Shown here: in pieces, positions 1 through 64,000 of the stretch
Numbering within the stretch: the stretch's first letter is position 1
Layout: each line of letters begins with the position of its first letter
DNA from: Sipunculus nudus
Lineage: Eukaryota > Annelida > Sipuncula > Golfingiida > Sipunculidae
Reading direction: 5' to 3'
Assembly: GCA_026874595.1 (NCBI GenBank)
Contig: CM049317.1
Location: 22,948,901 to 23,012,900, forward strand
DNA length: 64,000 nt
The notes under the pieces: generated by a model
The model's input: only the letters and a program-made list of their open reading frames with translations
What the model was told of the DNA's origin: nothing
Databases searched by the model: none
Translations under genes and position numbers: made by a program

Positions 1-1000
1 ATGGGGGGTACAGGTTTTGACCGAACGCTTATAGTGGCCTGGAGAATATTTTTCTCGGAAGTATTATTTTTCAGTGGACAAACCTAAATATCATCCTTTC
101 AAGCGATATTTCGAGTCCCTGAAACCAGTTTATAAACTTAGGAACCATTGTGTACCGTAAGTAGTTGCAAGGTATTTTTGGATCTGACTGGAACAATATT
201 GCTTGCCAAGAGTTGTATCCTATTATTACACAGGCTGATGTATATTACTTTTCAACCATTTCCCACTTAACAATGGATGCGGTTTATGGAGGGCTCCATA
301 ATCATCTAAAGCAATCGGGCACCTTATAAATTTAGAATAATATCCGATGGAGCATCCACAGTACGTCAGTTTATTCCAAGATGCTAGTTGTAAAGTTTCG
401 AGGTATCACGGGAAATATTTCCTTTCGACAGGAGCGGAAATGTACAGAAAGGATATAAAAAACAATTGAGTTGCCAGTTTATTCTCCAGCAACTTTGTCT
501 CTTGCATTATACGTGTTCCACCTCTGTGTGCTCCTTCCTCCTCAACAAGTAGATTTAGAAGGTCTACGTACTCTACGTACTACAATTACCTTGCTGGGTT
601 AGTAGGTGGTGGCGCTGGTGTGGTAAATTTCATCTTGGTTATTCTGCGTAGGTAATTGTGGTGGCCCCTATCTAATGTGTATATACGCTTCTTACCCGGG
701 GGGGGGGTGTCATTTATACAACCTTTTTAGCGACGCTCCGACCATCATTTACCATCTTATTTAAAAACTATTTTATTCGATATATCTTATTTAGCTGCAC
801 ATAAATGACATAGTCTGCTAATGGCAAACGACGAATCGGGTGAGCGCTTGTGCGTGACTACTAATTTACAAATTACCCCCCATCCCCACCCACCCCGCCC
901 CCGTCGCTTATTGAACTTGCCTGTATATATACGTTGACCAGCGTTTCAATGGTGCTTTCCAATATATCAACATACCGGGACCGCATTTCATTAAACATTC
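1..1000. other. no gene recognised; low-complexity intergenic DNA
   Basis: No open frame with recognisable domains on either strand. The stretch contains a G-run near 699-707 and a C-rich patch near 876-902. I see nothing else that can be named. Confidence 0.6.
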
Positions 1001-1004
1001 CGTA

Positions 1005-1165
1005 TATCTAGGGCCTAACAGTCGATGAGTAAAACGCTCGGCTATCTCTGCTGATGGCCTGGGTTCGATCCACGGCGTGGCTATGAGACTGGGTTGTTGT
1101 TGTTGCCCGTCAAAGGCCAGTGGTTTTAATGGGTTTTCCCGGCGCCACCTGAGACATAGCAAGAA
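1005..1165 (+). mobile_element. tRNA-derived SINE (family 1)
   Basis: A tRNA-like head with an A-box-like stretch (gagtaaaacgctcgg region) and a clear B box (GGTTCGATCC near 1063-1072) is followed by a non-tRNA body rich in TTG and ending near a CGCCACCTGAGA motif. The same head and body order recurs on the - strand at 47225-47405, including the GGCGTGGCTAT block just after the B box. That repeat makes a SINE far more likely than a functional tRNA gene. The tRNA cloverleaf cannot be completed. A short open frame on the - strand here is incidental. Confidence 0.7.
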
Positions 1166-1997
1166 CCTTTTATAATACTCATTTATTCCATAAATCTAAA
1201 ACAAATAAATGAGTTTTACAAAATCGAAATATTTAGGCATTATAACAAATGTTTTATACTTAGCATTTAAAATCTTAATTTAAAATGAAGTCCAATTTAA
1301 GGTTCTTTTCAATTATTTCTTCAACTATTGAAATGATACAAAGATAGGTTGGTTGAAGTATGTCTGACAGGTCATGTTTTATTATGTAGTCATTGTTGTC
1401 TACTTGAACCCGTTAGTGTATATGACCTTCTTACTGAATGCAGATACTCCAGAGTAGATCTTTTTTATACGGAGCTAACTGCTTCAGATCTCAAACAAAC
1501 GTACACATGTCTCCCCTATTTATTAAGGCTCCTCAAGAGGGAGCATTGAATACTTTCTCATTTCTCTTGATTTAATTTGCCATCTCAAATAAGACTGACA
1601 ATGTGTTTAAGCTGAAATTAGATCACAATATTAGCCCTAGACACAGATTAACACATGATATTTATTTTTTTAATTGACCTATTTCCCAATAGCTCATCCA
1701 ACATTTTTGCTCAGTTTGGGAGTCTTCCCGAGAGAGGCTCCTTGCTTGTTTCGTGACAGAATATATCTAGTATTTTATGTCGGCTTTGATAATTATCTAT
1801 CTCTCTTACTCTCCCTATGATTTGTTAATGCAAGTATTCAACACTACAATAGTGTCCACACTGGTGTCAGAAACGCTGCTGGCCTCTCCAAAGGCACGGG
1901 TATTTAGTCCTAAATAATAATTTAAGGACTAATCACTAATGGCCTTTATCTGGCTTGTATACCAATGTCTCCAGTTATAACGCCGTCTAGCTTGATA

Positions 1998-2074
<77 letters not shown>

Positions 2075-3766
2075 ATATATATATATATATATATATAGTT
2101 TATATAGTTTATAAAGTATATATAGTACACCTGAATGTGTATCTGAGTAAACAAACACAAGGAACGTTAAGCCCTGCCCCGACCTTGTTTTTTAACTTCA
2201 AATCTACAGAAAAAATGGCAACATTTATTTTACAATTTAAAAGGATATAACTGCAAGCTTACTTTATAAATATTACCTCAGAGAGACAGATGAACCTGGT
2301 GTCACACAGATCCCCTAAGATATATTTTTGTGTATATATAATTAATTGTCATCCATTTATTTTGTGTGACAAGGTACAATGGGAGAGACTGTCAGTTGTT
2401 TTTGGTACCATGTACTTGTTCTGTAACCTCTTTGACCACACTGTTAACATTGACCTGTGTCCAGTGAGTGTAACAAAAAACCCCAAAGTCGTCCTTGTGT
2501 CCATCGCTTATAACAATACCCCTGAACAAGAATAGGGTTGTCATAATTTCACTGGTTCTGCTTACGTGTGCTGCGAATTGTTGTCAAGGTTCGTTTTTAG
2601 CAAGAATTAGACTGTTGGCCAGCAGCTCTGCTAGAGGAAACATGAACCTCTTACAACTTGAACTTTAAGAAGCCTGAGGGCTGCTTAACATGCCTTTTAA
2701 TATGTGTTACACTGAATCAGGCCCAGAACTGTATTGTTTTGTTAATGTTTCTGGTATTTTCAACTATAGACTTTTAAATGCCCACCAAACCATGGTATGA
2801 ACTGTGCCACACTCAGATGCTGATGTTATGCCTTAAAAGACTTTATGGAGACTGAGGGGTACCGCCGGTGCACCCAGACGTATCAAGAATGGTGGACTTC
2901 AGAATGTGAATCTGCGATACTTCTTGCATGAAAGGTTAGCTATTGTACAGTTATTCTTGTTGCCCAAAAGCAGAACTGACTTTATTGTAGCCCTTTTAAA
3001 TGTATATAAGAAATAGTTCTAACATTACTTTCGGTGAAATACTGTTATACTCGATTCCAAAATCCCAAGATATGTAAGAGATACATTATTCCATTTGGGA
3101 CCCAGTGTAATGACCATTCTTTGAAACTCTGTTTTATCTCTATTAAAACACTGGATTTGTTACCCCTATATGTTGGAGTTATTTTTTCTTCTTGAGCTGA
3201 AACGGTCCTACGTTATTTTACAGAGGAAGCTTTATGGTGGGTGATGAGTTGATGGGTTGCTTCCTTTCTTCCGGGACAGGTTTCATTGGACTCCGGTCTG
3301 CTTGTGGCGAACTGTAGTTACCCGGATCTCCAAGGACTGACATTATTCAACTTGTTTTTCTTTTTTTTATTGAAGTGCCTAAGCTGTGCTGTACTTGCCA
3401 GCTTATTTCTCAGTGAAGTGCTGATACTTGATACTTCCCGTGATACTGCACTTATATGCACTTATATTTATTGTACATCTATCAGTTGTTGTTCATTTGT
3501 ATAGAAATGGGCAAACGTTTTCTTATTATATGCCAAGTAATAGGGAAATTAGGATGCAAACTTTGACACCTTGACACTGATGTTCTTCATAATCTCACAA
3601 ATCAATCATGCCCATTACTATACAAAATCATTTTACGACCTCATGTTTTGTGACATGTCGAGGCAATAACACCATGAAAAAAAAACTGAGAGGAAACGAC
3701 CAAGAGCAGTTTGGAGAACATGAAGCTGGAACTCCAACATTAATTACCATCATATAAAGTGCCATT
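1166..3766. other. gene-less stretch with a long (TA)n array
   Basis: Open frames here are short and have no recognisable domain. The only defined structure is the (TA)n array near 2001-2097. The rest is unassigned AT-rich DNA with no clear exon (no long open frame bounded by good splice sites). Confidence 0.55.
2001..2097. repeat. (TA)n microsatellite
   Basis: Nearly pure TA dinucleotides for about 95 bp, interrupted once by AAGA near 2073. The poly-YI open frame across it is an artefact of the repeat. This is the first of about twenty such arrays in the window. Confidence 0.97.
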
Positions 3767-3775
3767 GTGAACAAT

Positions 3776-4160
3776 AGTCAGTTCAGGCCTGATGATCAAA
3801 TAAGCTTGTTCTCCAAGAGATCCATGGTCGGCAAATCATGGACTGCTGGTCAGGTCAGCTGGTTCTCCAAGACGAAACTGGTTGGCCAATCAGGGACTGC
3901 TGATCAAGTGAGCTTATTCCCCAAGAGATCTCTGCTGGGCCAATCAGGAACTTCTGATCAAGTTAGCTGGTTCTCAAACAGATCCCTGTTAGACCAATTG
4001 GGAAATGCTGATCAATTCAGCTTTTTCTTCAAAAGGTCCCTGGTTGGCAAATCAGGAAATACTGATCAAGTGGGCCTGTGCTCTCTATGAGACCCCTGGT
4101 GGGCCAACAGGGACTGCTGATCAAGCAAGCTTTTTTTTCAAAAAAATTCAGCGAGGAAAT
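3776..4160 (+). repeat. 54-bp minisatellite with an open 18-residue repeat frame
   Basis: Units start at 3797, 3851, 3905, 3959, 4013 and 4067, exactly 54 bp apart. The next starts at 4122, after one extra base, and a partial unit follows. In one frame each unit reads as 18 residues of the form QVSxFxKRSLxGQSGTAD, so the frame stays open from about 3758 to 4090 and closes in the sixth unit, before the frame-shifted seventh. Substitutions between units change residues but never create a stop in the first five. There is no upstream ATG with a signal or a splice site I trust; an in-frame ATG lies inside the first unit. It may be a decayed coding repeat or a noncoding minisatellite whose period happens to be a multiple of three. 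Confidence 0.9.
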
Positions 4161-4661
4161 GTACAGACAGAGCAAGTGCGAGCTTTAGCGCCGTTCAGCA
4201 AAAGGTTAGAGGAGGGTGTCACCAAAGCATGACGGGCTGCAGTTGGTGTGCATTTGTAAAGCACAGTTACAGAACTTGGGGTAAGACACTAAAGGCTAGC
4301 TTCTCCATAGCTGTGGCCTCGTCTACACCTATAATAATCCATAGTGCATCTCTGAATGGAGTAAAACTGACGAAATATTTCTCCGTAACTTTAATTATTG
4401 AGGAGAACGAGGACACCATCACACATTTACAATTTTCTTCATTAGTGTATGTGTGTACAACAGTCCAGTTTCCATCTGCACTCGATTGTCTTATAATTAA
4501 TTAATATTAACGGAATAATCATGTGAAATAAAGTGAAATACAAATATTGTAAAATATATCGTTAATTATATATATCATAGAATATAATCGGTTTAAGTGA
4601 ATCATTATTTTAAACCATTACGGTGTTACGGTCCGGACAACTCGTCTACGACCAATGAGTA

Positions 4662-4704
<43 letters not shown>

Positions 4705-7150
4705 TATATATAGTCATATTTATATGTGTATATATATATACATATGTTACAATCGTACTGCTATGGTTTGAAAATTATATTTAGTTAATGCAGTCATAAC
4801 GATTCGCCATACACAATAATGACATGATTGCCCCTGTGTGCCATTCCCTTAAAATACAGCAAGAAATGATGATATATCTTTTATATTGATTATTGGTATA
4901 GGATACATGTCCGTAAACACCATAAAGCTGTTAAAGTTTGTTTTTCCCTTCCGATAAGAATGGCCATGACACCTGGGAAATTTTGACATCTGTATAACTA
5001 CAATGCGCGGAGTTACAGAATACATCCAAATTGTAGGCTTTTACTTTAGTAAACTAAAATGGTGTCCACGACTGCAGGCGTGAAGCGGCACGTTACCTCT
5101 TTCTGCACGTCCACCTTTGTGACACCTTTCCTAACAACACAGCGTATGATACCGACATCTGGTAGTCGATGATGTAACAATTTATTTTTTCTGGCTGGGA
5201 CGGCAACCATGGATTGGATTTTACAGCGATAATTTACCTACTTCTCAATGGGTCAGCAACTCTCTACTATATATTATACTTTTAATTTAAGAAACATACA
5301 AAACAAGTATTTTCAGAGGATACATTTTATAGCTGTTATCGTCAAATATTACGCTATAAGTACACGTGAGACCTATTTTTGCCTTAATGTTTACCACTTG
5401 CAAATGGTTGAACTTCGACAATAAGCTATCTATAATCCAATCACCATATGCAGCGTCTAGGAATATAAAAAAAATATCCCGGTCGATCATACCGACTATT
5501 TTGACTAGAACGTGCAAAACAAGTTTCGTTCCTGGACACCGCGTTAACTAGAGTGAGCACTTCCTGTTCCTCTGAATGGTTTCGACTCTATAAGTTATCC
5601 AAAAAGATCTTAGCACAATGAATACGTGAACGAAACGATTTAATGGATTGCCTGTCTATCTATTTGACACAGCAGATATTTGAAATTTAGGCATGGATTT
5701 CTGTATCGGAAAACATTCTGAACGATTTAAAACACTTTGAAACTAGTACATCTTATGTCTCACCCTAGTATATCGAAAGTATTTTTTTTTTCATTTTACG
5801 GGCATGGCCGCTAGGGGGCGCTTTACTCGAATGTCAACAACATATCATATTTCGGCCATATTTCCAAAACTAAACCCCTTAATTACGTAACCTATAGCTA
5901 ATTATCTTCCTCCGGGTCTTCTCCAAATCAACTCAATTTGTCTCAACCTTGGGTCACTTTGTTAGTATGTCGGTCTGTTTCTTAGTTGTCCTTAATCTCG
6001 CCTGCTTGCTGGTTCTTGCGTCTTACAAATAGTATTCTACAAAGTATTCTTAAATATTCTAAAGTATTTTCTCCTCATAACTTTGTGAAATTAATATTGG
6101 ACCTATTTTAAAAAAAATATAGCTTCTTTTCTTCCTCGTTGTCCTCTACATGACCTGGTCTAGTCATCTGTCCTCCCCTAATGGTCACTTTGTTAGTATG
6201 TCTGTCTGTTTGTCAGCTGTCCTCAATTTTGCCTGCTTGCTGGTCCATGCGTTTTACATATTACATTCTACAGGCCTCCTTTTTCCTGGAAATAGCACAT
6301 TCTTAACTAAAGGCCACAGAATGAATCCAAAAGGGGACCCGCTTTCATTGTCTCCAGTATATACTATATACATACATGAATACATATATTATTCTACCGG
6401 TATCACATAACGTTTTATGAACACTATATATCGTGCAATGCCTTGCAGTTTGCCTCTTCGGATACAGCAGCGACGGGTAAAACATATATGTTTCCAATCC
6501 ACGGCTTAAGCTTTAATTTAAAATAAGAATTATGACTTTAAAAGAAGGTGTTATTGTCCAATGATCAACATACAGTTTCAACTGTTAAGAAGCCAATATA
6601 AGAATTTTCTGTAAACCAAAGAATGGGCCACTTATACTAAACATCCTAAAAGATTTATCAATATTTGTTACTCATTTAAAATTGCATTGTTTGAAAAACC
6701 GTCAGGTTTAATGTGCCATTTTGAAAATGCAAAAGATTTCTGGATTATGTATTTAAACAATATGTATTTCTATGTGAACACAAATGCTTTAAACAATGTT
6801 GTTTTGAAAAAAAGCGTATGGCAAGTAAGAATAGAAAGGTAGTTTATACCTTGAATTATGATTCACAAATGTTACACCGATACATTTATTTTTAAAAGCA
6901 ATACTGGGTTTGAGTTGGGTACACAAAGATTTTACAGCAGGTTCCTCTCCAGATTGTGCGACTTCACATCATAAAACCGAAAATAGCATTAATAATTATA
7001 TACATCATTGTTTTAATCACGTTTATATCAACCCGGTTTTAAACAATGTGTGTATAGTTGAGTAGATTACCTAAATGCTCTAAAATAGAGCAGGTTGAAG
7101 CATTGTGTAATTATAACTCCGTTGCCGGTATCGGTGCCAGGGCGATTATC
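4161..7150. other. gene-less stretch with (TA)n and a local duplication
   Basis: No exon or domain recognised. It holds a (TA)n array at about 4664-4700 and a diverged duplication at 5890-6040 versus 6120-6275. The remaining open frames are short and overlap on both strands, with no family resemblance. Confidence 0.5.
5890..6275 (+). repeat. diverged tandem duplication, unit about 215-230 bp
   Basis: The block with GGTCACTTTGTTAGTATGTC near 5950 recurs near 6182, each followed by a CTGTCTGTTT-like stretch, a TGTCCT..AAT block and GCCTGCTTGCTGGT. The two copies are in the same orientation and differ at many sites, so the duplication is not recent. No coding role is seen. Confidence 0.7.
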
Positions 7151-7194
7151 AGATATACTGATTCTCTTTAGGGGGAGCAGCTGTTACTGTTAAG

Positions 7195-7400
7195 GCTTTC
7201 TTAATGCGATGCGACTAAAATCGCAAGGGATCTGCGACTGGTCGCCGATTATTACTGCATGTGGATTGCAAGAGAGCGGGCCTTGAGACGCGACTTGCGA
7301 CGACCAGTCGCAGATGATCGCAAGGTTTCTGGCCTTTCAGAAAACTTGCGATTCCTTGCGACTGTTGCGATCATCTGCGATTTGTGACGTGCGACTGAAC
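7195..7400. repeat. cluster of TGCGA/TCGCA motifs forming inverted repeats
   Basis: The pentamer TGCGA or its complement occurs about ten times in 200 bp. The stretch ATCGCAAGGGATCTGCGACT near 7219-7238 is matched in reverse by AGTCGCAGATGATCGCAAG near 7306-7324, so the two can pair as arms. More copies occur at 7690-7745. It may be the subterminal region of a DNA transposon, but no target duplication was identified. Confidence 0.6.
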
Positions 7401-7911
7401 ATCATCCAATTGATTGCGGGAGTTTTCGTCAGATGACAGTTTTTTCTGGTACCTGAAAAGGAAGACGAGTTGATGGCGATGTGGAATCAACCACGGTGTC
7501 CAAACAACCAGACATAGCCCGGTTACCGCAACCCAAAACGGACAATGAGGGCATGTGAAAGATTGTTTTGGTATTGTTCTGTTAAGATATGGCATATATT
7601 GCGATGATTTTAATAAATTATATTTGTAGTTAACAGATTTATCATCGCCAAATTAAGTAAACTTGGAAATTCGTAATTTCGAGTGATTGGCTGTTCACTG
7701 AACGCCAGTCGCATGGGGTCGCAGAATGTCGGCCACTGGTCGCAAACTGACAGGAAATCTTGGTTTCCTGGGTGCATCTGTTGTGATTCCAAATCATCTT
7801 GTGTTGTAAATCTATATCATAAAATGAATACTTGCCTGTTTCACCAAAAAATATATCAAGTCGTTGCAACATATAATCAAGAAACAAAAGTTCATGCAAG
7901 CTGTCTTATTA

Positions 7912-8060
7912 GTCAGGTGGCTTAGCGTCAGAGTTTGGCCATATCGTTACAGACCGGATAAAAGCACCAAATTTTGTATATGGGTAGAGTACACCAAAAC
8001 GGATTATTTAAGAGGGGGTGCACTCATAAAGTACCCGCGAGAGGAGTTTCAGAGCCTGAA
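7912..8060 (+). repeat. dispersed repeat A, copy 1
   Basis: It begins with GTCAGGTGGCTTAGCGT and contains ACCGGATAAAAGCACCAAATTTTG. The same order of blocks is found at 8898 in the same orientation and, reversed, at 11170-11495 and 12448-12780. The GTCAGGTGGCTTA..CG end is shared by all copies and probably marks the element boundary. Confidence 0.7.
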
Positions 8061-8897
8061 AACCCTCTGCACCTTGCGTATCACAGTATCCTATTATCGG
8101 ATGAAAATGAAGAGGGGTAGGGAAGGAAAAATAACCTTCCACCCACCACAGTTGAATGTAATATAGTTATTTATATACCAAAAGAAAGCCAAAAAAAGTG
8201 TTCTTTCTATCATTACCATTTACATCTATATATAATACTCCTTGTAGCACAAAAAATATAGAATGGTTACGTGACCATACCTTTTCTCAAATTCGTGACT
8301 GGGAAAGCTACATGCAAACGTTAAATCAAGATATTAAGTGTATAAATGAACAATGTAGAAATATTTTTCTTGTTTACTATTGTTGAGTTTGTGATTGAGT
8401 TTTTGGGAAAGTATTAAATGTATATAAGAACGGATAATTGCCTTAGCAGCTACTGGTGTTTGAACTAAATATGACCGACAAACAATATTTCCGATCAAGA
8501 TAAAACCTAACATTAATATTTTTATTTGTTCTTGTTATTCATTGCAACTGATATAAAGTAAATCATTGCAATTCAAAATGTAAACTTTCTGGCCAGCACA
8601 ATGAATTTATATTAGAATTATTGTATTAACTCTCATAGCCGCAATGTTACAAGAGTGCGAGCAGATTCCTGATAATATCTTGACAAATTACCACTTAAGC
8701 ATCACCTGTTTCAAAATTCACTAAATATTGAAATATTACGTAGAAATAAAATCCTTCAGTTTGCTTTATCAAATAAACCGATCATATTATTAAACCTTAA
8801 AGGTTACAATGCGATATATTAGTTGTACTGGCACATTCTGGAACACAACTTGGGTAGTTACATTTGCAAAGGGGTGTACAATCAATATTTGCTTTTA

Positions 8898-9030
8898 GTC
8901 AGGTGGCTTAGCGTTAAATTTGGACCATATCGTTACAGATCGGATAAAAGTACCAAACTTTGTAGGTGGATAGAGTACATTCAGGGGGTTGATTTAAGAA
9001 GGAGGTCCCCAGGTGAAGTACATACTAATT
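8898..9030 (+). repeat. dispersed repeat A, copy 2
   Basis: It repeats the GTCAGGTGGCTTAGCGT start and the GGATAAAAGTACCAAACTTTG block of copy 1 with substitutions. It ends in a GAAGGAGGTCCCC block comparable to the CACCCCCTCC block of the reversed copies. Confidence 0.7.
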
Positions 9031-9777
9031 TCGTTTAAGCGCCTAAAACATATTTTAGCTCACCGAAATAACAAAATTTAGCATAAAAATATGATGGGTC
9101 AGGGAAAGGAAAAATCACTTTAGATCCGTTTTGTCTGGATAGAATATTGTAAATGATTTACTAAATTAAAAACAAAGAAAAATCCGTTCCAGGCCAATAT
9201 TCACAGGCCATTCTATTCACCGTGTTATGTAACAAATATCTTTATGAAACGATTAAATCACAAACAAGATGTCTATAAATAAATGAAAGCTTGAAAGTAT
9301 ATGTGTGAATAACAAAATCGACCAGTTATATTCCATACCTAATATATGTGTTATCTGTATCTCAAAACACTCTCTAAAATTCACCCTAAAGGTTCTTAGG
9401 TTTAGGAATCCAACATCGACAAACACCTCCGAACAACAAAGTGTGTAGGTAAACTTTAGACAAAGCCCCCTTTTCTTGATAGATATATCGTTTTTGCTTC
9501 TACAGAAATGTAGGCTTGCTTTAAAATGGCGGTCTCGGCATTATAATACAATTTCAGCATATTCATATTCACTCACATAATCAAAAACAATTAAAGTTAG
9601 CTCAGTCGGACAAATTCCTCCTTTGTATTAAGACATGTTTATTCTCAACGAATTAAACACCCAGCTGATCTTCATAGCTCCTCACTTAATATGTGCTGTA
9701 AAGGTATCCACAGTCTCACAGTGCATAGATCTGAACAAAGTCACCAGCCAAATTTGTTGTTACAGTTAAATATTTTT

Positions 9778-9940
9778 AGGATAAGTGTAAACAAATGCTG
9801 CTTTATGTTACGATTTTTAGAATGGTCTCACTTGCCTGTATTTCATTTATCGTGACTGAGATGCATTAATGCCCAGTTCCTCAATGATCAAATATTTAGG
9901 CAGCTCAACCAATTGTTTCAATAAGCTGTCTTTTTTGCAA
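9778..9940 (+). repeat. dispersed repeat B, copy 1
   Basis: It shares GGATAAGTGTAAACAAATGCTGCTT, a CGTGACTGAGATGCATT..TGCCC stretch and AATGATCAA..TTTCAATAA with 12069-12240 in the same orientation. No coding capacity. Confidence 0.6.
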
Positions 9941-9968
9941 CTACGTATTCAGACACAGCATTTTGTTA

Positions 9969-10735
9969 CGGAACAGATCACGTATGCGTGATGAACACAC
10001 ATTTTGTAATGGAGATAAAAAAATCAGATTCTGTAACACTAGGCAGCGAGAATTGTCTAGGGGAATAAATAAAGAAGTCAGTGTTTTTTTGTTAACAAAT
10101 AACTATAATTGATTCCTAAACAATCCAAACAATACAATACACTAAATCAATACAATTATACAGTGAAACAGCGGTATAGCAACAAGTCAATACGATCACA
10201 CAGAAAGATAATGGTACAATACCTGGATACCAACAGTGTCACCAAAATAAGTCCTTTGAATGTAAGCCCACGGAGAATGACAGTCCAGTGGAAAGTTCTT
10301 AAAACAACACAGAATGTAAACTGAAGTCCAGTATATAAAATCCAGGAAAGTTCTTGAAATATCTATAATTGCCGCATTCGTCGGGTAAGATCTTGAGCAT
10401 CTGACACACGCTTCTGCGTCCGCTGGTATCTGCTCTGATGTCTGCCACCTGGTTCTAAAAAACAGCCCTTTTTATACCTTCACACCCTAAGCCGGGAACC
10501 TTCTACTTCTCGAACAGTCTACAAAGTACCCTACTCCACTGTAAACAGGCGTTTCAGGAACTCTCCAGAAAGACACAGCCGTGTGTATCTCCATTCATAC
10601 CAGGCTAATCACGTGACCCACTACCAAGCATGAAAACTCAAGGCCCACATGACAACGAGAGTTCAACCAGTACGGAATGTAACAACAACACGAGCCACGC
10701 CCGAGTCACACAATAGAGCACCTGTAATAATTTAA
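9969..10735 (+). repeat. dispersed repeat C, copy 1 (about 0.75 kb)
   Basis: It runs from ACAGATCACGT to GAGCACCTGTAATAAT. A second copy in the same orientation lies at 37780-38533, with matching blocks throughout: CTGTAACACTAGGCAG, GAAGTCAGTGTTTTT, CACAATGAGCACCTGTAACA and others. No open frame is conserved between the copies, so it is a noncoding element. Termini were not proven, and no terminal inverted repeat was found. Confidence 0.8.
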
Positions 10736-10970
10736 ACATATGGTTTTGCTGGAACAGACGACGAGTGTATGATATGATACACATTAAATTCTTAATCAAA
10801 ATGTGCGGCTGCCGAAATTACTATTAATACAGGTGTTGTCCAGTAAAAAATAATGGTCCAGTCCATGTAGACTGCGAATGTTAACTCCAATCATAAACTG
10901 AGCTGCCCAGATAACACCTGTACTAGTATGCTCTTTATCAACCAAACAATTATGCACTATTGATTTATAT

Positions 10971-10971
<1 letters not shown>

Positions 10972-11035
<64 letters not shown>
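10972..11035. repeat. (TA)n microsatellite
   Basis: Pure TA dinucleotides for about 64 bp. Confidence 0.97.
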
Positions 11036-11036
<1 letters not shown>

Positions 11037-11169
11037 CTCTGAAGAAAAACAAAACTGTAAATTCACGACAGAATCTTTCACGGGATGTAATCGATCCTCA
11101 AGTGAATGTTGTTAGAATCTTAGAAGTTGAGCTCCAATATTTTAACTTTAAAACGCGGGGACAATTAAA

Positions 11170-11495
11170 GGATACACGGATGGCGTGACCTTTTGACCTG
11201 AAGCTAGCTACATATTACCTATAAACTGGTTTTGGTCATATTTACTGCAACAGATGTTTGATATATTAAGGTGTTCTTAACATGTTAAGTGATTAAATGA
11301 AAATTAAATATAGTTTCAAACGTCTTTACCGCGTTCCCTTCATTGTTGTAAAGGTATGATAACGTTTTGTTATCCTGCTGTTGTTGACTCTAGCCTTCAG
11401 AATAGGCACTTGAAGGACTGACCTGAAGATTACAAAATTTGGTGTTTTTGTTTCGATATGTAGCGATTATTTCTGTTAAGTTAGCTGACTATTAG
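11170..11495 (-). repeat. dispersed repeat A, copy 3 (reversed)
   Basis: It contains GGCGTGACCTTTTGACCT near the left end and AAATTTGGTGTTTTTG..CTGTTAAGTTAGCTGACTAT at the right end. The latter is the reverse complement of the start of copies 1 and 2. It is closely paralleled by copy 4, about 1.3 kb further on. Confidence 0.65.
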
Positions 11496-12068
11496 GACAT
11501 TTGAAAATATTATGTTTCACCTAAAAAACTTAAGACTCATGCGAACTTGGCGGTCTAGTCACCATGATTCATCATTAGCATATTCATTTTACCTACATAA
11601 ATAATATTGTACATATAGTCAACATTTTCTTCAGTGCAAAAACATTTAGTATAAACTAGTTTTTTATGTAAGTAAAATGTAAATAAATACCGAATTCTTT
11701 GATTAAGTCTGTTCCTTGTAAAATAACCTGAAGAATAATTTCATAATAAATTAGGAATTAGGTAGTTAAAAATTTTTTTCAGCGAAGTATTTATTTAATA
11801 TATGTACAAATATTATCCACTCTCAACCCATAAAAATCCAACAACAGATGATTAATTGCCACTGGAAGCTGCATCGTATTGAAATATGATCTAAAATGCT
11901 ACCATCGTTAATTCTACTCCAATTTATTAAATTCTTGGAAATGTTATTTTTCCAAACATATATAATACCCAATGGATGTTCAAGAACCGCCAATTGGCGT
12001 ATTATATAAGTGAATATATGAGACTCAATAAGTCCATGGATTTGCTTGTAGCCCTTTCCTCTTCTTTT

Positions 12069-12240
12069 TGGGTAAGTGTAAACAAATATTGCTTCATGAC
12101 ACATTTTTATTACAGCATTTTCCATATTTTATGATCGAGATGTATTTGTGCCCTGATAATTAATGATCAATAAGGTATGGACAATTAAATAAACTGTTTC
12201 AATCACCTAGGTTCTTCGTCAATACGACGTCAGATAAAGC
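12069..12240 (+). repeat. dispersed repeat B, copy 2
   Basis: It shares GGTAAGTGTAAACAAATATTGCTT, GATCGAGATGTATT..TGCCCTGA and the TTTCAAT block with 9778-9940. No coding capacity. Confidence 0.6.
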
Positions 12241-12447
12241 TTTCGAAAGAGATGTTTTCACTGGAAAGTGTATATATACTAGTATATTCCCTATATATTT
12301 TAATTATATAGGTGTGAATCTTTAAAATCCTAACCATTATGCAATTTTTATTTATTGTTGAAATGATACATTTCTTAGTTTCTCAAATATTTTTACTTCA
12401 GAACATGAGGGCATTTTAACACGCTCATAGGATACAGTTTCACATCA

Positions 12448-12780
12448 ATGGATGACGCGACCTTTTGACCTCTTGCGACCTACAATTTCTATGATAAATG
12501 TTCATGATATTTCATAATGGTCTCATTATTATGTATATCGATAAATTTAAAATGACTTTGAGAGTCAATTGAGTTTATAACATTCCGTTAATTTTTGTAA
12601 ACTTGTGAAATTTTACGTAAAATCCTGTTATTTTTGACTCGGGCCTGCTGTAAGAATCAGAAACCGAGTTCGGGTGGGCACCCCCTCCAGAATCATCAGG
12701 ATTGACCCGCAGATACTTCATACAAAATTTGGTGCTTTTATCCGGCGTGTAACGATAATTCCGTTAAGCCACCTGACTAT
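12448..12780 (-). repeat. dispersed repeat A, copy 4 (reversed)
   Basis: It starts with GATGACGCGACCTTTTGACCT and ends with AAATTTGGTGCTTTTATCC..CCGTTAAGCCACCTGACTAT. It is collinear with copy 3, and its right half is the reverse complement of copies 1 and 2. Confidence 0.7.
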
Positions 12781-14238
12781 ATACGATGTTTGCGGAACAG
12801 GGACATCTGAAACCTAAACAAGTCCCTTGTTTCTATGTGTTCAAGCCTTCCTCCCATTCCGTCTGCCTAGAATCGATGCGATGTGTGATCGGCGATAAAC
12901 TCCTAAACTTTCGCGGAGGTCGAAACGATCACTGATTCCGTGTCGACATTTTCCTTAATTGCGTGATGGCTAAGGAATGTTGAGGAGAACATATTGTGGC
13001 TTTTTGCATATGTGCGGAAGGTGAAAGACCGCTGGCTGCAAATTTACTTAAAACTTTGGTCCGGGACGCTCGGGCAAAAATTTTGGAGAGTTCCAAAGAG
13101 CCATCAAATTTTTAGAGCGTCCCAAGGGGGGATGATATGTGTTAAATGTTGAAGGATTTTGTAAAAATTGAATTTATTTCGCATTTTATGTAATTATAAT
13201 ATCATAATTTGATTAGAAATCGTGTCATTTTATGAATATATGCTTAAAACAAAATGTGAGCCTCAGTTATCGGTGTTTATATCCACTGACGGGTTCGTTT
13301 GAGACAGTCGGTAATGGTCATTGACTGATACAAGGTCCTAAAGCCAGAAATTCGCGCGTCCCATCGGGCTTTGGACCCTCAGAACGGAGCGCCCATTAGA
13401 TATTTCGAGCGTCAGAGACGCTTAACCCGCGTTCCTTAAAGCCCTAATGTTTTGATTCCAATCATAAATATCAGTTTTACAAGATGAATAGATAAAAAAT
13501 ATCATATATGCAGGATCAAAATTAAAGAAAAGTAGAATCATCAATAAACAATATATTAATTACTGCATGTGCAATGATTTATATTAAAAATAGTCCCGTG
13601 ATAGGATTTCATGATTATGTTTTAATTTAATTATCATCCGACTAAGCGAAATTCCGGGAGGACGGGTAGTACTGGATGCGAGCGGTGGGGGGGGGGGGGG
13701 GGGGGGGAATGGCCCACTGCGGCCCCATTGGCTACACCCCTGGACTTAACGAAAAAAGAAGTATTATGCAAACATGTGCATGATGTGAACTGTGAACAGA
13801 ATATGATTTCATTAAATGTAGCAATTTTTATTTAAATTTTGACAGCTGTGAGAGTAGTCCCGGCCGTCGGACACACAGCGAGGGAGAGGAGTTAGAGGTT
13901 CCTTTTGAGCTGAAACGACATCTCGCGGAAGGGTGGTCACGTTTGTGTATCAAAAACGGCTCTGCGCTCCCAGCATAACTAAACGTGTATGTATAATCAA
14001 TCATAAACGTATTTTGTATCTAGCAGTGGCAGGGCGATAAACTTCAACCTCATAATTAAATATTTTCAGCCTAGGCCCGGTAATAACTTTGGCGCACTGT
14101 TGAAGAGCACCTTTCATCAAATAAGTTCATGTCCTGAATTCCAACAACATCATGTCCTAAATTCCATGAATACGAAATATAACAAGTGCCCGGAAATTAT
14201 AATATTGAATAGCTGAAATGTGTCATACAGACTCTATA

Positions 14239-14240
<2 letters not shown>

Positions 14241-14299
<59 letters not shown>
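14241..14299. repeat. (TA)n microsatellite
   Basis: About 59 bp of pure TA, followed by a G-rich patch. Confidence 0.97.
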
Positions 14300-14300
<1 letters not shown>

Positions 14301-14576
14301 GGGGGTGGGGGCGGGGGGTCTGAAAGATAAATTTATTTAAATTGATATAAATTCTCTGGTATACAGGTGGTTTTCTGTGACCAGGATTGAGACCCTAGCT
14401 GCTCTGTTTCTTTGACAGACAGGACTAAGAAATCAGCCCACCTCTTTAGCGACTTCATACGAAAGTTTACCACAAGGTAGTACACAACAAGGTGTCTCTT
14501 AAATCGTCCGTCTGTTTGTATTGATGGCACTCAGTGACCTCTCTGCATACTGCACACACCGAAACAATCCGTATCT

Positions 14577-15020
14577 CAGGCGTCAATACGGGGGGGGGGG
14601 GGGGAGGGGCGGGGGGCATATAACCCCCTACTTTTAAGCAGGAGATAAAGTCAATGTAATCATCCGCCCATGATATTCAAAGAATAATTTCTATATGTTA
14701 TTATATATGGAAATAAAATAAACTTATAATTAGAATTATGATTTTTGCTTCCATTTCTGAGTTTACTATGAAATGTTACCGCATATATCTAAACCTAGTA
14801 TAGAAGTAACCTATACAGGAAACATAATATCTTATCTTTTTAGAACATTCTACATAATACCTTATCTTAAATAAATTCTACTTGGTTGTAAATATATAAG
14901 AAATGTGTCACACAGACAACAAAATGTATACACGTGTGCGTGTGTCTGTTTATAAAAGAGGTTGTCCCAACGCTGATTACGCTACCACGCAGATACCTTG
15001 AAGATAAATTGATCCAACTG
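14577..15020. mobile_element. nonautonomous TIR element (MITE), copy 1
   Basis: Its left end CAGGCGTCAATACGGGGG and its right end AAATTGATCCAACTG match those of the copy at 52794-53102, where the inverted termini are clearer (CAGGGGCGTCAAT against ATTGACGCCACTG). The interiors also match: a purine-rich GAGATAAAGTCAATGTAAT-type block and GTTTATAAA..TTGTCCCAAC. No transposase is encoded. Such CAGGGGCG ends are often seen in hAT-type MITEs, but no 8-bp target duplication was found here. Confidence 0.65.
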
Positions 15021-15417
15021 ATCCATATACTAATCTATATACTTAATATTTTAATAATTTTCGCGAAAAGCTTGTAGTGCTGTGAACTGGTTAAAAATAA
15101 TGTTCGGCGAATAATCTAAAGACAAATTTTATGTGCATGCTATATTGTTAGTTTGGCATTTAATTTAAAACCCAACGTACCGTAACGTTAGGTGTAGGTT
15201 ATATATAATGCATATATGATACGTATTCCTTTCTCGACAATAAGTAACTTTGCTTCGATTAGCTTTGTCAGTATAACTAAACAAAATATGTAAGTAAAAT
15301 GCATGTTTATGTGATTATGTGGTCAGTAGGTCATATATACCAAGAACGGTTTAATTTCTAACAATACAATATTAGCTTTATTAGAAGCTTCAACAGAAGC
15401 TTCATTATCGATAACCC

Positions 15418-15421
<4 letters not shown>

Positions 15422-15468
<47 letters not shown>
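15422..15468. repeat. (TA)n microsatellite
   Basis: About 47 bp of TA. Confidence 0.96.
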
Positions 15469-15469
<1 letters not shown>

Positions 15470-15870
15470 CATTGATATTAATATGCATAAAATAATTAGA
15501 AAATTCGTAAACAGATAAATCAAATTTACACAACTCTTTGACACAGATCATCCCATTGGGACTCTCCTTATTTCAATTTGACGCACCAATTTTTCTCCTG
15601 AGCGTCCCGGTCTCTTCTGACCTCCGATTGAAATTCTTACATTCTTAAGGTTGAAATACAGGGGACGCCACCGTTTGAGTCCCCTCTAGGTCCGCCCCTG
15701 TCCTGTTGTTATTCAACAATATCATAACACACATACACACACTTTTATACACGTATTTACACCATTTATTTATATTTTCAGTAACGCAAAGACTAACACA
15801 AATTTAACCACATAACACGTACATATATAAGGTTATTATGTGTTACAATTGAAGAATTTATATTTAGTAA

Positions 15871-15871
<1 letters not shown>

Positions 15872-15938
<67 letters not shown>
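15872..15938. repeat. (TA)n microsatellite
   Basis: About 67 bp of TA. Confidence 0.97.
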
Positions 15939-15942
<4 letters not shown>

Positions 15943-17878
15943 TCGCTGACGGTTCTTCCGTCATGCCAACAACAATCTCCTGCGCCTTATAGTAACCTAA
16001 CAACCTAAAATTAGCAAGAGCCGATACCGATTGTGCTTGTTTGCTCAGAAAAAGTGACGGGGACAATCCGCAGGAGAACGAACAACACCCACCTCCGCTG
16101 GGAACAATGTCCCATTACAGATAATAGTATTGTTTATGATATTGTTCACCCCGGCACATGTTAAATTTTCAACATCTCGATTTGTTTGGGTTTTAATTTG
16201 AATTCGTTTTAAATTACAAAATTTACAAACACCCAAACTGATATCACAAGGAAGACACGCAATATTTTATTATTTTTTTTTAGATGGAAAAACGTGGAAG
16301 AATATTGAGGAAAATGTATAATTTCAGTTCGCGATGTCGATGTCCTAAAAATGTTTGGTACCTTGAAACCGGCGGCCCCCCCCCCCCCCCCCCATTATAA
16401 ACTGCCACAACCTGTTTTAAAGGTAGATAATCATTTGCAATTACGTGGAAATTATCTCATGCCATTAGTTCATTTTGGTTGCATACAAAATATCCCAATT
16501 CACCGGTTTAATAATTTGTTGTAGTTCTGTGTGAGTAAACACAGTATGAGTGTGTCTATTTACCATAACAATATAGCATGACCAGAGGTTTGAAATTGCG
16601 CATGCGCGACAACTCTCAAACAAGGAGAAGAAACATGAAAGACGAAACAATCAACGGTCGAAAGCTCGAAATATCTTAATTGTGGGGTCGCTTGATACTG
16701 CCACCAGGTGGCGTGCGCATTTTTAATAATTAGCAACACGATGTTTTTCTACTTGTGTGTAGGAGTAAGCAATCGGTTTTAGAAACAAATATTGTCAAAC
16801 ACATACTAGTTTATAGAAAAAAAATATAGTTTGTGTATACGTAACATGCCTGGTATGTGAATAGGTCCCTTTAAGTTTTACAAAACAACATGTGAGGTCT
16901 ACACCACCTTTACGAGATGCTCCTCCCCCCTCTCCATTCCCCTATTTTTTTTTCAAAAATCCTGAACTCGCCTTTGCTCCCGTATACCAATCATTTCTGG
17001 TTGCCCCGGGTTACTACCCGGTGGTAGTTGGAACCTTATTCCATATCACCCCGCATTTTTCAGATATCCCATTCAGGGAAACCAGGACCGGGGATTTTTG
17101 TTATTATTATTTTTTTAGTATCGCTGTAACCAAGTAAAAAAATTGCTTTATGTATTGAAGTGGGGACTAACTTTATGTTTATCACATTAGTCATAAAATT
17201 AGTTAAAATGAGAAATACAATTACCAATTGTTATCAATACATTTTTTAAATGATCACTACCACATAATTAACAAGTAAAATTATCGAATATTACTTTAAA
17301 TTTATAAAAATTGAATACCATGGTGAAATTTTCGAAAGCTTTTCGAAAAAAAAGATAAATTCATTTCTTGTTTTAAAGTAAGCTACGCCTTAATATTATA
17401 TATTATACGCCTTATTCATAATTATATATGGGGTGTCAAACATTATACTTATACTGTGTAACGGGATAATAATTCACGTCCTATTTAACCCCATATGACA
17501 ATGAACTAAAGATATGTCGTGTCCTTTTACACACTTGTCAATTACGTACGGTATTCCTTTTTGTCCCTTAATACGCATCACCAACCTCTCTGTCACACTT
17601 TGTCATGTTGGGGAGAAGGGGTATAATTTACGTCCAATTTATAAGTCACCCTCCCACTTCTGCCCAATGGCGTAATGCTCTGATGAGCATACGGGCAACC
17701 TCAAAACTGCCCAATCGTAAAATAGGCGCGATAATTGCAAAGTATCTGCAAACCATGACAGTTTCTATTATATTGGGTAACATGAATATACTTTGACAAA
17801 CGAAATATTTGTTTAACGAAAACTGGGTTTGTCGGCCACTGTGGGATACAAAAAAAAATAAACTAGATTCCAGTCAAT

Positions 17879-17925
17879 TGCCGGACACAATTCCTATATA
17901 AGTAGCTCAAAAAGACTGTCCGGCA
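17879..17925 (+). promoter_or_regulatory. core promoter of the lamin-tail-like gene: TATA box inside an inverted repeat
   Basis: A TATA box (TATATAAG, 17895-17902) lies about 100 bp before the ATG at 18004. It is bracketed by a perfect 9-bp inverted repeat, TGCCGGACA (17879-17887) and TGTCCGGCA (17917-17925). A transcription start about 25-35 bp after the TATA box would give a 5' leader of roughly 75 bases without an ATG. The inverted repeat could be a dimeric factor site or could shape the leader RNA; this is inference. Confidence 0.6.
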
Positions 17926-18003
17926 CAAAGTGTCCAGCTTCCGAACAGCCAACTACACTAGATCAGCTCGTCCGTTCCTCAAGCCCAGTTATTTCATCTC
18001 AAG

Positions 18004-21000
18004 ATGTTTCGCCTCTTGCTAGCAGTTTTGTTCGTTTCCATGGCGACATGTCAGAATAATATGCGATGTCGTAAAAAGGGAATCTTCATCTCGGAAGTGA
18101 TGAAAAGTATGACGTCACCATCGGATGATGTAGAAATATACAATGGCGGGAGTAGAAAGGTATCCCTAAGAGGTCATTATCTGGTGCTCTTCCCTCGGCC
18201 AACACTGAACAACGTTGATGGCGTCCCAGTCACTAACCCGGACAACGTCTACAGTCTGAGCAAATTTAAAATTCCAGCCAAGGGGTAAGTCTTGTTTTTT
18301 TTTCTATAAATATTTTTTATGAAACAAGGTTTGACAAATATTTCTTTCTTACCGGCTTCTGTGGCTCGGGGGTTAAGCACAGGACGCAATGCCGAGAGAT
18401 CGCGAGTTTGAAACTCAGCCGTGGCGGTGAGATTCTTTAACGGTCACCCCCAAACCAGTGTGAGCGCTGTCCAGGCTATATGGCTGTACTTCAGTACAGG
18501 TGCTTGAATCCCTACTTGTTTTAATATTGGCTTTAATAATGTTAAAATGTCTTTATAAGCAACCCCCTACCCTTTACTCAACGTTAAACTAAGATATAAC
18601 GCTTGCCTGTAATTGTATATATAAAGACTTCACTAGGCCGGCATCTTCGTTTGCGATCGATGGGCGATTATACAGGGAATCATTCACAATTCCTACGATG
18701 TTCAGTAATTTCCGAGGGAAGAAACTTACAGTCGTTAAATAGTCCGTTTTTCTTTCTATTAGAGCATCAACTATTCCAATACACCAAGTGTACCACTTGT
18801 CATGAACTCTTATTAGCAATGATATGCATCCATCTAGCAGCTGTTACCCGAAACAAGGAAATCCCGATGTATCTAGGTCCGCAGTAAGGATCCCCCCCCC
18901 CCCCCGATATACAAAGATACGTTTACACCAAAAAATGGTGGAGGTTACCCAAAAATATCTTTCCTACGTTCTGACGTATATATGTATTGAATTTGTTATA
19001 TATTTTGATATATCCAGTATTTATTATACAATCGCATAACAACCATGAGCTAATTGTTCAATATCTCCTGCTCAGTTTTAACTGCAGAAAAAGAATTACA
19101 AATTTCTAGAATTTCCATCATGGGCAATCTTTGGTATAAAAGAATCAATGTTACATATATAACAAAATGTCAGTTTTATTATATCACTCTGTTTGCTATG
19201 CTTTGATCAAGGTGTAATTGAAAAGTACTGTTTGTAATATGTTATATTTTGATGATGTAATACAAGATTTTTTATCTATTACGCTGTATTTTTCATAGTT
19301 GTTCATAAGCTATTATTTTGTTTGATAGGTGTTATTGAATTTTATTTTTTTCCACGCCAGGTACGCCACCCTGTTTTCCGTGACACAACAACCTTTCTTC
19401 CTCAATGATTGGGGTTTTGCCGTGGGGGTTTACAAGAAATTGCCTCAGAGTAATGGTAAACATATACTATTTATTGCTCCAACTAAACGCATTATAGATA
19501 AAAAAAGAAGAACTTATGTTAGTGATCCATATTCCATAAGAGACATACCCTATAATAAAACCTATTTACCTTTCCCCGTTTGTTTCACCACTTAAAGGTC
19601 CACGCCTATATTAAAACTACTCTTATGACAAGTTTACCGTTACAAAATACATGACTGTATTCAAAAGTTATAATCTTTCATTTGATAGTTACAGCACACG
19701 TATTTTGCATACCCTTTACCAATTTACAATCTTGCAGTGTCTCCGGTAATACCCTTTTGTGTCTTCATTTGTTTATTCTTATTTCCGAATGTGGAAGAAA
19801 ATATAATCGTCTTTCTTATCAAGGCCCCATTACATGACATTTACAATCAATACTCTTTCTTTACAATTTAAGTACTGTTTAATTTCCGTTCTTTACTGAG
19901 CAGCTGCTTAAAACAAAACTTAGAATGAGTTCTCTGGCTTTTAATAATTCAAAGAGGGCGATATTACCTTTTTGCCTTTTTATTCCCAGATTTCTATTAA
20001 AAATCAATATGTTCAGAGGACATATTATTAAAAAAAATATTTTGCTTGAAAGACAAAACACATAATAAAAAATTGAATCGAAATTTTATTGATTTGAGAA
20101 ATATAAGAGTTCCAAATTGATAAATTTCGACTTAAAATCAGTCTAAATTTTGATGATGGTATGGTCGAAATCTAAAATAGTTATACATGGCATACCTGAT
20201 ATCGCCTGACTTAAGCTCACAATCACTTGGCTGAACGTGTGTGTAATTGTTTATACGGAAAAATGCATGACCATTGCTCCTTTTTATTGTTTTAATTATT
20301 ATCAGTATGGATAACATGATAATATAGCGTCATTTTTGGGGGATTTTCCTATTTACTTAATTTTCATTATTATATTGGATATTTCATTAATGTTATAAAA
20401 AACTAAATAATATAAATCAAGTTTGGAAAAATCTATAAACTTTTTTCTAATTCTTTGCTTATTTCATTCATTTTCTGCTTCAGATGCTTTCACCAATAAG
20501 AATAAACCATTCAGAGCCGACGTTAAAGCTTGTTTGGTAGATCTGGTTTACTATGGAAACTCGGAGATCAACTACCGCAAGGACATCCTTATGTTCAACA
20601 AATTTGCTCGAGGATTACGGCGTAACGTGGTGCCCTTGACCTTCGTCACCAGTGTCAGCCGCTATGAGTTTGACCTCAAGAACCCTTTCGCTTTCCAGAC
20701 TTCCAAGACACCGACGATGGGTGCGGAAAATCAAGGTTAGTTTAATTATTCATTAGTATCTATTCCATCATAGCTAGATTCCAGATATATCACATACAAC
20801 GAGCCCGCTTACGGAAGACGTTAGCTAAAGTGAGAGGACTTAAGTGATGTCAGTTGTATTTCTTGAAGATCTAGACGGTCGCTGATGATTTTTTTAAAGA
20901 CGTTAGAATAAAGCAGTTTTGTTTTATAACTATATCATACTGTTTGCTGTATAAGCTCTGATTTCAATATATTCACTTGGGGTATTGACATAAGAGTATA

Positions 21001-22603
21001 AGAGATATAAACCTGATAGTGTTTGGATATATATTAAGTTCGGCGTAAGTGCAACCATTCAATTTGATATCTGGGGAAAATAAAGCATTTCATTAAAATA
21101 TTTGCTTTTTTAATTAAAGTAATAATAATTTTCCTTAAAAAGAAATTATGAAGAATTATAAAGATGTCCAAATACGATATATGCACAGTTATTGATAAGT
21201 ACCTCGAGTAAGTATGAGATCGAATCTTTTTGACAGATATACGTTTATGCAGACTTTCAGTCGATAGATTACTGTTAAGGTGGCTAAAAGTTGGAATTCG
21301 GATCAGACGTTGATCTTTAAACACTAGTTCGTCACCAGTTTGCTAATGAAAGAATTTCATTTAAACATAAGCTTACGATATATAATGTTTGACATGTTTC
21401 ACATTTACTTGTGATAATTATATGTTCTGTCTGGAATACCAACTCTTGATTCAATTTTTGTTTAGATGTGAAACACCTAGTACATGTATTACAATTTCAG
21501 CTATCTTATGTATTAAACTTTATTTAACTTTTTACATTTTAGATCACTGGGTTGAAGTTCGCGCATGGGCTACAGGCACAATTGGAGTAAAGTGCGACAA
21601 TAAAGACTGGGAGGAAGTTGAAAGATTTCATCACAAAGTGAACAACAGATGGCGCTACACATCCAGCGTTCTGGTCCCTTCATCATGCCAGAACATTTAC
21701 ATCTCAGTCGAGTATGACCCCGCTAAGATCAGCCTCGAAGACAGGGCGTTAACGGCTTACTTGTCAGACGGAGCCCGCACCAACAAGTAAGTAGTTTTGT
21801 CTGAGTAATTGGTTTGTCTTACATTTATCTGGTCTAAACATCTGTCTAAAGTTTTGTCTGCTGTTTTATATTGTCTGCCATTATACGGACTAAAAAAGCT
21901 TTGTGTCCTAATGCAAGAATCCCAATTTATACCTTGAATTATCTATCAGCTTTTGCTCGGTTAAATAACTTCAGCAATGATTTGGCCAGCCCCAATCTAT
22001 CCGAGCAGTAGAATATTTATGAAACCGTCCTCAGCGGCTCTGTAAAACAAGTTATTTCGACTAATTTTACGATATAATACTTTTCAGATACACGACTATT
22101 TTAACCAGAAAGAATGACAAACTACTCATGAACATCAAAAATTTGCTTATGATGAACATTATTTTTAAAAAGAAGAAATATACGTAATTAAATTATTGCA
22201 ACATTATATTTAGTTTTCAATATTTTGGCTACCCGGGAACATCAGTTCGAACCTTTGCAATAGTTGTTTAAAAATCAAAGACTGACTGGTTATAATTGGC
22301 ACTTAAATATAAAAGAAACCATAGTTTTCTTCTTTCTTAACAACTGGAAAATATCGTTTAAACATTAATGTCACTTTTTATTCGTTTTGTAGTGCCACTG
22401 AATGCGCCGCCATTGAGGGAAGAGAAGCAGACTTCGATCCCACCACGGCAAGCTGGAAAGATAGTGTGGTCGTTGATCAATACGACTTCGACTCCCTCTC
22501 TAAGGTGTTCTCTCGGAGGTACGAACTGCCACAGCGTCCCACTCTTGTTCGTCTTGATGAGGAATCACCGGCCTTTGTGTGTCGCTTCAACAGACAGAAG
22601 TAG
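18004..22603 (+). CDS. secreted lamin-tail-domain-like protein, five exons, complete
   Basis: Coding exons are 18004-18284, 19361-19455, 20484-20735, 21543-21786 and 22393-22603 (TAG), with GT-AG introns in phases 2, 1, 1 and 2, giving about 360 residues. Residues 1-16 form a signal peptide (MFRLLLAVLFVSMATC). Exon 1 then shows the pattern of a lamin-tail domain: an ISEV strand, DDVEIYN, then LRGHYLVL, with IPAKG later. In exon 3 the block VDLVYYG matches the closing D-x-V-x-YG strand of such domains. The part from exon 4 on (VEVRAWATG, ALTAYLSDGA) is not a family I recognise. Exon 5 keeps two cysteines shared with the paralogue at 60892-63915. The protein is presumably exported; its function is unknown. 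A SINE sits in intron 1, and a (CT)n run follows the stop. The start is chosen because the signal peptide and TATA box fit it. Confidence 0.88.
18352..18520 (+). mobile_element. tRNA-derived SINE (family 2) in intron 1
   Basis: The tRNA-like head shows CCGGCTTCTGTGGCTCGGGGGTTAAG-type A-box sequence and a B box (GCGAGTTTGAAACTC). The body has CAGTGTGAGCGCTGT. The CCGGCTTCTGTGGCTC head, the CGCGAGTT B box and the GTGAGCGCT body recur in reverse at 46575-46735, and a worn copy lies at 35300-35410. It lies within the first intron of the lamin-tail-like gene in the sense orientation. Confidence 0.75.
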
Positions 22604-22631
22604 AATGTTAATTAGCGTTTTCCTTTCATTA

Positions 22632-22635
<4 letters not shown>

Positions 22636-22683
<48 letters not shown>
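22636..22683 (+). repeat. (CT)n microsatellite in the 3' UTR region
   Basis: About 48 bp of pure CT, beginning some 30 bp after the stop codon of the lamin-tail-like gene. If transcribed it would lie in the 3' UTR. The RE-repeat open frame on the other strand is an artefact. Confidence 0.95.
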
Positions 22684-22686
<3 letters not shown>

Positions 22687-22699
22687 TTAAAATCAGTTG

Positions 22700-24113
22700 C
22701 GTCACTGTGCACAAACTGTGAATCATCTCTAGGCAATATTTAGTCAATTCTTACTTATTGGTTGCAATAATCTGTTATAAACAAAACAATGTGTATCTAA
22801 GATGGCTCCTTTAACTTTACAAATACATGCTTAAACTTTTCACCTCTGTCCTCCTTTGGGTAGTTTCTTCATAATAATAAAATGTAACTTGCATTATATA
22901 AACTTTGTCACGCTTGTATCAATAAGTTACCCAACCCTCAATCGACTATATTATACCTTGACTACAAAGATAGTGAGTACAGCTTGGCAAACATTAAACA
23001 ACACCAAACAACGAAAAAGTATACAGGTTGTGCTTCTTCTGACGGCTTAAGAGAAAGGAAATCTTTATTCTTGTCCCACGGGCTGACTAAAATCTTACAG
23101 TAAACATTCATTAAATAAATGGATTGTTCTGTTAACTGCATCAAAATCAGGAAAATATGCATGACACTAAAATAACGTATCAAATAGATATGTTTGGAGA
23201 TCATAATAAGCCGACAATTCAAAATGACACATTGTTCCACTTCGACGTCCCCAAGTTTTAAGGTACTGATTTTTACTTCAATGTTTGATTTCCTTTAATT
23301 TGTAATATCATCCTAAGTATATTGAAACCTGCCAGTTTTTGTTATTGACGGGAGTCACCAACTTAACGGGAGTATCCCAAGATTTGGAATTAATTGGGAA
23401 CAGTAATCGGTAACATGTATCTACCTATAGAATACAAGCTGTAAAAAGTCCTTATAATTGTTACTTTTTGATTCGTCTTAATTCTACTTTAAAAATTATC
23501 TTGCCTTTCCCTTTTCCTTAGATCTAAAACTTAGCTATGCTAAACATTTAGCACTACTAGAAAAACCCTCCTTATCTGAATCTAGTGTAAGATAATCATT
23601 TTTTTCCTTCCATTCCCACTGTTCTGCAGTAGTTTTAACTGCCTAGAATTTCAATTCACCGTGTGTATGAAACATACAATTCGTAACTGCTCTATAGGAC
23701 TCGTGGCCTATTTTCACAAGCAATGGTGTTTAATTGTTCCTACAATTTGCTTGTGACAATATAGTACCACAAAATACAAGGTAAATATTTAATCAACACA
23801 TCAATATATTACACATACGATTCCATATATTCCAATGTTGTGCTTCTTTTTTGTTTATTCACTCACTACACTGAATACAAGAAAAGCATTTTATGGCTGT
23901 GTGACACATTTTGTGAAACTAGTCCTTTCAACAACGTTTGATGTTTATCAGTATAGATGTTATTCATTTCTATTTATTATTATTATGTTTGTATGTTTTA
24001 TTTTTTGCTCAATCACTTTCATAAAATATGAATGAGTTTTACCATGAAATGGTAAAACAAAAAGAAACAATACACAGATAGTTAGAATGGTGTTGTTAGT
24101 GTTCGAATGTATT

Positions 24114-24177
<64 letters not shown>

Positions 24178-25300
24178 TATATATCAAAGCACATTTGAAA
24201 GTACAATAGAGTCAAATGTTGTTGTGTTGTTCTTTAAAATACTGAATAAAACTCTATCTCTCATCTGCGTGTTATTATTTTACTGCAATAAGTTTACTCT
24301 ATCTGAAACTGAGGTGAAGGTCACCCTCGTTTTGGGCTTAATCTGAACCAAGTCTCATTTGCATTGTTGAAATTGTGACCTCAAAGGTCACTGGTATCCT
24401 AAATGTAACAATTGATCCCTCATTGTTTATGATATGTCGGTCTGTATGATTTCATTCAGTAAATAATATTTACTAATATTATCAGCGAATAGGGATTACA
24501 TTTACATCCAATAGACTTTATTTCCACCACGCTAATGCCATCTGTCCAGACGTCCGACAATAAGTGTTCGGGTAAAAAATCATCGTATTTGTTATATGTA
24601 AATTGATATAAGTAAAAATATCTACATTTTCTTATAAAACTAAGATATTTGCCAGGCAGCTACGTTCATTTGTCAAACTCTTGAATTGTTCTCAAAAAAA
24701 CAAAATACCAGACGATCTGCGCTCACGGTGAGCATGAGAGTTGTACTGATGCTTAAAATACTACTTGAAAACGTAGTATATTCCGTTTAAAGTCTCAGCG
24801 GAAAATCGTTTAGTAATCTTGATAATTATATGAAAGATATGTGATAGAAATAAGTGATATAGTTTGTACCATTCGCGGCCCATTCAGGATATTCTGGCAT
24901 GATTCGAAGTAGCCTGCCGTGGTGGTTCTCACTCTTATGCGACCAAACTGGTTCGAATTGCTGTTGGAATGCCGTAAAAATATTTAGAATGCAGACATAG
25001 TGCAGTCAGAATACACTTCGAATGCCGTTCGATATTTCCCCACTTCTACTGCACCTCCACAAGCAAAACATTCCTGCTAGCCACAAGAATGGGCCCGCAT
25101 ATTTGGAAAGCACTCAGAATGCATTCATGATAATTAGAATACAATACGAATAGTTTATTTGAAATGTGCTAACTGTGAAAGGCGGCACTTTGCATGTGTA
25201 CTGTATCATCCGCGATATGTCATTAAGTCAATTCTTGTTTAAAATGCAGCAAAATATTCTAGCCGTGATAGAGTCTTTGTTCACCTGATATCTGAAATTA
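22700..25300. other. gene-less stretch
   Basis: No exon or domain recognised. It contains a (TA)n array at about 24117-24172 with short AT flanks. Open frames are short and AT-driven. Confidence 0.55.
24117..24172. repeat. (TA)n microsatellite
   Basis: About 56 bp of TA. Confidence 0.96.
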
Positions 25301-25307
25301 AATGTTC

Positions 25308-25800
25308 TTTAAGGGGCCCAATTACCTATAAAGCATGCTGAGTTCACACGAAAAAAATAGCTTCTTCCCTTTGACATGAATTTGCACCTGCCAAAATATT
25401 GCCCTGAAACTGTTTGCTTTCTCCTGTAAACGAATGTTAAAAACAGTGGACCGGGCGCGATGACAGGTGTAAACATAAACACAACGCGTTGGGCCGTGTG
25501 CATCGCTGAGCCAAAACACCTGCCCTGACTGACTTGCCCAAAAATGTAATACTTGTTTCTGCTCGCTGGAAAATTGCGTGTTACCCCTCTTAATCGGACC
25601 TCCGATCACGCGGCCTTGTTATGGTAAACAGACTGTGTTTACCAACAAGCAGAGCCCCATCATGGTGTTAAACAGCTGTAAGCAAGGAAATGAGGCCGTG
25701 TGTTGGGATGGTTTTCCTCGGAAACATTTGTATAAAGTAAAACTTATCTGATAGTTAAAAGAATAGGCATAATTTAGCTCCTGATTATGTCCCTTTAATA
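25308..25800 (+). mobile_element. MITE-like element D, copy 1 (TTAA ends)
   Basis: It begins TTAAGGGGCCCAATTACC and ends CTGATTATGTCCCTTTAA. The first 8-9 bases are inverted at the far end and coincide with TTAA. A second copy in the same orientation at 42427-42945 shares long blocks, such as AAAAACAGTGGACCGGGCGC, CTGACTGACTTG and ATCGGACCTCCG. No open frame is conserved. TTAA at both ends would fit piggyBac-type mobilisation, but this is inference from termini only. Confidence 0.75.
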
Positions 25801-26579
25801 TTTTAGTGAAGCTGAGTCATACATCCATCTCTTTAACGAATAACATGCTCATGTAACAGTTAATAATATTCACAGAACTTGGCCCCTTGGCCAAAGTTGG
25901 AGCATCTTAATAAAGGCAATCTGCCCAAAGCTCGATAATGTTGGCTGCATATTGAAAATGAAAAAAAAACACCAGTTTTGACTCCTATTTCTGCTATTTA
26001 AATGCCTTGATCAAGGACTAGTCCACCTTACGCTGTTTTTTTTTGGTTTTTTTTTTTTTTTTGTTAAAGAAAGTATGTACCCTGTGAGATGTGGCTAGAT
26101 TGGTCGTCAACATAAATCATTCGATAAAACACCATTTGTATGAATAGAAAGCAATTTTATCTACCTATGTTGTTAAATGTTGTGTTTATTATTAATATAC
26201 ACATTGTCGTATAGTATTCAAGTTACATGCAAGCCTTTATACTCTTACGTTTTGGCATATGTCGATGATGAAATTGATATTCTGAGACATCTTTCGCTGT
26301 CTAGACGGTATGGAACGTCTGAGGTCGCTCTTCCCTGTGCACAAGGAAGCTTACTCTCATGTGGTGCAATTGGCCAAAGCAGCATGTATTCTATTCGTCA
26401 AGCATGTGTAGTATAATCAATATAGTTATATAATAAAAATCCATTTTAGTACAGAGAATCCATTTTACACATACATTGCACTTCTGAATAATGAGGACTT
26501 CTTGCCGAATACATTAATGGCTCATACTACATCTTTAAACGGGTTTTGTGAGGTTAGCAATGCAACAGGTTCTGTAGGA
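25801..26579. other. gene-less stretch downstream of the kinase pseudogene
   Basis: Contains T-rich low complexity near 26034-26063 and no recognisable exon. Open frames on the + strand near 26177-26416 have no family resemblance. Confidence 0.5.
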
Positions 26580-28642
26580 TCATCTGAACAATGTTCCACG
26601 ATGACTCCTCGGCCACGTGCTAAGACCTGACCAATCAATGTCGCGGGACTGGTCATGTGATGAATTATCAAGGCGTGGCCTGGGTCTTGTCCCTAATTCT
26701 CCATTTGTTTCCAGCGTGTGAATGCCACCGTCATCCTCGTCTGTATACTCACGCGACCGAGACCTGGCCTCGCCCTCATGTGACTCACTCCAAACGTCAT
26801 GTTGCCAAGGTGATCGCGTGAACTCCTCTCCAACGTTGTCTTCGCTAAATTGTTCTCTTAGCAGCATGTCGAGACCTGACAAATCAGGATCTTGGAGCTT
26901 GCCAAGTCGTGAAAAATCAAGGTATGGCTGGGGTTTTGTTGATGGTGCTTCTTTGGTCTTAAGGGTGTAAATGCCAGTCATTCTCGTCTGTATACTGACA
27001 CGGCCGAGACCTGGCCTCGTTTTCATGTAACTCACTCCGAACGTCATGTTGCCAAGATGCTTGCGTGAACTCCTCTCCAATGATGTATTTGCCAAATTGT
27101 TCTCTTAGCAGCATGTCGAGACCTGACAAATCAGGATCTTGGAGCTCGCCAAGTTGTGAAAAATCAAGGTATGGCTGGGGTTTTGTTGATGGTGCTTCTT
27201 TTGTATTAAGAGTGTGAATGCCACTTTCGTCTTCCTTTACACCGTCAAGTGACCTAGACCGGGTCTCGCCGTTGTATGACACGTTCCGTTCCTCTTGTTG
27301 CACAAGTGATTGCGTTAGCTCTTCCTCCTCTCCGAAGCATTCTTCGACATATTGTTCCTTCAGCGTTCGCGAACATCTGACAAATCAAAGTTGCGGGGTT
27401 CATAATGTAATGAATTATCACAGCATGGCCTGGGATTTATCTCAGAGGCTATATTTCTTTCAAACGTGTAAATGCCACTGTCGTGTTCCTCTGTATACTC
27501 ACGCGGCCGAAACTTGGCCTCTCTCTCGTGAGACTCAATCCGAACTTCATGTTGCCCAGGTGATCTAACGAACTCTACCTCCCCTCTATTGTAGTCTTCG
27601 CCATTTTGTTCTTTCAGCGTCCCGTTGATATCTGGCGAATAAGAGCTGTGGGATTCGTCACCTGATGAATTATCGGGAAATGGCATGGGTCTTGTGTTTG
27701 AAGCTTCTTTTATTTTAAGCATATAAATATCATTTTCTTCGTCTTTCTCCATATTCTCACGTGACCATCGCGATCTGATCCCGCTCACGTGCGACTCGCT
27801 CGAGACTTCCTCTTGTCCAAGTGATTGCGCTCCTTTTGTGAGTTCCTTTTCGTCTCCATCGCAGTCTTCGCCATAATGTTTCCTTAAGTCCCTCACACTT
27901 GACAGAACACCGTGGGAAAGTGGTCTTTTCTCTGGTTCGAAGGATATCATTTCAAGGACAAGATCCCCGAGTTCTGGGATATCCGGAAAATATGTTTCAG
28001 TAAAGTTCTTCATGTTGAATGAATACTGTTCAGTTTCACTCACTGTGTTTAATCCTGATTCGGGCTTAGGGGGATAACGCCTTGAGACTGTTTTTGTAGC
28101 TGTAGCAAAGAAGACTAGGCCTAAGGAGAATATGTCAGCACTGAAAGTGTATGCCCGCCTTGCATGCACTTCAGGAGCCATAAAATTAAGAGTTCCACAA
28201 TACGTGTGCAAGGCATTCTGACAAGATGGAAGTGCTTTTGTTAAACCAAAGTCTGCTAGGTTGCAGATCATGTTGTCTGGTTTCAGGTCCTTGTGCATGA
28301 TTTTCTCTTCATGGAGAAAGTTTAAACCCTCCGCCATATCCTCCATGTAACAACATATTTTCTTCATTGATGGTTTCTCATGTATTACATGGTGACTGAG
28401 GGTTCCCCCTCCGCAGTACTCCATCACAATATACATTTTGTCCTTGCTGAGGTCAGGAAAGAAATCACAGATCCCGACGAGGTTTCTGTGTTTTTCTTCT
28501 TCAGAGCAAATAGAACTTCGTTTGCTGCCGAGACACTTTTCATTTCCTTCACAGCATATTCGTGCTTGCTTTTTGTCACAAGATGTACAATCCCGAATGC
28601 CCCTTCACCGAGTCTTCCTATGATCCTGTAGTCTCTGATCAT
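26580..28642 (-). pseudogene. serine/threonine protein kinase-like pseudogene with a repeated C-terminal tail
   Basis: Read on the - strand from ATG at 28642. The N-lobe has the Gly loop (GEGAFG) and the VAIK-type lysine (AVKEM). After a 1-base shift in the A-run opposite 28491-28495, the C-lobe follows with MEYCGGGTL, HKDLKPDN (HKD instead of HRD), DFG, and MAPEV. The catalytic K, D, N and DFG are kept, but about six residues are missing between DLKPDN and DFG. The tail is acidic and made of about five repeats of 248-255 bp, each marked by a D/E-rich stretch then GIHTL or GIYTF. Further shifts occur near 27363 and 26976, where the repeats continue in other frames. The body has no introns; a good acceptor just before the ATG (ttttag) suggests an upstream exon or leader. 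Three breaks argue for a pseudogene, although homopolymer error could explain the first. The active-site style recalls PDIK1L/STK35-like or NEK-like kinases, but this is uncertain. Confidence 0.75.
26600..27730 (-). repeat. about five tandem 250-bp coding repeats in the kinase tail
   Basis: Landmark GAATGCCAC-type blocks (GIHTL/GIYTF in the protein sense) occur near 26717, 26965, 27213, 27468 and 27718, a spacing of 248-255 bp or about 83 residues. The copies covering 26870-26970 and 27118-27218 are nearly identical over 100 bp. The outer copies are more diverged, which points to a recent duplication inside an older array. Confidence 0.85.
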
Positions 28643-28649
28643 TTGTTTC

Positions 28650-31500
28650 TAAAACAATAAATCGAGACGAATGCTAATGTGTAAAGAATTCTAGAAACTG
28701 ACTGTATAAATATATTCTATACTAACGCAGAGAGATCGGGAAAATACAATATGAAAGAGATCTGGTCTGTAGTATATAATTTGAGAAAATTCACTTTCTC
28801 CGATATGTTAATTTGTGCACCTCTGTCCATTATATGCACCTCTAAACATTACTGTACGTCTATGTAGGAAAAATAGTTTGTACATGCATTTTCCCAGGTT
28901 TTTTTATGTTTGTGCTGCATTGTATAGAGCACAAGGTTTTATTAATGGATTAGTGACGGTAGTGTTCCACTGATACTTTTGCAACTGGTTGTCCTTACGA
29001 CCACCATTGGTTATATTCTCCAATATATCTTATGAACTTACCATGATTACTGGTTGAATGTTGTGTCTAAAGATAGATTTTCATGGTCAACCTTTATTGT
29101 GGTACAATACTTTCCGCAGTTTACCTCGTTATATAAATTTTATCCAGTAAACTGGGCCTCATACTCCAAAATTCTACTTTCCCCACTGTCTGCAGATCTT
29201 ACCATGATAATTTGTCTGATATAGTATTTAGACCCAAGTTTTCATGATCCAATATTCAAATGAAACCATATTGATAATGGTATAGTTTAATTTTGTCAAT
29301 CTTAATGTGCAAATTAGGGCCACCAGTTAAGAAACTCTTTTATTCAATATTTCAGTTGGAAACCACAGGAACTGCCCAAACATGATATCTAATCATTGGT
29401 TTTCATGGCAAAGTTTGTTGTAAGAAAAATGTATGATAATCTTCCGCATTAAACTATAATCCTTAGTAAAGATATTCTTGAATTATTAAAAAAAATACCC
29501 AATTGTATGTCATTTTATCATGCATTTTCTATCAATGCACAGCTCAATCTTAAGTCAAATAATAAAAGCAACAAATCTTTTCGTGCAGTTTCGTGCTGTC
29601 CTCGATGTTCCCTTTATCATAAAAATGTATTTTCTTAAATATGCAAACTAGAAAAATCATTTTGGTAACCTTATTGTCACTATTACAAAAAACAATTATG
29701 TTTAAAAAGCAGAAACTCGAGTAACTTTAGCGACCAAAAAGATCACGTCTATATATTTCGTAATAAGTCAGGTTAGCTAAGGTAGTAAACGACAAATAAC
29801 CGAACCCTGTCAAACTGCTATTGTGATCACCTGTCTATCTAATTAATCTTTAACTGTTTACTTGCCTCTGTTTTATCTTTTGACCTCATGCTGTTTTCCC
29901 AGTTGTTTTTTTCTTTGATGTACAGGCAACCAGGTCTGTGTTTCAGATGGTCCCCCGCGGGATCACCAGTTATTTGCCATATATCCAGACGCAAATCACA
30001 GAAGAAACACTTGACTTTATTTTTTATTCATCTGTTGGTGCAAGGGAAATAATTTTTTAAATGTATATATAATCATGTGGTAGCATATAAAGTAGCATCG
30101 AGTGCCCTAATATCATGTATGCATATTGGAAAATATATACAAAGGAATCTTTAGCACTGAGCCCCAGGGAAACTTGTGTCTCTGGATCATATTTTCTGTC
30201 ACCAAGTTCTCCCACTGCTATATAGATAGTGTGTAACGGATTTCTGGTTGTATGTGAGCCAAAGCATCTCATGTCCTTATTGTTAGGGTTGTATCAATAT
30301 ACCGATATATCGTTACAAATCGAAACGCTACGTCGATACGGTTTATGCTATGAATGTTGTATCATAGTAAACCCCAAAAAAGTCATGCAACCCTAACCTA
30401 AACTATAATCTGAGTTTTTTTAAAGCTTAAACTGTTTTTATTCATTATGTTTACCTTTAAAGACTTAAATAAGATCATGTATTGTCGTATGATCGACGGG
30501 AAGAGGAATGTATATGCAGTTCTCGGTGCTTCCATGACAATCCATGCGACTTTGAGAGCGATGATAGACTAATATAACGGGTTCTTTTATCTATATCTAT
30601 ACACAGAGCATTTAACCAGAATCACAAAGAAAAATGAAGCGTATCGTCAATACGTATCGGGTATCGCTTTAGGTGTATCACAATATGTATTGTACCTGAA
30701 TGGTCTGAGCGAAACCCAGCTCTACCAATTGTACTGATAATTGTTTTATCAGATTACATCTGGAACTTTTCATCGCTAGGTTTTGTTAATATCTGCAGCT
30801 AGGTGTCTCTGGGATTTGTTAGCCTCTGGGTAGTTGGAGGCCGAGCCTCTGTGGTACTGTAGTATCTCCAGCTAAGAAAATTTAACAGACGACTCCATCT
30901 AGACATCTACGTTAAACCCGACATATTTTATGCTGTTAAAGCTATGGTGAGGGCGGATGGCAATCAAAACGCAACACAATTGTATATTATGTTTAATTGT
31001 GGAGTAGCTCCGAATGTTTTATATTCAACAATTGTTTGAAGGAAAATGTTAAATATCAGTTTTAGGGTAAATATCATAATAGAGGAAAAACAAAAAAAAG
31101 TTTTTTTGAGATATTTTTATGTAGTTTAATAGTAGTTCATTAAAATAACTAGAGGCTTAAAATAGTGAACCCTGAATTGTTTTTTATGTAACAAAATCAT
31201 GTGAAAATGATTAAAAAATAAAAATATATATACTATCAGAAAGATCACTGTACCAGGTTTAAAAAATATACCCTTTATTGGGTCTAATATTAATTTAAAG
31301 CACTCTTGGATTGAATTTAAATATGGGGTTCTAAAACAGTAATGGTACCATAAAGTGGTACACATAGTTCAATGGAAAGTAAATGCTTATAAAATATGGT
31401 GAGCAGTACGCAAATAAAAGAGTCCACGCTTATTTTAAAAAACTTATAAAAAGATATAACCAAATCAAGGACATTTAACAGGGAAAGCGACATGCCATAA
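28650..31500. other. gene-less stretch between the kinase pseudogene and the BIR exon
   Basis: I searched both strands by eye for the zinc-binding half of a BIR domain and for kinase upstream exons and found none. It contains dispersed repeat E copy 1 (30285-30720). Other open frames are AT-rich and not recognisable. Confidence 0.5.
30285..30720 (+). repeat. dispersed repeat E, copy 1
   Basis: It starts with AGGGTTGTATCAATATACCG and contains GATATATCG..ACGTCGATACGG, CCTTTAAAGACTTAAATAAG and near its end CACAATATGTATTGTACCTG. The same blocks in the same order occur at 41640-42335, where they are split by an inserted MITE. The repeated CGATAC/GTATCG words give it internal inverted symmetry. 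Confidence 0.75.
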
Positions 31501-31523
31501 TATGTGAAAGATGATGAAAATAC

Positions 31524-31707
31524 CTGTATAATAAAACCCTGCCATTGCCATATTCTTGGCCGGTACGGATTCTTCGTAGGGCCAGCTGGTAAAAGACCGA
31601 ATTCGCGCACGCTCCAGAGTCATGGCGGGGTTAAAAGGTTCATCTGACTCTTCCTTGGTCATCTGAGTGTCCAGATTGACTGCACCCTTATTTAGAAATG
31701 CTGCCAT
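31524..31707 (-). CDS. BIR (inhibitor-of-apoptosis) domain, N-terminal half, single exon fragment
   Basis: The - strand frame encodes ERARIRSFTSWP, then AKNMAMAGFYYTG, then a splice donor (gtattt) at 31523. This matches the opening half of a BIR domain: the R..SF..WP helix and the LA.AGFYYTG strand, just before the usual GD.V.C..C. The lead-in (MAAFLNKG, TKEESDEPFNP) runs from the ATG at 31707; the frame stays open upstream, so the true start or acceptor may lie a little further (to about 31746). No exon with the zinc ligands (CxxC, H, C) was found on the - strand down to the kinase pseudogene. It may be an orphaned exon or the first coding exon of a gene with a long intron. BIR proteins bind and block caspases or act in immune signalling; activity here cannot be inferred. 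Confidence 0.65.
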
Positions 31708-31749
31708 ATTTTTCGGTCCTCTCACTGCTCTTGAAGACGGATCCACCGA

Positions 31750-32833
31750 ATTTTCAAAAAAAAAATACCAGTGATATTACTGTTATGCCGGTGAATATCA
31801 TGTAACACTGAAAAGTTATCAAATTAAGTGGAAAGTATACAGGGCGGGATAGGTATATGTCGACGAACACGCCACACGATAACAAACCGTTATCACCTGG
31901 AAACATATACGTATATAGGGCCTGTTATCTCGATATCTCCAGGGTTCTTAACGGTAACTCCTCAAGGTAACACAATCCTCGTATCTACAAACAAAATACC
32001 TCACGTCTGTATCTTTAAATTTATACACCTGAGGAGGAGAAATACTTGTTGAAAATATCTTAAACTACACACCTGCATGTTGAGTATAAGATTTGTGTTT
32101 CCCTTAGGCGTTATGTCTTCTTTCATTTCATTGCTGATATATTATAAGGGCGTAATCATTCATACTGACAAGGAACCACGAAAAGCTGTACGTGTGCAAT
32201 TCTTTGATCACTGTTTTATGGAAATTAATTGACTGTCAGGATGCCCAAGCAATCAGATGGAACCCTGTATTCTTTTCCTTTTTTACATATTATATATAAT
32301 AGCAAAGTTATTCTAATACGACATGCGTGTGTACGTGTGTGCGTGTGTTTGGTGTGTGTGATATTGTATCTTGTGCAATATTCGGAATCTCCGGGTATAA
32401 CTGGCCGAGTGGCGTTGAGGCATCCATAAAGATTAACACGTGGTTCGTTCCAGACAAGCAGCAACATCTAATTAAGCTCTGAGAGTCACTGAGCTGGTCA
32501 CTAAAATTTTATTCAAAGTTTTGTAACGGTTCATTATTATCAGCTTTCCGTGTGATCAGTATGGCTCTGTGATAGCCATACCCACTCAGGTTTCAAAGAC
32601 TAATGACTCAGCTTTTCTATTTTGATATAACACCTATATAGAAGTTGTATTACCGGTATTAAGGTCACTTACAGTCAAGATTAATCAGTGGTTACGATGT
32701 AAACCTGCGATATTTACGTCAACTACGTTCTCTACCTGCATGCGTGATAGACGTTTAATCTAACATTTTGATGACACAATATAACACAAGTACGTCACAT
32801 GAAAAAAAGTTTTCCCCTAAATGGCAGCACTGG

Positions 32834-32886
<53 letters not shown>

Positions 32887-33800
32887 GACCCTTATACATA
32901 TGACTCATGATGTATGAAAACAACCGATAATTTGTAGCCATCACGCTCTTCTTCCTGCATATTTATTTAGTAACTTAGAAAAACCCCCTTTAGTGGCCAG
33001 CAATGAGCTCATTTTAATATGGCGTCGAACTGGTCCAAACTTCAAACCACCCACTTAATACCGTACCATGTGTCGTTATGCTCTAATACGCTTTACCCGA
33101 TGATGACAACCTAAAATTCAGCCAACTGTAAAAATATGACAAATTAAAAAGGATGTTGTATCAAAGGCCTACCCTGGTATATTAAACTAGGCGTTTTACC
33201 TCTCTTTATGGGCACTTCTAATCAGCAGGTTTTTGTATAAAGTGGACAGTTTTGAGCAGCCCCATTATTTTCTACCCTTTATTATGTTCAGGTAATGTTT
33301 GCACCACTATATTCTGTTAGGTGGGCACTGTGCTAATGATTTATGTCATTAATAAAATGACAATCTACTTGTCTCAAGGCTTGAGTTTAAATCCGTTGTT
33401 TCTGTTGCCTGCATACTGCACATGCCCAAGCCAGATACCAACAAGCCCTAGATTTGATGTCATGTGCTTATTAATATATACATGTACAAGGAGTAGCACC
33501 CACCCTTATTCTCCTAAAACTATAAATAACTAAAACTGTGTCATGGATAAATGTCCCTTAAAAAAATGCAATGTTTATTCAGCAGATAGTGCAAAATTAT
33601 GCATCACGAACACCACCCACTCTGATTCACTATTTTATTTTTACAGTTCCCTTATCCCCATAGTCAGATTTTAAAAAAAATTACAGTAACTCAAATGTTT
33701 GGCCCGATCAATGAATATGAGAGTGGCTTGTCTTTGCAAAAAAAAAGCTTGATGAAAAATATGGTAAAAATTAAAAGCTTTATCTGTATTGTCTTTAAAT
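31750..33800. other. gene-less stretch with (TA)n and (GT)-rich patches
   Basis: A GT-rich patch near 32326-32360 and a (TA)n array at 32835-32883 are the only defined features. No exon recognised. Confidence 0.55.
32835..32883. repeat. (TA)n microsatellite
   Basis: About 49 bp of TA. Confidence 0.96.
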
Positions 33801-33801
33801 C

Positions 33802-34098
33802 AGGCCAAAAAAAATAAAAGTATGGTTCTCAGGCACCGCCCCCGTCAATTTTAACCCCCCACATTAATTTTTATTTTGATTTTCATCTTTCAAGAAGATA
33901 GAATAATACAATTTTGATCAGTTTTACTTTGTTTTGTAGTCCTTTTGCCTGGTTTTTTAATGTGTTATTATCATGCTTTTCCCTGATCATATGTCATTTT
34001 ATCGAAACATACAAAAAAGGTCATAAGAAAAAAACCGCCCGCCCGCACTGATTTCTGGAAAAAAGTGCCTGAGAACCATTTTTTTATTATTTTGGCCT
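33802..34098. mobile_element. MITE with about 36-bp terminal inverted repeats
   Basis: The left end AGGCCAAAAAAAATAAAAG continues to TATGGTTCTCAGGCAC. The right end reads GTGCCTGAGAACCATTTTT and continues to TTATTATTTTGGCCT. The two ends are inverted copies with few mismatches. The element is about 297 bp, AT-rich inside and has no open frame. The target duplication is not clear, so the superfamily is left open. Confidence 0.8.
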
Positions 34099-34796
34099 TA
34101 ATGATACATATTTATGCACCTCCTTTATATGTTTTTGTTTATTTTATACTTACTTGTGATATACGACTGATTTCCTGATAGTATAAAACAAAAGAATAAA
34201 TATGATGTTAAATGCCACGTAATAAAAAAAGCCATTTTTCTAAAAAAATATTTAATAGTTTAAAATGATTTCAAGTAGAACCTCGAAAATTCGAATGATT
34301 TCGAAGAGACATAATTTTTTTTTCAGATAATATATCTATATTATATAAGAAATTAACTCATTTATTTACATAGAGGTTTTAATACAATGTATACTCTAAA
34401 AAGATGCATGTTTAATTAGATGGTAGCTTGAAATGTGATGACCAATACCTCTGTATAGTGAGTACATTATTAGAGTGGACAATCGGGCCAAGATATGCCC
34501 ACATTATAGAATGACTGCATTAAGTTATCAAATGAACAAGGTTGTGTCTTATACATTTTCGTGGTAACAACGGGTCAAGAGTCAGGGTGTTACCAGTTTA
34601 AAAATTTACCTATATATGAATAGATGGAGTTATACGTTAGAATTTGATATGCCAAATATTTTCACACTTAAATTTACTTTACTTAAGTAGAGCAAATTCA
34701 TAGTAACTTTTTTATTTATATCCATGTGGTATATTAGATGTGACTTCGAATCATTACCTTATAGGGCTTACGCAGTAATAATTGATACGCCTTGAA

Positions 34797-34798
<2 letters not shown>

Positions 34799-34843
<45 letters not shown>
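34799..34843. repeat. (TA)n microsatellite
   Basis: About 45 bp of TA followed by a short GT run. Confidence 0.96.
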
Positions 34844-34852
<9 letters not shown>

Positions 34853-35299
34853 ATTTTCAAAGATTTGAAAGTTTTTTCTTCTAACGTATAAACGTATCTA
34901 CGATCTACTTATTTAAATAATGATTGTTGCAGCAATTTATCCAATAGAAAACATTGCTACGTACACTGTTATTGCTTAGAAAACTCATATTCATATACAG
35001 AACAGTGTGGATGAAACGACGATTTTATGGCGAGGTAATGCATATTTGTTTTACACTGTAGAGTCTTTTATCTGCATATTTCGAATATGAAGATGATGAG
35101 GAGGTCTATTTCTTTTATTTCTTTGGTATGAGGAAATCGTCTCCATTTCTAATACTTCCATAACAAGGTACATCTTCACAACTGCAGAATTCCTTTCAGG
35201 TTTCTGACTACATGGCAGGGTAGAGGCACACGCTTCCTCTTTTTTTATATCCTGGTGACTAGTGCTCGTTCATTACACCGAGGGACCCACGAAAGGCGC

Positions 35300-35410
35300 A
35301 CTTGTTTGTGAGTGAAACACGATTGTTGGGCACAGCTTTCCCATTAAGCCTGCAGAGCGCTAACCATTGGTGTGACCTTTGAGCCGTGGAGTCTACCACA
35401 GAAACTGGTA
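35300..35410 (-). mobile_element. worn tRNA-derived SINE (family 2)
   Basis: Read on the - strand it has CCAGTTTCTGTGGTAGACTCC, GGCTCAAAGGTC and GTTAGCGCTCTGCAGGCTTAATG. These match the head and body of the copy at 46575-46735 with many changes. The B box is degraded. Confidence 0.5.
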
Positions 35411-36714
35411 TAATATTATATTTTTATACTTAACAGTTAACACTTATGTCTGTTACTGCTAAATTTTCCATATTAGCAACCAAAATATACATTTTTCGTA
35501 TTAGCAACCAAAACATGTAGATCTGGGGAACACAGACTTGGAACTTCAGGGAACTTCAGACTGGTCCCAAATGAACAGAACTAGATATACAAAGTAGCAT
35601 CCCGCCCCCCCCCCCCCCCCCCCCGCCCCCAGCACAACACGAGGCAGAAGAGTCTTCCTCATTCTGATTGGATTACTCGTTACCATGACGACAGGTACTG
35701 TTCAACAATGTAAAATATTCCTCGCAGGGGTCTTTAAAATTTTAAAATTTTCACTCTCCAACGGAAAGGCATTAATACAGGTTTGCCTTTCCGCAGAAAA
35801 AATGCCTTTCACACACGTATAATGTATGTTATTACTTATCTGCTACTAATTTGGAAAAAATCCAAGTGTGCACCTTTCCAACGAATTGGTGTAAAATGAA
35901 AAATGCCTTTCCGTGCACGTATTTGCTTGTCTGAGACAGGCGGAAAGGCGTTATTTTGTCCCTTTGACTTGTATGCTGCTCTTTTACATTAAAGTAGCTT
36001 ATTTTCATGCATTTAGCATATGATGCTGTTTTCTGAAACGTTCGACCTTGAGATTCCAAATTACGAGATTTTACTTTATATTTAGACATATATGTAGTAA
36101 AACTCGCACCTAAACCACTTTAAACATTCAGCCTTACTCACCCTTGACACAGGCTGAAGTCGGTAAATGAACTATGCCTCACTGAAGAGCCCTGACATCT
36201 GAACATAAGGAAAGGGGGACTTGCAAATAAAGTTTGTGAACCACGGTACCCCATTAAATTTTTTGTATCAGCTATCGACCACTCAGGGTCACGGAGTGTT
36301 ATGCAGACCATTATGATGCATGATTTTAGAATTATTGTTCGATTGTTCTTTACTATGCAGATACCGGTAGCTTTAAACTTATGCGTCTCATGCTCCAGTA
36401 AACACACTAACAATAGGTGAGACAAAATGTTATATGACAAACATTAATAATAAAGGGTTTTATATCCTCTTACACCCGTTGGTACATTTATTGTATAGAG
36501 TCTCAATTGGAGCATCATTCACCTGTACTTAGTCTGGCGAGACGTCACAAAGATAAATACAGGGTAACCCACATGCACCGTCCTGTAAGTTTGCCTGACT
36601 TACGACCCACATTGAAGCCATTTTATTCCGGCCGTTTAATTAAACTCATATTTGTTAGTGAAGTACGGTATATTTTTTTAACGTCAGTCATTTATCACGT
36701 AAAATTTTAGAAAT

Positions 36715-37550
36715 TATTGACAGTGTCATTGTTGACTCAAAACCACATATTCAGAATATCTGTAAGCGTGCATATTTATAACTTAGGAACATTGTGACAC
36801 TTAAAATGTTTCCGAACATTGCTTCACTTCTTTATAACATCATAACTTGATTATTGCAATTCTTTACTATTTGGCCTGCTTCAGTCCAGTCTTTACCCAC
36901 TGCAACGTGAACAGAACGCAGTCGCATGGGTCATCAGTGAGACCTTACGAGGTGATCATATCACTCCTATATTGAAAACTCTGCATTGGCTCCCATTACA
37001 TCAGCGTATAGAGTACAAGGTCTTAGTGGTGGTATTCAAAGGTAAACACAGTAGGTGATGCCCCTGGATACTGAAAGGAGCTTATAGTTCCCTATGAACC
37101 CATATGGTCCCTCAGGTAAGCTGATCTGTACCAACTGAAAGTAACATTCTCAAGGTCGACTTTGGCCATGGAACGAGCTTTTAGTTTTTCAGGGCCTGGT
37201 TATGGAAGGAACTTCTTCAATATTTGAAATCTGAAGATACACTCGAACATTAAAAAAAACAAATGAAAACACCTATTTTTATAAATGCATATGCTTTTAT
37301 GTAAATCTTTATCTATTTATTTTAATGTAATAACCGTGTGCATTTCTCAGTGATACGTGTACATCATAGTTTTCAGTATTTTCTATTTTATATTTTAAAT
37401 TTTCTTATAGATTATTTACTCAGCTATGACATTTATGTAAAATACAACGTGTGTTAAGCGTTTAAAAGCACAGATGTAGTTTTACGCTATATAAAATAAA
37501 TTATTATTACTATAATATTATTATTATTATTATTACTATTTTACTACTAC
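36715..37550 (+). mobile_element. 5'-truncated non-LTR retrotransposon (reverse transcriptase C-terminal remnant)
   Basis: In shifted + strand frames the DNA encodes HIQNICKRAY, then DYCNSLLFGL, QREQNAVAWVISETLRGDHITP, LHWLPLHQRIEYKVL and later FSGPG-WKELLQ. This is the characteristic C-terminal part of ORF2 after the reverse transcriptase in CR1/jockey-like LINEs. Stops and frameshifts show decay. It ends with GCTATATAAAATAAATTATTATTACT and an ATT-rich tail near 37490-37550, like the tail of the LINE at 44910-46100. No endonuclease or catalytic YADD part remains. Confidence 0.8.
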
Positions 37551-37693
37551 TATTGTATTTTGCATAACTATAATAATAACATTTCATGAAACAAGCTCAT
37601 TTCGTTCTTAGCTTAAAGAAACCGCTAAGCAGAACGTTTAGTTTATTATGTCCGAAGTTGGACACATAGGTTAATTCAGCGTGAGAAACGCTA

Positions 37694-37695
37694 CG

Positions 37696-37757
<62 letters not shown>
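37694..37757. repeat. (CT)n then (TA)n compound microsatellite
   Basis: A short CT run at 37694-37708 passes directly into about 48 bp of TA. Confidence 0.95.
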
Positions 37758-37761
<4 letters not shown>

Positions 37762-37779
37762 CGGAACCTAATATCAACA

Positions 37780-38533
37780 GATCACGTGAGCTTGATGAAC
37801 ATAAATTTGGTCTAGGGGATAAAAAAATCAGTTTCTGTAACACTAGGCAGCTGTGAAATGTCTAGGGGAATGAATAAGGAAGTCAGTGTTTTTTGTTAAC
37901 AAATAACTATAATTTATTCTTAAAACAACCCTAGCACCACAATACACCAAATCAATACAATTACACTGTATAACAGCGGTATAACAACAAATCAATACAA
38001 TCACACAATTAAATAAACAAAGTGCACAGTACCTGGATACCACCACTGTCACAACGATAAGTCCTTTTAAATGTATCCACACAAATCCTCTCGGGGAATA
38101 AAAGTCCGATGTGTATTTGTATGTAGTTACTAATAGTAGAATCCCTGAAATTACTGGATAATCAGACAAGTCCCACAAATTGACATAAACACGTCTGTGT
38201 CCGCTGGAAAATTCTATCCTCTCTCTCGGTTTAAAACACAGCCCCCTATTTATAACTTCTCACCCCAAGCCGAGAATTTTCCACTTCTCGAACAGTCTAA
38301 AGAATCCAACACAACACACAGTAAACCATCATTACAGGAATCTTCTAGAAAAACATCGCTGTTTCTCAACACATTAGGGTTCACACGTGATCTCAGCCAG
38401 GCGAGAAAGCCCCAAGCTAGCATGACAACGAGAGCCCAACCAGTATGGATTAAACTGAGAATGCAATAAGTGGCCAGACACGGGCGCTACTACACGAGTT
38501 ACGCCCGTGTCACACAATGAGCACCTGTAACAA
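37780..38533 (+). repeat. dispersed repeat C, copy 2
   Basis: Collinear with 9969-10735 over its full length and in the same orientation, from ACAGATCACGTGAG to ATGAGCACCTGTAACAAT. The 90-residue open frame inside is not kept in the other copy, so it is not a gene. Confidence 0.8.
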
Positions 38534-38657
38534 TATATATATATAAGAAAACCATTCACCCAGCATTTGGGATTAGTGTTGCTATGGGTACTGCAATATA
38601 TGTTGTGGAAGCCTTTGATTGCCTGGGAGACACTCACCGTTTTACTCTCTATAAAGC

Positions 38658-38663
38658 TATATA

Positions 38664-38727
<64 letters not shown>
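38658..38727. repeat. (TA)n microsatellite
   Basis: About 70 bp of TA with one phase slip. Confidence 0.96.
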
Positions 38728-38729
<2 letters not shown>

Positions 38730-38733
38730 CACG

Positions 38734-40560
38734 ACCAGACAAGAATGATAATGCGCAGGCCTCCGTTAATTAAAATGTGACTCTTTAAAAAATTGAACAT
38801 GCAATTTTACATAAATAAACAAGATAAATTTGTATGTTTATTATGCGTAAAGATTGCAGATCATGTGTAAAGATTATTTGAACCAATAGAAAATTGATTC
38901 CAGATATAATCGATGCCTGCCGCATGTTGAAACTTTTCTTAAGAGAAGCCGATAGCCGAACCAATATTAACCGATGATCGATCGTCTTTTCTGGGCCGAT
39001 TATTCTTTCACGTATTTTATTTCACCAGATAGCCAAACATGTACCTTAGCAGGGGGTAGGTTATTGGGCATCTGAATAATGCCCAGGCATATTCGAAGCG
39101 GGTTACACGTCACGCTTCCAGTTGTTATAATTGTTCGAATAAGTTTTTCATGTATTTTAAAGTTTCATCATTCAAGATTATTCAAGTACAGGAACATCGT
39201 TAAGCTAATAACATTACATCAGAAAATCCTTTTTTGCCCATTCTACGCGTCGATCATGTGTGACTATGGTGAATTTAGTGTATTTATTGCACTGTTGTCA
39301 CTTGTTAGATGTCAAATGTTAATATAACCACACTATTTCTGGTTAGCTTCCTGCCAATTACAAAAAAAAAGTCAGTCCATATACTGGCTCTCTGTCAGCC
39401 ATAAAACGAGCGGTGCTTGGCCGAGATATTCCATTTGTGGAACCTGGGACACATCTTAGAACTATCAAGCCTTTAGCGGATACGATATCCGAGAACTTGA
39501 TTCAACGAAAAAGACCCCAGAGCGCCTAGATGAATCAAGGTGTATGAAAAGCGTAGCTGACAGGGTCTTGATGCGTGGTATACGGCTTTAATATGGGAGA
39601 CACTTTGGTCCATTTGTCCCACTGTATTATACATGTATTAACACTAGAGAGGCAGACTAGATGCGGACCAGAGCCATTACGGATCGACCTGTCGCATTTT
39701 TTTTAATATTTTCAAAATAAAATTAGGAATTGGAATCCACAAATTAGATTTAGAAATCTATGTCACAAATTACACGGGCCAAGGTGCATACTCCTACAAA
39801 ATTGAAATAAAATTTGTTACTTAATCATTATTCCAACAAAGTGCATTCAAACATTTTTGGTCGTTAGTGAGGTAATAAACACATATGATTATGTAGTAAG
39901 TTTAGAACATGACTGACCGCACTAACATTCACGGGCGGGAGTTTACAAATATCATGGTACACGTCACTCAGGGATGATTCCGCCTTCCTGTGTTACTTCA
40001 TTAATTTTTAATATCACTCCGCAGTTTTCGTCCAGCTATGTAACCAGCTAGTGCTGTAAAACCATGATAACCGGAGTCAGTTTAATTAAAGACCTTGATT
40101 AACCACTGATAGCATTTATTTAATATTCGGGAGAATAACGGTGACTAATTAAGACATCTAGTCGTTAATCAAGTTCCATAATAATGTAATTATTACTAAT
40201 TATAATTAACATAAAGACAGGAAATTAAACATTACCTCATTAGGAATTACCTCCTAGAAATATACGTTAATACTTGGAGGTATAATCAGACGAAATGAAA
40301 CTAGGCAGGACAACGTAAAAAAAGATTACGGAAGTTTTCCAAGCTATTTATAACATTGGGCGTTGACTGCATTTCTTATACAGTGGTTTTACGCTGTGTT
40401 CGTGCTGTATCTCATACCACGTAACCGCTGCGTGCTATGGCATGGTTTGCGGGGTTTCATGCTAGGATGCTCTAAAACGGAAATCTGCTCTCACTAGTCT
40501 GAACATTCTTTGACCTGTGTCAATCGCCTGGTGGCGAAACCCAGCAAACATTATTGAAGT
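38734..40560. other. gene-less stretch
   Basis: No exon or repeat recognised beyond AT-rich unique-looking sequence. Short open frames on the + strand near 39079-39327 have no family resemblance. Confidence 0.5.
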
Positions 40561-40574
40561 CAAGGCCACACGAT

Positions 40575-40710
40575 CCGAGTCCGAGTGCTAGTCCGAGTCC
40601 AGGCCACTCGAGTACAAGTTCAAGTCCGAGTCCTTGAGGCTAGAGTCAAATCCACCTTCCTCAAGCCCGGGTCCTTTGGAACCCGAGTCCAAGTCCATCC
40701 GAGTCCAATA
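40575..40710. repeat. degenerate (GAGTCC)n hexamer tract
   Basis: CGAGTCC and close variants recur about a dozen times, often 6 or 12 bp apart. The same word pattern occurs at 47460-47575 and 47828-47915. It gives a D/S/L-rich frame on the - strand that I do not take as coding. Confidence 0.75.
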
Positions 40711-41639
40711 CAAATATCCTACAAGAAGTTTCAAAATTAAATTCATATTTCTTTGGCTCAAGGTCATAAGCATCCTTTTATGTTTCCTGTTAGATATTTT
40801 GTACACATCCAAGAGCACAAAACATAAAAACACGGATTGATAACCAAACCTTTGTTGAACAGCTTGCACAAATACACAACATTTGTTTTTCTTGCTTTCT
40901 ACCGGGAACCGCTTAAACGTTGAAATTATATTAAGAGCATTCACAGCTTTTTTTTCCCGAACATAAAGGACTCCTCTTTATTTTGAGATAATTGCTTATT
41001 AGATGCTTTGAAAAACACCACATGGTTGTACTGGCATGGTTATTTCATTCTGGGAAGTGTCAGATTTACTTTTGGGAGTTTTCAGTTAACTTCCTGTCAA
41101 CAGCTTTGACTCATGCCACAGACACGTCATTTAAATTTAGCAGCACAAAGAATTAAATATAGTTCAGAAATGTTAACTAGGAACAGCTATAAAATGACCA
41201 ACTTCCTATGAAGATCATGTCACCCTTATTTAAGATGAAATTTTCATACCAGCGTGTTTTTATTAAATGGCTTGTGCAGTGACATTGATAATGTTTTCGT
41301 TTCATACAGTGTTGCAAGTTTAGTTAAGATAAAATATTTAAGCTGGTGTTCATTAAGTCATAAATAATAATAGCCCAAAAACCTAAAATTACACTTTAAT
41401 ATGCTGTAGCAAGATGTCATGAGAGGCAGGATTGTAAACATTAGTCGGCTGCTATCATTTCGAGATAATAATTTTTATAACTCGGCAATAAATACAAATT
41501 CAAACCGACAAAACCTCGTGTACTTTGAATCGCAAATATTTATTTGTTTATATGGGAGCCGTTTTTCTGTCTCCCCTGCTTTGCGAGTAAACACTGGCTC
41601 CCCCTTCCCGCCTATAGCTAATTGATATACCCGGCATAC

Positions 41640-42335
41640 AGTAAAGCATTACTAGGGCACTATCAATATACCGATATATCGATACATATCGATACGCTGC
41701 GTCGATACGGGTACCGATATGCGTTGCAAGCTGCATCGTCTTATCGAGGAAACACTGACTGCTAACAAATATTGATGCAACCCTGACTTAATTTATCGTT
41801 TAAAGATTTTTATATGCTTATGCTGTTTTATATTTATTAAGTTCGCCTTTAAGACTTAAATAAGATCTGCCATCTTTTCATTTGAGAAAAACCTTATCCA
41901 CAGAGCTTTTAATAATAAAATGGTTCACAAGGAAAAAGAAGGCTTTTTGTCAAAACGTATCGAGTTTCACTTTAAAGCAGCGTTTCCATGTGCGCGTATA
42001 TGCGTATGTGCGTATATGCGTGAAAAAAATAGGTGTGTTTCCATGTGCGCGTATATGCGTATATATTTGTACAGTGGATCAAGCAGGTCTTCCACAAAAA
42101 TATGGTGAAATGATCATTTTACCCTGAATCCCTGAGTTCACGCAGACCTTATGCGTGAAAATCGCTCCTGTGGCGATTTTAACGCATATACGCACATACG
42201 CATATACACTGACGGACACATGGAAACACCCCAGTTACACAATCATAAGAGCGATTTTTCACGCATATACGCATATTCGCGCACATGGAAACGCTGCTTT
42301 AGTGTTTCGCAATACGTATTGTACCTGTGCAGGCT
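41640..42335 (+). repeat. dispersed repeat E, copy 2, split by a nested MITE
   Basis: The left part (41640 to about 41973) matches 30285 onward: ATCAATATACCGATATATCG, GTCGATACGG, TTTAAGACTTAAATAAGATC. The right part (42300-42335) resumes with CGCAATACGTATTGTACCTG, as at 30677-30700. The material between is the separate MITE listed next. Confidence 0.75.
41975..42299. mobile_element. nested MITE with about 50-bp doubled inverted arms, TA flanks
   Basis: The left end AAGCAGCGTTTCCATGTGCG is the inverse of the right end CGCACATGGAAACGCTGCTT, and pairing continues through GTATATGCGTAT blocks for about 50 bp. A second, inner pair of arms (GTTTCCATGTGCGCGTATAT near 42038, inverse near 42181-42230) repeats the same motif. 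The element is 325 bp with TA on both sides (41973-41974 and 42300-42301), as expected for a Tc1/mariner-type target site. It interrupts dispersed repeat E, which proves it is a later insertion. Confidence 0.85.
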
Positions 42336-42426
42336 GACTGATGCAAAGCCCAAAGCATTTTCGGGATGTACAGTCCCAATTATGATAAACTGCCTACTCA
42401 TTTGTCCCATTACTTGATCAATATTT

Positions 42427-42945
42427 ATTAAAGGGGCCCAATCACCTAAAAAGCATGTTGAATTAACAAGAAAAATAGATCCCTCCCTTTCAAATAAAGC
42501 TGTACCTGTCAAAATATATTCTTCAAACCGCTTGCTTACTCCTTTAAATAAGTGTTAAAAACAGTGGACCGGGCGCGATCTCATGGGGCAAAATAAACGC
42601 AGCGTATGGGACCGTGTGCGTCGTGGAGCCACAACACGTGCCAATCATGATATGTCCTGACTGACTTGGCCCAAAAAGATAATAAATATTCCCGATTGCT
42701 AAAAGACCTCGTGTTTCGGCTCACAATCGGACCTCCGGTCAGGCGGTCTTCTAATTGTAAACAGACACACGTGGACTGTGTTTTATCAACATGCAGAGCA
42801 AATACAAAGGTGTTAAACAGCCGTATGCGAGTTACTGAGACTGTGTGCTGGGATGGTTTGGCTTGAAAATATTGTATAACGCAAAACTGAACTGATAGTG
42901 TGAAAGACCAGGCATAATATTGCTCCTGATTATGTCCTTTTAAGG
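42427..42945 (+). mobile_element. MITE-like element D, copy 2 (TTAA ends)
   Basis: It starts TTAAAGGGGCCCAATCACC and ends TGATTATGTCCTTTTAA, parallel to 25308-25800 throughout. It lies about 90 bp right of dispersed repeat E copy 2. Confidence 0.75.
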
Positions 42946-43294
42946 AAAAGAAGGTTATGTATACGTGGTTATGATGAATAATCTAATGACCTAAAATCCG
43001 AATGCGTGTATCTAATATCTATAGTTAACAAGAAGGCTCAAACTTATCAACCTATATACAGCTTTCGTTACGCTGTAATCGCTTTATTTCCTGCATCCTT
43101 GTTAATTAAGCTCCATGACTGGCCTCAACACATCTGGCGGTGTTGGTCACTTGGCCAAAGCAACAGGATCGTCTACAATTCGAGAATGTTCAGCTATCTG
43201 CGTCCTCCATTTTTGTATGGTGTACTAACTACACTCCTGTCGGTTCAACATATAAATGCCAAAACCACAGTCAGTAAGTCGCTATTCATATAAT

Positions 43295-43347
<53 letters not shown>
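43295..43347. repeat. (TA)n microsatellite
   Basis: About 53 bp of TA with small interruptions. Confidence 0.95.
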
Positions 43348-43352
<5 letters not shown>

Positions 43353-43372
43353 GTGTAACCCCATATATATAT

Positions 43373-43972
43373 ACAGTGGAACCCCACCTTGGGACCACCC
43401 CACAACTGCAACCACCCCAAAAATTACGACTACTTTTCTTTGTCAATAATTATGAAGAGATTTTGGTCCATTTTTGTCCTCAATTTTCTCTGAGCTACAC
43501 AACACATGCAGGGGTCTGACACAATCGGAAGATTAAGGTTTTTTTGTGCATATGAATAACCCCTGCCGTCAGTGACCGATTTAAGCATGTTTTGCCTAAC
43601 ATTTGACCCAGTAACTGGGCCGCTTGCATGTTCAGTAAATGTGAAAAGCATGTGAATCCTGATTTACGAAATGGAGAGGTCCAATCCAGGAGGATTAATA
43701 ACAAAACCTAATAAAAGGTCCAAAGGTCTTGAAAAGGGAGGGGGTGTCCGGGCCGCAATAATTAGTCTGAAACTATTAAAAAACCCTTGAGCCAAAATTC
43801 CTCATCTCCTGTAATACATCGCTTCGAATCCTTATAAAAATTAAAAATCAAAGTTACCGGGTTTATCAACTGGTACATAATACAGGTAATTTACAATTTC
43901 ACCATTACCACCACTCCGGATTTACGACCACTTTCGTCAGTCCTAAATGTGGTCGTAATTGTGGGGTTCAAC
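43373..43972. mobile_element. CAGT-type TIR element, copy 1 (about 0.6 kb)
   Basis: It starts at TA/CAGTGGAACCCCACCTTGGG and ends GGTCGTAATTGTGGGGTTCAACTA. The ends are inverted copies around GTTGAACCCCAC. CAGTxGAACC ends with TA flanks are typical of pogo-like Tc1/mariner MITEs (established knowledge of that group). A second partial end (CAGTGTAACCCC) lies at 43351. No transposase. Confidence 0.65.
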
Positions 43973-44234
43973 TATATACAGTCCGTCCCTTTAATTGAAT
44001 ATCGTATTTGTCAATCGGTTATATTCATTTAAGCGGGCTATTCAAATAAACCGGGTGTTAATCTTCAAGGTTGTAGCTTTCACTACAATACTAGGAATTG
44101 CAATCGAATGGCTTCCCTGTGTTTCTCGTATTATTCAGATGGTTCTGAATAATCTGCTTTGGAATTTTCCATTTAATTATGTTTCAATTGATTAGTTTAT
44201 ATATTTTATTTATTTATAATTTCTATACCTTCTA

Positions 44235-44765
44235 CGGAAAAAAAAAACTATGTGTATTCACCTATTTTTATTTATTATTGATAAAAAACCATCTCTCTGC
44301 CAGTTGCTGACAGCTTACCGATCACGTGAATATATCAAATATTGCCAAAGGTTAAAACGAGTCCTCTAGGATTTTGGTTTCACATAAAACCTTTATTTGT
44401 TCCAACTCAAGAAAAAGAGAATTACTGTGCATTCACCTGTTCGTGTATGTTATCTATAAAAAAGCGATGCTGCAAAATGGCTGACAGATAAAACATCACG
44501 TGAATGTGTCAAAGGTCACGAAGTTTAGCAAGATTCCTTAAAGATTTTGATTTATATAACACGTATTGTCTTCCATTTTAAATTTTTCTTTCTGCACGTT
44601 TACCTGTTCGTGTGTCGTCCTAAAAAACGACGTTTCTGGAAAAACTACATCCTTCCACCAGAGATTGTTTCTACTCAAAACCATTGTGAGTACGACTCTA
44701 CGCAGTGTGCATGGCAGGCTGCATTCCGCTCACGTGAATATGTCAAAGGTCAATAAGGTGAGAGG
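44235..44765 (+). repeat. three diverged tandem modules with CACGTG and AGGTCA-like sites
   Basis: Each module has TGxATTCACCTGTTCGTGT-like sequence, then a TCACGTGAAT box, then a TCAAAGGTCA-like box. CACGTG occurs at 44323, 44497 and 44731. The AAAGGTCA box is intact in modules 2 and 3 (44511 and 44746) and weakened in module 1. No exon is seen. It could be a decayed satellite or a multi-site regulatory element. Confidence 0.6.
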
Positions 44766-44909
44766 CCACATAAGTCCAGCATAATACAGATTCATACTTC
44801 GAATTAACTGTAAAAAATGAATCAATACGGTTACGGATTTTATAATGAATTATAAACATATTCACCGATTGACAGTACAGGTAATGCTCTCGAATAAAAG
44901 ACCATGTTT

Positions 44910-44968
44910 ATAATAATATATAGTATTTATATAGCGCCAAATTCTCCGATGGTCGGACTCACAGCGCA

Positions 44969-45005
<37 letters not shown>

Positions 45006-46100
45006 TTCATGGTAATCTACTCCCTTTGCCTGACCCAGAAATAAATGGATATTAATTACCAAAAGCTTGACGAAAGAGATACGTTTTTAAATTAGTTTTA
45101 AATGATACAAGAGTTGGAGATTTTCTAAGTGTAATAGGAAGTGAATTCCAAACTTTTGGGGCTATGAAACGGAAGGAACGTTCACCGATTTTCATATTAC
45201 ACTTTGGTACTTTAAGAAGATTTCCGCCAGCCGAGGGCAGCGTACGCAAAGGCCGATAGGTTTTTATTTTTTCAGTCAAATATGATGCAAGTGAGTCACC
45301 AAAATGGCGGTAACCAAAACCAGCAATTTTGTATTGAATACGGTACTTTAAGCCAATGGAGCTGTTTGAGCAGCGGGGTGACGTGGTCGGTCTTACGTTT
45401 CTTAAGAATGAGACGCACCGCATTATTCTGGACCATCTGTAGCCATGAGACTTGCTCTGCAGGTAACCCAGCAAGAACTGAATTACAATATTCCAGGCTA
45501 GATATTACTGTGGCGCAAATGAGCCGACAGCACGCATTGATAGAGAGGAAACGCCGGATTGAAGCTATACGGCGGAGCTCGAGAAAGGCCGCACGACATA
45601 TACTACTAATATAATCATGCATTGAAAGATCACGATCAATCTTAACACCTAGATACTTCACTGAATTTTGAAAAGGAACAGTGCAGCCCCCAATGCTAAT
45701 AGACTCACTGTCAGTCATCTTTAGAAGGGGTTTAGATCCGACAGGCATAATTTTAGTCTTGTCAGTATTCAATTTAAGTTTGTTGCTGGTCATCCATGAT
45801 AGTATATCCTCGATACAAGCTTGAATGCTTAACTGGACAGAGCTGAACTCACCTGGTTGACTACTTTTTGACAGTTCAGTGTCATCAGCATACTTATGAA
45901 AGGACAATCACGTGCAGATATTATGCGAGATAGGGGTTGTGAATATAAAGTGAACAATAAAGGTCCTAACACGGGAACCCCGCACAACAAAGTACATGGG
46001 TCTGATTTTCTGCCGTCGACAATAACAGCTTGGGAACGATTGGCGTATCCCTTGTTTATAATACAACCTACCAAGTGAAAGTTTGTCCGGGGAGCACGTG
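44910..46100 (-). mobile_element. 5'-truncated non-LTR retrotransposon (reverse transcriptase remnant)
   Basis: On the - strand the frames encode QAVIVDGRKSDP and GVPVLGPLLF (the QGS of the usual GVPQGSVLGP is lost). The catalytic YADDTEL, KLNTDKTKIM, GVKIDRDLSMHDYI and LEYCNSVLAGL follow, and after a frameshift near 45300 the tail FIAPKVWNSLP..KTYLFRQAF. This is ORF2 of a CR1/jockey-like LINE from the middle of the reverse transcriptase to the end. It has at least two frameshifts (near 45895 and 45300). The 3' end has a (GT)n run and GGCGCTATATAAATACT, as in the other LINE copy. Confidence 0.88.
44971..45002. repeat. (CA)n microsatellite in the LINE 3' UTR
   Basis: About 31 bp of CA, lying between the LINE stop codon and its 3' tail. 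Confidence 0.95.
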
Positions 46101-46149
46101 TAGAATTAACGCATCAATCACACATTTAATTTAGCATGCAATCAAGGAA

Positions 46150-46310
46150 GGAAACCATTTCAGCCGATGGCGCGAGTCATATCAAAGGCTAATTAGAAGA
46201 AAGAGTGGTCAGTGGTCCATAAGCTAACCCTTCAAACCAGTTGGGCGAGCAATATCAAAGGCTAAATAGCGCACCGGGCGGTCAGTAGTTCGTGAGACAG
46301 TTGTAAGCAC
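46150..46310 (+). repeat. two tandem units of about 73 bp
   Basis: The ATATCAAAGGCTAA..TAG block recurs 73 bp apart (46181 and 46254), each followed by a GTGGTCAGTGGTCC- or GCGGTCAGTAGTTC-type stretch. Diverged, noncoding. Confidence 0.6.
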
Positions 46311-46574
46311 ATGAATATCCGGGATCGCCGTGCATGATGGACGAATTTTACTGCACAATTACCCGATATATACATTTATCAGATATTCATATAAACGGAG
46401 AATTTTATTAAGAAAACATAGAAAAAGGTTTTGGATTTCATTATTTTTATACAATTAAATGGGATATACAATTATACGTTATAGCATGTACAATTAACTA
46501 GGACCGACTATGTATATATATATATATATATACCGCAACTGCATGTCATTGGTGTGTAATTAACCGCACAGCCG

Positions 46575-46735
46575 GGTATCACTCGTTTCTGAGTGATAAC
46601 CGGCTGTGGGGAACAGCCTTCTCATTAAAGCTATATAGCGCTCACCCTGGGGTTGGCTGAGATTTTAACTCGCGACATTCCACCTTTGAGTCATGTGCTC
46701 TACCCTTGAGCCACAGAAGCCGGGACCTCCGCCAC
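46575..46735 (-). mobile_element. tRNA-derived SINE (family 2)
   Basis: On the - strand it reads GTCCCGGCTTCTGTGGCTCAAG, then GGTAGAGCAC (A box), CGCGAGTTAAAATCTC (B box) and GGGTGAGCGCTATATAGC (body). It then carries a hairpin, CCGGTTATCACTC..GAGTGATACCCGG. It shares its head with the copy in the lamin-tail-like gene's intron. Confidence 0.72.
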
Positions 46736-47224
46736 TGTTGAGAAATCTCCTGAATGTACACACTTTAAATATTGGTGGAACTGTTGGATGATTCTACTTG
46801 TCCATACAAGCAAACTCCTTATTTTATAAAGAACATTCAGCTGAAACACAGTAATATTAATCTGTCATACAAATTGTGATAATACTGAGCCACAGACTAA
46901 AAAATTCAGAATATTGAAACATCCACACAATTTATGTCCTTATACAAGGCGAATCATTAGCAATACGTAAATTAGGTAACACAATCCATGATTTAAAAAA
47001 AAAACAATCTTTACAAATCACACATAATTGGTCTGAAACCAAACGGCGTGAACATTGTATTCTGTCAGGTATCCTGATTCAAATAACATGTGTTAGACGC
47101 TACAACTTGAAAATTCTCACAGGAAATTGCCCTATGAGGATACATTGAATGCATGGTTTTCCAGAAGATTAAAAATAAACTTTATTTATTTTATCTGAAT
47201 TGTTCAACTAGTAATAATGACTAA

Positions 47225-47405
47225 TACGAGGCACTCTCCATGGTTCGGATGTTAGCGCTCCGTAGTCGGTGAGGGAAACCAGAGGACCCGACCGACCTTG
47301 GAGGGGCAACCAAAACCCACTCTTATAGCCACGCCGGGAATCGAACCCGGGTCTCTAGCGGACAAAACAGGCGTTTTACTACTCAGATGTCCAGGTCCCT
47401 GAGGT
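47225..47405 (-). mobile_element. tRNA-derived SINE (family 1)
   Basis: On the - strand: GAGTAGTAAAACGCCTG (A-box side), GGGTTCGATTCCCGG (perfect B box), GGCGTGGCTATAAGAGTGGG, then a body with CCTCTGGTTTCCCTCACCG. It is the best-preserved copy of the family seen at 1005-1165. Confidence 0.75.
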
Positions 47406-47459
47406 AGATTCTCCATTGTACTTCGAGTCTATCCCCACGTCATCCTTTTTAGGCCAATG

Positions 47460-47575
47460 TGCCGTACCTCTGAGACACGAGTCCGAGTCGAAGTTCGAGT
47501 CCGAGTTGAGTTTCGAATCGAATTGCACCTCCTCCTAGTCCGAGCCACCAGGAATCCGACTCCAAATCCGTACAC
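47460..47575. repeat. degenerate (GAGTCC)n hexamer tract
   Basis: CGAGTCCGAGT-type words recur at 47479-47540, with related AATCCGACTCC words to 47575. It matches the tract at 40575-40710. Confidence 0.65.
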
Positions 47576-47827
47576 ACAAATCCATGTTAAAATGTATTTA
47601 AAATGAAAATTTAAGTTTATCATGTATGTGTATTTTATTGCTAGTTTACGCATTCTTTTTACTTGAATGCTTGGTCACATTTAGCTCCCGATGCAGAGCT
47701 CGAGCTTGACTTATTATACAAATCTTAATGTTCTGTCAGTTGTTCGCACGTGTATAAATGTCAAAAGCAGGTGTCAGGCTTTTTTTAACTAAACCCGAGA
47801 TGGTCTTTGCCTGATTTCTTGTGCCCT

Positions 47828-47915
47828 TAACTCCCGAGTTCGAGGACAATTTCGAGTGGAGAACCTTCGAGTCCAAGCCCTGGACGGAGTCCATACAAAT
47901 TGGACTCAAATTCCT
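47828..47915. repeat. degenerate (GAGTCC)n hexamer tract, third copy
   Basis: CCGAGTTCGAGG, TTCGAGTCCAAG and GGAGTCCATACAAATTGGAC follow each other. The CCATACAAA block next to the hexamers also occurs in the form CCAATACAAAT in the 40.6 kb tract, so the flanks are shared as well. Confidence 0.55.
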
Positions 47916-48262
47916 CATCACTGCGGGTTACGAGAAAGAATTTTAAAGTGTTGCTTAAAAAAGTTTTTACAAAGAAATTATGACACAGTCATATAAACCA
48001 CATTTACTATTTGTGCAAAGTTCTTATTAACATGAAAGGACTTTTTGCAGATGTCTGCAACGTAACGAGCAGAAATATTTTAGATGAAAAATAAATTGAA
48101 TCGTTTAATGGAACTAACAAACACATCAGCCCGTATGCTCCGCCCCTGTTTAAATTGCCAACGGTAACTTGATTGGTTACTCGCAACTGCTCTGCTCATG
48201 ATTATTCATGGTTTGAATATGCGATTAAGGTCACATAGAGTTCATGATTAGGTCGATTTCAG

Positions 48263-51200
48263 GAAAGGCCCAGCTAGAGCAAGCTGTAATGAGTTGTAAA
48301 GCAAGAGGGACCGGTCTGCTGACGGATAAGTCGATGCTGGAAGCTGCACTTCAAGACATCCACAAAGTGTGGCTGCCAATCAAACGGAAAAAGCTACCAA
48401 ACTGGGCTCACCTGGATGGTTCAGTTTTACAGTCCAGAGGTAAATATTGTTTCAACAGAGACTGATGCACACTCTTATTATTCATATAAAATCTTGGACT
48501 CTATTTTGTCCGGACAATTAAAAGAGAAACAATCATGTTTTAAACCAAAATTAAAGGATCAAGCCTATATAATTGGTAAATATCAATAACTAATTCTCAA
48601 TCAGTCTCTATCAGAAAAGAGACTTTCATATGATCCCTGTATATTTATACAACAGAATGACGTCACAGGAACACTCTACACTGAAAATGATTTCGTCTGC
48701 AAAATTTTCGATACTGGTGATTTATTTATAAATATTTTATCAATTTCCAGGGAATAAAGACAGGACAAACACTTTTATAATCACTTTCTCTTTATGATCT
48801 TTCTAAATCTGTTCCTATTATGTAACTTCGTTTAAGAAGTGATGAGAAGCAGTAATGCAGAGAAGGGCTGTGCTTACTACCAGCTCAATCGTCTGTATGC
48901 AGCCAAGTGCTCGTCCGGTTTTGAAGTGGCCTGTCAAGGGGGTGAGTACTGTATTTCTACTGATGACGATATTTTCCCCTTAGTTCACTACTTGACCAAA
49001 TAAAATTTTTACAAATTAATTAAATTTTCTTATTAAATTTGGTTACGTTAACATCCTAGGAATAATCTTAAAAATGTTTAAGTAATCGTTATCATTATCA
49101 TATGTTTAACATTCAAAGAAGTCTATACCATTGTGACATAATGTTATTTCTTTTGCCTGGTTAAGGCCATAGCGTTGGCTTTGTTCTAGGACTCAGCTGT
49201 GAACTTGGCCTGTAAACCGTGATACTATATGCCAAATAACATGGGAAATCTTTATTAGGACATATGTTTGTGGGCACAGAATCTAGTTATAATTTAAATG
49301 TCAGACAAATTTTCCATGACAAAACAGAGGCAAATATCACCTGGGTTTTGTTGTTCTTTTTGTGAATAAATTCAGGTAATCTTAACGGTCCCGCGGTCAC
49401 GACTTCGTGGTACCGAGCGAGACAATTATGTGAAGAAAGAGGAAAGCAAATGGCCAGATCTTCCGGTGACGTCATTGAGGGCCGTTCACGTCAATGGGTT
49501 GGGGTTCGTCGTGAGGTGTGGCTTTTCCAAAACGGTAACATTTCAAGTGGTGAAACTTTAAAGTCTGTTTCATCCTGTCTTGTCCACCTGTTTTTTTTTT
49601 TGTTTGTGTTTTTTTTTTTTGCTATAAAAATTTTTATTAAATACATTTCAATTAACTTGATTTTAATGCGAGGCAGGAGATTAAAGGGCCTAATTTTCAA
49701 CAAGATAAATAATTAGCTACCTTGTATTTTGATTAAGAAATAGAGATTTTTAGTTGTTTTTTCTTAAATATGAGAAATCAGTCGACATTTTACAATATAT
49801 CAGCCCAACTTATGGCAGTCAAGGTCATTGGTCATGTAAAAATAGCCTCAATTGACAGCTGCTGATTTGATTGTGTCAAGTATATATAAAAAAATATAAC
49901 TAGCTAAGACAAAGATGGCTACTCATGAAGGGGGCATATGATCTGTCAGATTATTGTAAAAAGTCCAAACAGTTATTAAACACAAACATTATTGAAAAAT
50001 ATAAACTTTTTTTAAAATGATCTCCAAAAATAGGTTGACACAGGTTGATGGAACGATGTAAAGTGATTTCCCTCAAGTATAATGCTAATTAAACGGTTGT
50101 CTTAATCTAAGTTAGAATTCCATATACTAAAATTATTAAATAACAGTGTCAATTTGTCTATAACTTTATTTTTTTCACATAGTTTTTTCCATTTTTATTT
50201 TCTTTACCACACTTACCAAGGCTCGGAAGTCACTAAAACCAGCTGGGCGCGTGACCACCCTGACAAGGGAAATTGTACCGTATTGGTTCTAAAGACAAAC
50301 CAGTGGGAGTCAGAAAGTTGTACAGGACGTCACTACTACGGATGTGACGTCATGCCAGGTATTGTGACGTCATTTATCTACAGTAAATGAAATGAAAAGT
50401 AGTTAATTAAATGAAAACCAAACACCCAATGCCGGGTTATTACATCCAGAATTTAATTAGTTGTTTTATATATCTTAATAGTACCAAACCCCTTCACCAG
50501 GCGTCGCTGTCAATGGCAATTCAAATTCGCAAACATGTACAAACACATCTATACAAACACCCCAACATTACCTTGCATCGATCATATACTAAACAATAGA
50601 TTTATACAGGTGACCACATGTCTCTTTTACAATGTTTCGATCTCAGAGCAAACGACAAATGCAAAGGAGAGAAGAAGCATCTATGTAAAAGGTAAAAAAT
50701 TCAATTTTGTCAAAAAGAAAGATTGACAAACCGCACTAATATTAAAGACATTGCCTGTCAGACAATTTATAGCCCTGCTAATATCTGAATATTACTTTCG
50801 TTTTTATTTTATTTATAGTTTCATAGTATGTAAAGGACATATCTGTTCCACATGTATTTTCCATTCTGTAATATAATGATAGATATATGTCTGCTATTGG
50901 AAAATATTGTTATTAAAATATATATGTTATCATCTGATAGAATGATTGCACTATTCAAAGTACATATATAATCCCACGATGTTTTTTAAATTTATCTATC
51001 TTAGTTTCGCGCATGTTTTACTTCTTTTTGAATAACACCTTTAAATATGGATAGGAAAAAACCCGTAAGTCCATACATGACAAAGGTAAATACATTCTAT
51101 CTACACTATGTATTTCCTTTATACAATTCTACGTCACGCATCAAAAGAAGAGGGAACCACGGTGTTCAAAGAAGGTAAGACATTTGTAAAGAGGAATTAT

Positions 51201-53862
51201 GTATATATATATATATATATATATCCATTGATCTGATATGTCAGCACATCTTTTTGCAACTTTAGTTTTGGTATATATTTTTTTATGTGTACAGATGTAT
51301 TATTAACAACATCAGAGATAAATCAAGAACTGGAAATCTGCAGTTTAATGAAAGCAAGCCTCCGCCATGGGGGGTACTTCCAAATCTGTGTTTGCATTCA
51401 TTTATTCGGCCCATATTACCAGGTTGCTTCATGCATAAGTGACTGTACATTTGTGAATATTGCTTGATGACGTTCCTAAATCCGAATCATGGACCACATC
51501 CACACCTAAATCAGTTCGTCATTCACGTATTCCTGAAATGCCCTGAAAATTTCATGAGATTCCGTTCATGATTGCGCGAGTTAAGTAAGGGTCAACCCCC
51601 ATACACACACGAACGGGGAAGAACGCATAACCTCCTGACGAAGGCAAAAAAAATGCATGTTTTGAGTACAATGTTTTTACAAACTTAGTCGTTTCAATTG
51701 TCCTAGCAACTTGGAAATAATGAAATAAAGTGGGCCTACAAACTACATGTACAAACTAATACGGCCATGCAATTTTAACGATCTAGTTAATGCAGCCACA
51801 GAGAGGTACATAGAAACAAGTGGCGATTACGTTGCTGACTTTACCACGACCAATATGGGTAGGTCATCTACTTCCTTTTACCACGCTATTCCATATTCAA
51901 TAAACAATACTAGAAATCATCTCTCTGAAGCATGTCGTATTAAAAATAGCAATTTTAATTAGCTTTAACATTCTTTTTCTTGAACCACTCTTCCCTTGAG
52001 ACAGGTTTGCTTGATGTTTGGCGAATCACCGTTTCCTCGGCCGCTGTAGGGTGCCTCCTTTTACTCCTGAGCGGAATCGCTGTTGCCTTCAAATGCAGAA
52101 AGAACTCCGACGCAGCGTGAGTAAAATTAAAATACAGTAGAACCCCGGATTTCCGTATTTTTTTCCGAAAATTAGTTTTTTCGTCATTTAAAGTAAGAAA
52201 CCGAAAGTTACCGCTGTTAAATGCTTCGCTGTTTTTGAAATAAAAATATTGTTAACGAGGATTACAAACGATCTGATGAGATACTGCATGTGTGCCAGGA
52301 TTAACATATTAATGTTACGCCTAAAACGATATGCCCAACGTGCACATCCACGTACTACCAGTATACTTCTTGAAAAATGTCTGACTTCGTATATCCGTCA
52401 CATCTATTATCCGAACAAGTTTTATGTCCCTAGTCCATTCGGATATTCGAGTTTCTACTGTACCTATTTATTACTGGAACCATATTTACTGAGACATTTT
52501 AACTTCGAGTTGGTACAAAATTCCAATCTCCTTTGAAAGCTGATTTAAGCAAAGAATAAATAAAAATCGGGACGGTTTATTTTACAATTAAGTCTCTATT
52601 ATGCTTTCACATTTGGCACTGAGCTTAACTGCCAACAATATAGAATAAATGACTGTTACATGATCAGAAGGAGAATAATTCGAATATCAGAACCTGCTCA
52701 CTATAAACAGGTTAACACTTACTGGAGGTGCCAACAAAGAAAGGTTCGACTGTGTAATCTCTTTTTCCAAAGCTTGTTGTAATTTATCTTTGACAGGGGC
52801 GTCAATACGGGGGGGGGGGTAGTGTTTACCCCGCACTTTTTAGAAAGAGAGAATGTTCAATGTAATATTGAGATATTGAGAGAATAATACATATATTATG
52901 GAAAAAGAATACATAGATAATTATAATAAGAGACTTTGGTTCCATTCCTGAATATACTCTGGTTTAGAATTAACACATGCTTGAAACATCTGTCTGTTTA
53001 TAAAAAAAAATTGTCCCAACTTTTATTATTCTCCCAGCGCCAGGCGTGAGTCGCCCCCCCCCCCCCCCCCCCCCCACCCCTGAAGATAAATTGACGCCAC
53101 TGATGGATGCCCGTGTTCACTGGAAAGTTCAGGACAGGCATATTTTTAGTCATACGAGGTCTTCATAAGGCCTGAGTGAAGTGTACTTTTTATTGAAACG
53201 GGTCGATAAATTTGAAATCGAACATTTGATTACTGGACTCCGATCCCTCTGTGGGAAGATACAATGTAAAAAAAGACAACATCTCGACATTCGAAAGATA
53301 ACGTGTATACTTGAAATACATGGCTTGTGTGGATAATAAGATGCTCAAGGCTATTTATCATGTATCACAATTCAACATATAGTGGAACCCCGACTTACGG
53401 GCACCTATGTACCAAGGGCGCCTCCGAAATGTACTAAGGGATTTCCCGAAATTTATAACCTCCCTACCAAGGGCACCTTGGTTTTATTGTATGCTTAGAC
53501 CTTCAGCACATAATGTTAAAATCCCGCGGTCATAATTTTATCTGCTGAGTCACAAGTAAACATAGTTTAAATATAATTTCGTAATAATTAAATAGTATAT
53601 TACAGGAAAATAAGAGAACTGGATAAAAATACTGCAACTTGTTATGTTTTTCTAAGAGCGGTACAGGATATGAGAAAAGGGAGGCAGGCCTGCCTAAGGT
53701 AAATCACCGAAAAAAGAGTTGTTGCACAGAACGGAAAGATGTCGTTGAACTAAAGAGTAAAAAAAGAATTAAATTTGCGTCAATTTCTGATTTTTCATCA
53801 CAGACAGAATAAAGATGTATTTCATTTATATATATATATATATATATATACACAACATGTTG

Positions 53863-53906
<44 letters not shown>

Positions 53907-54285
53907 CGCATTTCCTTACTCATAACGATAAGGGCATTTTCCACAAACAAAATGCGAAATGTCCTGTTATTTTTCTAACGGGATCATTAATGCAGGAAAT
54001 AAATGTTACATATCTTTCTTGACAAAAAAAAGTTTAAAAGAGTTCTGCTAAATAAAGGAGTAAAAAAGAGTAATAACCATCATTTTCATAATATCCTCAA
54101 AAAAAGAGTTACTCTTTTAAAAAAGAGAATGATTTGGCAGGTCTCAGAGGGGTCAGACTCAGCAATATGATGTAAGTAAACAATAGTGCCTGGAGTGGTA
54201 GGAGAATTTATCATAACTCATGCATGTAGAAGAATCGGAATGAAAACGAAGAAACCCACAAAATCGGGTGCTCATTTAAATGTTG

Positions 54286-54318
<33 letters not shown>

Positions 54319-54874
54319 TCCCATTTTTAGGAAGACATTAAGGAGGGGCGGGCTCACTCTGCACACCCCCCCCCACCCACATCATCTAAATCCTCCCCCG
54401 TTTTGCCGCACACGTCACTACCTATCATCATACAGTGGAACCTCTCCTTCCGGCCCCTGTATACTAAAGGCTCCTCCTATTTACGGACAGTCCCTTTAAA
54501 ATAAGTTCCGAAATCTATGAAGTCCCTACGAGGGCACTTCTCTATTGCTGGCAAAACGTCGGGTCCCGTTAATGTCCTTATTTTAAAGGTTCTACTGTAT
54601 ATATTTATTCTTTTTCTTTAATAGTAAAACGCAGCAAGTAAGAGAGGAGGGAGACGGAGCCGCCAGCTACGAGACTCTGACAACAATGCAAGATAGCAGG
54701 GCCAGTGCACCTACAAATCCGGCAGAAAATGCTATTTATGAAGAACTTAAGCTTAAAGACCCCTACATCAACATACCGTGGGACCAACTCGAGGTACCTT
54801 CGAATTACGTCATGAAAATCCCCCGGAAAGAGCGTAGACCGGTCCCTTGTCCTGTGAACTCTCAGACGCATTAA
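48263..54874 (+). CDS. C-type-lectin-like transmembrane receptor with cytoplasmic tyrosine motifs (5' incomplete)
   Basis: Exons: 48263-48439, 48837-48941, 49376-49534, 50221-50358, 50610-50691, 51787-51858, 52005-52116 and 54625-54874 (TAA). Introns are GT-AG and mostly phase 1. The first two exons form one C-type-lectin-like fold (VMSCKARG, GCAYY, AAKCSS, ACQG: four cysteines). The next two form a second (SWYRARQLCEERG, QWVGV, NCTVL, ESCTG, YGCD). The canonical EPN/QPD and WND calcium-sugar motifs are absent, so calcium-dependent sugar binding is unlikely. Exon 50610 adds a Cys-rich piece (DKCKGEKKHLCK). Exon 52005 is a transmembrane segment (VGCLLLLLSGIAVAF, then basic CRK). The last exon is cytoplasmic with YETL, YEEL, YINI and PSNYVM. 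YINI fits a YxN adaptor-SH2 site. The signal-peptide exon is not found, and the join from 50691 (phase 2) to 51787 (phase 1) needs another exon or donor. It is presumably a surface recognition receptor that signals through tyrosine phosphorylation. Confidence 0.78.
49676..50060 (+). repeat. dispersed repeat F, copy 1 (intronic)
   Basis: It runs from GATTAAAGGGCCTAATTTTC to GGTTGACACAGGTTGATGG. The copy at 58905-59350 shares ATATGAGAAATCAG, GTCATTGGTCA, ACAAAGATGGCTACTCAT and AATCTGTCAGAT-type blocks in the same order and orientation. It lies in the intron between the second and third thirds of the receptor's lectin-like domains. Confidence 0.8.
51147..51180 (+). other. candidate small exon in the receptor stem region
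   Basis: An acceptor-like AAAAG is followed by about 27 bp (EEGTTVFKE in one frame) and a good donor GGTAAGA. If real it would be a micro-exon, but its phases do not by themselves join 50691 to 51787. Listed as a candidate only. Confidence 0.25.
51199..51223. repeat. short (TA)n microsatellite in a receptor intron
   Basis: About 25 bp of TA. Confidence 0.9.
52135..52460. mobile_element. CAGT-type MITE, copy 2 (intronic, TA flanks)
   Basis: The left end CAGTAGAACCCCGGATTTCCG and right end CGGATATTCGAGTTTCTACTG are inverted repeats, and TA stands on both sides (52133-52134, 52461-52462). The element is 326 bp and has no transposase. It begins about 16 bp after the transmembrane exon's donor site. 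Ends and target site fit pogo-like Tc1/mariner MITEs. Confidence 0.85.
52794..53102. mobile_element. nonautonomous TIR element (MITE), copy 2 (intronic)
   Basis: The ends CAGGGGCGTCAATACGGGGG and AAATTGACGCCACTG are inverted over 12-13 bases. The interior matches 14577-15020. It holds a C-run of about 20 near 53055-53075, opposite to the G-run near the left end. Confidence 0.75.
53376..53500 (+). mobile_element. single end of a CAGT-type MITE
   Basis: ATAGTGGAACCCCGACTTACGG resembles the left ends at 43373 and 54433, and the CCAAGGGCACC words that follow resemble the interior of 54433-54597. No matching right end was found nearby, so it is probably truncated. Confidence 0.5.
53826..53904. 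repeat. two (TA)n arrays separated by 15 bp
   Basis: TA runs at about 53826-53850 and 53866-53904 flank a CACAACATGTTGAAA spacer that contains the palindrome CAACATGTTG. Confidence 0.9.
54288..54310. repeat. short (TA)n microsatellite
   Basis: About 23 bp of TA followed by a T-run. Confidence 0.9.
54433..54597. mobile_element. CAGT-type MITE, copy 3 (intronic, TA flanks)
   Basis: CAGTGGAACCTCTCCTTCCG at the left and AAGGTTCTACTG at the right are inverted, with TA at 54431-54432 and 54598-54599. The element is 165 bp. It ends only 27 bp before the last receptor exon, so it may provide part of that exon's branch and pyrimidine region. Confidence 0.82.
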
Positions 54875-57800
54875 GAGAGCCAGTCTAAAAGGAAACTGTT
54901 CTAATCTGAATGGGAAAGGTGCCTTATTTTGATGTATGTAGGTTATATTTTTTGTAAATATATTTTGTATTTTTGTTATATACAATGCTTAAAAACGTGT
55001 TTGTGCAGCAAAATAGATGATATGCCAGATGAATATTTGATAGATTAATGTAATATTATAAATTTTGAATTGACAGTTGGAATTATATATGAAAGCAAAA
55101 GCGACATATAGGGAGCCGAGGCCTGTTTCACCAACAGTAACTGATTTACACAAGTCCAGGTTATCCTCCGAGTTCTGATGTACGGTTCAATGATTAACTA
55201 TATATATAATACGCAGTTTTTTTCTAGACAAAGGTTTACCTGCTTCCGTTCTGATTTGGACTTCGATATTCGGGACACGTATCGGCGGTGCCCTCTTGTC
55301 TAATCTTTCTGGATAAAGCCATTTTAAGCTGTATTATAATAATAATTTTAATATGCCCCGAACAGAGGCCCCTTTAGATCCTCCACGCCTGTTACGCCTG
55401 TTACGTTTTCCAGGATGCACCTTTGGGATTTTCATGCATTTCGGGCTCACTGGCCGCAGAGCGTTTTGGCAAATCGCGGTCACAGGTCCATTCCAAGCCC
55501 TAAAGTTCGTAGGGAGTTGGGCTTGGGGTTGGTGGGGATGGATGCACACATATTTGTTTAAGATTCACAAACTCCAGGCACTTTTTAACATAAACATATA
55601 TTACCAGTATATCTTGAAATGGATAGGAATTTTATTAACAAAATATAAAATCTATAGTCCTTAAAACCTCCAACAGAAACTCAGTCATGTGTTCAAGTGT
55701 ACACTTTTTATGTATAAACATTCCCACGCTTCAGTGACCAGATTTCACCTGGCGAGTAGCAGACCAAATGAATACGAATGGGCGACTTTTACATGGGGGA
55801 CAAAGGAATTGTTCTATTGTCATAATGGCATATAAACAAACATTATGCATGTTCATTCTGATTTCCTCCAAAATTTTTCGTTCATACGGTTTTAGCTAAA
55901 TCTCTACAATTTTTTTCTAGTAAAACCCGGAAATATTAATATGCGTTAATTTTACTTAAGACAAAGCAACGTAAGAAGGCTGAAGTTATTTCTTTGAAAC
56001 GGAATTGCAGCCAGAGATGTAAAAGTGTCGTTTATCTGGGAGCATCATCAGTTTCCCATCAACCTGAAGACAATCAACAAAGCTCGGGACAAACATCAAA
56101 TACCGTAGGAGTGTATTTGCCTGAGCCTGTCAAACTACATCGGCTGCATTTAGTTGCATTTCGCATTCAAGAGGCTTCTAGGACATATATGTGTTTGTTT
56201 TCATACCCAAGACTTCCACCAGCTGACAACTAAAAACATCTTTTTCGTAATGTTGTTTGAGCCTCAATTCATACAAATTATCTTTCATTAAATTTCACTT
56301 TTCTAAATACAGTCATATAATTTTTTCAAACTTTTTTCACAGTATAGATTATATATATATATATGTGTGTGTGTGTATGTGTGTGTGTGTTCGCCATCGC
56401 TCCGGCAAAGAATATTTTGTGGCCATGTTGCTTATTCGGAAGAAAATTCGTAATCGAAATTTATCTACTTCTTTGTTTGATTTCTTGAATAGTATAATTT
56501 GCCATTATTCGCTGACATTTTTAGAAGGGGGGGGGTTCCTTGGGAATCCTGGCACAAGTGGTCTTTATATCATGAACAACAGTCCCTGCGAAAAGCACAG
56601 GATAAATATGTGCGACATTCAGTCCACACAAACTCATTACAAAACTGTTAATCATTAAGAACCGTGGGTTTTCTACGGGTGCCTCTGGTTCTATTATATA
56701 ACCAAGTGTATAACAACTCGAAACCTGATACAATCATCACTCTGTATTTTTCACAAAAACAGGATTTATCACTTGTGTATACATACATAAGGATATATCT
56801 GTCTCGTGTCGGGTTATATCAATAACGCTTTGTATTGTACAAAATAAAAACAGTTTGAATGGTAACATGAATATTGTTATCAGAAGAAATTAAATTATAG
56901 ACTTCATCACGGTAAAAAGTACATCGCGCCTGCAAGCAGATTGGTTTTGTGACTGAGAAAATCTCAGAGTTTCCAGGTAACACACATCTCACTTTTTAGT
57001 CACTTTAAAAAGCGAATCAGGGGGTCAGATTATATATTTTTTCCTCATATTTTAGGGGAATAAATTGCGCAATTTTTATCATAGTGATAGTGAGATTCTT
57101 GCGTCATTTAGATATTTACAGTACTTTCATGTTTCCCCAATAATATTTTTAATATGATGCATCTCATATTTAGACAGTTTAGGATATAGTTATGGCCAGT
57201 TGCCTCATTGAACTATCTTCAGTGTTCGTCTACATTATAGTACATCGTCAAATGGTTAGAAATTAGGGTAATTTTGTTCAAATTATATAAAATATATGTT
57301 ATGAAAGTCGAAAAAAATTAGTTTTCCATAATAAAAATATAAACTCCATATCATGTGGCCGGATGTCAGAAAATTATTATAATTATTATCATAAATTGTG
57401 AAAAAATTATAGGTTTTTAACTTTGTTATGAGGCGGAGAGGATTTGGGCCTTAATTCAGTAACCAAAAAAGTGATGGTGGAAGGTTAGAAGAACAGCCTG
57501 TACCTATGTTATTTGGATAATAATTAAAAAAAAAACCCATTTGTGGACAAATTTATAAGTTGCTTTCATTTTAGCAAATAATTGATAGAGAAATGTATGT
57601 TTTCCAACGTCTGTAAGCCAAATAATTGTTTATAAACCAGAAAATTATAAATAAAAAAGAATAAGAAACATGAATGCGACTTCATTAGCTTTTCTTTTTG
57701 TTTTAAATTAAAAGACATTTTAAAATAAAGAACGAAATGACCAAATGAACCTTGGTTCCTGCAATCTTTAGCCTAATGAGAATAAAGTTTACATCATAAT

Positions 57801-58044
57801 GCAAATTTTAGCCTTGATCATGAGCACTGCACTTAGTCACTATCAATACTCGATAGTCACATAATTTATAAGTCAATATGTGGATTAAGACAGAGCATTC
57901 ATGGATGAAACATTCGCTTCATCTCTTCTTCTTAATCTTCCAGCACGTACCAAAACATATACACAGAATACAAACAGGCGAAACGTAAACTGCCAGTCAA
58001 AGGCTGATCTGAAGAGGTGCACGTTGTTATACTTTTCATGTTTG

Positions 58045-58045
58045 C

Positions 58046-58092
<47 letters not shown>
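58045..58092. repeat. (CT)n-(CA)n compound microsatellite
   Basis: About 22 bp of CT followed by about 24 bp of CA. Confidence 0.95.
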
Positions 58093-58904
58093 TGTAGAGA
58101 AAAATAAAGGCCGTGCATGTGTGGACGGTGATGTACAAGGGATGAAGGATACACGGCCACGTGGTATTACAATACATGTATAATCCATTCTCAGCAAACT
58201 GTGTATACCAGACCAAACCAGGAAGTTTAAAAACGGGCCCGATAATTACATCACGGAGGACTTCTAAAATCATAAACAAGTTAATAACACCATTACATCC
58301 ATACATGATATAGTTATTAGACTTAATCACTATATATTTAAGTATCATTTTAGGGTCGGCTACTTTCTGAACAACAGGGGAATACAACTTAATAACGTAT
58401 TATTTTGTGCCCATATACATTATGTCGTAAATTATCCGTTTTTGAATGGGCCAGTTTCGGCAGATGTAAATTTAGTTATAGTCCTTTACTTTTTGCGTTA
58501 ATAAAGGCTATCAAAACATTTATACATTTTATAATTTATGGAGTTAAATTTGTGGAAACAAAATATGCGTGTATATAAAGTAAGGCACTTTTTAGTGTTG
58601 TATACAATGTAATTTGGAGTGCCCAAATGTTCCCATAGCAAATATTGGTGAAATATCTATTAATTTGCTTTGTCTTAATATAAATGGTTTTGCTTCTCCA
58701 TAACTTAATTAGCATTTCACAGATGCCCAGAATAGGAAAACAGCTATTGCGAAGAAATGGATAAGAGGTGAACTCATTGTCCTGTGTCTTCAGGTGTATC
58801 AAACGTTTGCTCATTCCTATTGAATGTAATATGTCCATCTCTATTTTGCTATGAAAATGTTATTCGTTAGATTTAAAAGGACAATATGGTAATGTATGAT
58901 AGAA

Positions 58905-59350
58905 GATTAAAGAGCCTTATTTTCAAAAAGGTAAGGAAATACCTACCTTACGCCCAATTTAAGAAACTGAATTATTTAGAAATATGAGAAATCAGCCTAC
59001 ATTTTACACAATATCAGACACGCGGTCAATGGCGGTCAAAGTCATTGGTCAAATGCAATTGTTAAACACCCTCTATTGACTGACCTCATGTAAACCAGCT
59101 AAAACAAAGATGGCTACTCATTCAGGGAGACATCAAATCTGTCAGATAATTGTAAAGAGTCACAAAATGGACTCATAACCTGTAGTAATGGAGTCGTGAA
59201 ACATAAACTGGTGATTTATTGTAAAATTCGTAATTGCTATATTAGGCTACACTTCACTATGCAGCATTTTAGGAAATTATTGAAAACTATATTTTTTTTC
59301 AAGAAAATTATCTCCAAAAAAACAGGTGAACACAGGTTGGTGGAAAGTAG
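58905..59350 (+). repeat. dispersed repeat F, copy 2
   Basis: Collinear with 49676-50060: ATTAAAGAGCCTTATTTTCA at the left, ATATGAGAAATCAGCC, GTCATTGGTCAAATG, AAACAAAGATGGCTACTCAT, and GTGAACACAGGTTGGTGG at the right. Confidence 0.8.
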
Positions 59351-60508
59351 TACAATTTCCAAACCATAGCGGATGGTGGGATAACCCCCCCCCCCTCACA
59401 TACCCCCTCCAAAAACTGGCCCTAAGCGAAGTATTTAATGATGCTTATGCTGATATAATGCGATTTCAGCTTTTTACACCTTTGATGGGAAATCATTGGC
59501 GAAATAAGAGATCTAAGGTTTTAATAATTCTCTATCATTCTTTTTATACGTTCTTCTTGTTCATTCAAATATGTGTAAAACAATATACATGTATATTCCA
59601 TGCTCACAAGATACCAGACACAGAAGTGTTCACAGGTCAGTCCTCAGGTGTCGCGCAAGTATAGTCAGGCGTAACCATAAAAAGACCGACATGAATCAAT
59701 TTATTTTTATTGTATATATAATTACATATCGTAATGACAAGCGCATAAATTTAACGACCGGTAGTATTCTACATGTATATCTGTCTATATAAAAAGTTCT
59801 AATACAAATGAATCTTCAAAGATAATTTGCATATATGGCTATGGGCATTCTCTACAGATTAAAAATTTGTACAAATTAGACTGATTAAAGCACAATCTTG
59901 AGGACAAAGTATTATGTACATTCAGAAAGTCTCATCCCTTTCTCTCGTAAAATAACGTCTCATTGTGTGCATATACTATGTGCTTATTACCGACTAGATA
60001 TAACTTGCATGTGAAATTAAATATTTCCTATGAAGTATTTCTTCATGATGTTGAAAGTATTTATAACATAGTGAAAGTGTTAAGCATTTGAAATAAGGAG
60101 AGTAAATAATGATCTTTTTATTTTGTTGAAACTGATACACTACAGATTGTATATTTGATATCGACTATATTCATTATGTTCAATCTAACATCAAAGGAAA
60201 TTTTATTGTACTCAACTTAATGCACGGTATGTTAATCGAAAGTTTCATTAAAAAGCAAAAGTGAAAATGTAGTTGAGAAGTCTGATTACTAATAAACCAG
60301 CCGATATGATACGTTATGAAATGTGTGAAAAATACAATATATCATAAAAGATATGTAGAGACCGAGTCTTACTTTCTCTCTGACTCTCTGTCATTTTATT
60401 TTCATTCTTGTATCCCTATTATAATTAATTCTCAATACTCAGTTAATCATATTACATATAAATCCTGTCTCTCGTAATTTCTTGTGAGAATGAGTCGCAA
60501 TACATACA

Positions 60509-60512
<4 letters not shown>

Positions 60513-60576
<64 letters not shown>

Positions 60577-60663
60577 CATACAGAAAAGTCGGTTCACTGC
60601 CGGTCGAAACCGGATTTTCTGTGTATACCATTTCCGTCTATATACAATGAGCCAGCATGCCTA

Positions 60664-60725
<62 letters not shown>

Positions 60726-60738
60726 ACAGCGGTAGTGC

Positions 60739-60774
<36 letters not shown>
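60513..60774. repeat. three (TA)n arrays with a hairpin between the first two
   Basis: TA arrays at 60513-60570, 60668-60722 and 60741-60774. Between the first two, CAGAAAAGTCGGTT (60581-60594) pairs in reverse with AAACCGGATTTTCTG (60607-60621), with two or three mismatches, to form a 15-bp stem. Confidence 0.9.
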
Positions 60775-60775
<1 letters not shown>

Positions 60776-60891
60776 TAATGACTAAGTAAATAATTATATG
60801 ATTTGTGTACGAAATAAGGGATGTCACATATTTGTTTTTAAATAAGTAACTATTGCAAGGGGATGTGGCCTAAAACTGACTTCGAGACTTA

Positions 60892-61820
60892 TCATGCCCT
60901 AATCTGGACGTCCAGACGACACACAATCTTCCGGTCTCTGTTTGAAGACCATATGAACTGATTTGGCGGGAAAAATTCGTACTCGTTACCTAGCAACGTG
61001 GGGATTGATTCACGTCCATATGCATACACGATTCTCGCTCTCTTCCAAGCCGGGTAAGACGATAAGTCAATAGCCTGACCTCGAGGTATGGGGGTACATC
61101 GGGTAGAACTGAAAAAAAAGAGAAACATTTAAGTTGCTGAGGACTATTTTTTTTAAGAAAAATCAGAGTATAAATTTTTTTGTTAAAGTACAACTAAGCA
61201 AATATCATACCGGGCTAAAGCTGTAAATTCTATATTGGTTTATTGTTTGTGAGCCACATAAGCTGGTATTGTTCCAAGGCAAATTACATAAAAATGGGCG
61301 TTTAGTTTTGAAGTTTGAAAATTGAGACAAGAAGCCCCTGCCGTCCCACATTGCCCAACAGGAAGAGGTTCGATTTAAGTAGAAACGACCTCAGGCGAAA
61401 GAGTGTAATATCTTACCTCCTTGAGGTGTGTGCTCCGTTTGACAAATAAGCAATTAATGCTCTGTGTTTGAATTCCGGCGTTATGAGAGGTGCGTTGACG
61501 GCAATATAGAGGGACTTCGTGCTCCTGTTTATGAAAACTCCCGACGCTGATCGCCAGTTTCCCTTCCTCCGCACCAGTCCATCCAGGTTTACGTTGACGT
61601 CATCGGCACGAATCCCTATTCTGCCGGTGGCCCACAGGCGCACTTCCAGCTGATTGCCTAAAATTTTGATTTTAATTTAGTTTGATTTAAGCATTGTGGA
61701 CACAGCATTGATGCCATCATCTGCATTCTTTTCATCAGGTTTCATCTCCACATTGAATTAGATTTTTTAAAATTAAAATCGGGTGATAAAGATTAAAGAT
61801 GAACAATAGAAATTCATTAG

Positions 61821-61870
<50 letters not shown>

Positions 61871-63915
61871 CAAATTCTGTCCCATAATCGATCATTTAGC
61901 GTCAACGATGAACTTTTCTTATTCAGGTAAAATATAATTGAAATTACAAAGTAAAAATATATTAAACGTTCTGTTTTCATTTCAGCAATGTCTGTATATG
62001 TTTCTCTGTTTGAACATTTTAGATGTTTGTGGGTTTGCCTATGACGTTACAATAAAAATAAATCTCCTCCCGACACCTGATGGAGGAATTTGGTACTAAG
62101 AAAGTCATGTGGTGCTGACGGAGGTATGTGGCCTCTTATTCTCGATTAGTTGTATAAGGTATTTGGTTTATTTGTTTATGTTTTTTTTATAAGTGAACTC
62201 ACATTTGTTTTCCCTTCGAAGGGTGCTGTTCGCGGTATAGTCAAAGGAAAATGGATTCTTGATGGAATCGAAATCACATCGGCTAATACTGCCGTGGTCC
62301 GGCATGCGAGTCACGTGACGTGCCAGACTGCCCATGTACCTGTTGAAATGGAGGACGTCATTGAGATAGTTGGTGCCTGGTTTCCCATAATACACCACGT
62401 CAATAAGGTCTGCGTCAACATCTGCAGTTACTTCCGTATATTCAAAGGACTCTGTAAGTAACAAAAAATTAATATAAATATACTAGTAAGACAAGAGAAT
62501 GTTTTAAGTGTGCACATAGCAACAATAATAATAATAATAATAATAAATATATTCACATATTTATATTATATATTATATATATATTATATAAATTATATAA
62601 TATATATATAATATTGTATTAGTATAACAGGTTAATTGTATCTAAATTCTTCCTTCCTGATTGTATTTACTGAGTTGAATTTAGCACTACTGTACCACTT
62701 AGCTATTATTCTTACAGTATATACAGGGCGAATCTCAATTCACAATTATACACACAAGTATATTTAATTTAAAGTTCGAGGTTTTACTGGCTGGTCAACA
62801 CTAACAGCAGTGTCTACCATAACAATTATAGGTGTATATTGTTTCAGGATATATTCACAAATAGCCCGGAAAATGATAGATCGCCCTCCCCCCCCACCCC
62901 CACCCCCACCCCCCACACACACACAAACAGACACCCCGGGTGGTCCTCAGGAATCTTTTTGCACAGGTTAGCAAGTCTATCCCCTACTGCCTTAATATTA
63001 TAAAATATCTCATACTAGCCAGTTTTAATCTTGTATTACTTGGTCAGACACTCACAGGATGGTATTTACAGCTGTCCATCAACTGCGGTAACCCCTGAGG
63101 TGAGAACAATACACAATGCACCAGCATACACATGTTGGAACCCTCTTTTCTTGTCACGTATCCCTGACCATTTGCGTGATAAAGTTATTGCCCTGATAGA
63201 TACAACCCAATTCTGGCCAGCAAATTAGCATTGTATTTTCAAACTTAAACATAGGCACAAGTCTATGAAAAGGACCATGGAAGAATTCATAATTTTAGAC
63301 TCATATTTAAATGTATGCTTTTCACGCAGCGGATATACACTACATTTATTCCAGATCTCCTCTCGTGTAATCGTTGCTTTGTATACCAAACTTATCTGGG
63401 CTGGGACACTAGGGTGCGCACAGAGCAAAGAAATCTGATCAGACTATCGCGTTGTATCACACTGCGCATCAAGCTCCAACTTTCAAACATGCGACGCCCG
63501 CTCTAGTTGGTCTGATTCTGGGCCCTGTATCGGGGAGGGTTTTATCAGACCAACAAGAGCGGGTGTATGGTATGCAATACAAAAAGTTGAATACACAATG
63601 CTATACCAATCTAATTGATCTGATTACAATTCTTTGCTCTGTGCTCACCCTGGTGTTCAAACCCAGAAAACATTTCAATACAAAGCAGCGGTTACACGAG
63701 ATCTGGGACCGCTAAGGCGTAAAGCCGCTGCGTATGGAGCGTAATATAAATGGGCTACTAAGTGACCATGTACTTTACAATATGACATATGTAATATAAC
63801 TGCTGTACTTGCGGTGGGGGAGCCGTAGTTGTGCTCCCTGTACAAGGCTACAGCAAATCCATCTTCATGGAACTCAAACCTGCCCATCTTCATCAAACCC
63901 CGCAACGACGCATAC
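60892..63915 (-). CDS. secreted lamin-tail-domain-like protein, paralogue; exons 2-5, 5' end beyond the window
   Basis: Exons on the - strand: 63809-63915, 62203-62451, 61417-61657 and 60892-61108 (TGA). Intron phases 1, 1 and 2 and an acceptor of phase 2 at 63915 are identical to those of 18004-22603. Shared blocks include FAVxxY in exon 2, ADLIDVVYYG and KNPFSF in exon 3, VRLWATGRIGI and ALIAYLSNGAHT in exon 4, and TRC and VCR in exon 5. Exon 1 (signal peptide and start of the lamin-tail domain) must lie right of 64000. All four exons are open and all splice sites are intact, so the copy looks functional. Exon 4 lacks the VKC and SSC cysteines of the other copy, and exon 3 has new ones. Function unknown; presumably secreted like its paralogue. 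Confidence 0.86.
61824..61866. repeat. (CT)n microsatellite in an intron of the paralogue
   Basis: About 43 bp of pure CT in the intron between exons 3 and 4 (GA-rich in the transcript). Confidence 0.96.
62520..62550. repeat. (AAT)n microsatellite
   Basis: About nine AAT units in the intron between exons 2 and 3 of the paralogue. Confidence 0.9.
63323..63732. repeat. large inverted repeat (foldback) in intron 2 of the paralogue
   Basis: The left arm 63323-63516 and right arm 63544-63732 are inverted copies, with a 27-base loop. Matching landmarks are CACGCAGCGG with CCGCTGCG, CCAGATCTC with AGATCTGG, GCTTTGTAT with ATACAAAGC, GCACAGAGCAAAGAA with TTCTTTGCTCTGTGC, and CCGCTCTAGTTGGTCTGAT with ATCAGACCAACAAGAGCGG. 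Similarity is good but not perfect. Arms may extend weakly to about 63260 and 63790. No open frame; it may be a foldback transposon. Confidence 0.85.
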
Positions 63916-64000
63916 CTGTCGAGAAGATTATTATTATTATTATTGTCATTTTCTAGCAGTACTGGTAGTAGTATTGTCGTTGTTGCTATATTTATGCTTT

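Follow-up and report, generated by a model that had tools for sequence, protein, structure and literature searches.

CLEC-2 and NKp80 are type II receptors with a single C-type-lectin-like domain (CTLD), and NKG2-A, the partner of CD94, is likewise a type II protein with one CTLD and bears ITIMs, in which the L/V/I/S residue sits two residues before the tyrosine. The most familiar cases of sugar-independent signalling by lectin-like proteins with tyrosine tails are vertebrate NK and platelet receptors. NKp80 and CLEC-2 are described as signalling through a hemITAM, a YxxL in the receptor's own tail with the consensus DGYxxL and acidic residues just upstream, whereas an ITAM is defined by two YxxL 6-8 residues apart and an ITIM by L/V/I/S ahead of YxxL (PMC3819593). 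Among invertebrates, the oyster receptors CgCLec-HTM and CgCLec-TM1 are associated with hemITAM and Syk, and CgCLec-HTM has one CTLD with QPS/WHD and one hemITAM and binds LPS and bacteria (PMC13027682, PMC12842671).

Here we describe a multi-exon gene on the + strand (exon A start 48263, stop codon end 54874) in the window, i.e., the whole analysed stretch of 64,000 nucleotides of Sipunculus nudus DNA (contig CM049317.1). It shares with CgCLec-HTM a CTLD outside the cell, a C-terminal membrane span, a tail tyrosine motif and an invertebrate host, but differs in having two CTLDs instead of one, degenerate sites instead of QPS/WHD, and three YxxL/I motifs instead of one hemITAM. An NK-type CTLD and a YxxL in its own tail are common to it and to CLEC-2 and NKp80, which differ as type II receptors with one CTLD and a single YxxL that follows acidic residues close to the N terminus. 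Exons A, B, C, D and F, the membrane exon and the tail exon form a single open frame with GT-AG junctions, the phases agreeing across D, F, membrane exon and tail (Table 1), and we infer that they are spliced into one mRNA.

Table 1. Exons and candidate exon of the receptor gene, in coordinates of the window.
Feature	Position	Strand	Phase	Content
Weak signal-peptide exon candidate	43186..43273	+	phase 1, donor GTAAGT	MFSYLRPPFLYGVLTTLLSVQHINAKTTV
Exon A	48263..48439	+	1-1	CTLD1 N-terminal half, first Cys, VWLPIKRKKLPNW
Exon B	48837..48941	+	1-1	CTLD1 C-terminal half, Cys 2, 3, 4
Exon C	49376..49534	+	1-1	CTLD2 N-terminal half, SWYRARQLC ... QWVGVRREVW
Exon D	50221..50358	+	1-1	CTLD2 C-terminal half; HPD, W-E-S
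Exon E	50610..50691	+	1 in, 2 out	half of third CTLD
Exon F	51796..51858	+	1-1	short stem ATERYIETSGDYVADFTTTNMG
Membrane exon	52005..52116	+	1-2	21-residue span, then KCRK
Last exon	54625..54874	+	2 to stop	cytoplasmic tail YETL, YEEL, YINI, NYVM

Both four-cysteine CTLDs are split over two phase 1-1 exons, with one cysteine in the first and three in the second (A+B, C+D), and have the core motifs VWLPI (CTLD1) and QWVGV (CTLD2). Pfam Lectin_C matched the joined exons A-E in two stretches (E 1.5e-6; 29.3 bits against 22.6). The best solved-structure match of CTLD1 (A+B) was NKG2-A (E 6.1e-6), which differs in being type II, with one CTLD and ITIMs; the matches also included KLRF1 (NKp80) for CTLD1 and CLEC-2 (CLEC1B) for CTLD2. 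At the level of sequence, NK-type CTLDs are thus the best solved-structure matches of both domains. A calcium-dependent, sugar-binding C-type lectin is recognised by EPN/QPD together with WND (site 2), a combination found in neither domain: CTLD1 has no calcium-site motif, whereas CTLD2, aligned to mannose-binding protein (1hup), carries HPD in the place of EPN and W-E-S in that of WND, and its site is for this reason degenerate rather than absent. Sugar binding has probably been lost in both folds, and with the canonical calcium/sugar site gone, a protein or other non-sugar ligand is therefore most likely. The original prediction had given both coordinates exactly, and its two four-cysteine CTLDs are borne out by the cysteine count, Pfam Lectin_C and the profiles of relatives given below; as for its statement that EPN/QPD and WND are missing, CTLD1 has neither, and the CTLD2 site is degenerate, not absent; it also overlooked the third, half CTLD encoded by exon E. 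No clear further gene copies were found inside the window.

The membrane segment ITVSSAAVGCLLLLLSGIAVA has a mean hydropathy of 2.2. The distances of YETL, YEEL and YINI from the membrane are 24, 47 and 56 residues, with 19 residues between the first two motifs and 5 between the last two. Three of the four tail tyrosines stand in YxxL/I (P 0.0015 by 200,000 shuffles, the motif having been picked after it was noticed). The gaps do not fit ITAM spacing, the position two residues before the tyrosine is occupied by A, A and D rather than by an ITIM residue, and a strict hemITAM is likewise lacking, as in EEGDGAASYETL the acidic stretch does not directly precede the tyrosine and there is no DGY. 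With three YxxL/I motifs against one in hemITAM receptors, the tail is most closely read, by analogy, as hemITAM-like, for which the oyster receptors offer a precedent. The transmembrane exon, the four tail motifs with their gaps, and the verdict that the tail is neither a standard ITAM nor a standard ITIM all stand as originally predicted, and the exon order, CTLDs and tail motifs support the proposed type I layout with degenerate calcium/sugar sites. NYVM was rejected as a YxxM site, its M standing at +2. The tail matched no solved structure, and no other place for the tail exon was found in the same genome.

On balance, we think it somewhat probable that the gene encodes a non-sugar-binding type I receptor, a divergent relative of the paired-CTLD genes, whose two CTLDs are coupled to a tail with SH2-docking tyrosines. 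Ligand type, phosphorylation and partners are those we infer: once the ligand clusters the receptor, Src-family kinases would phosphorylate YETL and YEEL, and the phosphorylated tyrosines would then dock SH2 proteins. The optimum of the Src SH2 domain is YEEI, to which YEEL is close. As with hemITAM receptors, a Syk-type tandem-SH2 kinase could link a pair of receptors; Grb2 could dock at YINI, which we take to be a YxN site. The tyrosine tail would stand in the place of the ZU5-type exon of relatives. If this is true, tyrosine-tail signalling without sugar binding has a second, invertebrate form with unusual motif spacing.

YxxPhi is also a sorting motif, YxxL/I can serve as an endocytic signal, and many CTLD receptors are endocytic. 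The tail motifs could therefore be sorting signals for AP-2 in an endocytic or scavenger receptor that does not signal, which we regard as rather unlikely, even though YETL, YEEL and YINI all fit YxxPhi at their distances from the membrane. SH2 domains prefer acidic residues round the tyrosine, and YxN; the acidic surroundings of the tail tyrosines and the YxN site suit SH2 docking better than AP-2 sorting, and one tail could both signal and sort. Moreover, CTLD receptors with signalling tyrosine tails have been described in oyster (PMC13027682, PMC12842671).

The SH2-docking receptor proposed here can be placed among its relatives by profiles built solely from relatives in the same genome, which cover exons A, C and D and hit them in matching order. 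Among the 1,225 ORFs of the window, that of exon A ranked first with the profile of the CTLD1 N-terminal half (5 relatives; E 3.3e-8, second 0.56), that of exon C with the CTLD2 N-terminal half (8 relatives; E 3e-11, second exon A at 0.061) and that of exon D with the CTLD2 C-terminal half (7 relatives; E 5e-7, second 0.48). In the relatives the split CTLD exons follow one another in the order seen here, and several begin with an exon that resembles a signal peptide. By this comparison the gene belongs with the paired-CTLD genes, a very large set in this genome, of which it is, judged from sequence, a divergent relative; its CTLD exons appear homologous to theirs position by position within the same exon scheme. 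With L047 as query, whose CTLD1 core led to its choice by eye (E-values instead place L007 closest), 150 of 817 first-look candidates were scored as CTLD exon matches, 95 of them on the same contig. The gene itself is absent from these 150, the nearest scored exon lies 1.87 Mb away, and a query made from the gene found no close copy and hit L047 with an E of no better than 0.27. We therefore rest kinship on the profile test and the exon order. Pattern matches (4 to the tail and 11 to exon C in viral contigs, 120 to exon A in bacterial and archaeal genomes) yielded no confirmed case.

The distance to its relatives would also suit a gene in decay, or an incomplete one, that descends from a paired-CTLD receptor, a reading we judge unlikely. 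It would account for the missing close copy and for the failure to find a strong signal-peptide exon upstream of exon A, compared with L032, L033, L035 and L040, where a signal-like exon lies 0.5-0.9 kb upstream of CTLD1. Scans with progressively looser rules gave none in 38000-48262, two in 34000-48262 and six in 30000-48262, none persuasive. The weak candidate in Table 1 joins exon A in frame; under a stricter rule it is the only + strand candidate in the whole window (with one - strand candidate as background), under a looser rule guided by relatives it is one of five places in 36000-48262, and its coding score of -9.6 is below the -5.9 to 0.6 of the signal-like exons of four relatives. Exon E, a half CTLD with the cysteine pattern C-x8-C-x7-C, also points to decay: its donor leaves phase 2 and its G+C is 0.39 (other exons 0.46-0.54, introns 0.28-0.36). 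No first half of a third CTLD was seen by eye between exons D and E. Because exon E has no in-frame join to the phase-1 stem exon F, it is a relic, a skipped exon or an exon that needs an unseen partner.

Against decay stand the single open frame with its GT-AG junctions and the codon use, scored after training on 1,315 codons from CTLD exons of relatives and a kinase in the window (an earlier test with 683 training codons was weak). The frame used is the best of three forward frames in 8/8 exons and the best of six in 7/8, exon B included; the exception is the membrane exon, over which two frames on the reverse strand score higher. The tail exon scores 18.5, the top of region 50359-56000 (next best 6.7), and exon F is weak at 1.4. 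A micro-exon at 51148-51174 (EEGTTVFKE), in phase between D and F, was dropped, as it had no independent support and another frame scores higher. That two adjoining genes supply the CTLD exons and the membrane and tail exons, as the 2.5 kb intron before the tail and the weak exon F might hint, is very improbable given the agreeing phases and the same-strand membrane segment flagged after CTLD2 in nine relatives (L032, L033, L034, L036, L040, L041, L047, L050, L052).

In the other loci read, such a membrane segment was not securely found, L051 yielded neither membrane nor tail exon, and for most relatives automatic searches failed to deliver a secure tail; the candidates in L037 were set aside. 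Where the present gene has its tyrosine tail, an intracellular ZU5-type exon is found in several relatives. This feature of some paired-CTLD members was not seen in the gene, the nearest ZU5-type match lying 2.18 Mb off, although the search could overlook a very divergent one. The paired-CTLD genes bearing it are L050, L047 (by position) and L052 (by similarity), which resemble the present gene in how their CTLDs are split over exons and in their membrane span (in L050 and L052, CTLD1 was not read) but have a ZU5-type domain inside and no YxxL/I tail that was seen. We tentatively hypothesize, as a possibility short of an expectation, that copies of one paired-CTLD ectodomain have built up a very large and in part clustered receptor family whose inner parts differ, being of ZU5 type or a tail with three YxxL/I motifs. 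Such a family would match, in an invertebrate, the NK-receptor clusters of vertebrates, with exchangeable signalling ends on one outer scaffold, and its ZU5-type and tyrosine-tail members would offer a natural comparison for testing what each inner part signals. In the last CTLD half of 13 loci taken as family members and readable there by eye (L032-L036, L038, L040-L045, L047), the W is kept in 13/13 and followed by ND in 0/13. More canonical CTLD exons occur elsewhere in the genome, with QPN in L015 and EPN with W-D-D in L017, and exons of this type lie outside the count of 13 because no paired genes were seen there.

We consider the paired C-type-lectin-like domain (CTLD) gene most likely to encode a receptor for a non-sugar ligand. 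Ligand binding would cluster the receptor, YETL and YEEL would then be phosphorylated, a Syk-type kinase would dock spanning two receptors, and Grb2 would dock at YINI. By sequence, the predicted domains are C-type-lectin-like, as in the original prediction, the joined exons matching Pfam Lectin_C in two stretches (E 1.5e-6). The best solved-structure matches were NKG2-A (6.1e-6) followed by KLRF1, i.e., NKp80 (6.7e-4), for CTLD1 and CLEC-2 (0.0022) for CTLD2; the CTLDs of these three receptors typically recognise proteins or further ligands of a non-classical kind. The predicted loss of EPN/QPD and WND holds for CTLD1, which has neither motif, but not fully for CTLD2, where a weak alignment with mannose-binding protein 1hup (E 0.081) puts HPD at the EPN place and W-E-S at the WND place. 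Since a review table gives HPD among the variant motifs, for one CRD of ScCTL-1, a bivalve lectin (PMC12842671), CTLD2 may, judging from its sequence, bind weakly.

The eight predicted exons on the + strand have inner ends bounded by AG before and GT after, and a single open reading frame runs through exons A-B-C-D-F, the membrane exon and the tail exon up to the stop. The phase 2 donor of exon E makes its joining to exon F impossible.

Predicted exons of the paired-CTLD gene (window positions) and ZU5-type features of relatives (contig positions)
Feature	Position	Strand	Phase or remark
Exon A (CTLD1)	48263-48439	+	1-1
Exon B (CTLD1)	48837-48941	+	1-1
Exon C (CTLD2)	49376-49534	+	1-1
Exon D (CTLD2)	50221-50358	+	1-1
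Exon E (half of third CTLD)	50610-50691	+	leaves phase 2
Exon F (stem)	51796-51858	+	1-1
Membrane exon	52005-52116	+	1-2
Tail exon	54625-54874	+	entered in phase 2, ends at stop
L050	G000:C12:20726000-20733700 (C12:20.73 Mb)	-	membrane segment, then exon with Pfam ZU5 match
ZU5-type exon beside L047	C12:20822322-20822738		one of the 11 preceded by a CTLD exon; 1.5 kb from last L047 CTLD exon

The G+C content is 0.46-0.54 in the exons (0.39 in exon E) versus 0.28-0.36 in the introns. A codon model of 1,315 codons, which is not independent of CTLD sequence because it was trained partly on relatives' CTLD exons, together with one window kinase, gave the used frame the highest score of the three forward frames in each of the eight exons. 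It also led all six frames in seven of them; in the membrane exon, two reverse frames outscored it. The tail exon, which is not a CTLD, scored 18.5 versus 6.7 for the runner-up stretch within 50359-56000. A main rival explanation is that the gene is decaying. Counting against the receptor reading, exon E is out of phase, the stem is weak, and no secure signal exon was found for the gene. The candidate signal exon at 43186-43273 (+) had a codon-use score of -9.6, whereas four relatives scored -5.9 to 0.6. Eight of the 11 relatives scanned yielded a phase 1 stretch resembling a signal peptide, convincingly by eye in L032, L033, L035, L036 and L040; the same scan found none in L034, L041 and L047. 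The stretch separating the candidate at 43186-43273 from exon A holds a retroelement reverse-transcriptase fragment (45302-45907, -; RVT_1 match 3.7e-6, just under the cut-off).

The tail extends 91 residues beyond the membrane and contains four tyrosines, three of them in YxxL/I motifs whose distances from the membrane are 24, 47 and 56 residues; three such motifs were reached in 0.15% of 200,000 shuffles, for a motif picked after being seen. The other main rival takes the tail motifs for YxxPhi endocytosis signals; NYVM does not fit YxxM. An ITIM has L, V, I or S at -2, and A, A and D at this position of the three motifs do not fit it. An ITAM has motif gaps of 6-8 and a hemITAM has DGY, as described in PMC3819593; the gaps of 19 and 5 and the absence of DGY place the tail outside ITAM and strict hemITAM, and the original view that it is no standard ITAM or ITIM is upheld. 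The precedent for the proposed tyrosine-tail signalling comes from the oyster membrane C-type lectins CgCLec-HTM and CgCLec-TM1, which two reviews describe as carrying a hemITAM and acting via Syk and ERK to IL-17 or TNF (PMC13027682; PMC12842671, the latter covering CgCLec-HTM). The tail matched no solved structure, and a genome search with it, allowing E up to 10, found only the gene itself (two first-look candidates, both self).

Searching the genome (1.43 Gb, 153 contigs) with the ectodomain brought up 33 matches with E no higher than 1, of which five were self, one was the locus L007 (1.3e-5) and 27 lay at 0.016-0.96, thus no close copy was found. At the 16 of these places that were read (L032-L047), several genes share the exon scheme of our gene, with CTLD1 and then CTLD2 each split over two exons ahead of a membrane segment. 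Profiles built from relatives only (CTLD1 N halves, n=5; CTLD2 N halves, n=8; CTLD2 C halves, n=7) each gave the top rank among the 1,225 ORFs of the window to the ORF of the matching exon of our gene, with exon A second for the CTLD2 N-half profile. A further point against the receptor reading is that kinship with the paired-CTLD relatives is suggested by profiles and exon order rather than by a strong pairwise match. A query from the relative L047, selected visually on its CTLD1 core (WLPLRRKRLPTW, versus WLPIKRKKLPNW), yielded 150 scored exon matches among 817 first-look candidates. This figure numbers CTLD exons rather than receptors, because only these 150 were scored, several share one gene and most are unread. 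Of them, 95 lie on C12, the contig of the window (78.6 Mb of 1,427 Mb), distributed over 71 places separated by more than 10 kb; our gene is absent from the 150, the nearest being 1.87 Mb off. A large C-type lectin expansion is already described in bivalves (PMC10140915). L024 (C5:86.46 Mb) and L027 (C11:0.58 Mb) have long ORFs of 441 aa with both CTLDs in one frame and a hydrophobic C-terminal end, and are possibly intronless, lipid-anchored relatives.

The ZU5 exon of L050 matched Pfam at E 1.3e-4 (22.7 bits versus a cut-off of 21), and the exon in the same place of L052 had no Pfam match and is 24% identical to it over 94 columns (E 7e-6). All 17 genome matches of the ZU5-type exon at E up to 0.01 lie on C12, none within 2.18 Mb of our gene. 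A scored CTLD exon lies upstream within 10 kb on the same strand for 11 of the 17 and for none of the other six, versus a random mean of 0.08 and maximum of 2 (2,000 uniform draws, clustering ignored); the reverse order occurred in none of the 17. Several relatives thus look from sequence like CTLD-CTLD-membrane-ZU5 receptors with an intracellular ZU5-type part, whereas our gene has a tyrosine tail; this tail may have been exchanged relative to the ZU5-type relatives. The literature matches listed held no report of our gene or of a CTLD-membrane-ZU5 receptor; PMC8260672 names ZU5 together with NLRs. Another relative, L037 (C16:47.81 Mb), has candidate tyrosine-containing tail exons at 5953-6058 and 7489-7760 (YVPV, NPDYMYV; YSEI).

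Elsewhere in the window, a protein kinase domain (27363-28604, -; Pfam Pkinase 6.8e-36) is overlapped by tandem repeat DNA at 26619-27825, and a BIR (inhibitor of apoptosis) domain at 31468-31776 (-) exceeds the Pfam cut-off (E 1.9e-5). The genes at 17962-21787 (+) and 61413-62482 (-) form a pair alike by eye, the former starting with a signal-peptide-like stretch and showing a weak Lamin Tail Domain match under the Pfam cut-off (E 7.1e-5).
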